Positions 1 through 41,985 of a DNA stretch of 41,985 nucleotides are shown in pieces. Under the pieces are notes generated by a model, which was given only the letters and a program-made list of their open reading frames with translations, ran no database searches and was not told the origin of the DNA. A program made the translations under genes and the position numbers. The stretch's first letter is position 1. Each line of letters begins with the position of its first letter. This DNA comes from a virus, in IMG/VR virus record IMGVR_UViG_3300031379_000007, positions 1 through 41,985 of that record; one strand, written 5' to 3'.

Positions 1-1
1 T

Positions 2-577
2 GATCTCTCGTGGGCCAATCTCTCGCGGGCCAATCTCTCGGGGGCCAATCTCTCGTGGGCCGATCTCTCGCGGGCCGATCTCTCGGGGGCCGATCTCTCG
101 CGGGCCGATCTCTCGCGGGCCGATCTCTCGCGGGCCAATCTCTCGCGGGCCAATCTCTCGCGGGCCAATCTCTCGGGGGCCGATCTCTCGCGGGCCGAAG
201 GAATCGAAGCAGACCGCTGCACACCACTTCGTATGCTGCTGGAGCAGCCCGGCAAGATACGCGCGTACAAGCTCGTGACGCGCGAGGGTACCGGGCCGTT
301 CAACGGCGGCATCACATATCAGATCGGTAAGTCATACTCCGTGGATAACGCGGATACCGATGTGATGCAGCAATGCGCCGCCGGAATCAACGTCGCGACG
401 CTGGACTGGTGCCTCCGGGAATGGCAGCCAGGCTATCGTGTGCTGCTCATGGAATTCGAGGCGGCGGATATCGCAGCGATTCCCACCGCCACGGACGGCA
501 AGTTCCGCCTGCACCGCTGCACGGTTGTGGGCGAGAAAGACATCTCCGCGCTAGTGAAGCCATCGGAAGCCGCATGA
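2..577 (+). CDS. Pentapeptide-repeat protein with C-terminal phage domain (5' partial)
   Basis: The frame is open from base 2 and has no start in the window, so the N-terminus is missing. Bases 2-197 read as 13 tandem pentapeptides of the form (D/N)LS(R/G/W)A, the canonical pentapeptide-repeat consensus that folds as a right-handed quadrilateral beta-helix. A linker follows, then about 115 residues beginning near the internal ATG at 233. That part contains Y-K-L-V-T, a GGITY-IGK segment, a [17 protein letters not shown] stretch and a DGKFR-hRC-hVGEKD end. I recall such a C-terminal domain following pentapeptide repeats in other phage and bacterial proteins, but its function is unknown. Calling only 233-577 would lose the repeat domain. 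The stop overlaps the next ATG (ATGA). Confidence 0.75.
3..197 (+). repeat. 13 tandem copies of a 15-bp repeat
   Basis: The unit is ATCTCTCGNGGGCCR. Copies differ only at N (T, C or G) and the final R (A or G). Read in the frame of the gene above, the variable sites change one residue (Arg, Gly or Trp) and switch Asp to Asn. The array reaches the window edge, so the true copy number is unknown. The near identity suggests recent expansion or ongoing homogenisation, and such an array can also break an assembly. Confidence 0.95.
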
Positions 578-654
578 CACATAGGATCGTGGTATTCGCC
601 GTCGGTCACTACCGGCCCGGCAAGGGCTGGACCATCTGGAGGACGCTCAAATGA
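574..654 (+). CDS. 26-residue coupled mini-ORF
   Basis: The ATG overlaps the stop of the pentapeptide gene and the TGA overlaps the ATG of the ERF gene, so it sits exactly between two coupled genes with ATGA overlaps on both sides. The product would be a small basic peptide starting [10 protein letters not shown]. No family is recognised. It may be a real microprotein or only a ribosome relay that keeps the two larger genes coupled. Confidence 0.4.
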
Positions 655-1400
655 GCGACGCGGAGAAGAGCAACATGGAGCAGGAAACCGGAACAAGCGT
701 CGCGACGGTCGGACCAACCGTCGAAGACATGATGGTCATGGCGATCCAGCGCGGCCCAGAAGGTGTGGAGGCGTTGGAGCGGCTGGTCGCGCTCAAGCAA
801 CGGATGGAGGATCGCGCCGCCGAGATCGCGATGGCCGAAGCCCTCGCCGCCTTCCAACGCGACTGTCCGCCGGTTCCCCGGATCCGCACGGCAGAAGTGA
901 AGAAGGACGGGAGGAAGCAGTACGAATATCACTTCGCCCCGCTCGAAGAGATCGTGCGGGTGATCCATCCGCACCTAACGGCGCACGGCCTGTCCTATAC
1001 ACACGACGGCGAGGTGAATGACGGGACCGTGAGGACGGTCTGCACGCTTCACCACGTCGCGGGGGCCAGGCGTACCGCCACGTTCACCGGCCCAATCGAC
1101 GCATCGGGCGGAAAGAATCCCATCCAGCAGATCGGGTCCGCCCGCTCCTACGGTCGCCGCTACTCCCTCATGGACGTGCTTGGGCTCGTCACGGAGGATG
1201 ACGACGATGGCGCCGGTCCCGATGAAGCCAAGCCCATCAGCGACCAGCAGCTCGCCGATCTTCAGGCGCTCATGGATGAGTTGAAGACGGACAGGGCGAA
1301 GATGCTACAGCACTTCGACATCGAATCCTTGGCCGACCTTCCGGCGGATCGCTACGGAGAGGCCATGCAGATCCTTGAGGAGCGTAGGAGCCGTCGGTGA
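651..1400 (+). CDS. ERF-family single-strand annealing protein
   Basis: The 249-residue product has the hallmarks of the ERF superfamily of phage recombinases. The first ~60 residues are helical, followed by a K-Q-Y-E-Y-H-F-A-P-L-E-E-I segment, a P-H-L-T-A-H-G-L-S-Y core, and the signature GSARSYGRRYSLMDVLGL near residues 162-180 with an acidic stretch after it. ERF proteins bind single-stranded DNA and anneal complementary strands during recombination and concatemer or circle formation. The adjacent YqaJ exonuclease is the usual partner that makes the single strands. The C-terminal helical tail is variable in the family. The start ATG overlaps the preceding stop. Confidence 0.9.
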   Translation: MSDAEKSNMEQETGTSVATVGPTVEDMMVMAIQRGPEGVEALERLVALKQRMEDRAAEIAMAEALAAFQRDCPPVPRIRTAEVKKDGRKQYEYHFAPLEEIVRVIHPHLTAHGLSYTHDGEVNDGTVRTVCTLHHVAGARRTATFTGPIDASGGKNPIQQIGSARSYGRRYSLMDVLGLVTEDDDDGAGPDEAKPISDQQLADLQALMDELKTDRAKMLQHFDIESLADLPADRYGEAMQILEERRSRR

Positions 1401-2287
1401 AGATCCTGACGATGGAGCAGGGTTCGCCCCAATGGATCGTGGCGCGCATCGGGATTCCAACCGCCAGTCAGTTTCATCGGATCATGACGCCCGAGCGGCT
1501 CGACTACTCTAAGGCCGCCGAAGGCTACGTCTGCGAGCTGCTCGCCGAACTCACACTCAACGCCTCGTTGGATGATTCATGGACCACGGCTTACATGGAA
1601 CGCGGCCAGGAGCTTGAGGGCGAGGCGAGATCGTGGTACGAGCTGACGCGCGATGTAAGCGTCCGTCAGGTCGGGTTCGTGTTCCGCGACGATGGCCGGG
1701 TCGGTTGCTCGCCGGACGGACTCGTGGAGCCGAACGGCGGAATCGAGATCAAGTGCCTATCGGCCAATCGTCACATCGAGATGGTGGTGGGCGGCTTCCC
1801 AGCAAAGATGACGCAGGTCCAGGGCAACATCTGGCTTTGCGAGCGCGAGTGGTGGGATGTGATCGCGTACAACCCCGGCATGCCGAAGGCAGTCATCCGG
1901 GTCTGGCGCGACGAGAACTACATCAAGGCGCTGGCGAAATGCGTTGCCCGCTTCCTGGACACGCTCGACAAGGCGAAGGCCAAGCTCACGGAGATCGGCC
2001 CAAGCGCATTCAGGGAGATCCGACCGAAGGACCCGAAGGACACAACGGCCGCCGTTGAGCCAGACCCCAACGCCATGACGCTAGACGACATCGACGCGCT
2101 GCGTCTCGATCTGGCCGAGGCCCGGCGCATCGGGGTTCTGTACGATACCCACGAGGCCCGTGTGCTCAAATGGGCGAAAGAGGGGGATTGGCTCCAGGCC
2201 CGAATGGCCTGGACTGCGGTGAAGAACGCACTCGCCCATCCCGAGAGATACAGCCCACTGCCGGAAGGGCTTGGGGTCGTCCCGTGA
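1397..2287 (+). CDS. YqaJ-like viral recombinase exonuclease
   Basis: The 296-residue product matches the lambda-exonuclease/YqaJ nuclease family. An N-terminal GIPTASQF motif precedes a GQELEGEAR helix. The PD-(D/E)xK core is visible as Asp107 in GCSPDGLV and Glu117-x-Lys119 in GGIEIKC, and a glutamine motif QVQGNIWLC follows. Members degrade one strand of double-stranded ends and load the annealing protein, here most likely the ERF protein encoded just upstream. The GTG start overlaps the ERF stop. The last ~100 residues are helical and specific to this protein. Confidence 0.9.
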   Translation: MKILTMEQGSPQWIVARIGIPTASQFHRIMTPERLDYSKAAEGYVCELLAELTLNASLDDSWTTAYMERGQELEGEARSWYELTRDVSVRQVGFVFRDDGRVGCSPDGLVEPNGGIEIKCLSANRHIEMVVGGFPAKMTQVQGNIWLCEREWWDVIAYNPGMPKAVIRVWRDENYIKALAKCVARFLDTLDKAKAKLTEIGPSAFREIRPKDPKDTTAAVEPDPNAMTLDDIDALRLDLAEARRIGVLYDTHEARVLKWAKEGDWLQARMAWTAVKNALAHPERYSPLPEGLGVVP

Positions 2288-2664
2288 AGCGTAGCGGCCC
2301 ACCAGCCCGGCACACGCCGCTCCATCGGATGGCCGAGCTACAGCGGCGCAGCTTCCTGCATGCCGTCAACCCGGAGCGCAAGGCGAAACTGTATGAGCGC
2401 AACTACGGGGAGAAGGCGGATTGGATTCGGTCGCTACCGTGTCTCGTTTGCGGGGCCCGCCCGTGCGACGCAGCCCACGTCAAGTCACGTGGTGCGGGTG
2501 GCACATCGGCCGACCTCGTTCCGCTCTGCCACGCTCATCACATGGAGCAGCACGCCATAGGTGTCTGCACGTTCGAGGCCCGCTACGACGTGGACCTGAC
2601 CCTTGAGGCACACGATTTCCATTCACAGTGGGAATCACAGTGGGAACGGGAGGCAGCAGCATGA
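2284..2664 (+). CDS. HNH-type zinc protein (DUF968/Ref-like)
   Basis: The 126-residue product has a basic N-terminus, then CLVCGARPCDAAHVKSRG, a GGTSADLVPLC segment and HAHHMEQH. This is the pattern of small phage HNH nucleases of the DUF968/Ref type: a CxxC knuckle, an A-H-V/I-K first histidine, and a C-xx-HH-xx-xH closing motif. Such proteins cut DNA and often sit in recombination modules, as here directly after the YqaJ gene. The GTG start at 2284 overlaps the preceding stop by GTGA. An upstream start near 2170 would only extend into the exonuclease gene. Nuclease activity is inferred. Confidence 0.75.
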   Translation: MKRSGPPARHTPLHRMAELQRRSFLHAVNPERKAKLYERNYGEKADWIRSLPCLVCGARPCDAAHVKSRGAGGTSADLVPLCHAHHMEQHAIGVCTFEARYDVDLTLEAHDFHSQWESQWEREAAA

Positions 2665-2987
2665 CCGCGACAACCCGCCGCGCCCTCGTGAGGGTGCAGC
2701 ACGCAGCGCGCCGGCTCGTGCAGGCCGTATCCGCGCTTCGGCCGAAGGAGCAGAAGGCGATGCCATTCGTGACGAAACTGCTCATCTGGCCGACGTGGTT
2801 GGCCTCACGGCTCCTCGCCTGGTCGCTCCGCAAGATCGAAGCCGACAAGCCGAAGAGCCGGCCGCAATCCAAGCCCGCGCCGACGCTCGCCTCGGTGGGC
2901 GACTACCGCACTGACGACGCGGCCGATGAGGCGCGCGACGTGGCCCGCGAGATGCGTGAAGCGTCGGAGTCGTGGAGAGAACTATGA
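2661..2987 (+). CDS. Hypothetical protein with hydrophobic segment
   Basis: The 108-residue product is not recognised. It has a basic N-terminal helix (residues 1-25), a hydrophobic tryptophan-rich segment around residues 37-55 (FVTKLLIWPTWLASRLLAW), a Pro/Lys-rich linker and an acidic helical tail. The hydrophobic stretch could be an amphipathic membrane-associated helix. ATGA overlaps at both ends place it firmly in the operon after the recombination genes. Confidence 0.6.
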   Translation: MTATTRRALVRVQHAARRLVQAVSALRPKEQKAMPFVTKLLIWPTWLASRLLAWSLRKIEADKPKSRPQSKPAPTLASVGDYRTDDAADEARDVAREMREASESWREL

Positions 2988-3262
2988 CCGCGCTCCCGTT
3001 CCCAGACCAGGACCCGGCCGAGCTTCGAGCCGTGGCCGTGCGTGAGATCTGTGAACGTGTACGCACGGCGCACGACCGCTACCGCCGCGCGTGGGATCGG
3101 TATTTCCGCAGGGCACTTCATGGGTCCGCGCAGGATGAGCACCGTGACGTGCTCCTGGCCGAGCGGGACTTTTTCGCCACGCTCCATCGTGCGCGCGCCA
3201 CCATACTGGACGCGCTCGAGGCCGCAGAGGTCGCCGTGATCCACGAGACGCGCCATGGCTGA
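2984..3262 (+). CDS. Small helical hypothetical protein
   Basis: The 92-residue product is almost entirely helical and charged, with many Arg, Glu and Ala residues and no cysteines. No family is recognised. It begins at an ATGA overlap with the upstream gene, and its stop lies inside the ATGGCTGA overlap with the next one. Confidence 0.6.
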   Translation: MTALPFPDQDPAELRAVAVREICERVRTAHDRYRRAWDRYFRRALHGSAQDEHRDVLLAERDFFATLHRARATILDALEAAEVAVIHETRHG

Positions 3263-3527
3263 GCTCTGCAAGTACTGCCACCGGCCGCTCGCGCTCTGCC
3301 GAATCCCGGTAGACCAGAACTGGCCGCAGCGCGCACAGGAAGCCTACGCGCGGGCGAAGCTCACCCACGCCTACACCTGCGACATCGGGCAGAAGCTGGA
3401 TCTGGTCGCCACCGGCGGCTGGTGTTACTCACGCGCCCGGTTCGACAGGGGCTGGAGCGGGCCGGCACTCACCGAGGCGGAACGCCGTGGTCTCACATCT
3501 GCACCGAAAGCGAGGTACGCACCATGA
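3255..3527 (+). CDS. Small cysteine-containing protein (possible zinc finger)
   Basis: The 90-residue product starts MAELCKYCHRPLALC and later has YTCDIG and GGWCYSRA. The CxxC-xn-C arrangement near the N-terminus suggests a metal-binding knuckle, but no family is recognised. It overlaps the upstream gene by 8 bases (ATGGCTGA) and the downstream gene by ATGA. Confidence 0.6.
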   Translation: MAELCKYCHRPLALCRIPVDQNWPQRAQEAYARAKLTHAYTCDIGQKLDLVATGGWCYSRARFDRGWSGPALTEAERRGLTSAPKARYAP

Positions 3528-4072
3528 CGAGAGTGAGGGCAGTACGGAAGTACAACGAAGGCTTTATGACAAGCGAGGCACTCGCCGAGAGTTTCACCGG
3601 CACCCCCTTCGCTGCCTGGGAATGGCCGACCGATGCGCCCCCTCCGTTCGACAAGCCGGAAGCGGCGCAGCGGGAGTGGCACCTTTGCGTGCTCGATACG
3701 TGCGTGCGGATCGTGGGTACTCCGAAGATTCGTGCGGGCCACTGGATGGCGCCGGCCATCTGGCAGTTCGGAGAGGGCTTCGTGCGTCTCTCCGACCTCC
3801 GTCCCGTGGAGGAGCCGAAGCCGTGCGAGCACGCGCTACGCTATGAGGCCGGCGGTTACATCGTATGCCCGAAGTGCGGTGCCGAGATCGGTGACCGCCG
3901 CACCGAACAGCGCAGACAAGTCAAGAGGCGGGCGAAAGACGAGAACCATCATCAGCTTGGGCGACGACAGTGGGGGGCGCACGGCTATAGCGGTCGTGGC
4001 GGAAATGACGCCCGGCGCCTTCGTCGGCGTGGTTTCGACCGCCGCTCCGGCAAGGAACGGAGGAAGTCGTGA
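3524..4072 (+). CDS. Hypothetical protein with zinc-ribbon-like and basic tail
   Basis: The 182-residue product has three parts: an N-terminal ~100 residues rich in Trp and Pro, a CEHALRYEAGGYIVCPKCGAEI segment near residues 105-126 that looks like a C/H-x-C-CxxC zinc ribbon, and a very basic tail with clustered RRR and GRGG motifs that could bind nucleic acid. The ATG at 3524 overlaps the preceding stop. Upstream in-frame starts would lie inside the previous gene. Function unknown. Confidence 0.6.
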   Translation: MTRVRAVRKYNEGFMTSEALAESFTGTPFAAWEWPTDAPPPFDKPEAAQREWHLCVLDTCVRIVGTPKIRAGHWMAPAIWQFGEGFVRLSDLRPVEEPKPCEHALRYEAGGYIVCPKCGAEIGDRRTEQRRQVKRRAKDENHHQLGRRQWGAHGYSGRGGNDARRLRRRGFDRRSGKERRKS

Positions 4073-4476
4073 GCCTGACCGCGCCGACCTCGCTGCTCCC
4101 GCTGTTCGCCCCGCGCTCAGGCGCGGAAGCCGAGCAACGTGCTGGCGCTTCCGTGCTGGACCGGATGGCGGATGCGAACCGGGCATGGCTCACGAGGATC
4201 CGGGCCGCGCTAGTGAGCATCTACGAGGCGCGCGTGGCCCGATGGGGCACAACCGATCCCCGGTCCTACGTCTGCGCTGACGATGCGGAGCGGCTTGCCC
4301 GCACGAATCCATACCTGGCCCTGCCAGCTGGCGCATCCCCGAACCTGATGGGCTCGGTATTCCGCACGGCTGAATGGGCGGCCATCGACCGGACCCATGT
4401 GAGTTCACAGCCGGGCTCACACGGCAATCTCCTTACTCGTTGGCGCTACGTCGGCACAGGGAATCAAGCCGCATGA
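4069..4476 (+). CDS. Hypothetical phage protein, winged-helix-like pattern
   Basis: The 135-residue product starts with a GTGA overlap. Its pattern is an N-terminal helix with LDRMADANRAWLTRIRAAL, a middle part of short helices, then GSVFRTAEWAAI and an end reading SSQPGSHGNLLTRWRYVG. The layout (helical domain, then a G-x-V-F-R strand, then S-x-x-x-SHG and R-x-x-x-W-R-Y) resembles small phage proteins of unknown function that look like winged helices. That comparison is from general memory only. It is the last gene before the tRNA region. Confidence 0.6.
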   Translation: MSLTAPTSLLPLFAPRSGAEAEQRAGASVLDRMADANRAWLTRIRAALVSIYEARVARWGTTDPRSYVCADDAERLARTNPYLALPAGASPNLMGSVFRTAEWAAIDRTHVSSQPGSHGNLLTRWRYVGTGNQAA

Positions 4477-4574
4477 CTACGCCTTCCGTGCGGTTGAGAA
4501 AGCGATGCCCGACCGCGAACGGGTCCACCTTCGGGTGTGATGGGCCTTACCCCACCGGCGAGGGGAGAGACACC

Positions 4575-4593
4575 GCCACGGCGTCCGCGTGGC
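4575..4593 (+). other. GC-rich hairpin in noncoding block
   Basis: GCCACG (4575-4580) pairs perfectly with CGTGGC (4588-4593) around a 7-nt loop. It lies in the noncoding stretch 4477-4622 together with a CACC-TTCG-GGTG mini-hairpin near 4530. No T-run follows, so a standard rho-independent terminator is not supported. It may be a processing or attenuation structure ahead of the tRNA. Confidence 0.4.
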
Positions 4594-4622
4594 ACCATCG
4601 TCGGGCACGGAAGGTCGAGAAG

Positions 4623-4694
4623 AGCAGGGTGGAGGAATTGGTACCTCGCCAGGCCCATAACCTGGAGGTCCCGGTTCAAGTCCGGGCCCTGCCA
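4623..4694 (+). tRNA. tRNA-Met (CAT), initiator-like features, no encoded CCA
   Basis: A full cloverleaf can be drawn. The acceptor pairs 4624-4629 with 4687-4692 (6 bp), leaving an A1xC72 mismatch. T8 is present, the D-arm is GAGG/CCTC with GG in the loop, and the anticodon stem is CCAGG/CCTGG with loop CCCATAA and anticodon CAT at 4656-4658. The variable loop has 4 nt, and the T-arm is CCCGG/CCGGG with loop TTCAAGT. A unpaired 1-72 position and an A11:T24 pair are traits of bacterial initiator tRNA. Only two of the usual three G:C pairs (30:40, 31:39) are present at the base of the anticodon loop, and C33 replaces the near-universal U33. Elongator Met or Ile2(CAT) cannot be excluded. Confidence 0.85.
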
Positions 4695-4695
4695 T

Positions 4696-4877
4696 ACGGT
4701 GCCGCCAGCGCGGGCCGCGATCGCTCCACCGCGAAGAGTAGTGCGGTCGGCGCGATAACGAGGGAGACGCGCCTTAGTTATGAACAGAGGGTTTTGACTA
4801 GAAACACGGCCGGCGTGGGGCCGCAACACCGCGTAGCCCGAACCCTCAGGGTTAGGGGTCCAATCCCCCGGCACCGT
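4696..4877 (+). ncRNA. Candidate structured RNA with tRNA-like ends
   Basis: The element starts 2 nt after the tRNA. ACGGTGCCG (4696-4704) is perfectly complementary to CGGCACCGT (4869-4877). Just inside the 3' end is a T-arm-like hairpin, GGGG-TCCAATC-CCCC (4855-4869), one base away from a common T-loop. Upstream of that is a second hairpin, AACCC-TCA-GGGTT (4841-4853), like a class II variable arm. An inner GGCGCG/CGCGCC stem lies near 4753-4777. The 182-nt length is too long for a plain tRNA and short for a tmRNA, and no tag-peptide frame was found. The whole 4477-5005 stretch lacks a credible protein gene. Confidence 0.4.
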
Positions 4878-5005
4878 TCGTCTATCAATTCCGCCGGGCC
4901 AGGGATCATGCGGGCTCTGGGATCGCACGCTCCACCGAACAGTCGGTCGGGAGAAGCTCCAACCCGTTTGCCCTGGTCCGGTAGATCGCACACGGAGAGT
5001 AACGT

Positions 5006-5218
5006 ATGCCGATGATAGCGAAGTGCGACGTCTGCGGCTGCAACGTCACGACGAACGCGGCCAAGGAAGGACTGTACAGCACGCGCGGCAAATTGACGGT
5101 GCGGGTCGAGGTCGTGCGGTCGAACGGCTCGCCCACGCCGATCATCTGCGCGCGTTGTATGCGATTGGCAGCGGCCTACGGCGAAACGTCCGAGCTCGCG
5201 ACGGTGGAAACCCCATGA
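5006..5218 (+). CDS. Small zinc-ribbon-like protein
   Basis: The 70-residue product has KCDVCGCNV near residue 6 and IICARCMRLA near residue 47, two CxxC knuckles 40 residues apart that probably bind one zinc. A ribosome site GGAGAG lies 8 bases before the ATG. It is the first gene after the RNA block and so opens the next operon. No family is assigned and the role is unknown. Confidence 0.65.
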   Translation: MPMIAKCDVCGCNVTTNAAKEGLYSTRGKLTVRVEVVRSNGSPTPIICARCMRLAAAYGETSELATVETP

Positions 5219-5451
5219 TGGACGCCAAGACTCAGACGCGCATGGCCGCAGACCTGGGCGCTACCGGCTGGTGGTGGGCAGTCCAGCGTCGTGACGGGAG
5301 CGGCAACGTCAATCGCCTAGAAGCCGTGCCATGGGAGCGGGTGATCGCGGATCTCTTGCGGCTCGGCTATGTGCCGTGCGGCAACGGCCACGTCGCCCGC
5401 GTGGTGGGCACCATCGGAGCAACTGGTATCCAACCCAAAGATGGAGACTGA
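5215..5451 (+). CDS. Small hypothetical protein
   Basis: The 78-residue product begins at an ATGA overlap (a second ATG follows at 5218). It contains GATGWWWAVQRRDGSG and WERVIADLLRLGYVPCGNGHVARVVG, so it looks like a small alpha/beta fold. No family is recognised. It precedes the clamp-like gene by 3 bases. Confidence 0.55.
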   Translation: MMDAKTQTRMAADLGATGWWWAVQRRDGSGNVNRLEAVPWERVIADLLRLGYVPCGNGHVARVVGTIGATGIQPKDGD

Positions 5452-5454
5452 ACC

Positions 5455-6180
5455 ATGACGCAGATTGACGCCCTACCTCTCGCACGAATCGGTGCGGAGG
5501 ACTGCAAGGCCCTGAAGGCCGCCGTGTCAACCAAGGAGATCCGCCCGATCCTCAACAACGTGCTTCTGCGTGACGGCATCGCGGAGGCAACGAACGGTCG
5601 CGTTCTCGTGCGGGTCCCGATGGTGGGGCCTGGCGGCGAGGAGTTCGCGCTCCCGGCTGACTGCAAGGGCAACCGTTTCCTGCTGCACCGCTCCGCCCTG
5701 GAGCACGTCAAGAGCGGGACGGCGCTCGAAGTGGACATGCGGACCGGGGAGGTCTGGGTCGTCGCGGCCGAGGGCCAGAAGGACGGCTACCCAATCGAGC
5801 TGCCCGACGCGGCGATCGAGACGGAGGGCGTGAAGTATCCGAACACCGACTCGGTTCTGCCCGACGTGGATGAGGACTACCGACGCCTCCGGCTCGGCGC
5901 GCCCGTCCTCAAGGCGATGCTCGCCTTTGCGGGCGGCACGGGGAAACATGCCGGGTCGCTATCGCTCATGATTCCGCCCGAGAAGGATGACGATGGCTGC
6001 ATTGCGACGGCCCTGACATTCCGCCAGCGCGGCGAGCGGCCCCGGACCGGACTCGTCATGCCGATGCGCGAGTTCGACGAAGGTGCAGACGCCCCCGAAC
6101 CGTCCGACGACGATGGGGCCAGCGAACCCGAGCCGGTCGACCCAAACCAGGCCGACGCCTTCGCGGACGATGCGGCATGA
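5455..6180 (+). CDS. Sliding-clamp (DnaN)-like protein
   Basis: The 241-residue product shows clamp-like signatures: RPILNNVLLRDGIAEATNGRVLVRVP near residues 25-55, a YPNTDSVLP segment near 128-136, and GLVMPMRE near 200, which resembles the C-terminal MPMR motif of bacterial beta clamps. It is shorter than bacterial DnaN (about 370 residues), as expected for a divergent phage version with fewer domains, and it ends in an acidic tail of ~40 residues. Clamps tether DNA polymerase to the template. No polymerase gene is in the window, so it may serve the host enzyme or one encoded outside the window. Confidence 0.65.
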   Translation: MTQIDALPLARIGAEDCKALKAAVSTKEIRPILNNVLLRDGIAEATNGRVLVRVPMVGPGGEEFALPADCKGNRFLLHRSALEHVKSGTALEVDMRTGEVWVVAAEGQKDGYPIELPDAAIETEGVKYPNTDSVLPDVDEDYRRLRLGAPVLKAMLAFAGGTGKHAGSLSLMIPPEKDDDGCIATALTFRQRGERPRTGLVMPMREFDEGADAPEPSDDDGASEPEPVDPNQADAFADDAA

Positions 6181-6254
6181 TAGCTGACGGCGTGGTACGC
6201 GACTCATCGGACCCGGCGCAGGTGTCGTGGGTGCCGGATAAAGAGGGGGCATAG
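6177..6254 (+). CDS. 25-residue coupled mini-ORF
   Basis: ATGA overlap with the clamp-like gene; the TAG ends 1 base before the GTG of the methyltransferase gene. The peptide begins [11 protein letters not shown] and shows no family. As at 574-654, it may be a relay peptide filling the gap between two larger genes. Confidence 0.3.
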
Positions 6255-6255
6255 C

Positions 6256-7452
6256 GTGCAGCCCTACTACTCCGACTCGCACGTCCAGATTTTCCACGCC
6301 GACTGTCGGGAAGTGCTGCCCACGCTCGCACCCGTGGAGACATGCATCACCGATCCGCCCTACGGCCTGAGCTTCATGGGCAAGGATTGGGACCATGGCG
6401 TACCGGGCGAACACTTCTGGCGGCTGATCGCGGACGCGCTCCTGCCCGGTGCCATGTGCCTCGCCTTCGGTGGGACGCGCACGCACCACCGGCTCATGGT
6501 GGCGATGGAGGACGCGGGCCTTGAGATCCGCGACTGCCTTATGTGGCTCTATGGCTCTGGGTTTCCGAAGTCGCTCGCGTTGGACAAGGCAATAGATAGG
6601 GCGGCGGGCGCCGAGCGGGAGGTGGTGGGCATGACACTCCACGCACCCGGCATCGGAAACAGGACGGAAGGACACTACACCGTCGGGGGTACCGAGGCAA
6701 AGCGCATACAAATAACCGCCCCCGCGACCGACGCCGCCCGCCTCTGGCACGGCTGGGGCACGGCGCTGAAACCTGCATGGGAGCCCATCATCCTCGCCAT
6801 GAAGCCGCTGGCTGGCACGTTCGCAGAGAACGCGCTGGCGCATGGGGTCGCGGGGCTGAACGTGGACGGGTGCAGGATCGCAGGACTAATCGGCGGTAAT
6901 CCCATGCGGTTTGCCAAGACGGACGGTGGGTGTTTCGCGCACTTCAAGACGCCGCCAATGGTTCGTGCATCCGGTCGCTGGCCCGCGAACCTCGTGCTAG
7001 ACGAGGAGGCGGCCCGGTTGCTGGACGAGCAAAGCGAACAGGAAATGCACGGCGCCGGGCATGCCAGAACGGGAAGCGCGGACCCACGGCCCGTTAACTA
7101 TCGCGGAAGCGTTCCGCTGGCACCGCCCGGCAACACGGGATGGATGCACCGCTTTGGCGACTCCGGCGGCGCCTCCCGCTTCTTCTACACCGCGAAGGCG
7201 AGCCGCTCCGACCGGGGCGAGGGCAATTCGCATCCCACGGTGAAGCCGTCCGACCTCATGGCGTGGCTCTGCCGACTCACCGCAACCCCCACTGGGGGCA
7301 CCGTGCTAGACCCCTTCATGGGCTCGGGCACAACGCTGGTGGCCGCCAAGGAAACGGGCCGCAAGGCCATCGGAATCGAACTTGACGAGAAGTGGTGCGA
7401 GGTCGCCGCCCGCCGCTGCAGCCAGGAAGTGCTAGACCTGGGGACCGCATGA
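6256..7452 (+). CDS. DNA N4-cytosine/N6-adenine methyltransferase
   Basis: The 398-residue product is a beta-class amino-methyltransferase, with the catalytic motif before the cofactor motif. TDPPYGLSF (catalytic DPPY at residues 33-36) comes first. [30 protein letters not shown] (from residue 351), which forms the S-adenosylmethionine pocket, comes at the end. In between are a [15 protein letters not shown] segment and [10 protein letters not shown], typical of phage solitary enzymes. No cognate nuclease is adjacent, so it probably protects phage DNA from host restriction. The GTG start follows a purine-rich AAAGAGGGGG site. Confidence 0.88.
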
Positions 7453-7898
7453 CCGCCCACCGGGAAGGCCCGAGCGAGCGCGTGCGGTTAGTGCTCCCGA
7501 TCCCACCGAGCCCGAACAGGTGGAAGCATCATCCGATGGAGCTACACCGCCAGAAGAACGCCTACCGCAAGCAAGCGTGGGCGCAGGCCGTCGTGCAGGT
7601 GAAGCCGACACGGGACCCGCCGGAGCGCGTCAGGGTCCGCGCCACGTTCTACATGGCTCGCCTCACCCGCGACGAGGACAACCTGACGGCCTCGCTAAAG
7701 TTTGTCGGGGACTGCCTCAAGCAACGGCAGACGGGCGACCTGTGGTGGAGACAGAGCGTAGCGGACCTGTGCGGTTACTTCACGGAGGACGATCCCGCGC
7801 ATCTCATCCTCGAGAAGCCCGTGCAGCTCAGGGTCAAGACGAAGCGCGAGGAACGCTTGGAACTCGAAATCGAGGGCATCATTGAGGAGGCAGCATGA
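7449..7898 (+). CDS. RusA-type Holliday junction resolvase
   Basis: The 149-residue product fits RusA. It opens with a [13 protein letters not shown] strand and has the key acidic cluster RDEDNL (Asp75 and Asp77) followed by [10 protein letters not shown], then a second acidic site FTEDDP (Asp114, Asp115), and ends in a basic strand. RusA resolves four-way junctions left by recombination. Here it fits the ERF/YqaJ system and the removal of branches before packaging. The ATG at 7449 overlaps the methyltransferase stop; upstream in-frame codons lie inside that gene. Confidence 0.85.
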
Positions 7899-8332
7899 GC
7901 GCGCCGATCCGCTGGACGCTGGACAAGATCGTGGCGGCCTATCAGGCCGAGGCACGACGGCTCGGACGCCGGCCGCTTATCAGCGAGGTACCGGCCAGCC
8001 TACGGGGTGCCATCTACGCATGGGGGCTCAAGATCGCGGAGGTGCGCGAGATGTGCGGATTCGGGCCGGAGCCGGATCCCGAGCCGGCCGACGAAGGCCC
8101 GTCGCATGTTTGGCCGCCAGAGACGCCGAACCCTCACGCGCTCACGGCCGCCCAACTCGCCCGCGAGCTCCGCGCCTCACTGCGCCGCCGCCAGCGCACC
8201 GACTGGCGCAGCCACGGCTTCCACACGCTCGGCATCGGGCCGCGCCGCAAGATCCGCCAGCCCGGCCCGGACGCCCGGCTCCTGTTCGTCCCGCCCGAGG
8301 ACCTGGCCCGGCCTAAGAGGACAGCGGCATGA
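7895..8332 (+). CDS. Hypothetical protein with HNH-associated-repeat-like helix module
   Basis: The 145-residue product begins with a helix-turn-helix-like unit: LDKIVAAYQAEARRLGRRP, a short linker, then SLRGAIYAWGLKIAEVREMCGF. This resembles the small DNA-binding repeat found next to HNH homing nucleases, but no nuclease domain follows. The rest is an acidic Pro-rich linker and a very basic arm (RRRQRTDWRSHG) that could contact DNA. It sits between RusA and the C5 methyltransferase with ATGA overlaps. Confidence 0.55.
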   Translation: MSAPIRWTLDKIVAAYQAEARRLGRRPLISEVPASLRGAIYAWGLKIAEVREMCGFGPEPDPEPADEGPSHVWPPETPNPHALTAAQLARELRASLRRRQRTDWRSHGFHTLGIGPRRKIRQPGPDARLLFVPPEDLARPKRTAA

Positions 8333-9039
8333 ACAATCTCGTGCTGTCCCTGTTCCCGGGCATCGGGCTCTTGGATATGGCGTTTGAAGCCGAGGGCTTC
8401 TGTGTCGTGCGCGGCCCCGACCTTCTGTGGGGTGGCGACATCCGGCGCTTCCATCCGCCGGCTGGCGTGTTCGGTGGGGTGATCGGTGGGCCGCCGTGTC
8501 AGGCGTTTTCCATGCTCCGCACATTGCAGAAGGCCCAAGGCTACGAGCCGCGCCACGGGAACTTGATCCCTGAGTTTCAGCGCGTCGTTACCGAAGCTGC
8601 GCCCACTTGGTTCATCATGGAGAATGTCCCGCAAGCTCCTTTGCCGGCCATCGAAGGCTATGGAATCGGTGACCGGCTGATCCGGGATGTATGGGTCGGC
8701 GGCGAAACGCGCCGGATACGTCGCTTCTCCTATGGTCTGCGCGGCATGTCGAATCTCTCGGCCTCGCTCGACTTCCAGCCCGACATGCTCGCGCTCCACA
8801 ACCCCGAACCGGTGCCGGCCGTCACGTCGAGCGACGGCGGCAAGAGTGTGAGGATGGCGCGTTATACGCTGACGGAGATGAAACACCTCACCGGCCTGCC
8901 AGCGGACTTCTTGGACGAGGCGCCCTTCACGGCTGACGGGAAGCGCAAGGTTATCGCGAACGGCGTCCCTCTCCCTATGGGCCGCGCCGTCGCCCGAGCC
9001 GTGAAGGCTGCACTATCCCAAGAGAGGACGGCGGCATGA
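8329..9039 (+). CDS. DNA cytosine-C5 methyltransferase
   Basis: The 236-residue product carries the ordered C5-methyltransferase motifs: motif I LSLFPGIGLLDMAFEAEGF at the start, motif IV GGPPCQAFS with the catalytic Cys57, motif VI MENVP with Glu98, motif VIII-like RRIRRFS, and motif X IANGVPLPMGRAVARAV at the end. At 236 residues it is compact compared with bacterial enzymes (about 320-420), so the target-recognition region between VIII and X is short. It is likely an orphan anti-restriction enzyme, paired with the amino-methyltransferase upstream. Confidence 0.88.
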   Translation: MNNLVLSLFPGIGLLDMAFEAEGFCVVRGPDLLWGGDIRRFHPPAGVFGGVIGGPPCQAFSMLRTLQKAQGYEPRHGNLIPEFQRVVTEAAPTWFIMENVPQAPLPAIEGYGIGDRLIRDVWVGGETRRIRRFSYGLRGMSNLSASLDFQPDMLALHNPEPVPAVTSSDGGKSVRMARYTLTEMKHLTGLPADFLDEAPFTADGKRKVIANGVPLPMGRAVARAVKAALSQERTAA

Positions 9040-9170
9040 GCCCCGACGACCTGCCCGACACGGCGACGGTCTATGTGCCAGGCTACGGCGAGACGACAGT
9101 GGGCGAGATCCGGGCCTCGGTTGCGGACCCGTGGGCCGATACGGTATCCATGTGGGGGCCGACCCCATGA
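9036..9170 (+). CDS. 44-residue hypothetical protein
   Basis: Starts at an ATGA overlap with the C5-methyltransferase gene and ends in an ATGA overlap with the next gene. The peptide begins MSPDDLPDTATVYVPGYG and is acidic, with no known family. The double overlap in a tightly packed operon supports it as a real small gene. Confidence 0.45.
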   Translation: MSPDDLPDTATVYVPGYGETTVGEIRASVADPWADTVSMWGPTP

Positions 9171-9541
9171 ACAAGAGTCCGTTGGTCGAATGGAGTTGGG
9201 TCTACACGGTAGGTCGCGGGGGTTACCGCCTACATCCCCTGATCGAATACGACTCAAAGGCATTCGAGGAAATGTGCGAGGGCGAGGGTGTGACCTCGTG
9301 TGGTATCCGTGGCCGCTTTGCAATTCCCGGTTTGTTTTCGCGGATGGGCATGCCGCGGTGCTCGCGGTGTTGCGACGCCCTCGGCTGGCCCCGCGGAAAC
9401 GGGAGCCCGAAGAATGACGACATGCTCCGCCCACTCATGGAAGCTCTACTCACATCGGGGGCTGACCCCATGAGCGCGCCCCGCTACTCCAGAGAGGACC
9501 GCGCCCCCACGCAGGCAGAACCCGAAGGGAGGAAGCCGTGA
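9167..9541 (+). CDS. Hypothetical protein with CxxCC motif
   Basis: The 124-residue product contains SCGIRG and MPRCSRCCDALGWPRG, a cysteine cluster that may bind metal, then a helical segment and a charged tail. The tail begins at an in-frame ATG (9470) that looks like another gene start: MSAP, with the upstream bases GCTGACCCC closely matching GCCGACCCC before this gene's own ATG. This suggests that two short genes were fused. Function unknown. Confidence 0.55.
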   Translation: MNKSPLVEWSWVYTVGRGGYRLHPLIEYDSKAFEEMCEGEGVTSCGIRGRFAIPGLFSRMGMPRCSRCCDALGWPRGNGSPKNDDMLRPLMEALLTSGADPMSAPRYSREDRAPTQAEPEGRKP

Positions 9542-9867
9542 GCAACGAGCGAGACACGCGGGATCGGGATGTGGTGGAGCAATGGAAAAGGGTGGATAGC
9601 GAGTTTCACGAGCCAGATACATACGGCGATTCGCACGCCCTATATCAGCTACACATCGTTGGGCACCGCATGGCCGATGAGATCACCGCGCTCCGTGCGG
9701 AGCGAGATCGGCTGCGGGAGGCGCTGGAATGGGATCGTCCCTTGTTCGCGAGATTCGCCAAGGGCGAGGCCGGCCCCGCAGAAGCACAGCACGCATGGCT
9801 CCGCACCGGTGCCGCCCTCAAGGGCGAGGAGGCCGACCGTGGCCCCGGTGAGGTGACGCATGGCTGA
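9538..9867 (+). CDS. Coiled-coil hypothetical protein
   Basis: The 109-residue product is charged and helical, with a likely coiled coil around EITALRAERDRLREALEW (residues 47-64). It ends with the residues EVTHG, the same ending as the DUF5131 protein downstream. The GTG start overlaps the previous stop. No family is recognised. Confidence 0.6.
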   Translation: MSNERDTRDRDVVEQWKRVDSEFHEPDTYGDSHALYQLHIVGHRMADEITALRAERDRLREALEWDRPLFARFAKGEAGPAEAQHAWLRTGAALKGEEADRGPGEVTHG

Positions 9868-10673
9868 GCACTCGAAGCTCTCGGACCTGTTCCACCCGGA
9901 CGTGCCGTTTGACTTCGTGGACCAGGTGTTCGCGGTGATGGCGCTGACGCCCCGGCACACTTACCAGGTGCTCACGAAGCGGCCCGAGAGAATGGCGGAG
10001 TATCTCAACGACGAAACCCTCCACTCTGTTGGCGGCGCGCTTTGCGCGGGGCGCGGGGAGGCGATTGCGTTGAGGATGTACGAACGCGACCCGAGCGCGC
10101 CCGACGTGGCGTGGCCCCTTCCGAACGTCTTGCTCGGCACCTCCGTTGAGGACCACGCCGCAGCCGACGAGCGAATCCCCCACCTACTCCGCTGCCCGGC
10201 AGCTGTGCGCTTCCTGTCATGCGAGCCGCTGTTGGGACCGGTAGACCTGCGAAACGTGGGAAACGGTCACGACGCGCTGACCTCCACGTGTTGCCCATGG
10301 GCCGAGGACTATCCGATAGCAGAGGACCCGTGCCCGCCATGCCGCGACGGTATGGGTGTCTCGGTGGATTGGGTGATCGCTGGCGGTGAGTCGGGGGCGG
10401 GGGCGCGGCCATCCTACCTAACGTGGTTTCGCTCGCTCCGGGACCAGTGCCGTGAGGCGGGGGTGCCATTCTTCCTCAAGCAATTGGGCGCCTTCGTTCT
10501 TGGCTCAGGCCTGGACGATGAGCCCCTGTTTGGTCTAGGTGCCCGTTTCGAGTGGACGGGTCACGGCGTAGCGAGCTACCGCGTGCGCTTCCACGACCCC
10601 AAGGGCGGCGACCCATCCGAGTGGCCGGAGGACCTGAGGGTGAGGGAATACCCAGAGGTGACGCATGGCTGAG
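9850..10673 (+). repeat. 19-bp direct repeats bracketing the DUF5131 gene
   Basis: GAGGTGACGCATGGCTGAG occurs exactly at 9850-9868 and again at 10655-10673. Each copy holds the stop of one gene and the start of the next, so recombination between them would excise or insert the DUF5131 gene cleanly without disturbing its neighbours' frames. Confidence 0.9.
9860..10672 (+). CDS. Gp37/Gp68 (DUF5131) family protein lacking the N-terminal cysteine region
   Basis: The 270-residue product matches the phage Gp37/Gp68 family from its middle onward: SDLFHPDVPFDFVDQVFAV, TYQVLTKRPERM, WPLPNVLLGTSVED, RFLSCEPLLGPVDL, DWVIAGGESGAGARP and VPFFLKQLGAF, in that order. Typical members start with about 100 more residues holding a W-x-P-x-x-G-C and C-x-x-C-Y-A cluster reminiscent of radical-SAM proteins. 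That part is absent, and the upstream gene does not supply it. A separate CCPWAEDYPIAEDPCPPC insertion adds cysteines near residues 142-160. Family function is unknown. Confidence 0.75.
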   Translation: MAEHSKLSDLFHPDVPFDFVDQVFAVMALTPRHTYQVLTKRPERMAEYLNDETLHSVGGALCAGRGEAIALRMYERDPSAPDVAWPLPNVLLGTSVEDHAAADERIPHLLRCPAAVRFLSCEPLLGPVDLRNVGNGHDALTSTCCPWAEDYPIAEDPCPPCRDGMGVSVDWVIAGGESGAGARPSYLTWFRSLRDQCREAGVPFFLKQLGAFVLGSGLDDEPLFGLGARFEWTGHGVASYRVRFHDPKGGDPSEWPEDLRVREYPEVTHG

Positions 10674-10910
10674 AGTGTGGATGCGGGGCCGTATCCTGAT
10701 GGCCCATGTCTAGACAGGCGTACCAGGGATGATCTTCGCGCCGCCCTTGCCGCGCTTCGCCGCTACGAGGTGGTGGAGGGCTACGTGGTCAAGATCGCCG
10801 GAAGTGACGAACCTGGTGGGGCGCGATACTTCCACCGTTCAACCGACGACAAGTACGGAATCCCCGATTGGGGTATCGCGGGTGTCCTGCTGGTGGAGGA
10901 GGAGTCGTGA
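10665..10910 (+). CDS. Small hypothetical protein
   Basis: The 81-residue product overlaps the DUF5131 gene by 8 bases (ATGGCTGA). It has an N-terminal helix with DDLRAALAALRRYEVVEGYVV and an alpha/beta C-terminus ending GIPDWGIAGVLLVEEES. No family is recognised. Confidence 0.55.
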   Translation: MAESVDAGPYPDGPCLDRRTRDDLRAALAALRRYEVVEGYVVKIAGSDEPGGARYFHRSTDDKYGIPDWGIAGVLLVEEES

Positions 10911-11095
10911 GCAAGAACGACGAATCGCTGGCGCGGGTCGAAGAGATCATCCGGCTCGCGCTTGCCCTAAAGGGTGGGCGACCGGAGGACCACTACGTTG
11001 CTGACCGCACAAGTCAGATACTCACGCAAGCCATCCTGATTGCCGACACAATGACGCGCGAGGACGCGGCCCACGGGCCGGAGGAGGAGAAGTGA
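10907..11095 (+). CDS. Small helical hypothetical protein
   Basis: The 62-residue product is helical and acidic (RVEEIIRLALAL near the start). The GTG start at 10907 overlaps the preceding stop as GTGA, and a GGAGGAGT ribosome site lies just upstream. No family is recognised. Confidence 0.5.
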   Translation: MSKNDESLARVEEIIRLALALKGGRPEDHYVADRTSQILTQAILIADTMTREDAAHGPEEEK

Positions 11096-11295
11096 GCAAG
11101 CCATACGGTCTGACGGGGGACTTCCGGGTGATTAGGCCAACCGCCGTCGAAAACCACATCTGGGATGCGGTGCAAGAAGCTGTGTTGGCTGGGTGGACGG
11201 TGGAGCAATTCCGCCGCGAGGCACGGCAGGCATGGTCGCAGGCTTTGGACGACACAAAGAGAGAGGCAGAAAGGGCGTGGGAGCCAGTGCCATGA
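11092..11295 (+). CDS. Small hypothetical protein
   Basis: The 67-residue product begins MSKPYGLTGDFRVIRP and then forms a helix (WDAVQEAVLAGWTVEQFRREAR). GTGA overlap upstream, preceded by GGAGGAGA, and ATGA overlap downstream. No family is recognised. Confidence 0.5.
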   Translation: MSKPYGLTGDFRVIRPTAVENHIWDAVQEAVLAGWTVEQFRREARQAWSQALDDTKREAERAWEPVP

Positions 11296-11846
11296 GCGCC
11301 CCCACCGAGCGCCCAACGGCGGCAGAGATCGCATACGGCAGGGGCACGCTAGGACCCGGAGCGTGGATTGACGACCTTGGTGACGAGTGGGCGCGGCTCA
11401 TACAACAGCCAGGGGGGCCAAGGGAACCTACTAGGGCAGCCGACGTGGGAGTTACGTGGTATCCGACCCTTGACGACATCTACGCAGCCTTTGTTGAGGG
11501 GTGGGCAGAAGGCGAGGATGTGCGGTGGGGCGGTGAAACACCCGATGGCGAAGAGGCTGAATTTACTACCGCCGATATGAAGGCTGGAATGGGCCGTCAG
11601 GGAATGTGGGGCTTCGAGCGTGGCGGGATGATTCACCTGTGGGCGCAACCCGAACACGTTGAGACAAAAGACTTCGCGCACCTAGTTGCCCACGAGATCG
11701 CACACGCTGCCTGTGCCCACGATGGCACCATGGATGACGAGATGGAGGCCGAACGTTACGGGGAGGTCGCGGTAAGGGCGGTGGAGGTGGTGGACATGGT
11801 TCGTACTGCCCTGCGCCACCCCACGAAGGAGGACAACGATGGCTGA
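11292..11846 (+). CDS. Putative HExxH metallopeptidase-like protein
   Basis: The 184-residue product has FAHLVAHEIAHAACAHDG with the HExxH zinc motif at residues 134-138, followed by DDEMEAE, where a glutamate could be the third ligand (gluzincin-type). The N-terminal half has a WYPTLDDIYAAFVEGWAEG segment and a short strand region with no known domain. Enzymes with this motif hydrolyse peptides, and small phage or host relatives such as ImmA/IrrE cleave repressors. No repressor is visible here, so the target is unknown. The ATGA start at 11292 is preferred over upstream in-frame codons. Confidence 0.6.
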   Translation: MSAPTERPTAAEIAYGRGTLGPGAWIDDLGDEWARLIQQPGGPREPTRAADVGVTWYPTLDDIYAAFVEGWAEGEDVRWGGETPDGEEAEFTTADMKAGMGRQGMWGFERGGMIHLWAQPEHVETKDFAHLVAHEIAHAACAHDGTMDDEMEAERYGEVAVRAVEVVDMVRTALRHPTKEDNDG

Positions 11847-12342
11847 GACCCTGAAGCCGTGCCCGTTCTGCGGTAGCGACGCTACGGTGGAGTTTTACGA
11901 CGACGGCGGCTGGTGCGTAGCGTGTGACGAGAGTGGGTGTGCCAACATGGACAACACCTATTCGACCGAAGCCGAAGCCATCGCCGCCTGGAACCGTCGC
12001 GCCGAGCCCCCATCATCCAGCGATCCGCACTACGATTGGGGCAAGCGCGTGGACGAGATGCTGGCCACAAGCCTAGTGCCGAACCCGGTAGCGGCCGCGT
12101 TCGTGCTCGGCCGGGAATACGCTGACGCCAGCGTGGAGGGTTGCGCTGACATCTCACGCCAGATCGAACGCTTGGAGGCGATGGTATTTGAGCCCTCCAC
12201 GCCGACGCAGGAGCCGGTGGGGTGGACAACGGTACGGCTGCCGACGCCAAGCGAACCGACACGGTACTACCTGGAGTGGGACTTCGATGCGATGACGTGG
12301 AAGGTTGCCTCGCCCCCCGTGGGCCAGGAGCGGGACCGATGA
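11839..12342 (+). CDS. Lar-like restriction-alleviation zinc protein
   Basis: The first ~52 residues read LKPCPFCGSDATVEF, then WCVACDESGCANMDNTYSTEAEAIAAWNRR, the standard pattern of the Lar-like family: CxxC, a second CxxC with an extra C, then E-A-xx-A-W-N-R. Some members (Rac prophage Lar) reduce type I restriction by helping modification. The remaining ~115 residues are a separate helical and beta region, longer than in classic Lar. It overlaps the upstream gene by ATGGCTGA. Anti-restriction activity is inferred from the family and from the two methyltransferase genes upstream. Confidence 0.7.
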   Translation: MAETLKPCPFCGSDATVEFYDDGGWCVACDESGCANMDNTYSTEAEAIAAWNRRAEPPSSSDPHYDWGKRVDEMLATSLVPNPVAAAFVLGREYADASVEGCADISRQIERLEAMVFEPSTPTQEPVGWTTVRLPTPSEPTRYYLEWDFDAMTWKVASPPVGQERDR

Positions 12343-12545
12343 CCACCACCGAGAAGCTGAGACGGATTAACGCTTTGTCGAAAGCAATCTACGAAACTAC
12401 AGACGACGGAAGCGAACACATCTGCGCAGCCATCTGCGACACCCTCGGGATCACGCGGCAGGACGTGAAGGCTATCCGATGGAGCGCAACGGGCACGCGC
12501 GCCGCCGATGCTCTGGACGCTCTGCTCACGGTCGCGGGGAGATAG
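12339..12545 (+). CDS. Small helical hypothetical protein
   Basis: The 68-residue product is a set of short helices (KLRRINALSKAIYE, HICAAICDTLGITRQDVKAIRW) that could form a helix-turn-helix. The ATGA start at 12339 overlaps the previous stop. It lies immediately before the replication genes. No family is recognised. Confidence 0.5.
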   Translation: MTTTEKLRRINALSKAIYETTDDGSEHICAAICDTLGITRQDVKAIRWSATGTRAADALDALLTVAGR

Positions 12546-12548
12546 CAC

Positions 12549-13391
12549 ATGGCCCACGATCGCCCATCATCGTCTCGTTGGATTCGGCTGGATACAACGT
12601 GGTCGTCCTCGAGTTGGGTGGCCGAACTCCCCCCGGAAGGCCGACTGGCCTGGGTCGAGCTCCTATGTCATGTGAAAGCTCACGGCACGGCGGGTCGGGT
12701 CCGCGCGCTTTCTGCTGTCGTTGCCGCCAGAATGTGGGGTGTCACGCGTGACAGCGTGACAGGTATGCTCGAGGCCGCCCAGATCGACGGAGCTCTCGTC
12801 GTGGAGGACGGCGAGTGGGTGTTGACGGGCTGGAGCACCTACCAGCCGGACAAAACGGCCAGAGACCGCCAGCGGCGCCATCGTCAACGCCAGCAACTAG
12901 ATACGCCGGTTATCCACACACCACCCGTAACGCCTGTCACGCGTGACGTGCGTTACGTCACGCCTACGAAGACAGAGACAGGGACAAAGACAGAAGAAAC
13001 AGAAGAACTACCGCCGCCTGACGGCGGCGAAGCGAACGCGGTCGTTCTACGCGACTGGCGCGACGGTGGTCCGGGTACTTGGACGGGCGCACATGTCGTT
13101 GCCGCCTTCATGGAGTACTGCCGGAAGAAGCACATCCCCGAACTCCCACCATCGGCCAGAGCGAAGCAGGGGGCGGCCGGCAAGCGCCTCGCCAAGCAGC
13201 ACAGACCAGCTGACATCGTGCAAGCCATGGTCGGTATGGGCACGCTGTTTCCCCATTGCCCACCACGCAACGAGCCATGGGACCTGTTCGATCTTGAAAC
13301 CAAGTTCACCAAGGCCCACGCCGCAGCCGGCAATGATCCCGCGCTCCGCGAGGCTGCCTTCGATGACGCATTCCTACGGAGGGCATCGTGA
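12549..13391 (+). CDS. Phage replication initiator / replisome organiser-like protein
   Basis: The 280-residue product has the layout of phage replisome organisers. A winged-helix-type N-terminus spans about residues 1-100 (RWIRLDTTW, LPPEGRLAWVELLCHVKAHG, WGVTRDSVTGMLEAAQIDGAL, GEWVLTGWSTYQPD). A basic linker RDRQRRHRQRQQ and a low-complexity Thr/Glu linker follow, then a C-terminal helical domain. The phrase W-x-x-Y-Q-x-D-x-T-A-x-x-R-Q-R-R is common in this class. Such proteins bind origin repeats inside their own gene and recruit the helicase loader. A GGGGAG site precedes the ATG. Confidence 0.65.
   Translation: MAHDRPSSSRWIRLDTTWSSSSWVAELPPEGRLAWVELLCHVKAHGTAGRVRALSAVVAARMWGVTRDSVTGMLEAAQIDGALVVEDGEWVLTGWSTYQPDKTARDRQRRHRQRQQLDTPVIHTPPVTPVTRDVRYVTPTKTETGTKTEETEELPPPDGGEANAVVLRDWRDGGPGTWTGAHVVAAFMEYCRKKHIPELPPSARAKQGAAGKRLAKQHRPADIVQAMVGMGTLFPHCPPRNEPWDLFDLETKFTKAHAAAGNDPALREAAFDDAFLRRAS
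12741..13009 (+). other. Candidate replication origin: GTCACGC-type iterons and purine tract
   Basis: The 12-bp palindrome GTCACGCGTGAC occurs at 12741-12752 and 12936-12947, with a further GCGTGAC at 12754-12760. From 12942 an inverted repeat CGTGACGT / ACGTCACG (12955-12962) follows. Directly downstream, 12967-13009 is a purine-rich, locally AT-richer tract built on GACA/GAAGA repeats. The set lies inside the initiator gene, the same arrangement as the lambda origin inside gene O. Confidence 0.4.
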
Positions 13392-13864
13392 TTGACCGGG
13401 CCGTGTTCCTGACTCATTGGAAGCGTATCTGTCGGCGCTTCGACCGCGCCTTTGACCGCGACACCCTCACCGAAACCGACGACTACTTCGAGTTCCTCTC
13501 CGCCCGAATGAGCACGGAAGATTTCGACGAAGCGGCCCGTGCCGTATGGGCGACCGCTCGCTTTTTCCCACGACCGGCTGATTTCCTGTCCGTGCAAGCA
13601 GGCCACGAGTGGCGTACCGTGTTGGAGTTCTCCAGTGACTTCGACCGGGACGTCTGGGCACAGCTCACCGTTGCCGCCAAACTGGCGACCGAGGCTATTG
13701 GGGGAACTGCGGTAGTCCGTGGATCGCGTGATCTTGTGAGGCTCCGCACTGCATGGCTTGATGCTTATGAGCGCGAGGTCCAGGCCGAAAGCGCCACGGA
13801 TCGCCGTGAGATCGGCGAGGTCTCTGGGCTCCAGGAGGTTGTGGCTGGCCCGCAAGGCGGCTAA
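13388..13864 (+). CDS. Helicase-loader-like replication protein
   Basis: The 158-residue product is helical, with FLTHWKRICRRFDRAFD, a YFEFLSARMSTEDFDEAARAVWATARFFPRPADFL segment, and a longer helical tail. The pattern of W/F near the start and A-x-x-x-x-x-x-x-R/K-F-F-P before a D/E-F/L helix is typical of G39P-type helicase loaders and related phage proteins. These occur directly after replisome organisers, as here. The GTG start overlaps the previous stop. The assignment rests on context and a short motif. Confidence 0.55.
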   Translation: MIDRAVFLTHWKRICRRFDRAFDRDTLTETDDYFEFLSARMSTEDFDEAARAVWATARFFPRPADFLSVQAGHEWRTVLEFSSDFDRDVWAQLTVAAKLATEAIGGTAVVRGSRDLVRLRTAWLDAYEREVQAESATDRREIGEVSGLQEVVAGPQGG

Positions 13865-13882
13865 GGCTTTTAGGTTGGGGCC

Positions 13883-13966
13883 ATGCCTAAGCGCTCAAGC
13901 ACGGAACCCCACCACGGATGCAGCATGAGCGGTGACCAAAACGCGCGTGGTTGCCCGAAAGGTTAA
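13883..13966 (+). CDS. 27-residue candidate mini-ORF in the gap before the sugar module
   Basis: Begins MPKRSSTEPHHGCSMSGDQN and ends at TAA. A GGTTGGGG stretch before the ATG is a modest ribosome site. No family is recognised. It occupies most of the 137-base gap 13865-14001, which is otherwise the first break in the string of overlapping genes since 5455. Confidence 0.25.
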   Translation: MPKRSSTEPHHGCSMSGDQNARGCPKG

Positions 13967-13977
13967 GCGGTTATATC
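13951..13977 (+). promoter_or_regulatory. Possible sigma70-like promoter before the sugar module
   Basis: TTGCCC (13951-13956) and TATATC (13972-13977) are separated by 15 bases, slightly short. The TTATATCTTT stretch is conspicuously AT-rich for this genome and lies in the only sizeable gap between the replication genes and the PseB-like gene, where a new transcript would be expected. Confidence 0.3.
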
Positions 13978-14001
13978 TTTGCGCGAACGGCACATGGAGG
14001 C

Positions 14002-14961
14002 GTGTTGCGGCACATCCTGGTTACTGGCGGGACGGGGAGTTTCGGGCGTGCGTTTGTGCGGCACGTCTTAGACCACGGGCACCCAACATCCATCCGGGTG
14101 CTGTCCCGGTCGGAGTCCAAGCAGGCGGATATGCGGGCGGAGTTTGGCGACAATGCCAGGCTCCGTTTTCTCGTTGGTGACGTTCGGGACCGTGACCGTG
14201 TGCTGGACGCCTGCCGGGGCGTGGACACGGTGATTCATGCGGCGGCGCTCAAGCGGGTGGACACGGCCGAGAACGATCCCATCGAGGCGGTGCGGACCAA
14301 CATCGACGGCACGGTCTCGGTGGCGCGGGCCTGTGTGGAGCGCGGGGTTGAGAAGGCGGTGTTTTTGTCCACCGACAAGGCCTCAGAACCCAACACGCTG
14401 TACGGTGGCACGAAGTTCGTGGCCGAGCGGTTGTGGCTGGCGAGCAACGTGTACTCGGCCGGCACGGTCACACGGTTCAGCGCGACTCGCTACGGCAACG
14501 TGCTCGGGTCCACGGGCTCGGTCGTGCCGCTCTGGCGCAAGCAGGCTTCCGGTAGTGAGATCACCGTGACCGATCCCGCCATGGGCCGCTTCTGGATGCG
14601 GATGTCCGACGCCGTGGAGCTTGTGATGCTTGCCCTCACCCATATGCGCGGTGGCGAGGTGTTCGTCCCAAAGATCGGGGCGGCGCCGGTCGGCACGTTG
14701 GCGCAGGCGGTCGCGCCGGGCTGCACGTTCCGCGTCACGGGCATCCGGGCCGGCGAGAAGATGCAGGAAAGCCTGATCGGTCCCGACGAGGCCAGGAACG
14801 CGCACGACGCCGGGAGCTGCTACATCATCGAGCCAGCCACAGTGACGTGGGCGACGAACCGCCCGGGCTGCCCCGCCCCGCTCGTTCCGCCCGGCTTTGT
14901 CTACCGAAGCGATACAGCCCGATCCCTCAGCACGGAGGATTTACAGGAGATGCTACGATGA
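14002..14961 (+). CDS. PseB-like UDP-sugar 4,6-dehydratase (extended SDR)
   Basis: The 319-residue product is an extended short-chain dehydrogenase of the PseB/CapD/FnlA group. The NAD(P)-binding VTGGTGSFGR lies at residues ~7-16, then FLVGDVRD, HAAALKRVDTAENDP, STDKASEPNTLYGGTK (Thr124-Asp125-Lys126 and the Tyr134/Lys138 pair), RYGNVLGSTGSVVPLW and TDPAMGRFWM. PseB converts UDP-GlcNAc to the 4-keto-6-deoxy-AltNAc compound, the first step of pseudaminic acid synthesis. Related enzymes act in other sugar pathways. The start is uncertain: GTG 14002 or TTG 14005 follow a GGAGG; TTG 13951 would add 17 residues unlike the family. Confidence 0.82.
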   Translation: MLRHILVTGGTGSFGRAFVRHVLDHGHPTSIRVLSRSESKQADMRAEFGDNARLRFLVGDVRDRDRVLDACRGVDTVIHAAALKRVDTAENDPIEAVRTNIDGTVSVARACVERGVEKAVFLSTDKASEPNTLYGGTKFVAERLWLASNVYSAGTVTRFSATRYGNVLGSTGSVVPLWRKQASGSEITVTDPAMGRFWMRMSDAVELVMLALTHMRGGEVFVPKIGAAPVGTLAQAVAPGCTFRVTGIRAGEKMQESLIGPDEARNAHDAGSCYIIEPATVTWATNRPGCPAPLVPPGFVYRSDTARSLSTEDLQEMLR

Positions 14962-15143
14962 GAACCGCAAAGTGGATTACCGCACTTGTCATCTTGGCCC
15001 TCGCGGGTTGCGTACATGGCACGCCGTTCGAGCCCGAGATGTGCATTGTGACTATGGACAGCTCTGGCACGGTCATGCTGAGTGCCGAGATGTTGGATCG
15101 CTGCCGGACCTGGCAGATTCTGGTGGAGATTCGTAGGCCATGA
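14958..15143 (+). CDS. Mini-lipoprotein (paralogue of 34668-34847)
   Basis: The 61-residue product has a basic start (MRTAKW), a hydrophobic core and a lipobox LALAGC, so the mature protein would begin at Cys18 with a lipid anchor. The mature part starts CVHGTPFEPEMC and ends WQILVEIRRP, with a second and third cysteine. The protein at 34668-34847 shares the lipobox, C-V-x-G-x-P-F-x-P-E, a later CR and the I-x-x-E-I-R-R ending. Location would be the membrane; function unknown (superinfection exclusion and spanin-like roles are open guesses). ATGA overlaps at both ends embed it in the sugar module. Confidence 0.7.
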   Translation: MRTAKWITALVILALAGCVHGTPFEPEMCIVTMDSSGTVMLSAEMLDRCRTWQILVEIRRP

Positions 15144-15889
15144 CAACGATCGCCGGAGTGCCCATCGGAGAGGGCCGCTGCAAGGTGGTGGCCGAGATCA
15201 GCAATAACCACAACAGCGATTACGACCGATGCGTCCGACTGGTCCAGGCGGCGCGAGACGCCGGGGCGGATGTCATCAAGTTCCAAGCGTATACCCCGGC
15301 CGAGCTTGTGGACCTGCGCGGCGACGGGCCCGCGCCGGAGCCGTGGGGCGCGCAGGGCTGGATAATGGGCGCGCTCTACGCCAAGGCACAGACCCCACTC
15401 AAGTGGTTCCCGCGCCTGGCGACGTACTGCACCGACAACGGCATCCCGTGGTTCTCGTCCGTGTTCGGCACCGGCTCGCTCGCGCTGCTCGAGGCGCTGG
15501 ACTGCCCCACGTACAAACTCGCCAGCCTGGACTACGGCAAGCGTTCGCTCGCCCGTGCAGTTGCCCATACAGGCAAGCCCGTTGTCCAGTCGTGCAGCCA
15601 CGTTAACGCCCCCAGGACGTGCGACGTGGCCCTGTGGTGCCCTCCGGGCTACCCCCAGGCTCCCGCGTCGTTCGTGGGGCGATTTGGCGCGAGGCGATAC
15701 GCCGGGTTCAGCTACCACGGGACGGACCCGCTGGTGCCCGCGCTCGCCGCAGCGCACGGGGCGGCCGTCGTGGAGTGCCACGTCATGCTGGACGATGAGC
15801 CGAGCGAGCTGGAAAGCAACGTCAGCCTCACGATCAGCCAGCTCGGCGCGCTCGTCTCGATGCTCGGGACCGTGGAGGCGTGGGGATGA
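15140..15889 (+). CDS. NeuB/PseI-like nonulosonic acid synthase, barrel domain only
   Basis: The 249-residue product matches the NeuB family TIM barrel: VVAEISNNHNSDYDRCVRLV (Glu19), GADVIKFQAYTP, FSSVFGTGSLALLEALDCPTYKLASLDY, GKPVVQS, GFSYHGTDP (His193) and VVECHVMLDD (His214). The two histidines, 21 residues apart, correspond to the metal-binding pair of NeuB. These enzymes condense phosphoenolpyruvate with a hexosamine to make sialic, pseudaminic or legionaminic acid. Family members are usually about 340 residues with a C-terminal SAF (antifreeze-like) domain; here that domain is missing and no neighbouring gene encodes it. VECH replaces the usual IEKH. Confidence 0.82.
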   Translation: MTTIAGVPIGEGRCKVVAEISNNHNSDYDRCVRLVQAARDAGADVIKFQAYTPAELVDLRGDGPAPEPWGAQGWIMGALYAKAQTPLKWFPRLATYCTDNGIPWFSSVFGTGSLALLEALDCPTYKLASLDYGKRSLARAVAHTGKPVVQSCSHVNAPRTCDVALWCPPGYPQAPASFVGRFGARRYAGFSYHGTDPLVPALAAAHGAAVVECHVMLDDEPSELESNVSLTISQLGALVSMLGTVEAWG

Positions 15890-16473
15890 TGGCCCGCGAA
15901 CGCTATCTCGCCATGCTGTCGTCCTGGGCACATTGGGCCGCGACGTCGGACGCGATCGTGCTGCTGGCCGGAGACGGCGAGGAACGGGTGGATGTGGCGT
16001 GCCGGATGATGGCGGTCGGGCCGAACCAGATGCTCGTAATCACGGGCGGATTGGACGATCCGCCCTACTCGCTGACCGCCCGGAAGCTCCGCGCCAAGGC
16101 GCTGGGGCTCGGGGTCGCACCCAGCAAGATCGTGACGGACGGCGCCCTGAACACCCACGAACAGGCCGAGCACGTCGTGGCGCTGGCAAAAGAGCGGGGC
16201 TGGAAGCGGCTGTCTGTCGTCGCCTCGCCCGACCACATAGCGCGTGCCCACCTAACGTTCGTGAAGGTTTTGGATGACGCGGGGCTGGCCGACTCCGTGT
16301 GTGTCATGCCGGTTACCGTTTCGGCCAAGTGGGGTGAGGTGCCAGCCGGTAGAGATTGCACGCGCCTCGATCTGCTCACGGACGAATGCGCCAAGGTCGA
16401 GCGGTACGCCGAGCATGTGGCGACCTGGGAGCGCGGGGTGGGCTATTTGCTCGCCTGGGAAGGCCGCGCATGA
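15886..16473 (+). CDS. DUF218 (YdcF/ElyC-like) protein
   Basis: The 195-residue product fits DUF218. It has DAIVLLAGDGEERVDVACRMM near residue 22, LVITGGLDDPP, a TARKLRAKALGLGV segment, KIVTDGALNTHEQAEHVVALAKERGWKRLSVVASPDHIARAHLTF, and a helical end. In DUF218 the N-T-x-E-N/Q-A motif and the later S-x-x-x-H-x-x-R-A residues form a conserved pocket. YdcF binds S-adenosylmethionine and ElyC/SanA affect the cell envelope, but no reaction is established. No membrane segment is present, so it is probably cytosolic. Position between the synthase and the cytidylyltransferase suggests a sugar or cell-surface role (inference). Confidence 0.75.
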   Translation: MMARERYLAMLSSWAHWAATSDAIVLLAGDGEERVDVACRMMAVGPNQMLVITGGLDDPPYSLTARKLRAKALGLGVAPSKIVTDGALNTHEQAEHVVALAKERGWKRLSVVASPDHIARAHLTFVKVLDDAGLADSVCVMPVTVSAKWGEVPAGRDCTRLDLLTDECAKVERYAEHVATWERGVGYLLAWEGRA

Positions 16474-16802
16474 CGCTCCGCGAGCTGATCGCCCGGTTCC
16501 CCGATCGCTTCTACGCGCAGACGTGGTACGGGGGCGAGGCGTTTCTGGATCGGGAGCCTCGCCCGTGGCTGGGGTGGCCTGACTGGGTAGACCCGTTCTT
16601 GCCGGAGGCGCACCCCGCCTACACCGCCGCCGACCTGGCCGGGCTCTGGCTCGAGGACCCGACCCGCCGCCTCTGGATTTGCTACCTGTGGACGTCGGAT
16701 CTTGATGCGCAGGGCCAGCGCATCTATGTCGGGCAGAACGGGCGCGGGTTCGAGATCCACCGCCACCTGCACCTCAGTGAACGGTGGGGGTGCCCGGTAT
16801 GA
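16470..16802 (+). CDS. Unknown protein of the sugar module
   Basis: The 110-residue product is rich in Trp, Tyr and Pro: FYAQTWYGGEAFLDREPRP, a WPDWVDPFLPEAHPAYTAADLAGLWL segment, then RRLWICYLWTSDLDAQGQRIYVGQNGRGFEIHRHLHL. Aromatic clusters could bind carbohydrate, but no family is recognised. It is coupled by ATGA to both neighbours, so it probably belongs to the pathway. The pathway steps not assigned here are the acetyltransfer and nucleotide-sugar hydrolysis. Confidence 0.6.
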   Translation: MTLRELIARFPDRFYAQTWYGGEAFLDREPRPWLGWPDWVDPFLPEAHPAYTAADLAGLWLEDPTRRLWICYLWTSDLDAQGQRIYVGQNGRGFEIHRHLHLSERWGCPV

Positions 16803-17398
16803 TCGCACCCCTCGCCATAATCCAGGTGCGCATGGGTTCGACTCGGCTGCCCGGCAAGGCGTTGCTACCCATTGCGGGCCGGTCGATGATCCACCGCGTG
16901 TGGGCCACGACGGTTGAGGCGTTTGGTGCCGAGCATACCGTGGTCGCCTATCCAGACACGCCTGAGAACGACCCACTGCGCGACGAGCTAGGCCGCATTG
17001 GCGCGACGCGCTTCGCATGGGATGGCCCCGAGTCCGACGTGCTCGGCAGGTTCCACGCCTGCGCGCACCGCTACCGCTGGCACCCTGACAGCGTGATTGT
17101 CCGGGTCACGGCGGACGATCCGTACAAGGACGTGCTCGCCATGCGCCAGGTCGCGGAAGGCGAGCGGCTACCCGTGGAGTTCGGGGGCGAGGCGTTCACG
17201 CTCGCCATGCTGGATGAGGCGCAACTGTTGACCACGGACCCCGGTGCGCGGGAGCACATCACGCTCGCGCTGTTTCCCACGCCACCCCCCCCCCCGCCTT
17301 CTGGCGTGTGGACAATCGACACGCAGGCGGACTACGACGCCGTGGTGATGGCGACGACAGTTCCCGTTCTACTACAGAGCAGGTGGGTGTCCGCATGA
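16799..17398 (+). CDS. SpsF/PseF-like cytidylyltransferase
   Basis: The 199-residue product has the nucleotidyltransferase start IIQVRMGSTRLPGKALLPIAGR (residues ~7-28; R-x-G-S-T-R-L-P-G-K binds the nucleotide). Further on come SDVLGRFHACAHRY, VIVRVTADDP (metal-binding Asp) and WTIDTQADYDAVV. It resembles the SpsF and PseF/NeuA group that activates nonulosonic acids as CMP-sugars. It is shorter than the usual ~230-250 residues. A run of six prolines near residues 164-169 is encoded by an 11-C tract that could slip. Confidence 0.78.
   Translation: MIAPLAIIQVRMGSTRLPGKALLPIAGRSMIHRVWATTVEAFGAEHTVVAYPDTPENDPLRDELGRIGATRFAWDGPESDVLGRFHACAHRYRWHPDSVIVRVTADDPYKDVLAMRQVAEGERLPVEFGGEAFTLAMLDEAQLLTTDPGAREHITLALFPTPPPPPPSGVWTIDTQADYDAVVMATTVPVLLQSRWVSA
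17285..17295 (+). repeat. Poly-C tract of 11 bases
   Basis: Eleven consecutive C bases lie inside the cytidylyltransferase gene and encode part of a Pro run (CCA CCC CCC CCC CCG CCT). A change of one or two bases would shift the frame and remove the conserved WTIDTQ region. It is the longest homopolymer I noticed in the window. Confidence 0.95.
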
Positions 17399-18417
17399 GG
17401 AACGGCGAGGCGGTGGCTGTCTTCGAGCGCGCGTTCGCGGAATACGTCGGGGCACGCTACGCCATCGCGCTCTCGAACGGAACCGCGACTCTGCATACGG
17501 CCCTCGTTGCGCTCGGGGTCAAGCCGGGGGATCGGGTAGCCGTCCCGCCGCTCACGATGGCGTCCACGAGCATTGCCATCCTGCACGCGGGCGGCGTGCC
17601 CGTCTTCGTGGACGTGGACCCGGATACGTGGCTCATGGACCCACTAGGGGCGGCCAACGTCGGGTATCAGGTGCCAGTATCGCTCTACGGGCTCCATTGG
17701 CAGATAGCGTGCCGTGACACGTTCCGGCGCGCCCTCACGATTGACGATGCGGCGCAAACGCTACGCCACGCTGATGGCCGATTCGCGTTTACGTCCTACT
17801 CGTTCCAGGCGTCGAAGATTCTTGCGACAGGCGAGGGCGGGATGCTGGTGACGAACGACGCGGACCTGGCCCGGAAAGCGCGGGAGTTCTCGTCGCTCGG
17901 CTACCGGATGCGCCCCGACCAGCCGCGCATTGATTCCGCCACGCTCAAGCGCCCGACGTATGAGCGGCACCATGCACTCGGGTGGAACTACCGGATGAGT
18001 GACGCGACCGCCGACGTGGGGCTGGTGGAACTGTCGCGGGCCGATTGGCTCCTGGAGTCGAGGCGCCGCGCGGCTCGGCTCTACGCGCAGGCGGTTGAGG
18101 GGTGTTCGTGGCTCCGGCCCCAGGCCGTGCCACCTGGAGCCACGCACGACTACTGGACCTATGCGGTGGTGCTCGAAAGCGCGGAGCTCTGGCGCCCGTT
18201 CACAGATCTCGTCGTGATCCACGGCGGCGAGATGCCCTACGGCGCGTGGAGGCTCACGTACCAGGAGCCCGCGTTCCGCCACCTGGCCGAGCCCGGTTGC
18301 TGTCCCGTCGCCGAATCGCTGCAACCCCGACTGGTCCAATTCCAGACGAACGACATACTGGCCGCTGCGCGCAACGCCGATGCGGTCCATGCGGCGGTCC
18401 GGGAGCTGAATGGCTAA
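17395..18417 (+). CDS. DegT/DnrJ/EryC1 sugar aminotransferase (PseC-like)
   Basis: The 340-residue product is a PLP-dependent nucleotide-sugar aminotransferase. It has FAEYVGARYAIALSNGTATLHTAL, GDRVAVPPLTMASTSIAILHAGGVPVFVDVDP, LTIDDAAQTL and SFQASKILATGEGGM, with Lys141 the expected PLP lysine, then HHALGWNYRMSDATADVGLVEL. PseC aminates the PseB product, so the pairing is functionally coherent. Relative to typical members the ATG 17395 start is about 15-25 residues short. GTG 17383 adds only four, so the N-terminal substrate-site strand may be reduced. The cognate substrate cannot be told from sequence alone. Confidence 0.82.
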   Translation: MRNGEAVAVFERAFAEYVGARYAIALSNGTATLHTALVALGVKPGDRVAVPPLTMASTSIAILHAGGVPVFVDVDPDTWLMDPLGAANVGYQVPVSLYGLHWQIACRDTFRRALTIDDAAQTLRHADGRFAFTSYSFQASKILATGEGGMLVTNDADLARKAREFSSLGYRMRPDQPRIDSATLKRPTYERHHALGWNYRMSDATADVGLVELSRADWLLESRRRAARLYAQAVEGCSWLRPQAVPPGATHDYWTYAVVLESAELWRPFTDLVVIHGGEMPYGAWRLTYQEPAFRHLAEPGCCPVAESLQPRLVQFQTNDILAAARNADAVHAAVRELNG

Positions 18418-18707
18418 TGCCCCTCTACGAATACCGCTGCCCGGACGGCCACACCGCCGAAGAATTGCGCAAATACGTGGACCGGGACGAGCCGGTGACG
18501 TGCGGTGAGTGCGGAGCGCCGATGGTGCGTATCCTGAGCGCGCATCATCAGCAACCAGATGGGCTGTATTCCCACTGCCCCAACATCGGTACGCCGGACA
18601 ACTATGAGCGCAAGCATGACCTGTGGAAGCGTCAACAGATGGAACGCGCCGAGAAGCGAGAACATAGGGCTGACCGGGCGTGCGAACTCCGGAGGATGGC
18701 CGGTTGA
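18417..18707 (+). CDS. FmdB-type zinc-ribbon protein
   Basis: The 96-residue product begins MPLYEYRCPDGHTAEELRKY, then PVTCGECGAPMVRILSAHH, the FmdB-family zinc-ribbon layout (here C...CxxC with an H as possible fourth ligand instead of the usual two CxxC). The C-terminal half is a charged helix. Such proteins are common next to phage terminase genes; their role is unknown. The ATG shares its A with the preceding TAA. Confidence 0.75.
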   Translation: MPLYEYRCPDGHTAEELRKYVDRDEPVTCGECGAPMVRILSAHHQQPDGLYSHCPNIGTPDNYERKHDLWKRQQMERAEKREHRADRACELRRMAG

Positions 18708-18955
18708 GCGTCGGTGACGTGTTCCGGCTGACGGCGGTGCGGGGCGGCATCTTCGCCGCGTCGGTTAGCGTTTCGAGCATGGCGACCTATACCTACGCCC
18801 GCTGTCCGTCGTGTGGTCGATTGATCATGGCGATCCCGGGTAAGTGGGATGTGGAGACGCGGCCACGGCCAACAAGCGCGCAATGGAGTGGGCGTGGGCC
18901 GGTAGTGGTTTGCAAGCGATGTGGTGAGTACGTGGAGGTGATCGTACACAGATGA
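18704..18955 (+). CDS. Small zinc-ribbon protein
   Basis: The 83-residue product has YARCPSCGRLIM and VVVCKRCGEYVEV, a classic CxxC...CxxC zinc ribbon. TTG 18704 is chosen as start because a GGAGG lies 8 bases upstream and the TTGA overlaps the previous stop. ATG 18779 would give a 58-residue version containing only the ribbon and has no clear ribosome site. Confidence 0.6.
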   Translation: MSVGDVFRLTAVRGGIFAASVSVSSMATYTYARCPSCGRLIMAIPGKWDVETRPRPTSAQWSGRGPVVVCKRCGEYVEVIVHR

Positions 18956-19485
18956 AGCGCAAGCACCCGAGGCGGTCGTGGAACCTGATTCTCGAGCGGT
19001 TGAGCCGGGGCGAGACGCTGCAAAAGGCGGTGCGCGGCGAGAACATGCCGCGTCACAATACCGTCATCAAGCGGGTCCGCAACGACAAAGAGTTCGCTGG
19101 TCGTTACATAATCGCTCGCGAGATCGGCTACACGATCATGGCAGACGGGATCATCGACATAGCCGACGACGGAGCGCGGGACTATGGCGTGGACGATAAG
19201 GGCCGGGAGGTGGTGAACAAGGAGCACATTCTACGCTCGCGAGTGCGCATAGATACGCGGAAATGGCTGCTCGCCAAGGCGCTGCCCAAAATCTACGGGG
19301 ATCGTTTCGCTCTGGAGGCGAGCGGACCGGGTGGTGGGCCGATCCCCGTCGCCGGGCTCGTGGGCCTCGTGGCCTCACTGTCGCCCGAGCAGGTGCGTGA
19401 GTTGATGGCACTACCCCCCGAGGAACGACAGGCCCGATTGCTCGCCCTCGCATCTGGCGACAAGAAGCCCGGGATGGACGAATGA
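18952..19485 (+). CDS. Terminase small subunit (Sf6-like)
   Basis: The 177-residue product fits the Sf6-type small terminase. A helix-turn-helix part (LILERLSRGETLQKAVRGENMPRHNTVIKRVRNDKEFAGRY) is followed by AREIGYTIMADGIIDIADD and RSRVRIDTRKWLLAKALPKIYGDR, the most conserved signature (R-x-x-x-D-x-R-K-W-x-x-x-K-x-x-P-K-x-Y-G-D). The C-terminus holds a Gly/Pro linker and a helix that may contact the large subunit. It recognises the packaging site and forms a ring. It precedes the large subunit with an ATGA overlap. Confidence 0.88.
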   Translation: MKRKHPRRSWNLILERLSRGETLQKAVRGENMPRHNTVIKRVRNDKEFAGRYIIAREIGYTIMADGIIDIADDGARDYGVDDKGREVVNKEHILRSRVRIDTRKWLLAKALPKIYGDRFALEASGPGGGPIPVAGLVGLVASLSPEQVRELMALPPEERQARLLALASGDKKPGMDE

Positions 19486-20906
19486 GCGCCATGCCCGCTT
19501 ACAGACTGCCCGAGCTCCAGCATGCCATGCTCATGCTAGAGGCGCGTGCTGTTGAGGTAGCGGCGCGTGACCGCTTCGCACCGTGGTTGGAGCGGGCCGC
19601 GCCGGAGTATCGGTGGGACGCGCGGCACTTCCGGCTCATGCAGGACGTGCTTGACCGGGTGACGTCGGGCGAGCTGCGCCGCGTCGCGTTCTCGCTCCCG
19701 ATCCGCCATGGCAAGAGCATCCACAACACGATCCACTACAGCGCCTATCGTTTGGAGCGCGATCCCCGCACCCGGATTCTTCTGGCGTCCTACAAGGAGG
19801 AACAGGCGCAGAAGTTCTCGCGTCAGATACGCCGGCTCGTGAGGGGACGCGGGATGCAGCTTGACCGCGACGCATCCGGCGAATGGGAGACGTCGCAAGG
19901 TGGGGGCGTTCGCTCAGTCGGCGCGGGCTCCGGTGTCGCCTCGGTCAACGCCGATCTGATCGTGGTGGACGACCCGATAGGCTCCCGCGACGAGGCAGAA
20001 AGCGCGGCTCGGCGGGACCGGGTATGGGACTGGATTACGAACGACCTGCTGGCTCGTTGCGAGCTGGATACGGCCGTCCTGCTCACCGCGTCGCGTTGGC
20101 ACCAGGACGACCCGCTGGGCAGACTCCTGGATCGCCAGGCGGGCGCGTGGTACGTCGTGGACCTACCGGGCAGGGCAGAGCCTAACGACGCGCTGGGCCG
20201 TGCGGTGGACGAGCCACTTTGGTTTGAGGAGCGGGGCGAGGAATGGCTGACGGAAAAGCGGATCGAGCTGGGCGAATACGGGTTCGCCTCGCTGGTGCAG
20301 GGTCGGCCCCGTCCCCGTGCGGGCGGGATGTTCAAGTGGGATTGGTGGAAGAAGCTGGATGTCGTGCCGGCGGTGGGCGGCATGGTGCGCTATTGGGATC
20401 TGGCGGGCACGGATGTGCGAAGCGACGGGCATGATCCCGACTATTCGGCCGGTGCGCTGCTTTGCCGAATGGTGGACGGGCGCACGGCCATCGTGGACGT
20501 TGAACGTTTCCGGTACTCGGTGGCGGGTCGGGACGCGAGACTACGCGAGGTATGCGCGTCCGACATCGCCACGTACCCGGGCCGTGTTGTGTGGTGGATC
20601 GAGACGGAGGCGGGCATCCAGGGGCGGGAGCGCACTGCCGAGATCGTGCGCGCGATCCAGAACATGGGGATGCCGTGCTACACAGAGCACCCGACCGGCT
20701 CGAAGATCGCCCGAGCGGAGCCCTTGGCCTCAAAGGCGGAGGCGGGCAACGTATACCTCTGCCCGGGCGCGTGGCGCGACCCGTTCCGCCTGGAGGCGGC
20801 GGACTTTCCCAACGGCAAGCACGATGACCAGATAGACGCGGCGGCCGGAGCCGACGCAAAGCTCGTGGTAGCGAACGTCGTTACCGCCCAGACCATGTAC
20901 ATCTAG
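19482..20906 (+). CDS. Terminase large subunit
   Basis: The 474-residue product is the packaging motor. The ATPase half has Walker A SLPIRHGKS (residues 71-79), LASYKEEQAQKFSR, Walker B LIVVDDP (~159-165) and a TASRWHQDDP coupling motif. The nuclease half has RYWDLAGTD (Asp ~306), VWWIETEAG and HDDQIDA (~447-453), the acidic residues expected of an RNase-H-fold nuclease. It cuts concatemers and pumps DNA into the prohead. Length and motif spacing are normal for the T4-like/Terminase_6 group. Confidence 0.92.
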   Translation: MSAMPAYRLPELQHAMLMLEARAVEVAARDRFAPWLERAAPEYRWDARHFRLMQDVLDRVTSGELRRVAFSLPIRHGKSIHNTIHYSAYRLERDPRTRILLASYKEEQAQKFSRQIRRLVRGRGMQLDRDASGEWETSQGGGVRSVGAGSGVASVNADLIVVDDPIGSRDEAESAARRDRVWDWITNDLLARCELDTAVLLTASRWHQDDPLGRLLDRQAGAWYVVDLPGRAEPNDALGRAVDEPLWFEERGEEWLTEKRIELGEYGFASLVQGRPRPRAGGMFKWDWWKKLDVVPAVGGMVRYWDLAGTDVRSDGHDPDYSAGALLCRMVDGRTAIVDVERFRYSVAGRDARLREVCASDIATYPGRVVWWIETEAGIQGRERTAEIVRAIQNMGMPCYTEHPTGSKIARAEPLASKAEAGNVYLCPGAWRDPFRLEAADFPNGKHDDQIDAAAGADAKLVVANVVTAQTMYI

Positions 20907-20920
20907 CGAGGCTCCGAACC

Positions 20921-22495
20921 ATGGCCGCCAACCTTCCGACCTACGATCCCACTAACTCCGGGAACAAGCCGGGCGACGGTCCGCTGCGTGTTGGTGGACA
21001 GCCGGCTGCCGATCTCACGGTCGCACTCAAGGAAAACAATCCCGCCACGATGAGTCACGCTCGGGAACGTCAGGCCCTGGGTCTCACGCTCGTGCGCGAC
21101 GTATGGGAGGGCGCGGAAAAGGTTCGCTCTTGCGGGCCGACCTATCTGCCGCAGGCGCCCGGCGAGGACGGGCCGAACTACAACATCCGCCTGGCCCGTA
21201 GCGTGTTCCACAACTTCTTCCGCCGCACGGTCGAGGGGCTGGTCGGGCTCATCTACCGCAAAGATCCCGTGCTGGGCGACGACGTGCCGCCGCAGATCAG
21301 GGAGCAGTGGGAGAACCTGGACATGGCCGGCACGCACGGCGACGTATTCCTGCGCGAGATCATGCAGGACGCCTTGATCGCCGGCCACGCCGGGATTCTG
21401 GTGGAGTACCCGGACACCCAGGGCCAGCGGTTCACCCGCGCGGCCGAGACGGCGTTGAAGCTCCGTCCCTATTGGGTGCCGGTACGCAAGGACGACATCG
21501 TGTCGTGGCGCACCGCCATCGTGGACGGGCGCACGATCCTGACGCAGCTCGTCATCAGAGAGAGCCGCTACGCCCCGGCCGGCGAGTTCGGGGAGAAGGA
21601 GGTCACGACGTATCGCGTGCTCTACCTCGACGCGGACATGGTGCCCATGTGGCGGGTGCTCTACGTGACCGAACGTAACGCGGTGGTTACGGTTGCGGAG
21701 GGCGTGTACACGACGCAGCAGGAAATTCCGTTCGCGGAGATTGCCACTTCGGGCAAGCGCGGGATCTTGGATTCCGACCCGCCGCTACTTGACCTGGCCT
21801 ACCTGAACATCGCCCACTATCAGCAGTGGAGCGACTACGCCTTCAGCATCCACAAGACGTGCGTGCCGATCTTCTACGCTGCCGGGGTACAGGTTGCGGC
21901 CGGCGAGAAGTTCGTGGTGGGGGCCAACACGGCGCTCACGTCGCCCGACCCGAACGCGAAGTTCGGCTATGCCTCGCACGACGGGGCCGCGCTGGGGTCC
22001 GTCAAGGGCGCGCTGGACGATCTCAAGGCCGACATGGGCGCGCTCGGGCTGTCGATGCTCATGCCGCAGACCCGTGTGGCCGAGACGGCCGAGGCGAAGC
22101 GGCTGGACAAGAGCACGCAGGACTCCGCGCTGTCCGTTCTAGCCCGCTCGGTCCAGGACGCGGCGGAACGGGCGCTAGGCTTCCACGCCCGCTACCTCGG
22201 GCTGCCCGATGGCGGCTCTATCACGATCAATCGTGACTTCGAGGGGTTGCTGCTGGACGCCTCGGTGATGACGGCCTACGCGGCGCTGGTGCGTGACGCA
22301 GGCTTCCCCGCCCGGCTGGTACTCAAGGCGCTACAGGCGGGTGGTCGGATCGCGGACGACGAGGACCTGGAGGAATTGGAGCTACAGATGGCCGTGGAGG
22401 CCGCGGCGGCCGAGGAACGCAAGCGCGAGGAGCTTGAGTTGCAGGCCGAGGCGGCGCGGTCGGGTAACCCGCCGTCCGGACTGGCCGCCGCATGA
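20921..22495 (+). CDS. Portal protein (DUF4055-like)
   Basis: The 524-residue product follows terminase as portals do. Signatures are NIRLARSVFHNFFRRTVEGLVGLIYRKDPVL near residues 87-117, FLREIMQDALIAGHAGILVEYP, YWVPVRKDDIVSWR, LLDLAYLNIAHYQQWSDY, and a C-terminal ALSVLARSVQDAAERALGFHARYLG with an acidic Glu/Ala-rich tail. This order is characteristic of the DUF4055 portal group. Twelve subunits would form the DNA gate at the head vertex. A 14-base gap separates it from terminase, unlike most neighbours. Confidence 0.82.
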   Translation: MAANLPTYDPTNSGNKPGDGPLRVGGQPAADLTVALKENNPATMSHARERQALGLTLVRDVWEGAEKVRSCGPTYLPQAPGEDGPNYNIRLARSVFHNFFRRTVEGLVGLIYRKDPVLGDDVPPQIREQWENLDMAGTHGDVFLREIMQDALIAGHAGILVEYPDTQGQRFTRAAETALKLRPYWVPVRKDDIVSWRTAIVDGRTILTQLVIRESRYAPAGEFGEKEVTTYRVLYLDADMVPMWRVLYVTERNAVVTVAEGVYTTQQEIPFAEIATSGKRGILDSDPPLLDLAYLNIAHYQQWSDYAFSIHKTCVPIFYAAGVQVAAGEKFVVGANTALTSPDPNAKFGYASHDGAALGSVKGALDDLKADMGALGLSMLMPQTRVAETAEAKRLDKSTQDSALSVLARSVQDAAERALGFHARYLGLPDGGSITINRDFEGLLLDASVMTAYAALVRDAGFPARLVLKALQAGGRIADDEDLEELELQMAVEAAAAEERKREELELQAEAARSGNPPSGLAAA

Positions 22496-23505
22496 GCCCG
22501 GCCGAGAAGGCGCTACGTGAGCGGGTACGTCGTAGGGCGGCTGCCGTCTCGCCGGAATTGGCGAGGCGCACGCTCGCGGCCTACGACATGATCCGCCAGT
22601 CGCCCACGGAGGCCGAGCTTGCCCGCGCGATAGGGGACGGCACTGTGGAGGCGCTGATCGGGGAACTGTTGGGCGACGATACGCTTGACCCAGCGTTCGC
22701 CCGGCTGCGCGCTCACCTGGATCGCGTGACGGCCGACGCCGCGGAGCTCTACGCGGGCGACTTACCGTCCCGGTTCCGCGGGCCGGCGTTCAACGTGCTC
22801 AACCCCAAGACCGTGACCGCCGTGCATACGATGTCGGGCTGGGTCATTGAGCGGATGAAGGCGGAGATCCGGGATACAGTGAGGGAACGGGTAGCCGAGG
22901 GAATCGTGGCTGGCAAGAACCCGCGCGCTATCGCCCGAGGGCTCCGGCATACCATCGGCATGGCACCCAACCAGGCACGCGCGGTCGAGAACTTCCGCCG
23001 AATGCTCGAGGCCGGGGACCGGAGGGCGCTAACCCGCGCGCTCGCCAAGAACATGCTACGCAACGCAGCCGGCAAGGAACTGGTGCGGGCCGGGCACGCA
23101 GGCGGCAAGGGCTTGTCCAAGACGCTACTGGACCTGTTGGACAAGAAGCTGGGCAGGGAACCGCTGTCCGCCGAGGTGATCGACAAGGCGGTGAACGCCT
23201 ACGCGAAACGCCAGCTTGCGTGGAACGTCGAGACGAACACGCGCACCATGGCGCTCAACGCCCAGCGGCTCGGGCAACGGCTGTCGTGGGAGGACGCCAT
23301 AGAGCGTGGTGTGGTGGACCGGACGCGGCTCCAGCGCACCTGGGTCACGGTGGGCGACAGCCGGGTCCGGCCGGAGCATGAGGCAATGAACGGCGAGTCG
23401 GTGCGCTTCGACGAGAACTACTCAAACGGCGACACCTACCCCGGCGAGAGCGACTACAATTGCCGGTGCATCGAGCGTTACTCCATGGCCCGCGAGGCGA
23501 GATGA
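22492..23505 (+). CDS. Minor head / head morphogenesis protein (Mu F / SPP1 gp7-like)
   Basis: The 337-residue product has a long helical N-terminus and, in the last ~80 residues, TWVTVGDSRVRPEHEAMNGESVRF, GDTYPGESDYNCRCIERY. This is the Mu-F-type domain signature (T-x-D-x-R-V-R-x-x-H-x-x-x-N-G and N-C-R-C). These proteins are minor virion components that may travel with DNA. It directly follows the portal gene by ATGA overlap, the usual order. Confidence 0.85.
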   Translation: MSPAEKALRERVRRRAAAVSPELARRTLAAYDMIRQSPTEAELARAIGDGTVEALIGELLGDDTLDPAFARLRAHLDRVTADAAELYAGDLPSRFRGPAFNVLNPKTVTAVHTMSGWVIERMKAEIRDTVRERVAEGIVAGKNPRAIARGLRHTIGMAPNQARAVENFRRMLEAGDRRALTRALAKNMLRNAAGKELVRAGHAGGKGLSKTLLDLLDKKLGREPLSAEVIDKAVNAYAKRQLAWNVETNTRTMALNAQRLGQRLSWEDAIERGVVDRTRLQRTWVTVGDSRVRPEHEAMNGESVRFDENYSNGDTYPGESDYNCRCIERYSMAREAR

Positions 23506-24566
23506 GCAAGGCCCTACGTCGGATGCTGAGGAAGCAGAAGCGGGCGCCAACGCCCACCCCGCCCGAACCGGAGCTCCGGCTCCAGAACCCGGTCGCCGAG
23601 CATTTCGCTGCGTTCATCTTCGGCAACGCGACCAAATGCAAGAAGGTCGTGCAGGTCGGTACGGCCAAGGGTAAGCACCTGGTGATCTGCGGGGCCGGGC
23701 CCACCCTGGCCGACAATCTACATCCGTACATCGACGAGGCAGACGAGGTGTGGGGTTGTAACTCGGCCCTGATCTGGCTGATCGAACATGGCCACCGGGT
23801 CACGCATGGCTTCACGGTGGACCAGACACCGCATATGGTCGAGGAATGGGAGAGCGCGCCGGACGTGCCGTATCTGTTGGCCTCCAGCGTCCACCCAAAC
23901 CTTGTGGAACTGCTGGAGACGGAGGGGCGCGACATCACGTTCTTCCACAACTACGTAGGCGTGAACGCGCCGGATGTATCCTATGGCGTCTGCAAGGACT
24001 GCGGTGCCACGTTGGATAGCAATGCGACGGTCTGCACCTGTGGGTCCTCCAATATCCTCCAGATGACGATGCCGTATGAGGAGTGGCTGTACGAGGCGCT
24101 GTACCCGCCGACGCTCCGCTCCGGCTCAGGCCTGAACACGGCGTCCCGGGCAATCGATGTCGGGCTCGCCATGGGCTTCGACCGAATCACCGTGCTTGGT
24201 GCCGACTCATGCTTGCGGCACACTCGCATTACGGATGCCCCGCAAGGTTCGCCTGAGTACATGGACTGGCTCCGCACGGATGTCGTCATGCACGTGGACG
24301 GGTCCGACGCGCTCCGGTCCGGGGCGACCGCCCTGGTGCTCCAGGCTGAGATCGATGGCCGCATGTGGGTCACGAAACCCGACATGGCGATCACCGCCGT
24401 GTGGCTGGCCGAGATGGCGAGGCACTATGGGTCGCGCCTGGAGTTCGTGGGCGATACGCTGGTCAACGCAATCAAGGACAAGCCCGAGGAGTTCTTGGCC
24501 CGGCTCCCGGCGCTCACTGATTCCAGGGGTCGTCGGCTGAAATTTTGTCCCAATCCGGATGTTTGA
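23502..24566 (+). CDS. DUF115/Maf-like (MptE-like) putative glycosyltransferase in the head operon
   Basis: The 354-residue product has the DUF115 core: KHLVICGAGPTLADNLHPYIDEADEVWGCNSALIWLI from residue ~58, then THGFTVDQTPH, VPYLLASSVHPNLVELL, and after an insertion LNTASRAIDVGLAMGFDRITVLGADS (211-236). DUF115 is shared by archaeal MptE and by the bacterial Maf proteins that attach pseudaminic or legionaminic acid to flagellin. The insertion at ~164-182 carries CKDCG and CTCG, a zinc ribbon. Overlapping the minor head gene by ATGA, it is expressed with the structural genes, so a transferase acting on a virion protein is plausible. Substrate and acceptor are inferred. Confidence 0.75.
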   Translation: MSKALRRMLRKQKRAPTPTPPEPELRLQNPVAEHFAAFIFGNATKCKKVVQVGTAKGKHLVICGAGPTLADNLHPYIDEADEVWGCNSALIWLIEHGHRVTHGFTVDQTPHMVEEWESAPDVPYLLASSVHPNLVELLETEGRDITFFHNYVGVNAPDVSYGVCKDCGATLDSNATVCTCGSSNILQMTMPYEEWLYEALYPPTLRSGSGLNTASRAIDVGLAMGFDRITVLGADSCLRHTRITDAPQGSPEYMDWLRTDVVMHVDGSDALRSGATALVLQAEIDGRMWVTKPDMAITAVWLAEMARHYGSRLEFVGDTLVNAIKDKPEEFLARLPALTDSRGRRLKFCPNPDV

Positions 24567-24570
24567 AGAG

Positions 24571-24598
24571 TTGACTTTTCGGGCAACAAGCATATTTT
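24571..24598 (+). promoter_or_regulatory. Probable sigma70-type promoter before the scaffold and coat genes
   Basis: TTGACT (24571-24576) and TATTTT (24593-24598) are separated by 16 bases, close to the bacterial consensus. The stretch is strikingly AT-rich for this genome and starts 5 bases after the stop of the Maf-like gene. It could boost scaffold and coat transcription. Confidence 0.5.
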
Positions 24599-24633
24599 GA
24601 CGTTGGGGTACAACGGAGGTACGGAGGCCCATG

Positions 24634-24669
24634 ACGGCCCTTCGGGCGCGCAAGCGCCTGGGGGGCCGT
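24634..24669 (+). terminator. Two-tier stem-loop in the leader of the scaffold gene
   Basis: ACGGCCC (24634-24640) pairs with GGGCCGT (24663-24669). Inside, GGGCGC pairs with GCGCCT around a GCAA tetraloop (24644-24659). TTCTGTTTG follows, so it resembles a weak rho-independent terminator. Because it lies downstream of the promoter at 24571 and upstream of the scaffold start at 24718, it may instead act as a leader or attenuator. The rest of the 151-base gap 24567-24717 shows no gene. Confidence 0.45.
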
Positions 24670-24717
24670 TCTGTTTGATCCAGCACGCAGCGGGCGGGGC
24701 CCGCAGGGGATGAGCCG

Positions 24718-25413
24718 GTGGCCGGCGAGGGCGACAAGACGTACACGCAGGCGGAGGTGGACGCGCTCGTCGAGGAGCGCGTCGGTGGACTGAAGGCCAA
24801 CCGCGACGAGGCGTTGGCGGAGGCCAAGAAGGCGAAGGCGGCGCTCAAGGCTTTCGAGGGGACCGACCCCGAGGAGTACAAGCGCCTGAAGACCGCAGCC
24901 GAGGAGACCGAGCGACAAAGGGCCGCAGCGGAGGGCGACTGGCAGAAGCTGGAGGTGCAGCTGAAGGATCGGCACAAGGCCGAGATGGGTAAGGCTGGCG
25001 CGCGTGCCACGAAGCTCCAGAAGGCCCTTGAGAAGCGGCTGGTCCAGGCCGAGCTAACCGCCGCCATCGTGCGGAGGAAGGGCGACCCGGACCTGCTCCT
25101 GCCTCATGGCGAGCGGTACGTGAGGGTGCGGGAAACGGACGACGATTTCGTCGCCTACGTAGTGGACGAGCAGGGCAACGCGCTGGTAGCGGACGGACAA
25201 GGGACGCCCATGACGTTCGACCAGCTCGTTGAAACGAAGCTGATGGTCAGATTCCCGGCCGCGTTCGAGGGCACGGGATCTAGCGGGGGCGGGGCCTCCA
25301 GGACCGGCGGCGGGGCTGCTGGTAGCGCAAGAACTATTGCGGCGGGCGACGACGCCGCGTTCTTGGCAAACGTGGGGGACATCGCCAAGGGTGCGGTCAA
25401 GGTCGCGCAGTAA
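24718..25413 (+). CDS. Scaffold-like coiled-coil protein
   Basis: The 231-residue product sits directly before the coat gene, the standard place for a scaffold. Residues ~8-110 are a long Ala/Glu/Lys coiled coil, followed by ELTAAIVRRKGDPDLLLPHGERYVRVRETDDDFVAYVVDEQG, then a Gly/Ser-rich linker and a short C-terminal segment. The conserved V-x-x-x-x-G-N-x-L-x-x-x-x-G-T-P-M-T part (near residues 145-165) occurs in scaffold proteins of phages with this type of capsid. The GTG start follows GCAGGGGA by ~8 bases. Confidence 0.65.
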   Translation: MAGEGDKTYTQAEVDALVEERVGGLKANRDEALAEAKKAKAALKAFEGTDPEEYKRLKTAAEETERQRAAAEGDWQKLEVQLKDRHKAEMGKAGARATKLQKALEKRLVQAELTAAIVRRKGDPDLLLPHGERYVRVRETDDDFVAYVVDEQGNALVADGQGTPMTFDQLVETKLMVRFPAAFEGTGSSGGGASRTGGGAAGSARTIAAGDDAAFLANVGDIAKGAVKVAQ

Positions 25414-25431
25414 GCCTGCCGCTCCAACGGA

Positions 25432-25452
25432 AGCCCGGTTCATGTCCGGGCT
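25432..25452 (+). other. Hairpin between scaffold and coat genes
   Basis: AGCCCGG (25432-25438) pairs with CCGGGCT (25446-25452) around TTCATGT. It looks like a tRNA T-arm but no tRNA surrounds it. A GAAAAAGGAGCG ribosome site follows. It may stabilise or process the coat mRNA. Confidence 0.5.
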
Positions 25453-25471
25453 CGAAAAAGGAGCGTGAACC

Positions 25472-26620
25472 GTGGCCAATACCATTACCAACGTCACCCC
25501 GACCCTTCTGGCTCAGGGCCTCATGGCCCTGCGCGAGCAGGCGGTGATGCCGCGCCTCGTCAACCGCAGCTACGAGAACATGGCTGCGCAGCGCGGCAAC
25601 GTCGTCAACATCCCCATCCCCTCGGCCATCACGGCCCGGGCCGTCACCGCTGCGGTGACTTGGGCGACGAACCAGGACTTCTCGCCCACGTCCGTCGCCG
25701 TGACGCTGGACCGCTGGTACGAGGCGACCTTCCAGCTCTCCGACAACGACGCGCTGAGTGTCGCCGCCGGGACTATCCCGATGCAGGCGAGCGAGGCGAT
25801 CAAGGCGCTGGCGAACGACATCGACGACTATATCCTCGGCAAGCACGTGTCCTTCATGGGCGCGGCCGGGACGGCCGGCACCACGCCGTTTGCCACCAAC
25901 CTCGCCGTGGCGGCTACGGCCCGGAAGACGCTAAACATGCAGCTCGCGCCGAACGAGCCGCGCTATGCGGTACTCGACCCGGCGGCCGAGGCCAACCTGC
26001 TCAACGTGTCCAACGTGCTCGAGTTTGCGAAGCGCGGGGACCCCGGGGGCATCATTCGGGGTGAGATCGGCTACAAGCTGGGCGTGCAGTGGTTCCTCGA
26101 CCAGAACGTCCCATCCTACACGGCGGGAACCGGCTGGGCTTCGGGCTTCATCGCGTCCACGGTGTCGGGCTCGGTGGGTGACACGACGCTCAATATCATC
26201 AACGCGACGGCATCGGGCACCATCAAGGTCGGCGACGTCTTCTCGCTGGTGGCTGATACGGTCTACGGCCAGCAGTACGTGGTGACGACTGCCGCGACCG
26301 CATCGGCTACGGTGGCCGTGGCCATCGGGTTCTACCCGGCGCTGCGGACCACGGTGTCTACGGGCGCGACGCTGACCGTCGTGTCCGGCACCTACGTGGC
26401 GAACCTGCTGTTCCACCGCGATGCGTTCGTGTGGGCGTCGCGTCCGCTCGGGCAGATCGCCAGCCTGGGGAACGTCATGCAGGCGCCCGTGGACCCGGTC
26501 TCGGGCGTGGCACTCAGGCTTGAGATCGCGCGGCAGTACAAGCAGAACACGTTCTCCTACGACTACCTCGGCGGGGCTGCGGTGGTGCGCAAGGAGTTCG
26601 GCTGCAAGCTGCTCGGCTAA
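25472..26620 (+). CDS. Major capsid protein (P22 coat-like)
   Basis: The 382-residue product resembles the P22-type coat family: an N-terminal arm MANTITNVTPTLLAQGLMALREQAVMPRLVNRSYEN, RGNVVNIPIPSAI, WYEATFQLSDNDALSV, and a C-terminal LLFHRDAFVWASRPL followed by GVALRLEIARQYKQNTFSYDYLGGAAVVRKEFGCKLLG. Residues ~225-310 form a Thr/Val/Ala-rich beta insertion with IKVGDVFSL, matching the insertion position seen in this coat family. It forms the icosahedral shell. Its position after the scaffold and the strong GGAG ribosome site fit a highly expressed protein. Confidence 0.85.
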   Translation: MANTITNVTPTLLAQGLMALREQAVMPRLVNRSYENMAAQRGNVVNIPIPSAITARAVTAAVTWATNQDFSPTSVAVTLDRWYEATFQLSDNDALSVAAGTIPMQASEAIKALANDIDDYILGKHVSFMGAAGTAGTTPFATNLAVAATARKTLNMQLAPNEPRYAVLDPAAEANLLNVSNVLEFAKRGDPGGIIRGEIGYKLGVQWFLDQNVPSYTAGTGWASGFIASTVSGSVGDTTLNIINATASGTIKVGDVFSLVADTVYGQQYVVTTAATASATVAVAIGFYPALRTTVSTGATLTVVSGTYVANLLFHRDAFVWASRPLGQIASLGNVMQAPVDPVSGVALRLEIARQYKQNTFSYDYLGGAAVVRKEFGCKLLG

Positions 26621-26626
26621 GTCTGA

Positions 26627-26671
26627 TGCGGGAATCGGGTGGGGGCCGACCGGCCCCTGCCCGTACCCGCA
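26627..26671 (+). other. Large GC-rich stem-loop after the coat gene
   Basis: Three blocks pair in register: TGCGGG with CCCGCA (outer), CGGG with CCCG (middle), and GGGGCC with GGCCCC around a GACC loop. This gives about 16 bp in total with small internal loops. No T-run follows. It could reduce read-through or protect the 3' end of the coat message. Confidence 0.55.
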
Positions 26672-26688
26672 GGCCGGAGCCATGACAG

Positions 26689-27219
26689 ATGGCCGTAGTC
26701 ATCGACGCGACAGTCGGCGGAGCATCAAGCAACAGCTTTGCTACGCTAACCGAGGCCGATACGTACATGGAGGGTCGGCTGAACGCGACCCTGTGGGACA
26801 GCGCGACCGACGACGAGTGCAACCGGGCGCTGGTCGAGGCGACGCGCGAGATCAGCGCGCTGTCCTACGTGGGCAAGCGTGCGGACGACACGCAGGCATT
26901 GTCATGGCCTCGCGATTTCGCGCCCAACCCGGATGATCCCAACTACGACTACTTCCTCACGACCGAGATCCCCGACCGGGTGAAGTGGGCGACCGAGGAA
27001 CTGGCGTTTCAGTTCATCAAGGCGGGTACGGTGGACGTTGCCGCGCTCGAATCGTCCGCTGGAATCGTGCGTGAGAAGGTAGACGTGATTGAGACGGAGT
27101 ACGCAGCGCATATCCGGGCCAAGGGCATGGACCGCTACCCGCGCGTCATGGCATGGCTCGACCCGCTGCTCGATGGGGCCGTGGCGGGTGGCTGCGTCGT
27201 GCCCGTCGTGAGGGGGTAG
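26689..27219 (+). CDS. Head-tail connector (DnaT-like adaptor fold)
   Basis: The 176-residue product follows the coat gene and resembles the adaptor family annotated as DnaT-like. It has NSFATLTEADTYMEGRLNATLW, CNRALVEATREISALSYVGKRADDTQALSWPRD, and IPDRVKWATEELAFQFIK. This layout is usual for proteins placed between coat and tail genes that join head and tail. DNA-binding is not implied. The ATG 26689 start has GGAG ~10 bases upstream. Confidence 0.65.
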   Translation: MAVVIDATVGGASSNSFATLTEADTYMEGRLNATLWDSATDDECNRALVEATREISALSYVGKRADDTQALSWPRDFAPNPDDPNYDYFLTTEIPDRVKWATEELAFQFIKAGTVDVAALESSAGIVREKVDVIETEYAAHIRAKGMDRYPRVMAWLDPLLDGAVAGGCVVPVVRG

Positions 27220-27220
27220 C

Positions 27221-27577
27221 GTGAGCTACACGGACAGCCACGCTCGCGCCGCCGCGCTGGTTGCCGCGAAAGGCGCCCCGGTGACGTTCACGCGCACCAC
27301 GAGGACGTACACGCCGACGACCGACACCTCGACCATCACGAGTACGACGGTGGCGGGCAGCGCGATTCGGATTCCTGGCGACCCCAAGGTCTACGAGGCA
27401 TTGAAGCTGGTCGAGTGGGACGCGCCCACGCTTCTGTTCGCCCCGACCACCTACGACGAAGTGCCCGAGCCAGGCGATACGCTCTCGTGGGACAGCAATA
27501 CATACACGGTTCGTGCTGTTCAACCCATTGCGCCCGATGGTAATAATCTGCTGGCGCGCGTGGTGGTGACGCGATGA
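27221..27577 (+). CDS. Putative head-closure / neck protein
   Basis: The 118-residue product is beta-rich, with PVTFTRTTRTYTPTT, AIRIPGDPKVYEALKLVEWDAPTLLFAPTTYDEVPEPGDTLSWDSNTYTV. A long Thr/Ser-rich loop is followed by a barrel-like segment, consistent with a stopper or head-closure protein. The placement between the connector and the gp10-like protein fits. Identification rests on order and fold pattern only. Confidence 0.5.
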   Translation: MSYTDSHARAAALVAAKGAPVTFTRTTRTYTPTTDTSTITSTTVAGSAIRIPGDPKVYEALKLVEWDAPTLLFAPTTYDEVPEPGDTLSWDSNTYTVRAVQPIAPDGNNLLARVVVTR

Positions 27578-27939
27578 GCTTCCGCGACGACGTGCTCCGG
27601 TTCGCTGAGAAGGTCGAGCGGCGCCAGAAGGACATCTTTGTGGGCTGCGTGAACGGCGTGCGCACATCCGTCACCGAGGGCTCCGCGACGACGGGCGCTC
27701 CGGGTCAGCCAGTGGATACGGGCAACCTGATTGGATCGTGGCAAGAGACGTTCCCTTCCGAGTGGGTGGGTGAGGTCACGACCGGCGTGGACTATGCAGA
27801 GCCCATCGAGGAGGGTATCGGGCCGCACGGACCCATAACGCTCCGCTCCGGGGTGGGCGGCTTCCATTCGGTTAAGCTCACCCGCGCGGCATGGCAGGAT
27901 CTAGTCAACGAGGTGGCGCGGGGGGTGGTGCATGATTGA
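27574..27939 (+). CDS. HK97 gp10-like neck/tail-completion protein
   Basis: The 121-residue product has an N-terminal helix (RDDVLRFAEKVERRQKDIFVGCVNG), VDTGNLIGSWQ, VTTGVDYAEPIEEGIG and GGFHSVKLTRAAWQ. The V-D-T-G-x-L-x-x-S/N and Y-A-x-x-x-E-x-G motifs are characteristic of the HK97-gp10-type family that links head and tail. ATGA overlap upstream and an 8-base overlap downstream. Confidence 0.72.
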   Translation: MSFRDDVLRFAEKVERRQKDIFVGCVNGVRTSVTEGSATTGAPGQPVDTGNLIGSWQETFPSEWVGEVTTGVDYAEPIEEGIGPHGPITLRSGVGGFHSVKLTRAAWQDLVNEVARGVVHD

Positions 27940-28597
27940 CCACCAGGCGCTGCAACTCGCGCTCCGCACCAAGCTCGCCACGCTCTCCGTCTGCACGACG
28001 GGCTCGATCTCCATGTCGGTGGCGACCGGGAAGTACACGCGCGCCACGGGCTCATTTCTAACCGATGGCTTCAAGCCCGGTATGGAGATCACGCCGTCCG
28101 GCTTCAGCGGTACGGGCAACAATACCGTCTGCACCATCACGGAGGTGGATGCGCTTACCATGTCGGGCAACCGGACACTGACCACGGAATCGGCGGCGGG
28201 TGGCAAGACAATCCTCGTGGGTCAGCCGAGCGGGTTCGCGGTGGAGAATGTGCCCTACGAGCCTGCCGCCGGTAGCCCGTTCTTCGAGGAGCAGCTTCCG
28301 AGTGGCCCGACCCACCAGATCACGCTCGGCGAGTTCGGCTGGATCGAGCACGATCCGCTGTACGTGCTACAGGTCCACGTGCCCGAGGGTGTGGGGATCG
28401 GCGCTCCGAACGCCTACGCCGATGCCTTGATCGAGTTGTTCGCGCCTCGCACGGCGCTTGTGCTGTCCAACGGAGACGTTGCGAGGGTGCGGACCGGTCC
28501 GGGCCCGTTCCGCTCGCAGATTCGGCAGTTCAGGACAGGGTACGCCACGGTGTCGGTGACCGTACCGCTGCGCATCCACACCGCCAATTCGATCTGA
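27932..28597 (+). CDS. Tail terminator-like protein (DUF4128-like) with inserted beta module
   Basis: The 221-residue product has flanking parts like DUF4128 tail-completion proteins: IDHQALQLALRTKLATL at the start, then VPYEPAAGSPFFEEQLPSG and QVHVPEGVGIGAPNAYADALIELFAPRT. Residues ~35-95 hold a beta-rich insertion, GSFLTDGFKPGMEI, SGFSGTGNNT and GGKTILVG, which also occurs in the tail tube protein (residues ~118-183). A tail terminator caps the tube. Placement before the tube gene fits. Confidence 0.65.
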   Translation: MIDHQALQLALRTKLATLSVCTTGSISMSVATGKYTRATGSFLTDGFKPGMEITPSGFSGTGNNTVCTITEVDALTMSGNRTLTTESAAGGKTILVGQPSGFAVENVPYEPAAGSPFFEEQLPSGPTHQITLGEFGWIEHDPLYVLQVHVPEGVGIGAPNAYADALIELFAPRTALVLSNGDVARVRTGPGPFRSQIRQFRTGYATVSVTVPLRIHTANSI

Positions 28598-28612
28598 GGA
28601 GGTAACGACACC

Positions 28613-29818
28613 ATGGCATACCAGACCAGTGCCAACATCGAAGTCGCGCTCAAGCGAGAGGGCACGACAGGCACCGCGCCGACTACCGTTACAGGCGCGA
28701 CGGTGCTGCGCATCACGGACAGCCCGGGGCTCGCGCTCAACCGGGCGGTCGTCCAGTCCAACGAGAAGCGGGACGACGGGCTCCGCTCCCAGGGCCGACT
28801 CGGCAGCAGGTCGGTTACCGGATCGTACAACTCCGAGCTCACGGTCGGCGGTGCCACGGACATCTTGTTCGAGGCGATTATGCGCTCTGCGTGGGCGACC
28901 GCCGTGGTGGTCGGGTTCGCTACAGTCACGACCGTGGCGGTCGGGACGAATGAGGTCGTGGCGGCTGACGGATCGTGGATCACCGAGGGCGTGCGCGTCG
29001 GGGACATCTTCCGGCTGTCGGGCACCAGCGTTTCGGGCAACAACGACACGAACAATCGCGTGACCGCGCTGACTACCCTGACCATCTCGGTCGCCACGGG
29101 CGCGTTCACCACGATGGCCGCAGCGTCTACGGGCACGATGACGATTCTGCGCAAGGTCGTGACGGCCACGACGCCGACCCGCTACTCGCACAGCGTCGAG
29201 CAGTACGACCAGGACACTGACCTGTCGGAACTGTTCCTGGGGTGCAGGCTCACGGGGGTGCGGCTGTCGCTCCGGCCCGGCCAGATGGCGACGGCAACCT
29301 ACACGTTCTTGGGCATGGACCGCACGGTGCTCGCCACGGGCACGAGCCCCTACTTCACGTCGCCCACGCGGACGACGGATACCGGGCTGGTGGCCGACGA
29401 TGCCTCAATCCGTTACAACGGCGCAACGGTCGCCACGTTCACGGGCTTCGATCTCGATTTCGAGATCGCGGCGGCTGCGCAGCCGGTGATCGGCTCGTTC
29501 GTGTCGCCCGACATCTTCGACAACGACCTGACGGTCACGGGCTCGATCACGGGCCTGCGCTCCGACTTCTCCAACCTCACGCTCTACGACGCAGAGACGG
29601 AGTTCGAGATCGGGATTCTGCTGGAGGAGCTGGAGACGGCGCCGAAGGACTGCATCTCGCTGTTCTTCCCGCGCGTGAAGATCCAGGGCTTGTCCGCCCC
29701 GGTCGGTGGGGGCGATGGCGCCAAGATCGAGACATTGCAGCTCATGTTCGGGCCAAAGGTCACAGCCACGGGCTACGACGCCGGGATCTGCACGATCCAG
29801 ACCAGCGAGACGGCGTAA
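28613..29818 (+). CDS. Tail tube protein
   Basis: The 401-residue product is consistent with a phage tail tube protein of the Tube_2 type: MAYQTSANIEVALKREGTTG, SNEKRDDGLRSQGRLGSRSVTGSYNSELTVGG, HSVEQYDQDTDLSELFLGCRL, LSLRPGQMATATYTFLGMD, and a C-terminal LMFGPKVTA strand. Residues ~118-183 hold a beta module like that in the gene upstream. It polymerises around the tape measure. AGGAGGT lies 9 bases upstream of the ATG, one of the strongest ribosome sites here. Confidence 0.8.
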   Translation: MAYQTSANIEVALKREGTTGTAPTTVTGATVLRITDSPGLALNRAVVQSNEKRDDGLRSQGRLGSRSVTGSYNSELTVGGATDILFEAIMRSAWATAVVVGFATVTTVAVGTNEVVAADGSWITEGVRVGDIFRLSGTSVSGNNDTNNRVTALTTLTISVATGAFTTMAAASTGTMTILRKVVTATTPTRYSHSVEQYDQDTDLSELFLGCRLTGVRLSLRPGQMATATYTFLGMDRTVLATGTSPYFTSPTRTTDTGLVADDASIRYNGATVATFTGFDLDFEIAAAAQPVIGSFVSPDIFDNDLTVTGSITGLRSDFSNLTLYDAETEFEIGILLEELETAPKDCISLFFPRVKIQGLSAPVGGGDGAKIETLQLMFGPKVTATGYDAGICTIQTSETA

Positions 29819-29961
29819 TGATGGGCCGCCGGGCGCACGCTTACGGCGGGATGGGGAGGACCGGGAAACCAAGAGGTCCCGCGTCCCTGGTGGTGCCGAA
29901 CGGTTGCTCCGGGCCGTATCGGGTGTGCCGCTACCAGGGCGCGGGCCAACCCGTAACATGA
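29818..29961 (+). CDS. 47-residue candidate ORF after the tube gene
   Basis: The ATG shares its A with the tube gene's TAA, and the ORF runs to TGA. The peptide is basic and Gly/Arg-rich, with CSGPYRVCRY near the end. No family and no independent ribosome site. It fills an otherwise empty 155-base gap. It may be a coupled small gene or only an untranslated spacer. Confidence 0.3.
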   Translation: MMGRRAHAYGGMGRTGKPRGPASLVVPNGCSGPYRVCRYQGAGQPVT

Positions 29962-29973
29962 GGAGCACGCCCA

Positions 29974-30381
29974 ATGAACATTGGAGAGATCAAGAGCCTG
30001 GTCGCCAAGGAGAACGATGGCGCGGCCATCCCGATCTATCAGAAGAACGGGGACCCGTACCTGGGCGCCGACGGCGAACAGTCCACCATCACGGTGGTCG
30101 GCTCGGAGTCCAAGCAGTACAAGGCCGCAAGGCACACGCAGTACCGCCGGATGCAGAAGCGGGTGAAGTTGGGAAGGGGCGAGGCCACGCCAGAGGAATT
30201 GGAGCGGGACGTTCTGGATCTGGCGGCTGCTGCCGTAGTTGGGTTCAGCGGATGGGAAGAGGGCGGCGAGCCGCTCGCCTTCACGCCCGAGAACGTCAAG
30301 CTGCTGCTCGGCTTCGATCACATTCTCGATCAGGTGCAGGCAGGGATTCACAGGCACGCCAGTTTTTTCGGGGACGAATAG
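29974..30381 (+). CDS. Tail assembly chaperone, gpG-like
   Basis: The 135-residue product is acidic-helical, with EIKSLVAKENDGAAIPIYQ, a THRPRM-like basic middle (TQYRRMQKRVKLGRGEATPEELERD), then ENVKLLLGFDHILDQVQAGIHRH. The layout and position (between tube and tape measure genes) are those of tail assembly chaperones. The end of the frame carries a slippery site, which would extend it into the next gene as a G-T fusion of about 253 residues. GAGGAG precedes the ATG by 9 bases. Confidence 0.7.
   Translation: MNIGEIKSLVAKENDGAAIPIYQKNGDPYLGADGEQSTITVVGSESKQYKAARHTQYRRMQKRVKLGRGEATPEELERDVLDLAAAAVVGFSGWEEGGEPLAFTPENVKLLLGFDHILDQVQAGIHRHASFFGDE
30363..30369 (+). other. Programmed -1 frameshift site T_TTT_TTC
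   Basis: In the chaperone frame the codons read AGT TTT TTC GGG. TTTTTTC is therefore in exact X_XXY_YYZ phase, 10 bases before the TAG. After slippage the frame reads CGG GGA CGA ATA GCC and continues, without a stop, into the ATG of the gene at 30384. Confidence 0.75.
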
Positions 30382-30383
30382 CC

Positions 30384-30734
30384 ATGCTGGTGGAGTACGC
30401 GCGGTGGGAAGCCGAGATGCGGCGCAAGGCCGGTGACGGCGCAGAGGCGCGTGCCCACCTGGAGGCTAGTGCGCGGAAAGGCAACCCGGACGCCATCGCC
30501 AAGCTATCGGGCCCCGGGTTCCCCGAGGAGATGGAGTATCTGTGGCGGTGGGCGCTGGAGTTGCACGGCAGGAGCGGTGCGGGCATGGCGGGCGCTGCCC
30601 CGCTGGCGTTCAGCACCGTGATGGATTGGGCGCGGCTCACGGGCAATGATCCTGACCCGCTCGAGGTGGAGGCGCTGATCGCCGTAGACGCGGCGCTGCT
30701 GTCCGCTGGCCACGCACCCGAGGGGAGCAACTAA
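30384..30734 (+). CDS. Tail assembly chaperone, gpT-like (likely made as a -1 fusion)
   Basis: The 116-residue product has LVEYARWEAEMRRKAGDG, then PGFPEEMEYLWRWALELHGRSGAG and PLAFSTVMDWARLTGNDPDPLEVEALIAVDAALL, the pattern of second-frame tail chaperones next to tape measure genes. No good ribosome site precedes ATG 30384 (only GGGGA), and the upstream frame is open for hundreds of bases, so expression by -1 frameshift from 29974 is more likely than independent initiation. The fusion would span 29974-30734. Confidence 0.7.
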   Translation: MLVEYARWEAEMRRKAGDGAEARAHLEASARKGNPDAIAKLSGPGFPEEMEYLWRWALELHGRSGAGMAGAAPLAFSTVMDWARLTGNDPDPLEVEALIAVDAALLSAGHAPEGSN

Positions 30735-30735
30735 C

Positions 30736-33700
30736 ATGGCCGACATTGCAACCCTCGGGCTCCGGGTAGATGCCAACGGGATAAGCGACGGCACGCGTGC
30801 TCTGCGCAACATGGCGGACCAGGGCGCCAAGACCGAAGACCGGATGAGGAAGCTCGGGACTGTGGTCAAGGCGGTTGGAGCGACGTTCGGCGCCTACAAG
30901 CTTGCCCAGTGGGCGAAAGACACGCTCATGCTCGGGGCGCGCTACGAGACGCTGGGCGTAGCAATGGAGGTCGTCGGCAAGAACGCCTTCAAGACGGCGG
31001 CGGACATGGACCGGCTCCAGGCGTCGCTTGAAAAGACGGGCATCTCCATGATCGAGGCCCGGAGCAACTTGGCGCGCATGGTATCGGCCGAGTTGGATCT
31101 GGAGCGGGCCACGGGGCTGGCGCGTCTCGCCCAGGACGCCGCGGTCATCGCCAACACGAACTCTTCGGAATCGTTCGAGCGCCTCATCACCGGCATCACC
31201 ACGGGCCAGACGCGCATCCTGCGCACGCTCGGGATCTTCGTTGACTTCCACGATGCCCTGGAGCGTGGCGCCAAGGAGATGGGCAAGACCGCCCAAGCCC
31301 TCACGGAACAGGAATCGGCGCAGATCCGGGCCAATGCGGTGATGGAATCGGGTACGCGCATCGCTGGCGCATACGAAGCCGCGATGGAGACAGCCGGCAA
31401 GCAGCTCAACTCGACTGTCCGCTATCTGGAAGATGCCAAGGTCAAGGTGAGCGAGGCATTCCAGCCGCAATTCACTGCGGCGGTATTCGCCTACGCGAAC
31501 GCCCTCAAATTCGCTGGCGAACACGCCCAGGCGATTAGTACCACGCTGAAGGTGATGCTGGCCCTGTTCTCCGCTCGGGTTGTATCGGAGGCTACCACAC
31601 GACTAAGCATGTACAACGCCGCGCTTCGCCAGACGGCGCTTGCTCAGGCGGCCGCCGCGACATCTGCCGGCACGCTCACAACCGCCACGACTGCGACGGG
31701 CAGGGCCATGGCAACGGCGGGTACCCTGGCGAAAGGCGCGTGGGTGGCCATTGGTGGACTGATAGGTGCTGCGGCTATCGGCGCGCTCGCGATCAACGCC
31801 GTTCTCGACAAGTACCTGGCCAGGCTGGTCGAAGCCAACGAACTGACCGCCGAAGAGCAGGCGTTGTGGGAGAAGACGCAGAGGATATGGGCGGATAGGG
31901 AGGCCGCCGCCGCTGCCGCTGCCGAGAAGGAAAAGGAACGGCTGGCGGCCGAACAGGCGGCCGCTCTTGCGGCTGCGGAGAAGGCGAAGGAAGCGGCCAA
32001 GGAAGCGCGCTCGCTTGAGATCGAGTTGGGGCACCAGCGTGCGCTCGTCGGTGCGTTCGGTGAGACCACCGAGGCCCTGGATGCGCTCAACCTCGAATAC
32101 GAGAAGCGGGCCGCGCTCGCCAAGCTCGCCGAAGAGTATACGGGCGCGGATCTTGCCCGGCTAACTGAACTGACTGAGGCGATCTATGCCCAACGCCAGG
32201 CCCTGGCCGACCTCGAAGAGCAGCGCCGCCGGACGGAGGCGGCCACGTTGCCGCTGACCACCAGTATGGGGTTGGTCTCGGAAGTGACCGGGGCGGAAAT
32301 CAGCTTGGAGAGGGAGCTTGAGGCGCGTAAGAAGTTGCTGGCCGCTACCCTGGCTGGTAGGGACGCCGTGCGCGAACTCGCCATCGCTGAGGCCGGCGCG
32401 GCTGCGGCTGCCCAAGCGTTGGCGGCCGGCATGCCGGAAACCGCAGAACGTATGCGGGAGATGGCCGAAGCGGCCGCGCGGATCGGATTCGCCATCCAAG
32501 ACGCACAGAATGCGGCTGTTGAGACCACCGACATCGTAGCCGAATCCCTGCGCGCGATCAGCATGCAACTCGGCGGGCTCGCCGGAGACGTCGGCCAGGT
32601 CGTCACGCAGTTCTTCCTTATGGCCGAGGCCGCACAGAAGGCGGCCGCAGCGGCGGATAATTCGTTCGGTGCGGGCGAGTATTTCCAGGCCGGCGGGGCA
32701 GCTGTGGCGCCTGCCGTCGCCGCCATGAGCTTCTCCGGCGTTGCCAACAGCATTATCGGCATGTTCGCCGCCGAAAGCCGGGCGCGGGAAGAGCTGCGCA
32801 AGGCCCAAGAAGAGAACACACGTGCCCTGGAGCGTGTCGGCAAGTCCATCGAAGAGTACGGCGAGCGACTCGCGGGACTCTCCGCGCGACAGATCCAGGA
32901 CTTCCGCGACGTTCTGGCGTTTCTGCAAGCCGGTCAGGCTGGCGCAAACTACACTGCCGCAGAGCCCACGCGGGGCACATGGGAGGACACGGTTCGCTAT
33001 TTCGGCATGGACCCGAACGCGATTTCGGGTGCCCAGGCTGCCGCGCTCATCCAACTGATCCAGGACATGCTTGCCGAGGCGTTCAAGCAGGTCCAGGAGC
33101 AGGTGGTCCCCGACTTCGCCGCGCGGGCCGCCACGCTTGCCGGTGATGAGTTGGAGGCGGCGCGGATCCGGCGTGAGGCCGCCGCCGCACGCGAGATCGC
33201 CGAGCTGGAGAAGCTGGCGGCTGCCGGGTTCATCACCGCCGAGCAACTGGCCGAGTTCAGCGACATCATCGGGCGCGAGTTGACCCAAGCGGCCAGGGAC
33301 GCGGCCGACGCGGTCGAGGAGGCCGCCCGCCAGATGGCCGAGGCCACCCGCGCGCTCGTGGAGGACCTGGCGGTGCGTGGCTTGCGGGCATCGGGCCGGA
33401 GCGCTGAGGCCGATACGCTGGCGCTCCTTCTTCGCCAGGTCGAGGAGCGCAGGGCCGCCGCCTACGAATCACCCGAGGTGCGCGAACTCCTAGAGGCCGT
33501 CCACGAGCTTGAGCGCATTGAGCTCGCCGCGCAACAGGCGATCGGCGCCGTGAACGACAACTTGCAGTTGCAGCTCGCCGCGCTCGAAGACGAGGCCAGC
33601 GCCATGCGCAAGGCATTCGAGAAAGAGGACGCCGCGCTGGCCGACCAGATCGAGCTTGCCCAGGCCGAGTTGCGCGTGACCGAGGAGATGTACAGCGCGC

Positions 33701-34671
33701 AGATCAAGCTCGCTCAGGAGCAGCTCCGCACGGCCAACGAGCAACTCCGTGCGCAGGAGCGGACGGTCGATGAGTTGCGCAACGTCGTCACCAACCTGGC
33801 CGAGTACCGCCAAAGCCTACTGACCAGCAACCTCTCGCCGCTCTCACCCATCCAGCAGCTTGAGGCGGCGCGCGCCGAGTTCGAGAAGCTCGCGACCCAA
33901 GCCTACGGCGGAAGCATTGAGGCCGGCCAGGCATTGCCCGGCGCGGCCCGGACGTACCTCGAAGCCTCTCGGGGCGTTTACGCGAGCGGCGCGGGATACC
34001 AGGCCGATTGGGTTGCCGTCACTGAGGCGCTCGCCGCCGCGGAAGACCGGTTCGCCGGGCAGTTGACCGTCGAAGAGCAGATGCTTTCGGCGCTCCAGAC
34101 GCAGGTCACGCAGCTGGAGACGCAGATCGCTGTCGCTCAGGCCGCTCGTGACGATGCAATCGCCAAGGCGGAGGCCCAGATCGCCTTGATGCAGGCCGCT
34201 CGGGAGGCCGCCAGGCAACAGTACGAGGCCCAGATTGCGGCGATTGAAGAGCAGATGGAGACCGCCCGGCGCGAGGCCGACGCCCAGATCCGGGCGATTC
34301 GCGCCGCGGCCCATGAGGCGGCGGCCCACGCCCAGGCGCAGATCGACGCGCTGCTCGACATTCTGCTTGGCGTGCTTGATCTTCGCCGCGCGTTTGACTT
34401 GTTCGCCAGAGAGCTTATCGGCAGGACAGATCCCGGCGGGGGCGGGCAGATCCCGCCGCCGATCGTGTTCGATTCGGCCGCGTTCAGGACGACCGAGAAC
34501 CGGCTGGAAACGCTCGTGACGACCTCGCGTGAGCAGGACAAGAAACTGGGCGCCTCGCTCACGATCCTCCAGAGCGGCTTCGCCTCCGTGTCCGAACGGT
34601 TGGAGGCGGTCGAGGAGGCCGTAGGCATCGTGGGCACGAAGATCACCAGAAGCGTGGAGGCTATCTCATGA
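30736..34671 (+). CDS. Tape measure protein
   Basis: The 1,311-residue product is the longest complete gene. It begins with LGLRVDANGISDGTRALRNMADQG, the usual tape measure start, and is mostly alpha-helical with long Ala/Glu/Arg coiled coils. A hydrophobic stretch (GAWVAIGGLIGAAAIGALAI, residues ~334-353) could cross a membrane during DNA ejection. By the common scaling of about 1.5 angstroms per residue, the tail would be around 0.2 micrometres. The C-terminal end has coiled-coil repeats near 1115-1210 and a short RLEAVEEAVG helix. No peptidase or lysozyme domain was recognised. Confidence 0.9.
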   Translation: MADIATLGLRVDANGISDGTRALRNMADQGAKTEDRMRKLGTVVKAVGATFGAYKLAQWAKDTLMLGARYETLGVAMEVVGKNAFKTAADMDRLQASLEKTGISMIEARSNLARMVSAELDLERATGLARLAQDAAVIANTNSSESFERLITGITTGQTRILRTLGIFVDFHDALERGAKEMGKTAQALTEQESAQIRANAVMESGTRIAGAYEAAMETAGKQLNSTVRYLEDAKVKVSEAFQPQFTAAVFAYANALKFAGEHAQAISTTLKVMLALFSARVVSEATTRLSMYNAALRQTALAQAAAATSAGTLTTATTATGRAMATAGTLAKGAWVAIGGLIGAAAIGALAINAVLDKYLARLVEANELTAEEQALWEKTQRIWADREAAAAAAAEKEKERLAAEQAAALAAAEKAKEAAKEARSLEIELGHQRALVGAFGETTEALDALNLEYEKRAALAKLAEEYTGADLARLTELTEAIYAQRQALADLEEQRRRTEAATLPLTTSMGLVSEVTGAEISLERELEARKKLLAATLAGRDAVRELAIAEAGAAAAAQALAAGMPETAERMREMAEAAARIGFAIQDAQNAAVETTDIVAESLRAISMQLGGLAGDVGQVVTQFFLMAEAAQKAAAAADNSFGAGEYFQAGGAAVAPAVAAMSFSGVANSIIGMFAAESRAREELRKAQEENTRALERVGKSIEEYGERLAGLSARQIQDFRDVLAFLQAGQAGANYTAAEPTRGTWEDTVRYFGMDPNAISGAQAAALIQLIQDMLAEAFKQVQEQVVPDFAARAATLAGDELEAARIRREAAAAREIAELEKLAAAGFITAEQLAEFSDIIGRELTQAARDAADAVEEAARQMAEATRALVEDLAVRGLRASGRSAEADTLALLLRQVEERRAAAYESPEVRELLEAVHELERIELAAQQAIGAVNDNLQLQLAALEDEASAMRKAFEKEDAALADQIELAQAELRVTEEMYSAQIKLAQEQLRTANEQLRAQERTVDELRNVVTNLAEYRQSLLTSNLSPLSPIQQLEAARAEFEKLATQAYGGSIEAGQALPGAARTYLEASRGVYASGAGYQADWVAVTEALAAAEDRFAGQLTVEEQMLSALQTQVTQLETQIAVAQAARDDAIAKAEAQIALMQAAREAARQQYEAQIAAIEEQMETARREADAQIRAIRAAAHEAAAHAQAQIDALLDILLGVLDLRRAFDLFARELIGRTDPGGGGQIPPPIVFDSAAFRTTENRLETLVTTSREQDKKLGASLTILQSGFASVSERLEAVEEAVGIVGTKITRSVEAIS

Positions 34672-34847
34672 CACGTAAGGCCTGGTGGCTGATTGGCTTG
34701 CTGGCCCTGGCCAGCTGCGTTAGCGGTGAACCGTTCGCGCCGGAGCTGTTGTGCACCGAGTCGGACACGGTGCTGGCAAACGGCTGGACCGCTCACATCA
34801 CGGTCTGCCGTGAGCTTCCGTCCATCATCACAGAGATTCGTCGGTGA
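34668..34847 (+). CDS. Mini-lipoprotein (paralogue of 14958-15143)
   Basis: The 59-residue product starts MTRKAWWLIGLLALASC, a signal with lipobox LASC (lipid Cys17), and the mature part is CVSGEPFAPELLC, then ITVCRELPSIITEIRR. It shares C-V-x-G-x-P-F-x-P-E, a later C-R and the I-x-x-E-I-R-R end with the protein at 14958-15143. Its position between tape measure and tail-tip genes, with ATGA and GTGA overlaps, implies late expression. Function unknown; a receptor-blocking lipoprotein such as T5 Llp is one speculative analogy. Confidence 0.7.
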   Translation: MTRKAWWLIGLLALASCVSGEPFAPELLCTESDTVLANGWTAHITVCRELPSIITEIRR

Positions 34848-37318
34848 AAGTGTTCGCTGCCGTCGTGTCCGCCTACGATACCGTGGGCGCTGCGGCGAAG
34901 ACGCTGTACTTTGCCACGAAGGGCTTCGCGTCTACGGCGGCCGATACGCCGGCGCACACGCCGTTCATCGAGTGCATGCTCCAGCCCGCTACCATGCGGC
35001 GCGACGCCCTCGCGCCCGGAACGACGATGGGCGCATCGAAGGTCGGTGTGGGCCATCTGGTGCTCGACAATTCTGACGGCTCGCTCGACTACCTGCTCGA
35101 CTATGCGTTCGACGGCCGCGCGATCACCGACTACATGGCCGATGCCGAAGGCACCGTGTTCCCCGGTGGATATGAGGTGCTGACGCGCACCACGATGGAG
35201 CAGGCGGAGTTCTCACTGAAAACGGTGACGCTCCGGCTCTGCGATCGCCAGCTTGAGCTTGAGGTGCCGCTCCAGCCGACACCGTATGCCGGGGACAACG
35301 TACTACCCGCCGGGCTTGAAGGCGTGGAGGATCTCAAGGGCAAGCCGAAGCCGCTGGCGTTCGGTGTGGTGCGCAACGTCAGCCCGCCATGCGTCAACAC
35401 CTCGAAGCTCATCTATCAGGTGAGCGATGGCGCGGTGGCTTCGATAGATGGCGTGTACGACAGCGGGATGTTGCTCTCGGCAGGCACCAATTTTTCGTGG
35501 GTAAGGCATTCACTTATCCGTCCGATGTCCATGAATGGCGTAGTGTGGGCCGAAAGGCACAAGCTCTTCGTGGCGTTCGGTGTACTGACCGGCTCCATCG
35601 CGACATCCCCCGATGGGGAGGTGTGGACCTACCGCGAGGTGCCGGGGATGTATAGCGCCACCGCCCCAGCTTCTACGTTGACCCTGGAGGGGCTGGAGTG
35701 GTCGGAGGACGCCGGTCTGTTCGTGGCGGTCGGTAACACGGGGGCTGGCGGCACGGGGAAGATTTTCGTTTCCGCCGACGGCATCGTCTGGGTTGAGAAG
35801 GTGTCCACGTCCGCCACGGCCAACCACCGCCTTCTCGACGCTGCTTATAGTCCTACCCTCGACATGTGGGTGGTGACGGGCGAAGACGCCCACATTGAAA
35901 CCTCCACGGACATGGACACGTGGACCGCGCGGGTGTCTGCGTTCACGGCAACAAGCGAGATCTACGGTATCTGCTGGTCGCCGGATGAGGCGATCTTCGT
36001 TGCGGTGGGTTCTGCAGGGGAGATCAATACCTCGCCCGATGGGGTTAACTGGAACCTGGAAGCCGGTACGTCCTTCGGTGCCACGTGGATTGGCGACGTG
36101 GCATGGAACGCGAGGTTGGGCCTGTTCGCTGCCGTGGGCGAGTCGGGCAAGATTGGCACGTCGCCGGACGGGGTGGCGTGGACGGATCGGGTGTCGCCTG
36201 TGGCCACGAACCTCAACAATGTCATCGCTACGGCCTACGGGTTCATAGCGGTCGGAAATAGCTGTCGGACTGTCATCTCAGAAGACGGTATTACGTGGGT
36301 TCTGAAGGCGGATTTTGACACCGGGGGGCGGAGTGCCAGGGGCGTCGCGGTAGGCGGCGGGCGTTGCGTTGTGATTAACTCCAACGTGGAAAGCAACGTG
36401 TCGATGCTGGTGAGTCGCATCTATGTGTCCGAGGCCGACCTCCTAGACGATGCCAGGGCGCCGGACGCGGGGGGCATCGGGATCTACCTGGCTGGCGGTT
36501 ACGTCCGCCTGGGCTCCACTCCATTTGGGCTTGTGACCGCCGATGTGACGCAGGGCGCCGCCGCTGCCAATCGCACGGCGGCACAGGGCTGGAAATGGGC
36601 GCTGGAGGCTGCGGGCATGACCGTGGCCGATTGGTCTGCGGCTGACATCGCTGCGCTGGACGTGGCGAACAATGCGGAGGTCGGCTATTGGTCCGGGCTC
36701 CAGCCCGTGACATGCGCGACGGTCGCGTCGCTCATGACGGGCAGCGTAGGCGCATGGTGGGGCGTGGACCGCACCGGGATCTACCGCACGGCCGTGCTTG
36801 GGGATCCGACCGGCGAGGCGGCGGACGTAAGCTTCATCGAAGAGCAGTTGGTCAAGGACCTGGAGCGCATCGCGACGGCCGATCCGGGTCGGGGTGTCCC
36901 GATCTGGCGATATGTGGTTCGGTACTCGAAGAACTACACGCCGCAAGCCGAGGTGGCCGCCTCGGTATCGGACGCGCGCCGGGCCGATCTAGCGCTGCCA
37001 TGGCGGGAGGAATTGGACGAAGACGCAGCGGTGAAGATGGCATATCTGCTGGCCCGTGAGCAGGTGGACGAAAGCTTGCTGGCCTATCAGGCCGACGCGC
37101 TGGCCGAGGCAACGCGCCGGCTCGCGCTCCGCAAGGTACGCCGCGACCGCTTCGAGTTCGTGGTGGCCCTGGACGCCGACAGTATTCAGACCGATCTCGG
37201 CTCGTTCGTTGAGTTGACGCACGGCCGGTTCGGGCTCACGGCCGGCAAGGTGTTCTGTTGCATCACGGTCGAGCCGGACGCAGTGAACGAGGTTCTTACG
37301 CTCGGGCTTTGGGGGTAG
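34844..37318 (+). CDS. Tail-tip/hub protein with inserted beta-propeller
   Basis: The 824-residue product has a tail-hub-like N-terminal ~200 residues (FIECMLQPATMRRDA, GHLVLDNSDGSLDYLLDYAFDGR, GKPKPLAFGVVRNV) and C-terminal ~300 residues. Between them are six spaced blades, each with a (S/T)-x-D-G-x-x-W type Asp-box: TSPDGEVW (~255), SADGIVW (~310), TSTDMDTW (~350), TSPDGVNW (~395), TSPDGVAW (~437) and SEDGITW (~477). Such propellers commonly bind glycans or receptors. The Asp-box also occurs in sialidases, but no catalytic set is seen. The insertion probably displays a receptor-binding platform. Confidence 0.7.
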   Translation: MKVFAAVVSAYDTVGAAAKTLYFATKGFASTAADTPAHTPFIECMLQPATMRRDALAPGTTMGASKVGVGHLVLDNSDGSLDYLLDYAFDGRAITDYMADAEGTVFPGGYEVLTRTTMEQAEFSLKTVTLRLCDRQLELEVPLQPTPYAGDNVLPAGLEGVEDLKGKPKPLAFGVVRNVSPPCVNTSKLIYQVSDGAVASIDGVYDSGMLLSAGTNFSWVRHSLIRPMSMNGVVWAERHKLFVAFGVLTGSIATSPDGEVWTYREVPGMYSATAPASTLTLEGLEWSEDAGLFVAVGNTGAGGTGKIFVSADGIVWVEKVSTSATANHRLLDAAYSPTLDMWVVTGEDAHIETSTDMDTWTARVSAFTATSEIYGICWSPDEAIFVAVGSAGEINTSPDGVNWNLEAGTSFGATWIGDVAWNARLGLFAAVGESGKIGTSPDGVAWTDRVSPVATNLNNVIATAYGFIAVGNSCRTVISEDGITWVLKADFDTGGRSARGVAVGGGRCVVINSNVESNVSMLVSRIYVSEADLLDDARAPDAGGIGIYLAGGYVRLGSTPFGLVTADVTQGAAAANRTAAQGWKWALEAAGMTVADWSAADIAALDVANNAEVGYWSGLQPVTCATVASLMTGSVGAWWGVDRTGIYRTAVLGDPTGEAADVSFIEEQLVKDLERIATADPGRGVPIWRYVVRYSKNYTPQAEVAASVSDARRADLALPWREELDEDAAVKMAYLLAREQVDESLLAYQADALAEATRRLALRKVRRDRFEFVVALDADSIQTDLGSFVELTHGRFGLTAGKVFCCITVEPDAVNEVLTLGLWG

Positions 37319-37325
37319 GTGCAAG

Positions 37326-38186
37326 ATGAGCAATTGCATGTTCTGCTACCCGAACCTGATTGAGGGCGCGACGCTCTCGACCGGCTCCTATGAGGCCACG
37401 TTGCCGCTCAACAACCTGAAGCTCCGGCCGCTCTACATGGTGGCGCGCGCCGTAGACGACGCAGTTGCCTCGACGAAGTTCGATGCCGACCTGGGTAGCG
37501 GTTACGCGATCCGTGTGCTGGCCCTGCTGAAACACAATATCTCGCTGGCCGGGCTGATTCGGATGCGCGTCTCCACCGTATCCAATTTCGCGACAACGAC
37601 TTACGACACGGGCTGGGTCACGGCGTACCCGCAAATCTACCCACTCGAGGTTATGTCGTTTGGCGATCCCGGATTCTGGGATGGCAAGCTATCGGAGGAA
37701 ATGCGGCTCGCCGGCTACCGTCAGGACTTCATTGTCATCCTGCCCGCCGCGACGCTCGGCCGCTACGTGCGCGTCGAGGTGGACGATACGGCGAACCCGG
37801 ACGGCTATGTGGAGTTCGGCGGGTTCTTTACGGCGCCCGGCGACGTGCGCACGGTGAACATGGCGGTGGGCGCTACGCTCGGCTGGACGACAGGCACGGT
37901 CGCGACCGACATGCCCGGCGGCTCGCGGCACTTCCTCGTCCGCCCGCAACGGCGCGCGCTGACGTTCTCCTACCCGGCGATGTCGCCAGACGAGGCGCTG
38001 GTCAAGCCGTTCGATTTCATCCGCATCTATGGTACGGACGCGCGGTTCTACTTCGTCTATGACCTAGACGATACCTACCACCTGAGCCGCCGTTCATTTC
38101 CCGCCACGCTCCGGGAGCTGTCGCCACTCACCACCCCTTACGCCCTGTGGAACGAACAGGCGTTCGCCCTGACCGAGGACTGGTAA
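37326..38186 (+). CDS. Tail/baseplate-associated structural protein
   Basis: The 286-residue product is beta-rich: ATLPLNNLKLRPLYMVARAVD, KFDADLGSGYAIRVLALLKHN, RMRVSTVSNF, YDTGWVTAYP, RYVRVEVDDTANPDGYVEFGGFF. The strand-rich pattern (D-x-G-x-x-x-x-x-R-x-x-A-L-x-x-H-N-x) resembles discoidin-like or jelly-roll modules of tail proteins. It follows the hub by 7 bases with a GGGGGTAGG site. The exact role (fibre attachment or collar) is not known. Confidence 0.55.
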   Translation: MSNCMFCYPNLIEGATLSTGSYEATLPLNNLKLRPLYMVARAVDDAVASTKFDADLGSGYAIRVLALLKHNISLAGLIRMRVSTVSNFATTTYDTGWVTAYPQIYPLEVMSFGDPGFWDGKLSEEMRLAGYRQDFIVILPAATLGRYVRVEVDDTANPDGYVEFGGFFTAPGDVRTVNMAVGATLGWTTGTVATDMPGGSRHFLVRPQRRALTFSYPAMSPDEALVKPFDFIRIYGTDARFYFVYDLDDTYHLSRRSFPATLRELSPLTTPYALWNEQAFALTEDW

Positions 38187-38187
38187 C

Positions 38188-38673
38188 ATGAGCGTCACAT
38201 TGAACGGCCACGACTACACGGCTGAGGACTTCATCGGCTCGGACGGACGCGGCCACAACGGCATCAATGCCGATACGGGCCTGCGCCAGTTCCCTGACTC
38301 GATCTTCACGGATCTACTGGCCGAGATCGCTGCGACGCTCGTGGCCTACGACATCACCGGGTTCGTGCCCGGCAGGCCGATGGGCAGCGAGGTGGTACTC
38401 AAGTTCGTTGCGGTACGCGCGCTTACGCTGCCCGACGATTTCGCGGGCTCTGAGCTCAAGGCGCTCACTGCGGCAACGGCGCAAACCGTCTTCGACGTCA
38501 ACCTAAACGGCGCACCCGTCGGCACAATCACGGTCGCGCTGGGCGCCACAGTCGGGACATTCGCCACTACGGGCGGCGCGGTGGCCCTGGTGGCTGGTGA
38601 CTATCTGGACGTCACGGCTCCGGCCGTACCGGACGACACACTCGATGACATCGCGATCACGTTCAAGGCGTAA
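38188..38673 (+). CDS. Small virion protein with beta-sandwich C-terminus
   Basis: The 161-residue product has an N-terminal ~60 residues (LNGHDYTAEDFIGSDGRGHNG...FTDLLAEIAATL) and a C-terminal module: VRALTLPDDFAGSELKALTAATAQTVFDVNLNGAPVGTITVALGATVGTFATTGGAVALVAGDYLDVTAP. This beta module recurs in phage tail proteins. It lies just upstream of the large adhesin, so it may help assemble the fibre (inference). Confidence 0.6.
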   Translation: MSVTLNGHDYTAEDFIGSDGRGHNGINADTGLRQFPDSIFTDLLAEIAATLVAYDITGFVPGRPMGSEVVLKFVAVRALTLPDDFAGSELKALTAATAQTVFDVNLNGAPVGTITVALGATVGTFATTGGAVALVAGDYLDVTAPAVPDDTLDDIAITFKA

Positions 38674-38675
38674 CG

Positions 38676-41600
38676 ATGCTCACCTCGCTGAACTCACCCT
38701 GGCACCCGCACCGGAAGACGCAGCTCGCGCTGCCCTATGACGCCCAGATCGTGCGGCACTACATCCCGCGCGAGACGGTTGACGACCAGTATTTGCCTGA
38801 GAGTCGGGCGCTCGGGGTGGATGGCGTGCTGGGTTCGGGTGCCGGGGTGGACGCTGCCGATCCCACATGGGTCGCGTGGCCGCCGGCGTTGAACTTCGGC
38901 GGTGACGACCGCGTGGAGATCGCCGACGCACCCGTGTCGCTCGCCGGCGCATTCACCGTCATGGCTGCGGTGAACATCCACGACGGAAGCGACCTGTTCG
39001 ACGCGCGCTCGCTCGCCGGGGTGACGAACCTCGCGGACGAGTACGGCGTGCAGATCGACGTGGGCTGCAACCTGCGCTACGCGGTGCCGGCGAGCTTCGA
39101 CCCGAACAACTGGACCGTCTCGGCGTGGTTCATCCCAGACTTCGACTACGACGACGGCAACCAGCACTGCCTCCTGGATCTGTACCTGGGCGGCACGTCG
39201 CGGGTAATGCTGTTCAAAAACGCGGGCGGGCAGTTGGCCGCCTATCTGGTCAACGTCACCGATACCTACGGCGTGGGCTTGGTCAAGCCGTTCGTCGCTG
39301 GGACCCCGGTGTTCTTTGGCGTGCGGTTCTGCGGTGGCAGGCTGTCGGTTTACGCCGATACGGACGACGACGGGACGCTGGAGGTATCCGACGAGGTGAT
39401 CCCAGACCCGCTGACGGCTGGCGGCTACTCGTTGCAGGTCGGCGCGCAGTACGGGTCCTCGGTCCACCTCGAAGGCGCGGTCAACCTGCTCATCACGGAC
39501 AACGGTGGCGCCGACGCGACCGTGTGCGGCCCGATCTTCGACCGCTTCAACGCCGGGGACGGGATGGCGCTGGCCGGTGACGACGGCTGGCTGGCGCGGC
39601 ACGGCAAGAACCTCGTTCGGCATGTCGGCGCCAACGCGGACGGCAGCTTGATCCAGTCAGATACGTACAGCGGCGCGACGGACATGCTGGCCGGTACGGC
39701 GACGGGGCGGGTGGACCTCTCCACGGGCAACTACCTGACCACGGCTGGTCCCGGAGCGGGCGCGGACGGGCTCACGGAAGCGTCGTGGGGAATCGCCTGG
39801 GATTCTGATGAGGTGGCGCTGTCGCCCGCGCTGTTCTCGCGCTGGGACACGGCGGACAACCAGTTTCTCATTTCGCGCATAGCAGCGGCCTCGATCCGGG
39901 TCTACATCGCCGACGCGGGCAATGATGCGGCCAACTACGGCACGTTCGCGGTGGCGCAGGCCGCCGGGATGCGGTACAAGGGCGTCGTCACGTACAATGC
40001 GGGGACGCTGGCGCTGCACTATGCCACTTATGATCCCGTGACGGGCCGGGATGGGGCCATCACTACCGTTGCGCCCGCAGTCACCGGCACCATCCCCGTA
40101 GCCCTACGCGACTCGGCCCTTGGGTACTCGTTCGCCTATCAGGGCGGCGACGACTTCAACGGCAAGCTAGACGACGTGCGCGTATGGAACGGTAAGGCAC
40201 TCACGGCAGCCGAGGCCGATGCGGATCTCATCAATGAGCCGAGCCCGCTGGGGCTGTCCTACTGGTGGCCGTTCGATGGGGACGGCGTGGAGGCCATCGC
40301 TGGCCTGACGGCGGTATGGACCGGCACGCCCGCCTACGTGGACGACGGCCGCCACCACCTCGGGAGGATGGAGCGGTTTCTCAAGCGGGGGCAGTACCAC
40401 TTCCCGACGAACGCGCACGTCAGTCTCGGGAACTACACCGGCCTCGATGGCGCGACCGCCTTCTCGATGTGGGGCGTAGCGACGGTCCCGGCCCTCGACC
40501 AGACGCTCGGCGGCCTGTGGGATGCGACTGGGGATAGGCGCCAGTGGGTGGTGCGGATCAGTGCGGCTGGAAAGTTCTACGTTGGCCTAAGCGGCGACGG
40601 AACGACCATCACAGCCGGGACGGGTAGCACGACCCTAGCGATTGGGGACAAGTTCGTCTGGTGGGTCGGGTATGATGGCGCGGGCGCGTCAAACTCCGAC
40701 AGGCTGAAGGTCGGCATAGCTGTGTATGATCCGGAGACCGGCACCGACCCAACGCCCACCACGGAAACCCTTGAGTACACGGAAACGATCCCCGCCGTGC
40801 TCGCGTCTTTCGGCGCGGCTGTGACCACCTATATAGGTGCCATTGATAACGGGTTTGGTGTTAAGTGGTGGACCCACGGACTGCTCGACGACTGGCGCCT
40901 GTGGGTCAACGACGCGCTTGACCCTTCCGATCTCGACGACCTGACCGTCTACCAAGAGCGCGACGGCATGGCGTCGGCCAGCGTCCGTCCCCCGGACCAC
41001 TGGTGGACATTCGACAACACGCCGAACGACCGGACGTATGGCGACGCCGAGATGACGACGGTGGTGCGGCCCGCGTTCGTTCGGGCTGACACGGGCACGC
41101 AGATCTACCCGGACGGCGTGGTCCGGGCGGTGGCGAGCGGGGAGCTGAGGAACAAGCACCAGATCGCGGCCAACGACAGCAGCGATTACGTGGTGACGCT
41201 GTGCGAGCGGGCCTACAGGAACAGGATAACCGCCGCCCTGGCGGACTGGACCGAGAACGATTGCGCGATTACGGACGTGGCCGTCGCAGATCCATCCGGC
41301 GGTACAGGTGCCGCGGAGGTGACGGCGGATGCTGGAAATGCGATTCACCGGATCGCCAATAGCCCAAATTCAGCCATCGGGGCCACGGCAGGTACGGTAT
41401 GGATTAAGCCGGGGACGCACCAGTACGCGCGGTTCCAGTGGTGGAACGCCACTGACCTACACGTTAACTATGCCGCCGTCAACCTCAGCACGGGTGCCGT
41501 GCTGGCGAGTGGGGGAACGACCGGAGCGTTCTGCAAGATCAGACTACGGTCGGATGGCTGGGTGGTCTTTTCTCTCGGGGGGTCATCTCAGACCGTCGCC

Positions 41601-41985
41601 AGCTCAAGCGTGCTGGTGATTCTGTGTGCGTCGAATGGCGTCGAGACCTTCGACGCCGCTGGAACCGAGACCATCTACGTGTGGCGGCCCACGCTGGTTG
41701 AGCAGGCGGTCCCCCCGGAGTCGGTGCTGGCCGCGGGCGAGGCCACGACGGCGGACAGCCTCACGGTCCCGCTGAAGCTCACGACGCCGCAGGAAGGCAC
41801 GCTGCTCGCGGAGTGGGTGGTACTCGACCTTCCTAACACCGGAATATGGGCGTGGCCGTTCAATGTTGGGGACTCTCTGGCCGGGGCCGGGCAATTCGGT
41901 GCGTACTACAACGCTGCGAGTGAGACGCTGCATGTCTCGTTCGACAACGGGGCCAGTACGACCACCGGTCACTTCACGCTGACGG
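38676..41985 (+). CDS. Large lectin-domain adhesin / tail fibre (3' partial)
   Basis: The frame starts at ATG 38676, 2 bases after the previous TAA, and stays open to the end of the window (>1,100 residues); the C-terminus is missing. It looks like several LamG/concanavalin-A-like lectin domains. The first is near residues 80-220 (PNNWTVSAWFIPDF). The second ends with FNGKLDDVRVWNGKALTAAEAD (~490-515). The third spans ~590-760 (LGNYTGLDGATAFSMWG...LLDDWRLWVNDALDPSDLDDL). A CBM-like beta region follows from ~870. A receptor-binding role is likely. Confidence 0.75.
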   Translation, partial: MLTSLNSPWHPHRKTQLALPYDAQIVRHYIPRETVDDQYLPESRALGVDGVLGSGAGVDAADPTWVAWPPALNFGGDDRVEIADAPVSLAGAFTVMAAVNIHDGSDLFDARSLAGVTNLADEYGVQIDVGCNLRYAVPASFDPNNWTVSAWFIPDFDYDDGNQHCLLDLYLGGTSRVMLFKNAGGQLAAYLVNVTDTYGVGLVKPFVAGTPVFFGVRFCGGRLSVYADTDDDGTLEVSDEVIPDPLTAGGYSLQVGAQYGSSVHLEGAVNLLITDNGGADATVCGPIFDRFNAGDGMALAGDDGWLARHGKNLVRHVGANADGSLIQSDTYSGATDMLAGTATGRVDLSTGNYLTTAGPGAGADGLTEASWGIAWDSDEVALSPALFSRWDTADNQFLISRIAAASIRVYIADAGNDAANYGTFAVAQAAGMRYKGVVTYNAGTLALHYATYDPVTGRDGAITTVAPAVTGTIPVALRDSALGYSFAYQGGDDFNGKLDDVRVWNGKALTAAEADADLINEPSPLGLSYWWPFDGDGVEAIAGLTAVWTGTPAYVDDGRHHLGRMERFLKRGQYHFPTNAHVSLGNYTGLDGATAFSMWGVATVPALDQTLGGLWDATGDRRQWVVRISAAGKFYVGLSGDGTTITAGTGSTTLAIGDKFVWWVGYDGAGASNSDRLKVGIAVYDPETGTDPTPTTETLEYTETIPAVLASFGAAVTTYIGAIDNGFGVKWWTHGLLDDWRLWVNDALDPSDLDDLTVYQERDGMASASVRPPDHWWTFDNTPNDRTYGDAEMTTVVRPAFVRADTGTQIYPDGVVRAVASGELRNKHQIAANDSSDYVVTLCERAYRNRITAALADWTENDCAITDVAVADPSGGTGAAEVTADAGNAIHRIANSPNSAIGATAGTVWIKPGTHQYARFQWWNATDLHVNYAAVNLSTGAVLASGGTTGAFCKIRLRSDGWVVFSLGGSSQTVASSSVLVILCASNGVETFDAAGTETIYVWRPTLVEQAVPPESVLAAGEATTADSLTVPLKLTTPQEGTLLAEWVVLDLPNTGIWAWPFNVGDSLAGAGQFGAYYNAASETLHVSFDNGASTTTGHFTLT

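Follow-up and report, generated by a model that had tools for sequence, protein, structure and literature searches.

A putative Maf-like transferase gene in the head operon of uncultured phages carrying nonulosonate synthesis genes

Introduction

Maf proteins are known to glycosylate flagellin with CMP-nonulosonates (PMC9298399, PMC13317340), and Maf1 of Aeromonas acts on flagellin in the cytoplasm through direct contact (PMC4065374). Glycosylation of phage virions has been described in mycobacteriophages (Che8 gp110, Corndog gp38, and Myrna): according to PMC12363180, which cites Freeman et al. 2023, a phage glycosyltransferase modifies proteins of the capsid and the tail tube. Such glycosylation is also cited in PMC12619734. 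The pseudaminic acid pathway proceeds through PseB, PseC, PseH, PseG, PseI and PseF. The PF01973 (formerly DUF115) fold also occurs in phages: BFVD contains MptE-like proteins from uncultured Caudovirales (A0A6J5L5C1, A0A6J7XC21 and others), for which our analysis turned up neither a function nor a connection to nonulosonates.

The locus analysed here lies in positions 1 to 41,985 of the IMG/VR record IMGVR_UViG_3300031379_000007, a stretch of 41,985 nucleotides hereafter called the window. It encodes a PF01973 protein that shares with the Maf flagellin glycosyltransferases (PseD/PseE, Maf1, Maf4; PDB 5MU5) the catalytic fold, the motif order GxGPSL, [CN]SAL, VHP, MGF...GxD and T-x-PD/VRT, a partner CMP-nonulosonate pathway and a presumed cytoplasmic action. 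Unlike Mafs, it is encoded in a head operon and lacks both the Maf N-terminal domain PF20157 (Maf_flag10_N) and the Maf C-terminal domain, and no flagellin gene was seen in the window. A phage-encoded glycosyltransferase is the feature that the locus would share with the mycobacteriophages; PMC12363180, as far as it cites them, refers to glycosyltransferases only, whereas here a Maf-like transferase is accompanied by a sugar-synthesis block. This block has PseB-, PseC-, PseI- and cytidylyltransferase-like genes in common with the pseudaminic acid pathway, but it lacks PseG and PseH, its PseI-like enzyme is without the SAF domain, and it contains two extra conserved genes (DUF218 and X). The BFVD MptE-like proteins are only 13-19% identical to the phage protein and are often fusions of 400-714 aa.

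The first-pass annotation had considered phage-directed glycosylation of a virion protein with a nonulosonate not to be a described system. Virion glycosylation by a phage enzyme is already on record for mycobacteriophages (PMC12363180, as cited there) and Maf glycosylation is known as well, so that the claim narrows to their combination; searches of the open-licence literature for nonulosonate, pseudaminic acid or DUF115 modification of phage virions returned nothing relevant, and we found no report of the combination there.

Results

Genomic position of the Maf-like gene

The Maf-like gene occupies 23502-24566 on the plus strand (ATG at 23502, stop codon ending at 24566, both verified) and encodes a protein of 354 aa, which is a candidate CMP-nonulosonate:protein transferase. 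PHROGs and Pfam assignments gave the order terL, portal, MuF, DUF115, scaffold, coat, all four mapped neighbours being on the same strand: the portal protein gene used as clade marker (DUF4055; phrog_145, 4.6e-108; 20921-22495), the MuF minor head protein gene (PF04233, phrog_3517; 22492-23505), the head scaffold protein gene (phrog_206; 24718-25413), and the major head (coat) protein gene, whose product is a candidate acceptor (phrog_283; 25472-26620). The MuF stop codon and the DUF115 start codon overlap as ATGA, coupling the two genes. The overlap and the neighbouring assignments agree with the first-pass placement of the gene behind a minor head gene and ahead of scaffold and coat, and position and ATGA coupling would make it a glycosyltransferase-like gene within the structural gene cluster of a phage.

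The gene was confirmed to be real and not a chance reading frame, since further IMG/VR contigs carried it, its products had a mean pairwise identity of 50% in a 21-protein alignment, and dN/dS was low. Informative close pairs gave dN/dS values of 0.02-0.10 for DUF115 and 0.07-0.12 for NeuB, indicating strong purifying selection on both.

Elsewhere, the window encoded a Lar-type restriction alleviation protein (PF14354; 11839-12342) and DNA methyltransferase-like proteins (6256-7452 and 8329-9039), and its start harbored a short tandem repeat (10-330) encoding a GQSLAG/GRSLGG-type peptide repeat.

Fold and family of the DUF115 protein

The product of 23502-24566 matched PF01973 with an E-value of 1.9e-10 and 41.2 bits (Pfam gathering cut-off 34.6), as did all 21 aligned homologues, among which G64-A65-G66-P67, N87, D107, D235 and H264 were invariant. 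A zinc-ribbon-like cysteine insert at about residues 168-180 (near 24000-24045) was missing from many homologues. Modelling with AlphaFold2 reached a pLDDT of only 62 with a four-sequence alignment, and the 21-row alignment was used instead (pLDDT 90.6). Foldseek searches of the PDB with this model returned the Magnetospirillum Maf glycosyltransferase 5MU5 as the top match (E 3.1e-8, probability 1.00), followed by the M. jannaschii HPPK/MptE (E 1e-4) and then by ST8SiaIII and ST6GalNAc2, two human transferases of CMP-sialic acid. When the PDB was searched by sequence profile, nothing both significant and relevant emerged, and motif matches to the Cst-I sialyltransferase and MptE remained below threshold.

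Genuine Mafs, defined for profile comparison by the presence of PF20157, aligned with the phage DUF115 family in hhalign over about 200 columns (E 2.1e-6 and 4.8e-7, probability 89-93%), and the match extended beyond the Pfam core into the C-terminal VTKPD/VRTTP region. The aligned phage/Maf motifs were CGAGPTL/NGPSLD, CNSAL/CGSAL, SSVHP/NTVHP and MGFDRITVLGAD/LGFRDVHLFGMD. The fold match to 5MU5 and the hhalign alignment both place the central Maf/DUF115 catalytic domain in the phage protein and support the DUF115/Maf-like assignment made at first pass. PF20157 itself was not found in the phage protein at E<=1, whereas the genuine Mafs matched it in the same library, and the phage protein is 354 aa long compared to 626-693 aa for these Mafs. 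It thus resembles a bare Maf catalytic domain, and is probably Maf-like in mechanism without being a Maf by domain definition.

The nonulosonate synthesis module

Six plus-strand genes formed a module at 13951-18417. The first encodes a PseB-like UDP-GlcNAc 4,6-dehydratase (13951-14961, with a true start possibly at 14002; PF02719, 3e-84; TIGR03589, 352.9 bits against a cut-off of 407.75), and the second a PseI/NeuB-like synthase (15140-15889; PF03102, 6e-32; PDB 8h2c, 9e-29). These were followed by genes for a DUF218 protein (15886-16473; PF02698, 4e-11), for protein X (16470-16802), a 110-aa protein matching no known family whose reading frame was overlooked by naive ORF choice, for a CMP-sugar (nonulosonate) cytidylyltransferase-like protein with an ATGA start (16799-17398; PF02348, 1.1e-13), and for a PseC/LegC-like DegT aminotransferase (17395-18417; PF01041, 1e-57; TIGR04181/TIGR03588). 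Four junctions showed ATGA overlaps, so that the module reads as one translational unit. The best NCBIfam profiles were those of PseB, PseI and LegC/PseC, all scoring under their equivalog cut-offs.

The synthase consists of the barrel only (249 aa): the profile match stops ahead of the SAF domain, which is missing. Its closest solved relative is the pseudaminic acid synthase 8h2c, and it has retained His193 and His214, which we take to be the two histidines of the NeuB metal site. SAF-less synthases of about 240-260 aa were common to the phage modules examined.

By family, the dehydratase, aminotransferase, synthase and cytidylyltransferase steps of the pathway are present. Neither PseG (TIGR03590) nor a PseH-type GNAT N-acetyltransferase (PF00583) was detected in any of the 14 nonulosonate-positive records, making synthesis of a CMP-nonulosonate by the phage alone putative. 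The nonulosonate-type module proposed at first pass therefore stands for its PseB-, PseI-, PF02348- and PseC/LegC-like genes, and falls short at these two steps. DUF218 and X, both kept in 17 of 17 modules examined, are natural candidates that may carry out the missing N-acylation and UDP removal; alternatively, the host could supply them.

Relatives and co-occurrence of the two parts

Single-sequence searches with DUF115 found no relatives in IMG/VR or among INPHARED phages; they were reached through NeuB and then through alignment-based IMG/VR searches, which yielded 12 contigs with the module and 25, later 31, further contigs with DUF115. A portal-based scan gathered 66 relatives. All DUF115 contigs are uncultured and fragmentary, and those from IMG/VR or MAGs that extend over the MuF-scaffold junction as well as the site of the module were considered informative (the window, G004, G008, G014, G024, G025, G026, G034, G038, L136 and the MAG contig L124; the module of G026 is partly cut by the contig end and the DegT gene of L124 lies at the contig edge).

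In all 11 informative contigs, which belong to one clade, a DUF115 gene followed MuF and nonulosonate genes lay upstream of it, and no DUF115 contig long enough to show the module lacked it, the others ending before the module site. The link between DUF115 and nonulosonate synthesis drawn by the first-pass annotation, for which a co-occurrence search had been suggested, thus holds across this set; since the DUF115-positive phages form a single clade, its contigs are not independent observations. Distance matrices of DUF115 and the module genes were weakly correlated in a mirror-tree comparison (n = 8-9), a result that carries little weight for or against the link.

The order MuF-DUF115-scaffold-coat was preserved in the other contigs, frequently with the ATGA overlap. 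In L136, the layout was terL-PseB-NeuB-DUF218-X-CMP transferase-DegT-portal-MuF-DUF115-scaffold-coat, and the module (2106-6824), placed between terL and portal, is therefore inside the packaging and head operon. PF01973 was found in none of 46 control records (Vibrio phage KF4 and 45 portal-scan contigs, most of them from the more distant relatives), and tblastn with DUF115 found no match among isolate phages whose coat (69 records) or MuF (167 records) protein is related. The head genes of Vibrio phage KF4 follow the same order, but there the scaffold-position gene comes immediately after MuF, with nothing between them.

Other sugar-related or methyltransferase-like genes were observed in several contigs. 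Four portal relatives without PF01973 (L076, L080, L083 and L084, corresponding to G039, G043, G046 and G047) encoded, in the structural region, a NeuB that is unrelated and closer to the canonical form; it was accompanied by genes for a NeuA-like CMP-sugar cytidylyltransferase and a methyltransferase in L080 and L084, and by one for a class-III aminotransferase in L080. An unrelated phage (L141, 9827-13260) possessed PF01973, Methyltransf_24 and GT8-like genes just behind its coat gene (phrog_9953). Methyltransferase-like ORFs recognized by motif, with no Pfam match, lay between MuF and DUF115 in L041 and L124 (6602-7516), and APS-kinase-like and cytidylyltransferase-like ORFs lay behind DUF115 in L041, where the stretches concerned are 5613-6668 and 7932-8661.

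Candidate acceptors and additional DUF115 copies

A second DUF115 copy was present behind a coat-proximal gene in L034, L136 (13754-14770, after the coat gene), L137 and L139, while L035 and L052 had tandem copies at MuF; L138, which starts within the coat gene, was counted among the extra-copy contigs. All six extra-copy contigs with enough flanking sequence (L034, L035, L052, L136, L138 and L139) encoded a large (415-907 aa), mostly repetitive Ser/Thr/Ala/Gly-rich protein in the structural region (e.g. L136, 17425-18822; L138, 6059-8779), compared to one of nine single-copy contigs (Fisher p = 0.0014 for an association noticed post hoc). These proteins are possible glycosylation targets.

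The coat protein had also been considered as the acceptor. In the coat alignment, no clade-specific Ser/Thr-rich insert was found, Ser/Thr-rich loops and the insertion region being alike in DUF115-positive and DUF115-negative phages, and the coat was therefore not singled out. Gene position, translational coupling and paralogue context lead us to infer a virion protein as the acceptor. The central first-pass claim, that a virion protein is modified by a CMP-nonulosonate made by the phage itself, thus keeps its Maf-like enzyme and nonulosonate link, and is weakened by a coat alignment without acceptor signature and by the missing PseG and PseH.

Discussion

These observations are best explained by the transfer of a phage-made CMP-nonulosonate to a virion protein, a reading to which we give somewhat better than even credence. 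The product of 23502-24566 would be a soluble Maf-like nonulosonate transferase, co-produced with the head proteins through its translational coupling to MuF, that would act in the host cytoplasm and O-glycosylate one of the structural proteins of the phage, either ahead of head assembly or while it proceeds. As the cytoplasm is also where Maf1 modifies flagellin (PMC4065374), no export would be needed, and a phage enzyme located there could encounter head proteins just after their synthesis. The donor would be a CMP-nonulosonate of the pseudaminic-acid type from the phage module: UDP-GlcNAc would be dehydrated by the PseB-like enzyme and aminated by the DegT aminotransferase, the PseI-like enzyme would produce the nine-carbon acid, and the PF02348 protein would activate it with CTP, with DUF218 and X possibly filling the N-acylation and UDP-removal steps.

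This explanation is supported by the fold and profile match to Maf, the kept head-operon order, the co-occurrence in all informative contigs and the layout of L136, as well as by the lack of PF01973 in distant relatives, the gene order of KF4, the low dN/dS and the extra-copy association. The unrelated NeuB/NeuA-type blocks in the structural region of four distant relatives also speak for it. Counted against it are the similar coat loops, the missing PseG and GNAT genes, the SAF-less NeuB, the restriction to one clade and the fragmentary contigs.

The enzyme might instead transfer the nonulosonate made by the phage to a protein of the host, such as flagellin, pilin or an S-layer protein, thereby altering receptor availability or blocking superinfection. 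Flagellin is the substrate of all experimentally studied Mafs (PMC4065374, PMC9298399), and the phage enzyme would be cytoplasmic as they are; however, the gene is fixed in the late head operon through its ATGA overlap with MuF, and its second copies follow the coat gene, which makes this unlikely. Lysogenic conversion is not favoured either, since an integrase match was lacking in 16 of 17 (incomplete) records and, across a species-level collection of bacterial and archaeal genomes, a single contig was placed in a MAG, assigned to Gemmatimonadetes with a possible binning error, and none in the 297 other genomes of that phylum.

It is a little less probable again that the two parts are functionally unrelated and were co-inherited within one clade, DUF115 decorating the virion with a different sugar of the host and the sugar of the block being used elsewhere. 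The phylogenetically confounded association and the weak distance-matrix correlation would fit such a history, but both parts were kept together while their amino-acid sequences diverged by about 50%, and also through one rearrangement by which the block came to lie beside the portal gene, and CMP-sialic-acid and nonulosonate transferases are among the fold neighbours of the DUF115 protein. A metabolic role as an MptE-type pterin or thiamine pyrophosphokinase fits worst and appears very improbable: although MptE gives the Pfam family its name and MptE structures are the second-best fold matches (E 1e-4), the Maf match is stronger and its profile alignment extended, no pterin genes were seen in the window, and the gene is tied to the head operon and to nonulosonate genes.

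If these phages do glycosylate their virions with a system of their own, they would both produce a sialic-acid-like sugar and couple it to the particle, and a single portable gene set would unite two known processes, flagellin glycosylation by Maf and the glycosylation of phage virions. A fuller and more tentative version, with a probability a little short of even, is that this tailed-phage clade has its own pathway, with DUF218 and X replacing PseG and PseH, a SAF-less PseI, and a minimal Maf decorating its own head or Ser/Thr-rich decoration proteins, as a self-contained viral sialylation-like system. Phage PF01973 proteins would gain a testable role, DUF218 and an unnamed 110-aa family would gain predicted functions, and a minimal Maf catalytic domain would become available for structural and enzymatic work on transferases whose class is as yet labelled putative. 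Unrelated sugar-acid blocks recur in the structural clusters of other phages, which suggests that glycosylated particles are commoner than isolates show. An uncultured phage family whose genes appear able to make most of a bacterial sialic-acid-like sugar, and which encodes a flagellin-glycosylase-like enzyme in its capsid operon, may thus coat its own particles with sugar.
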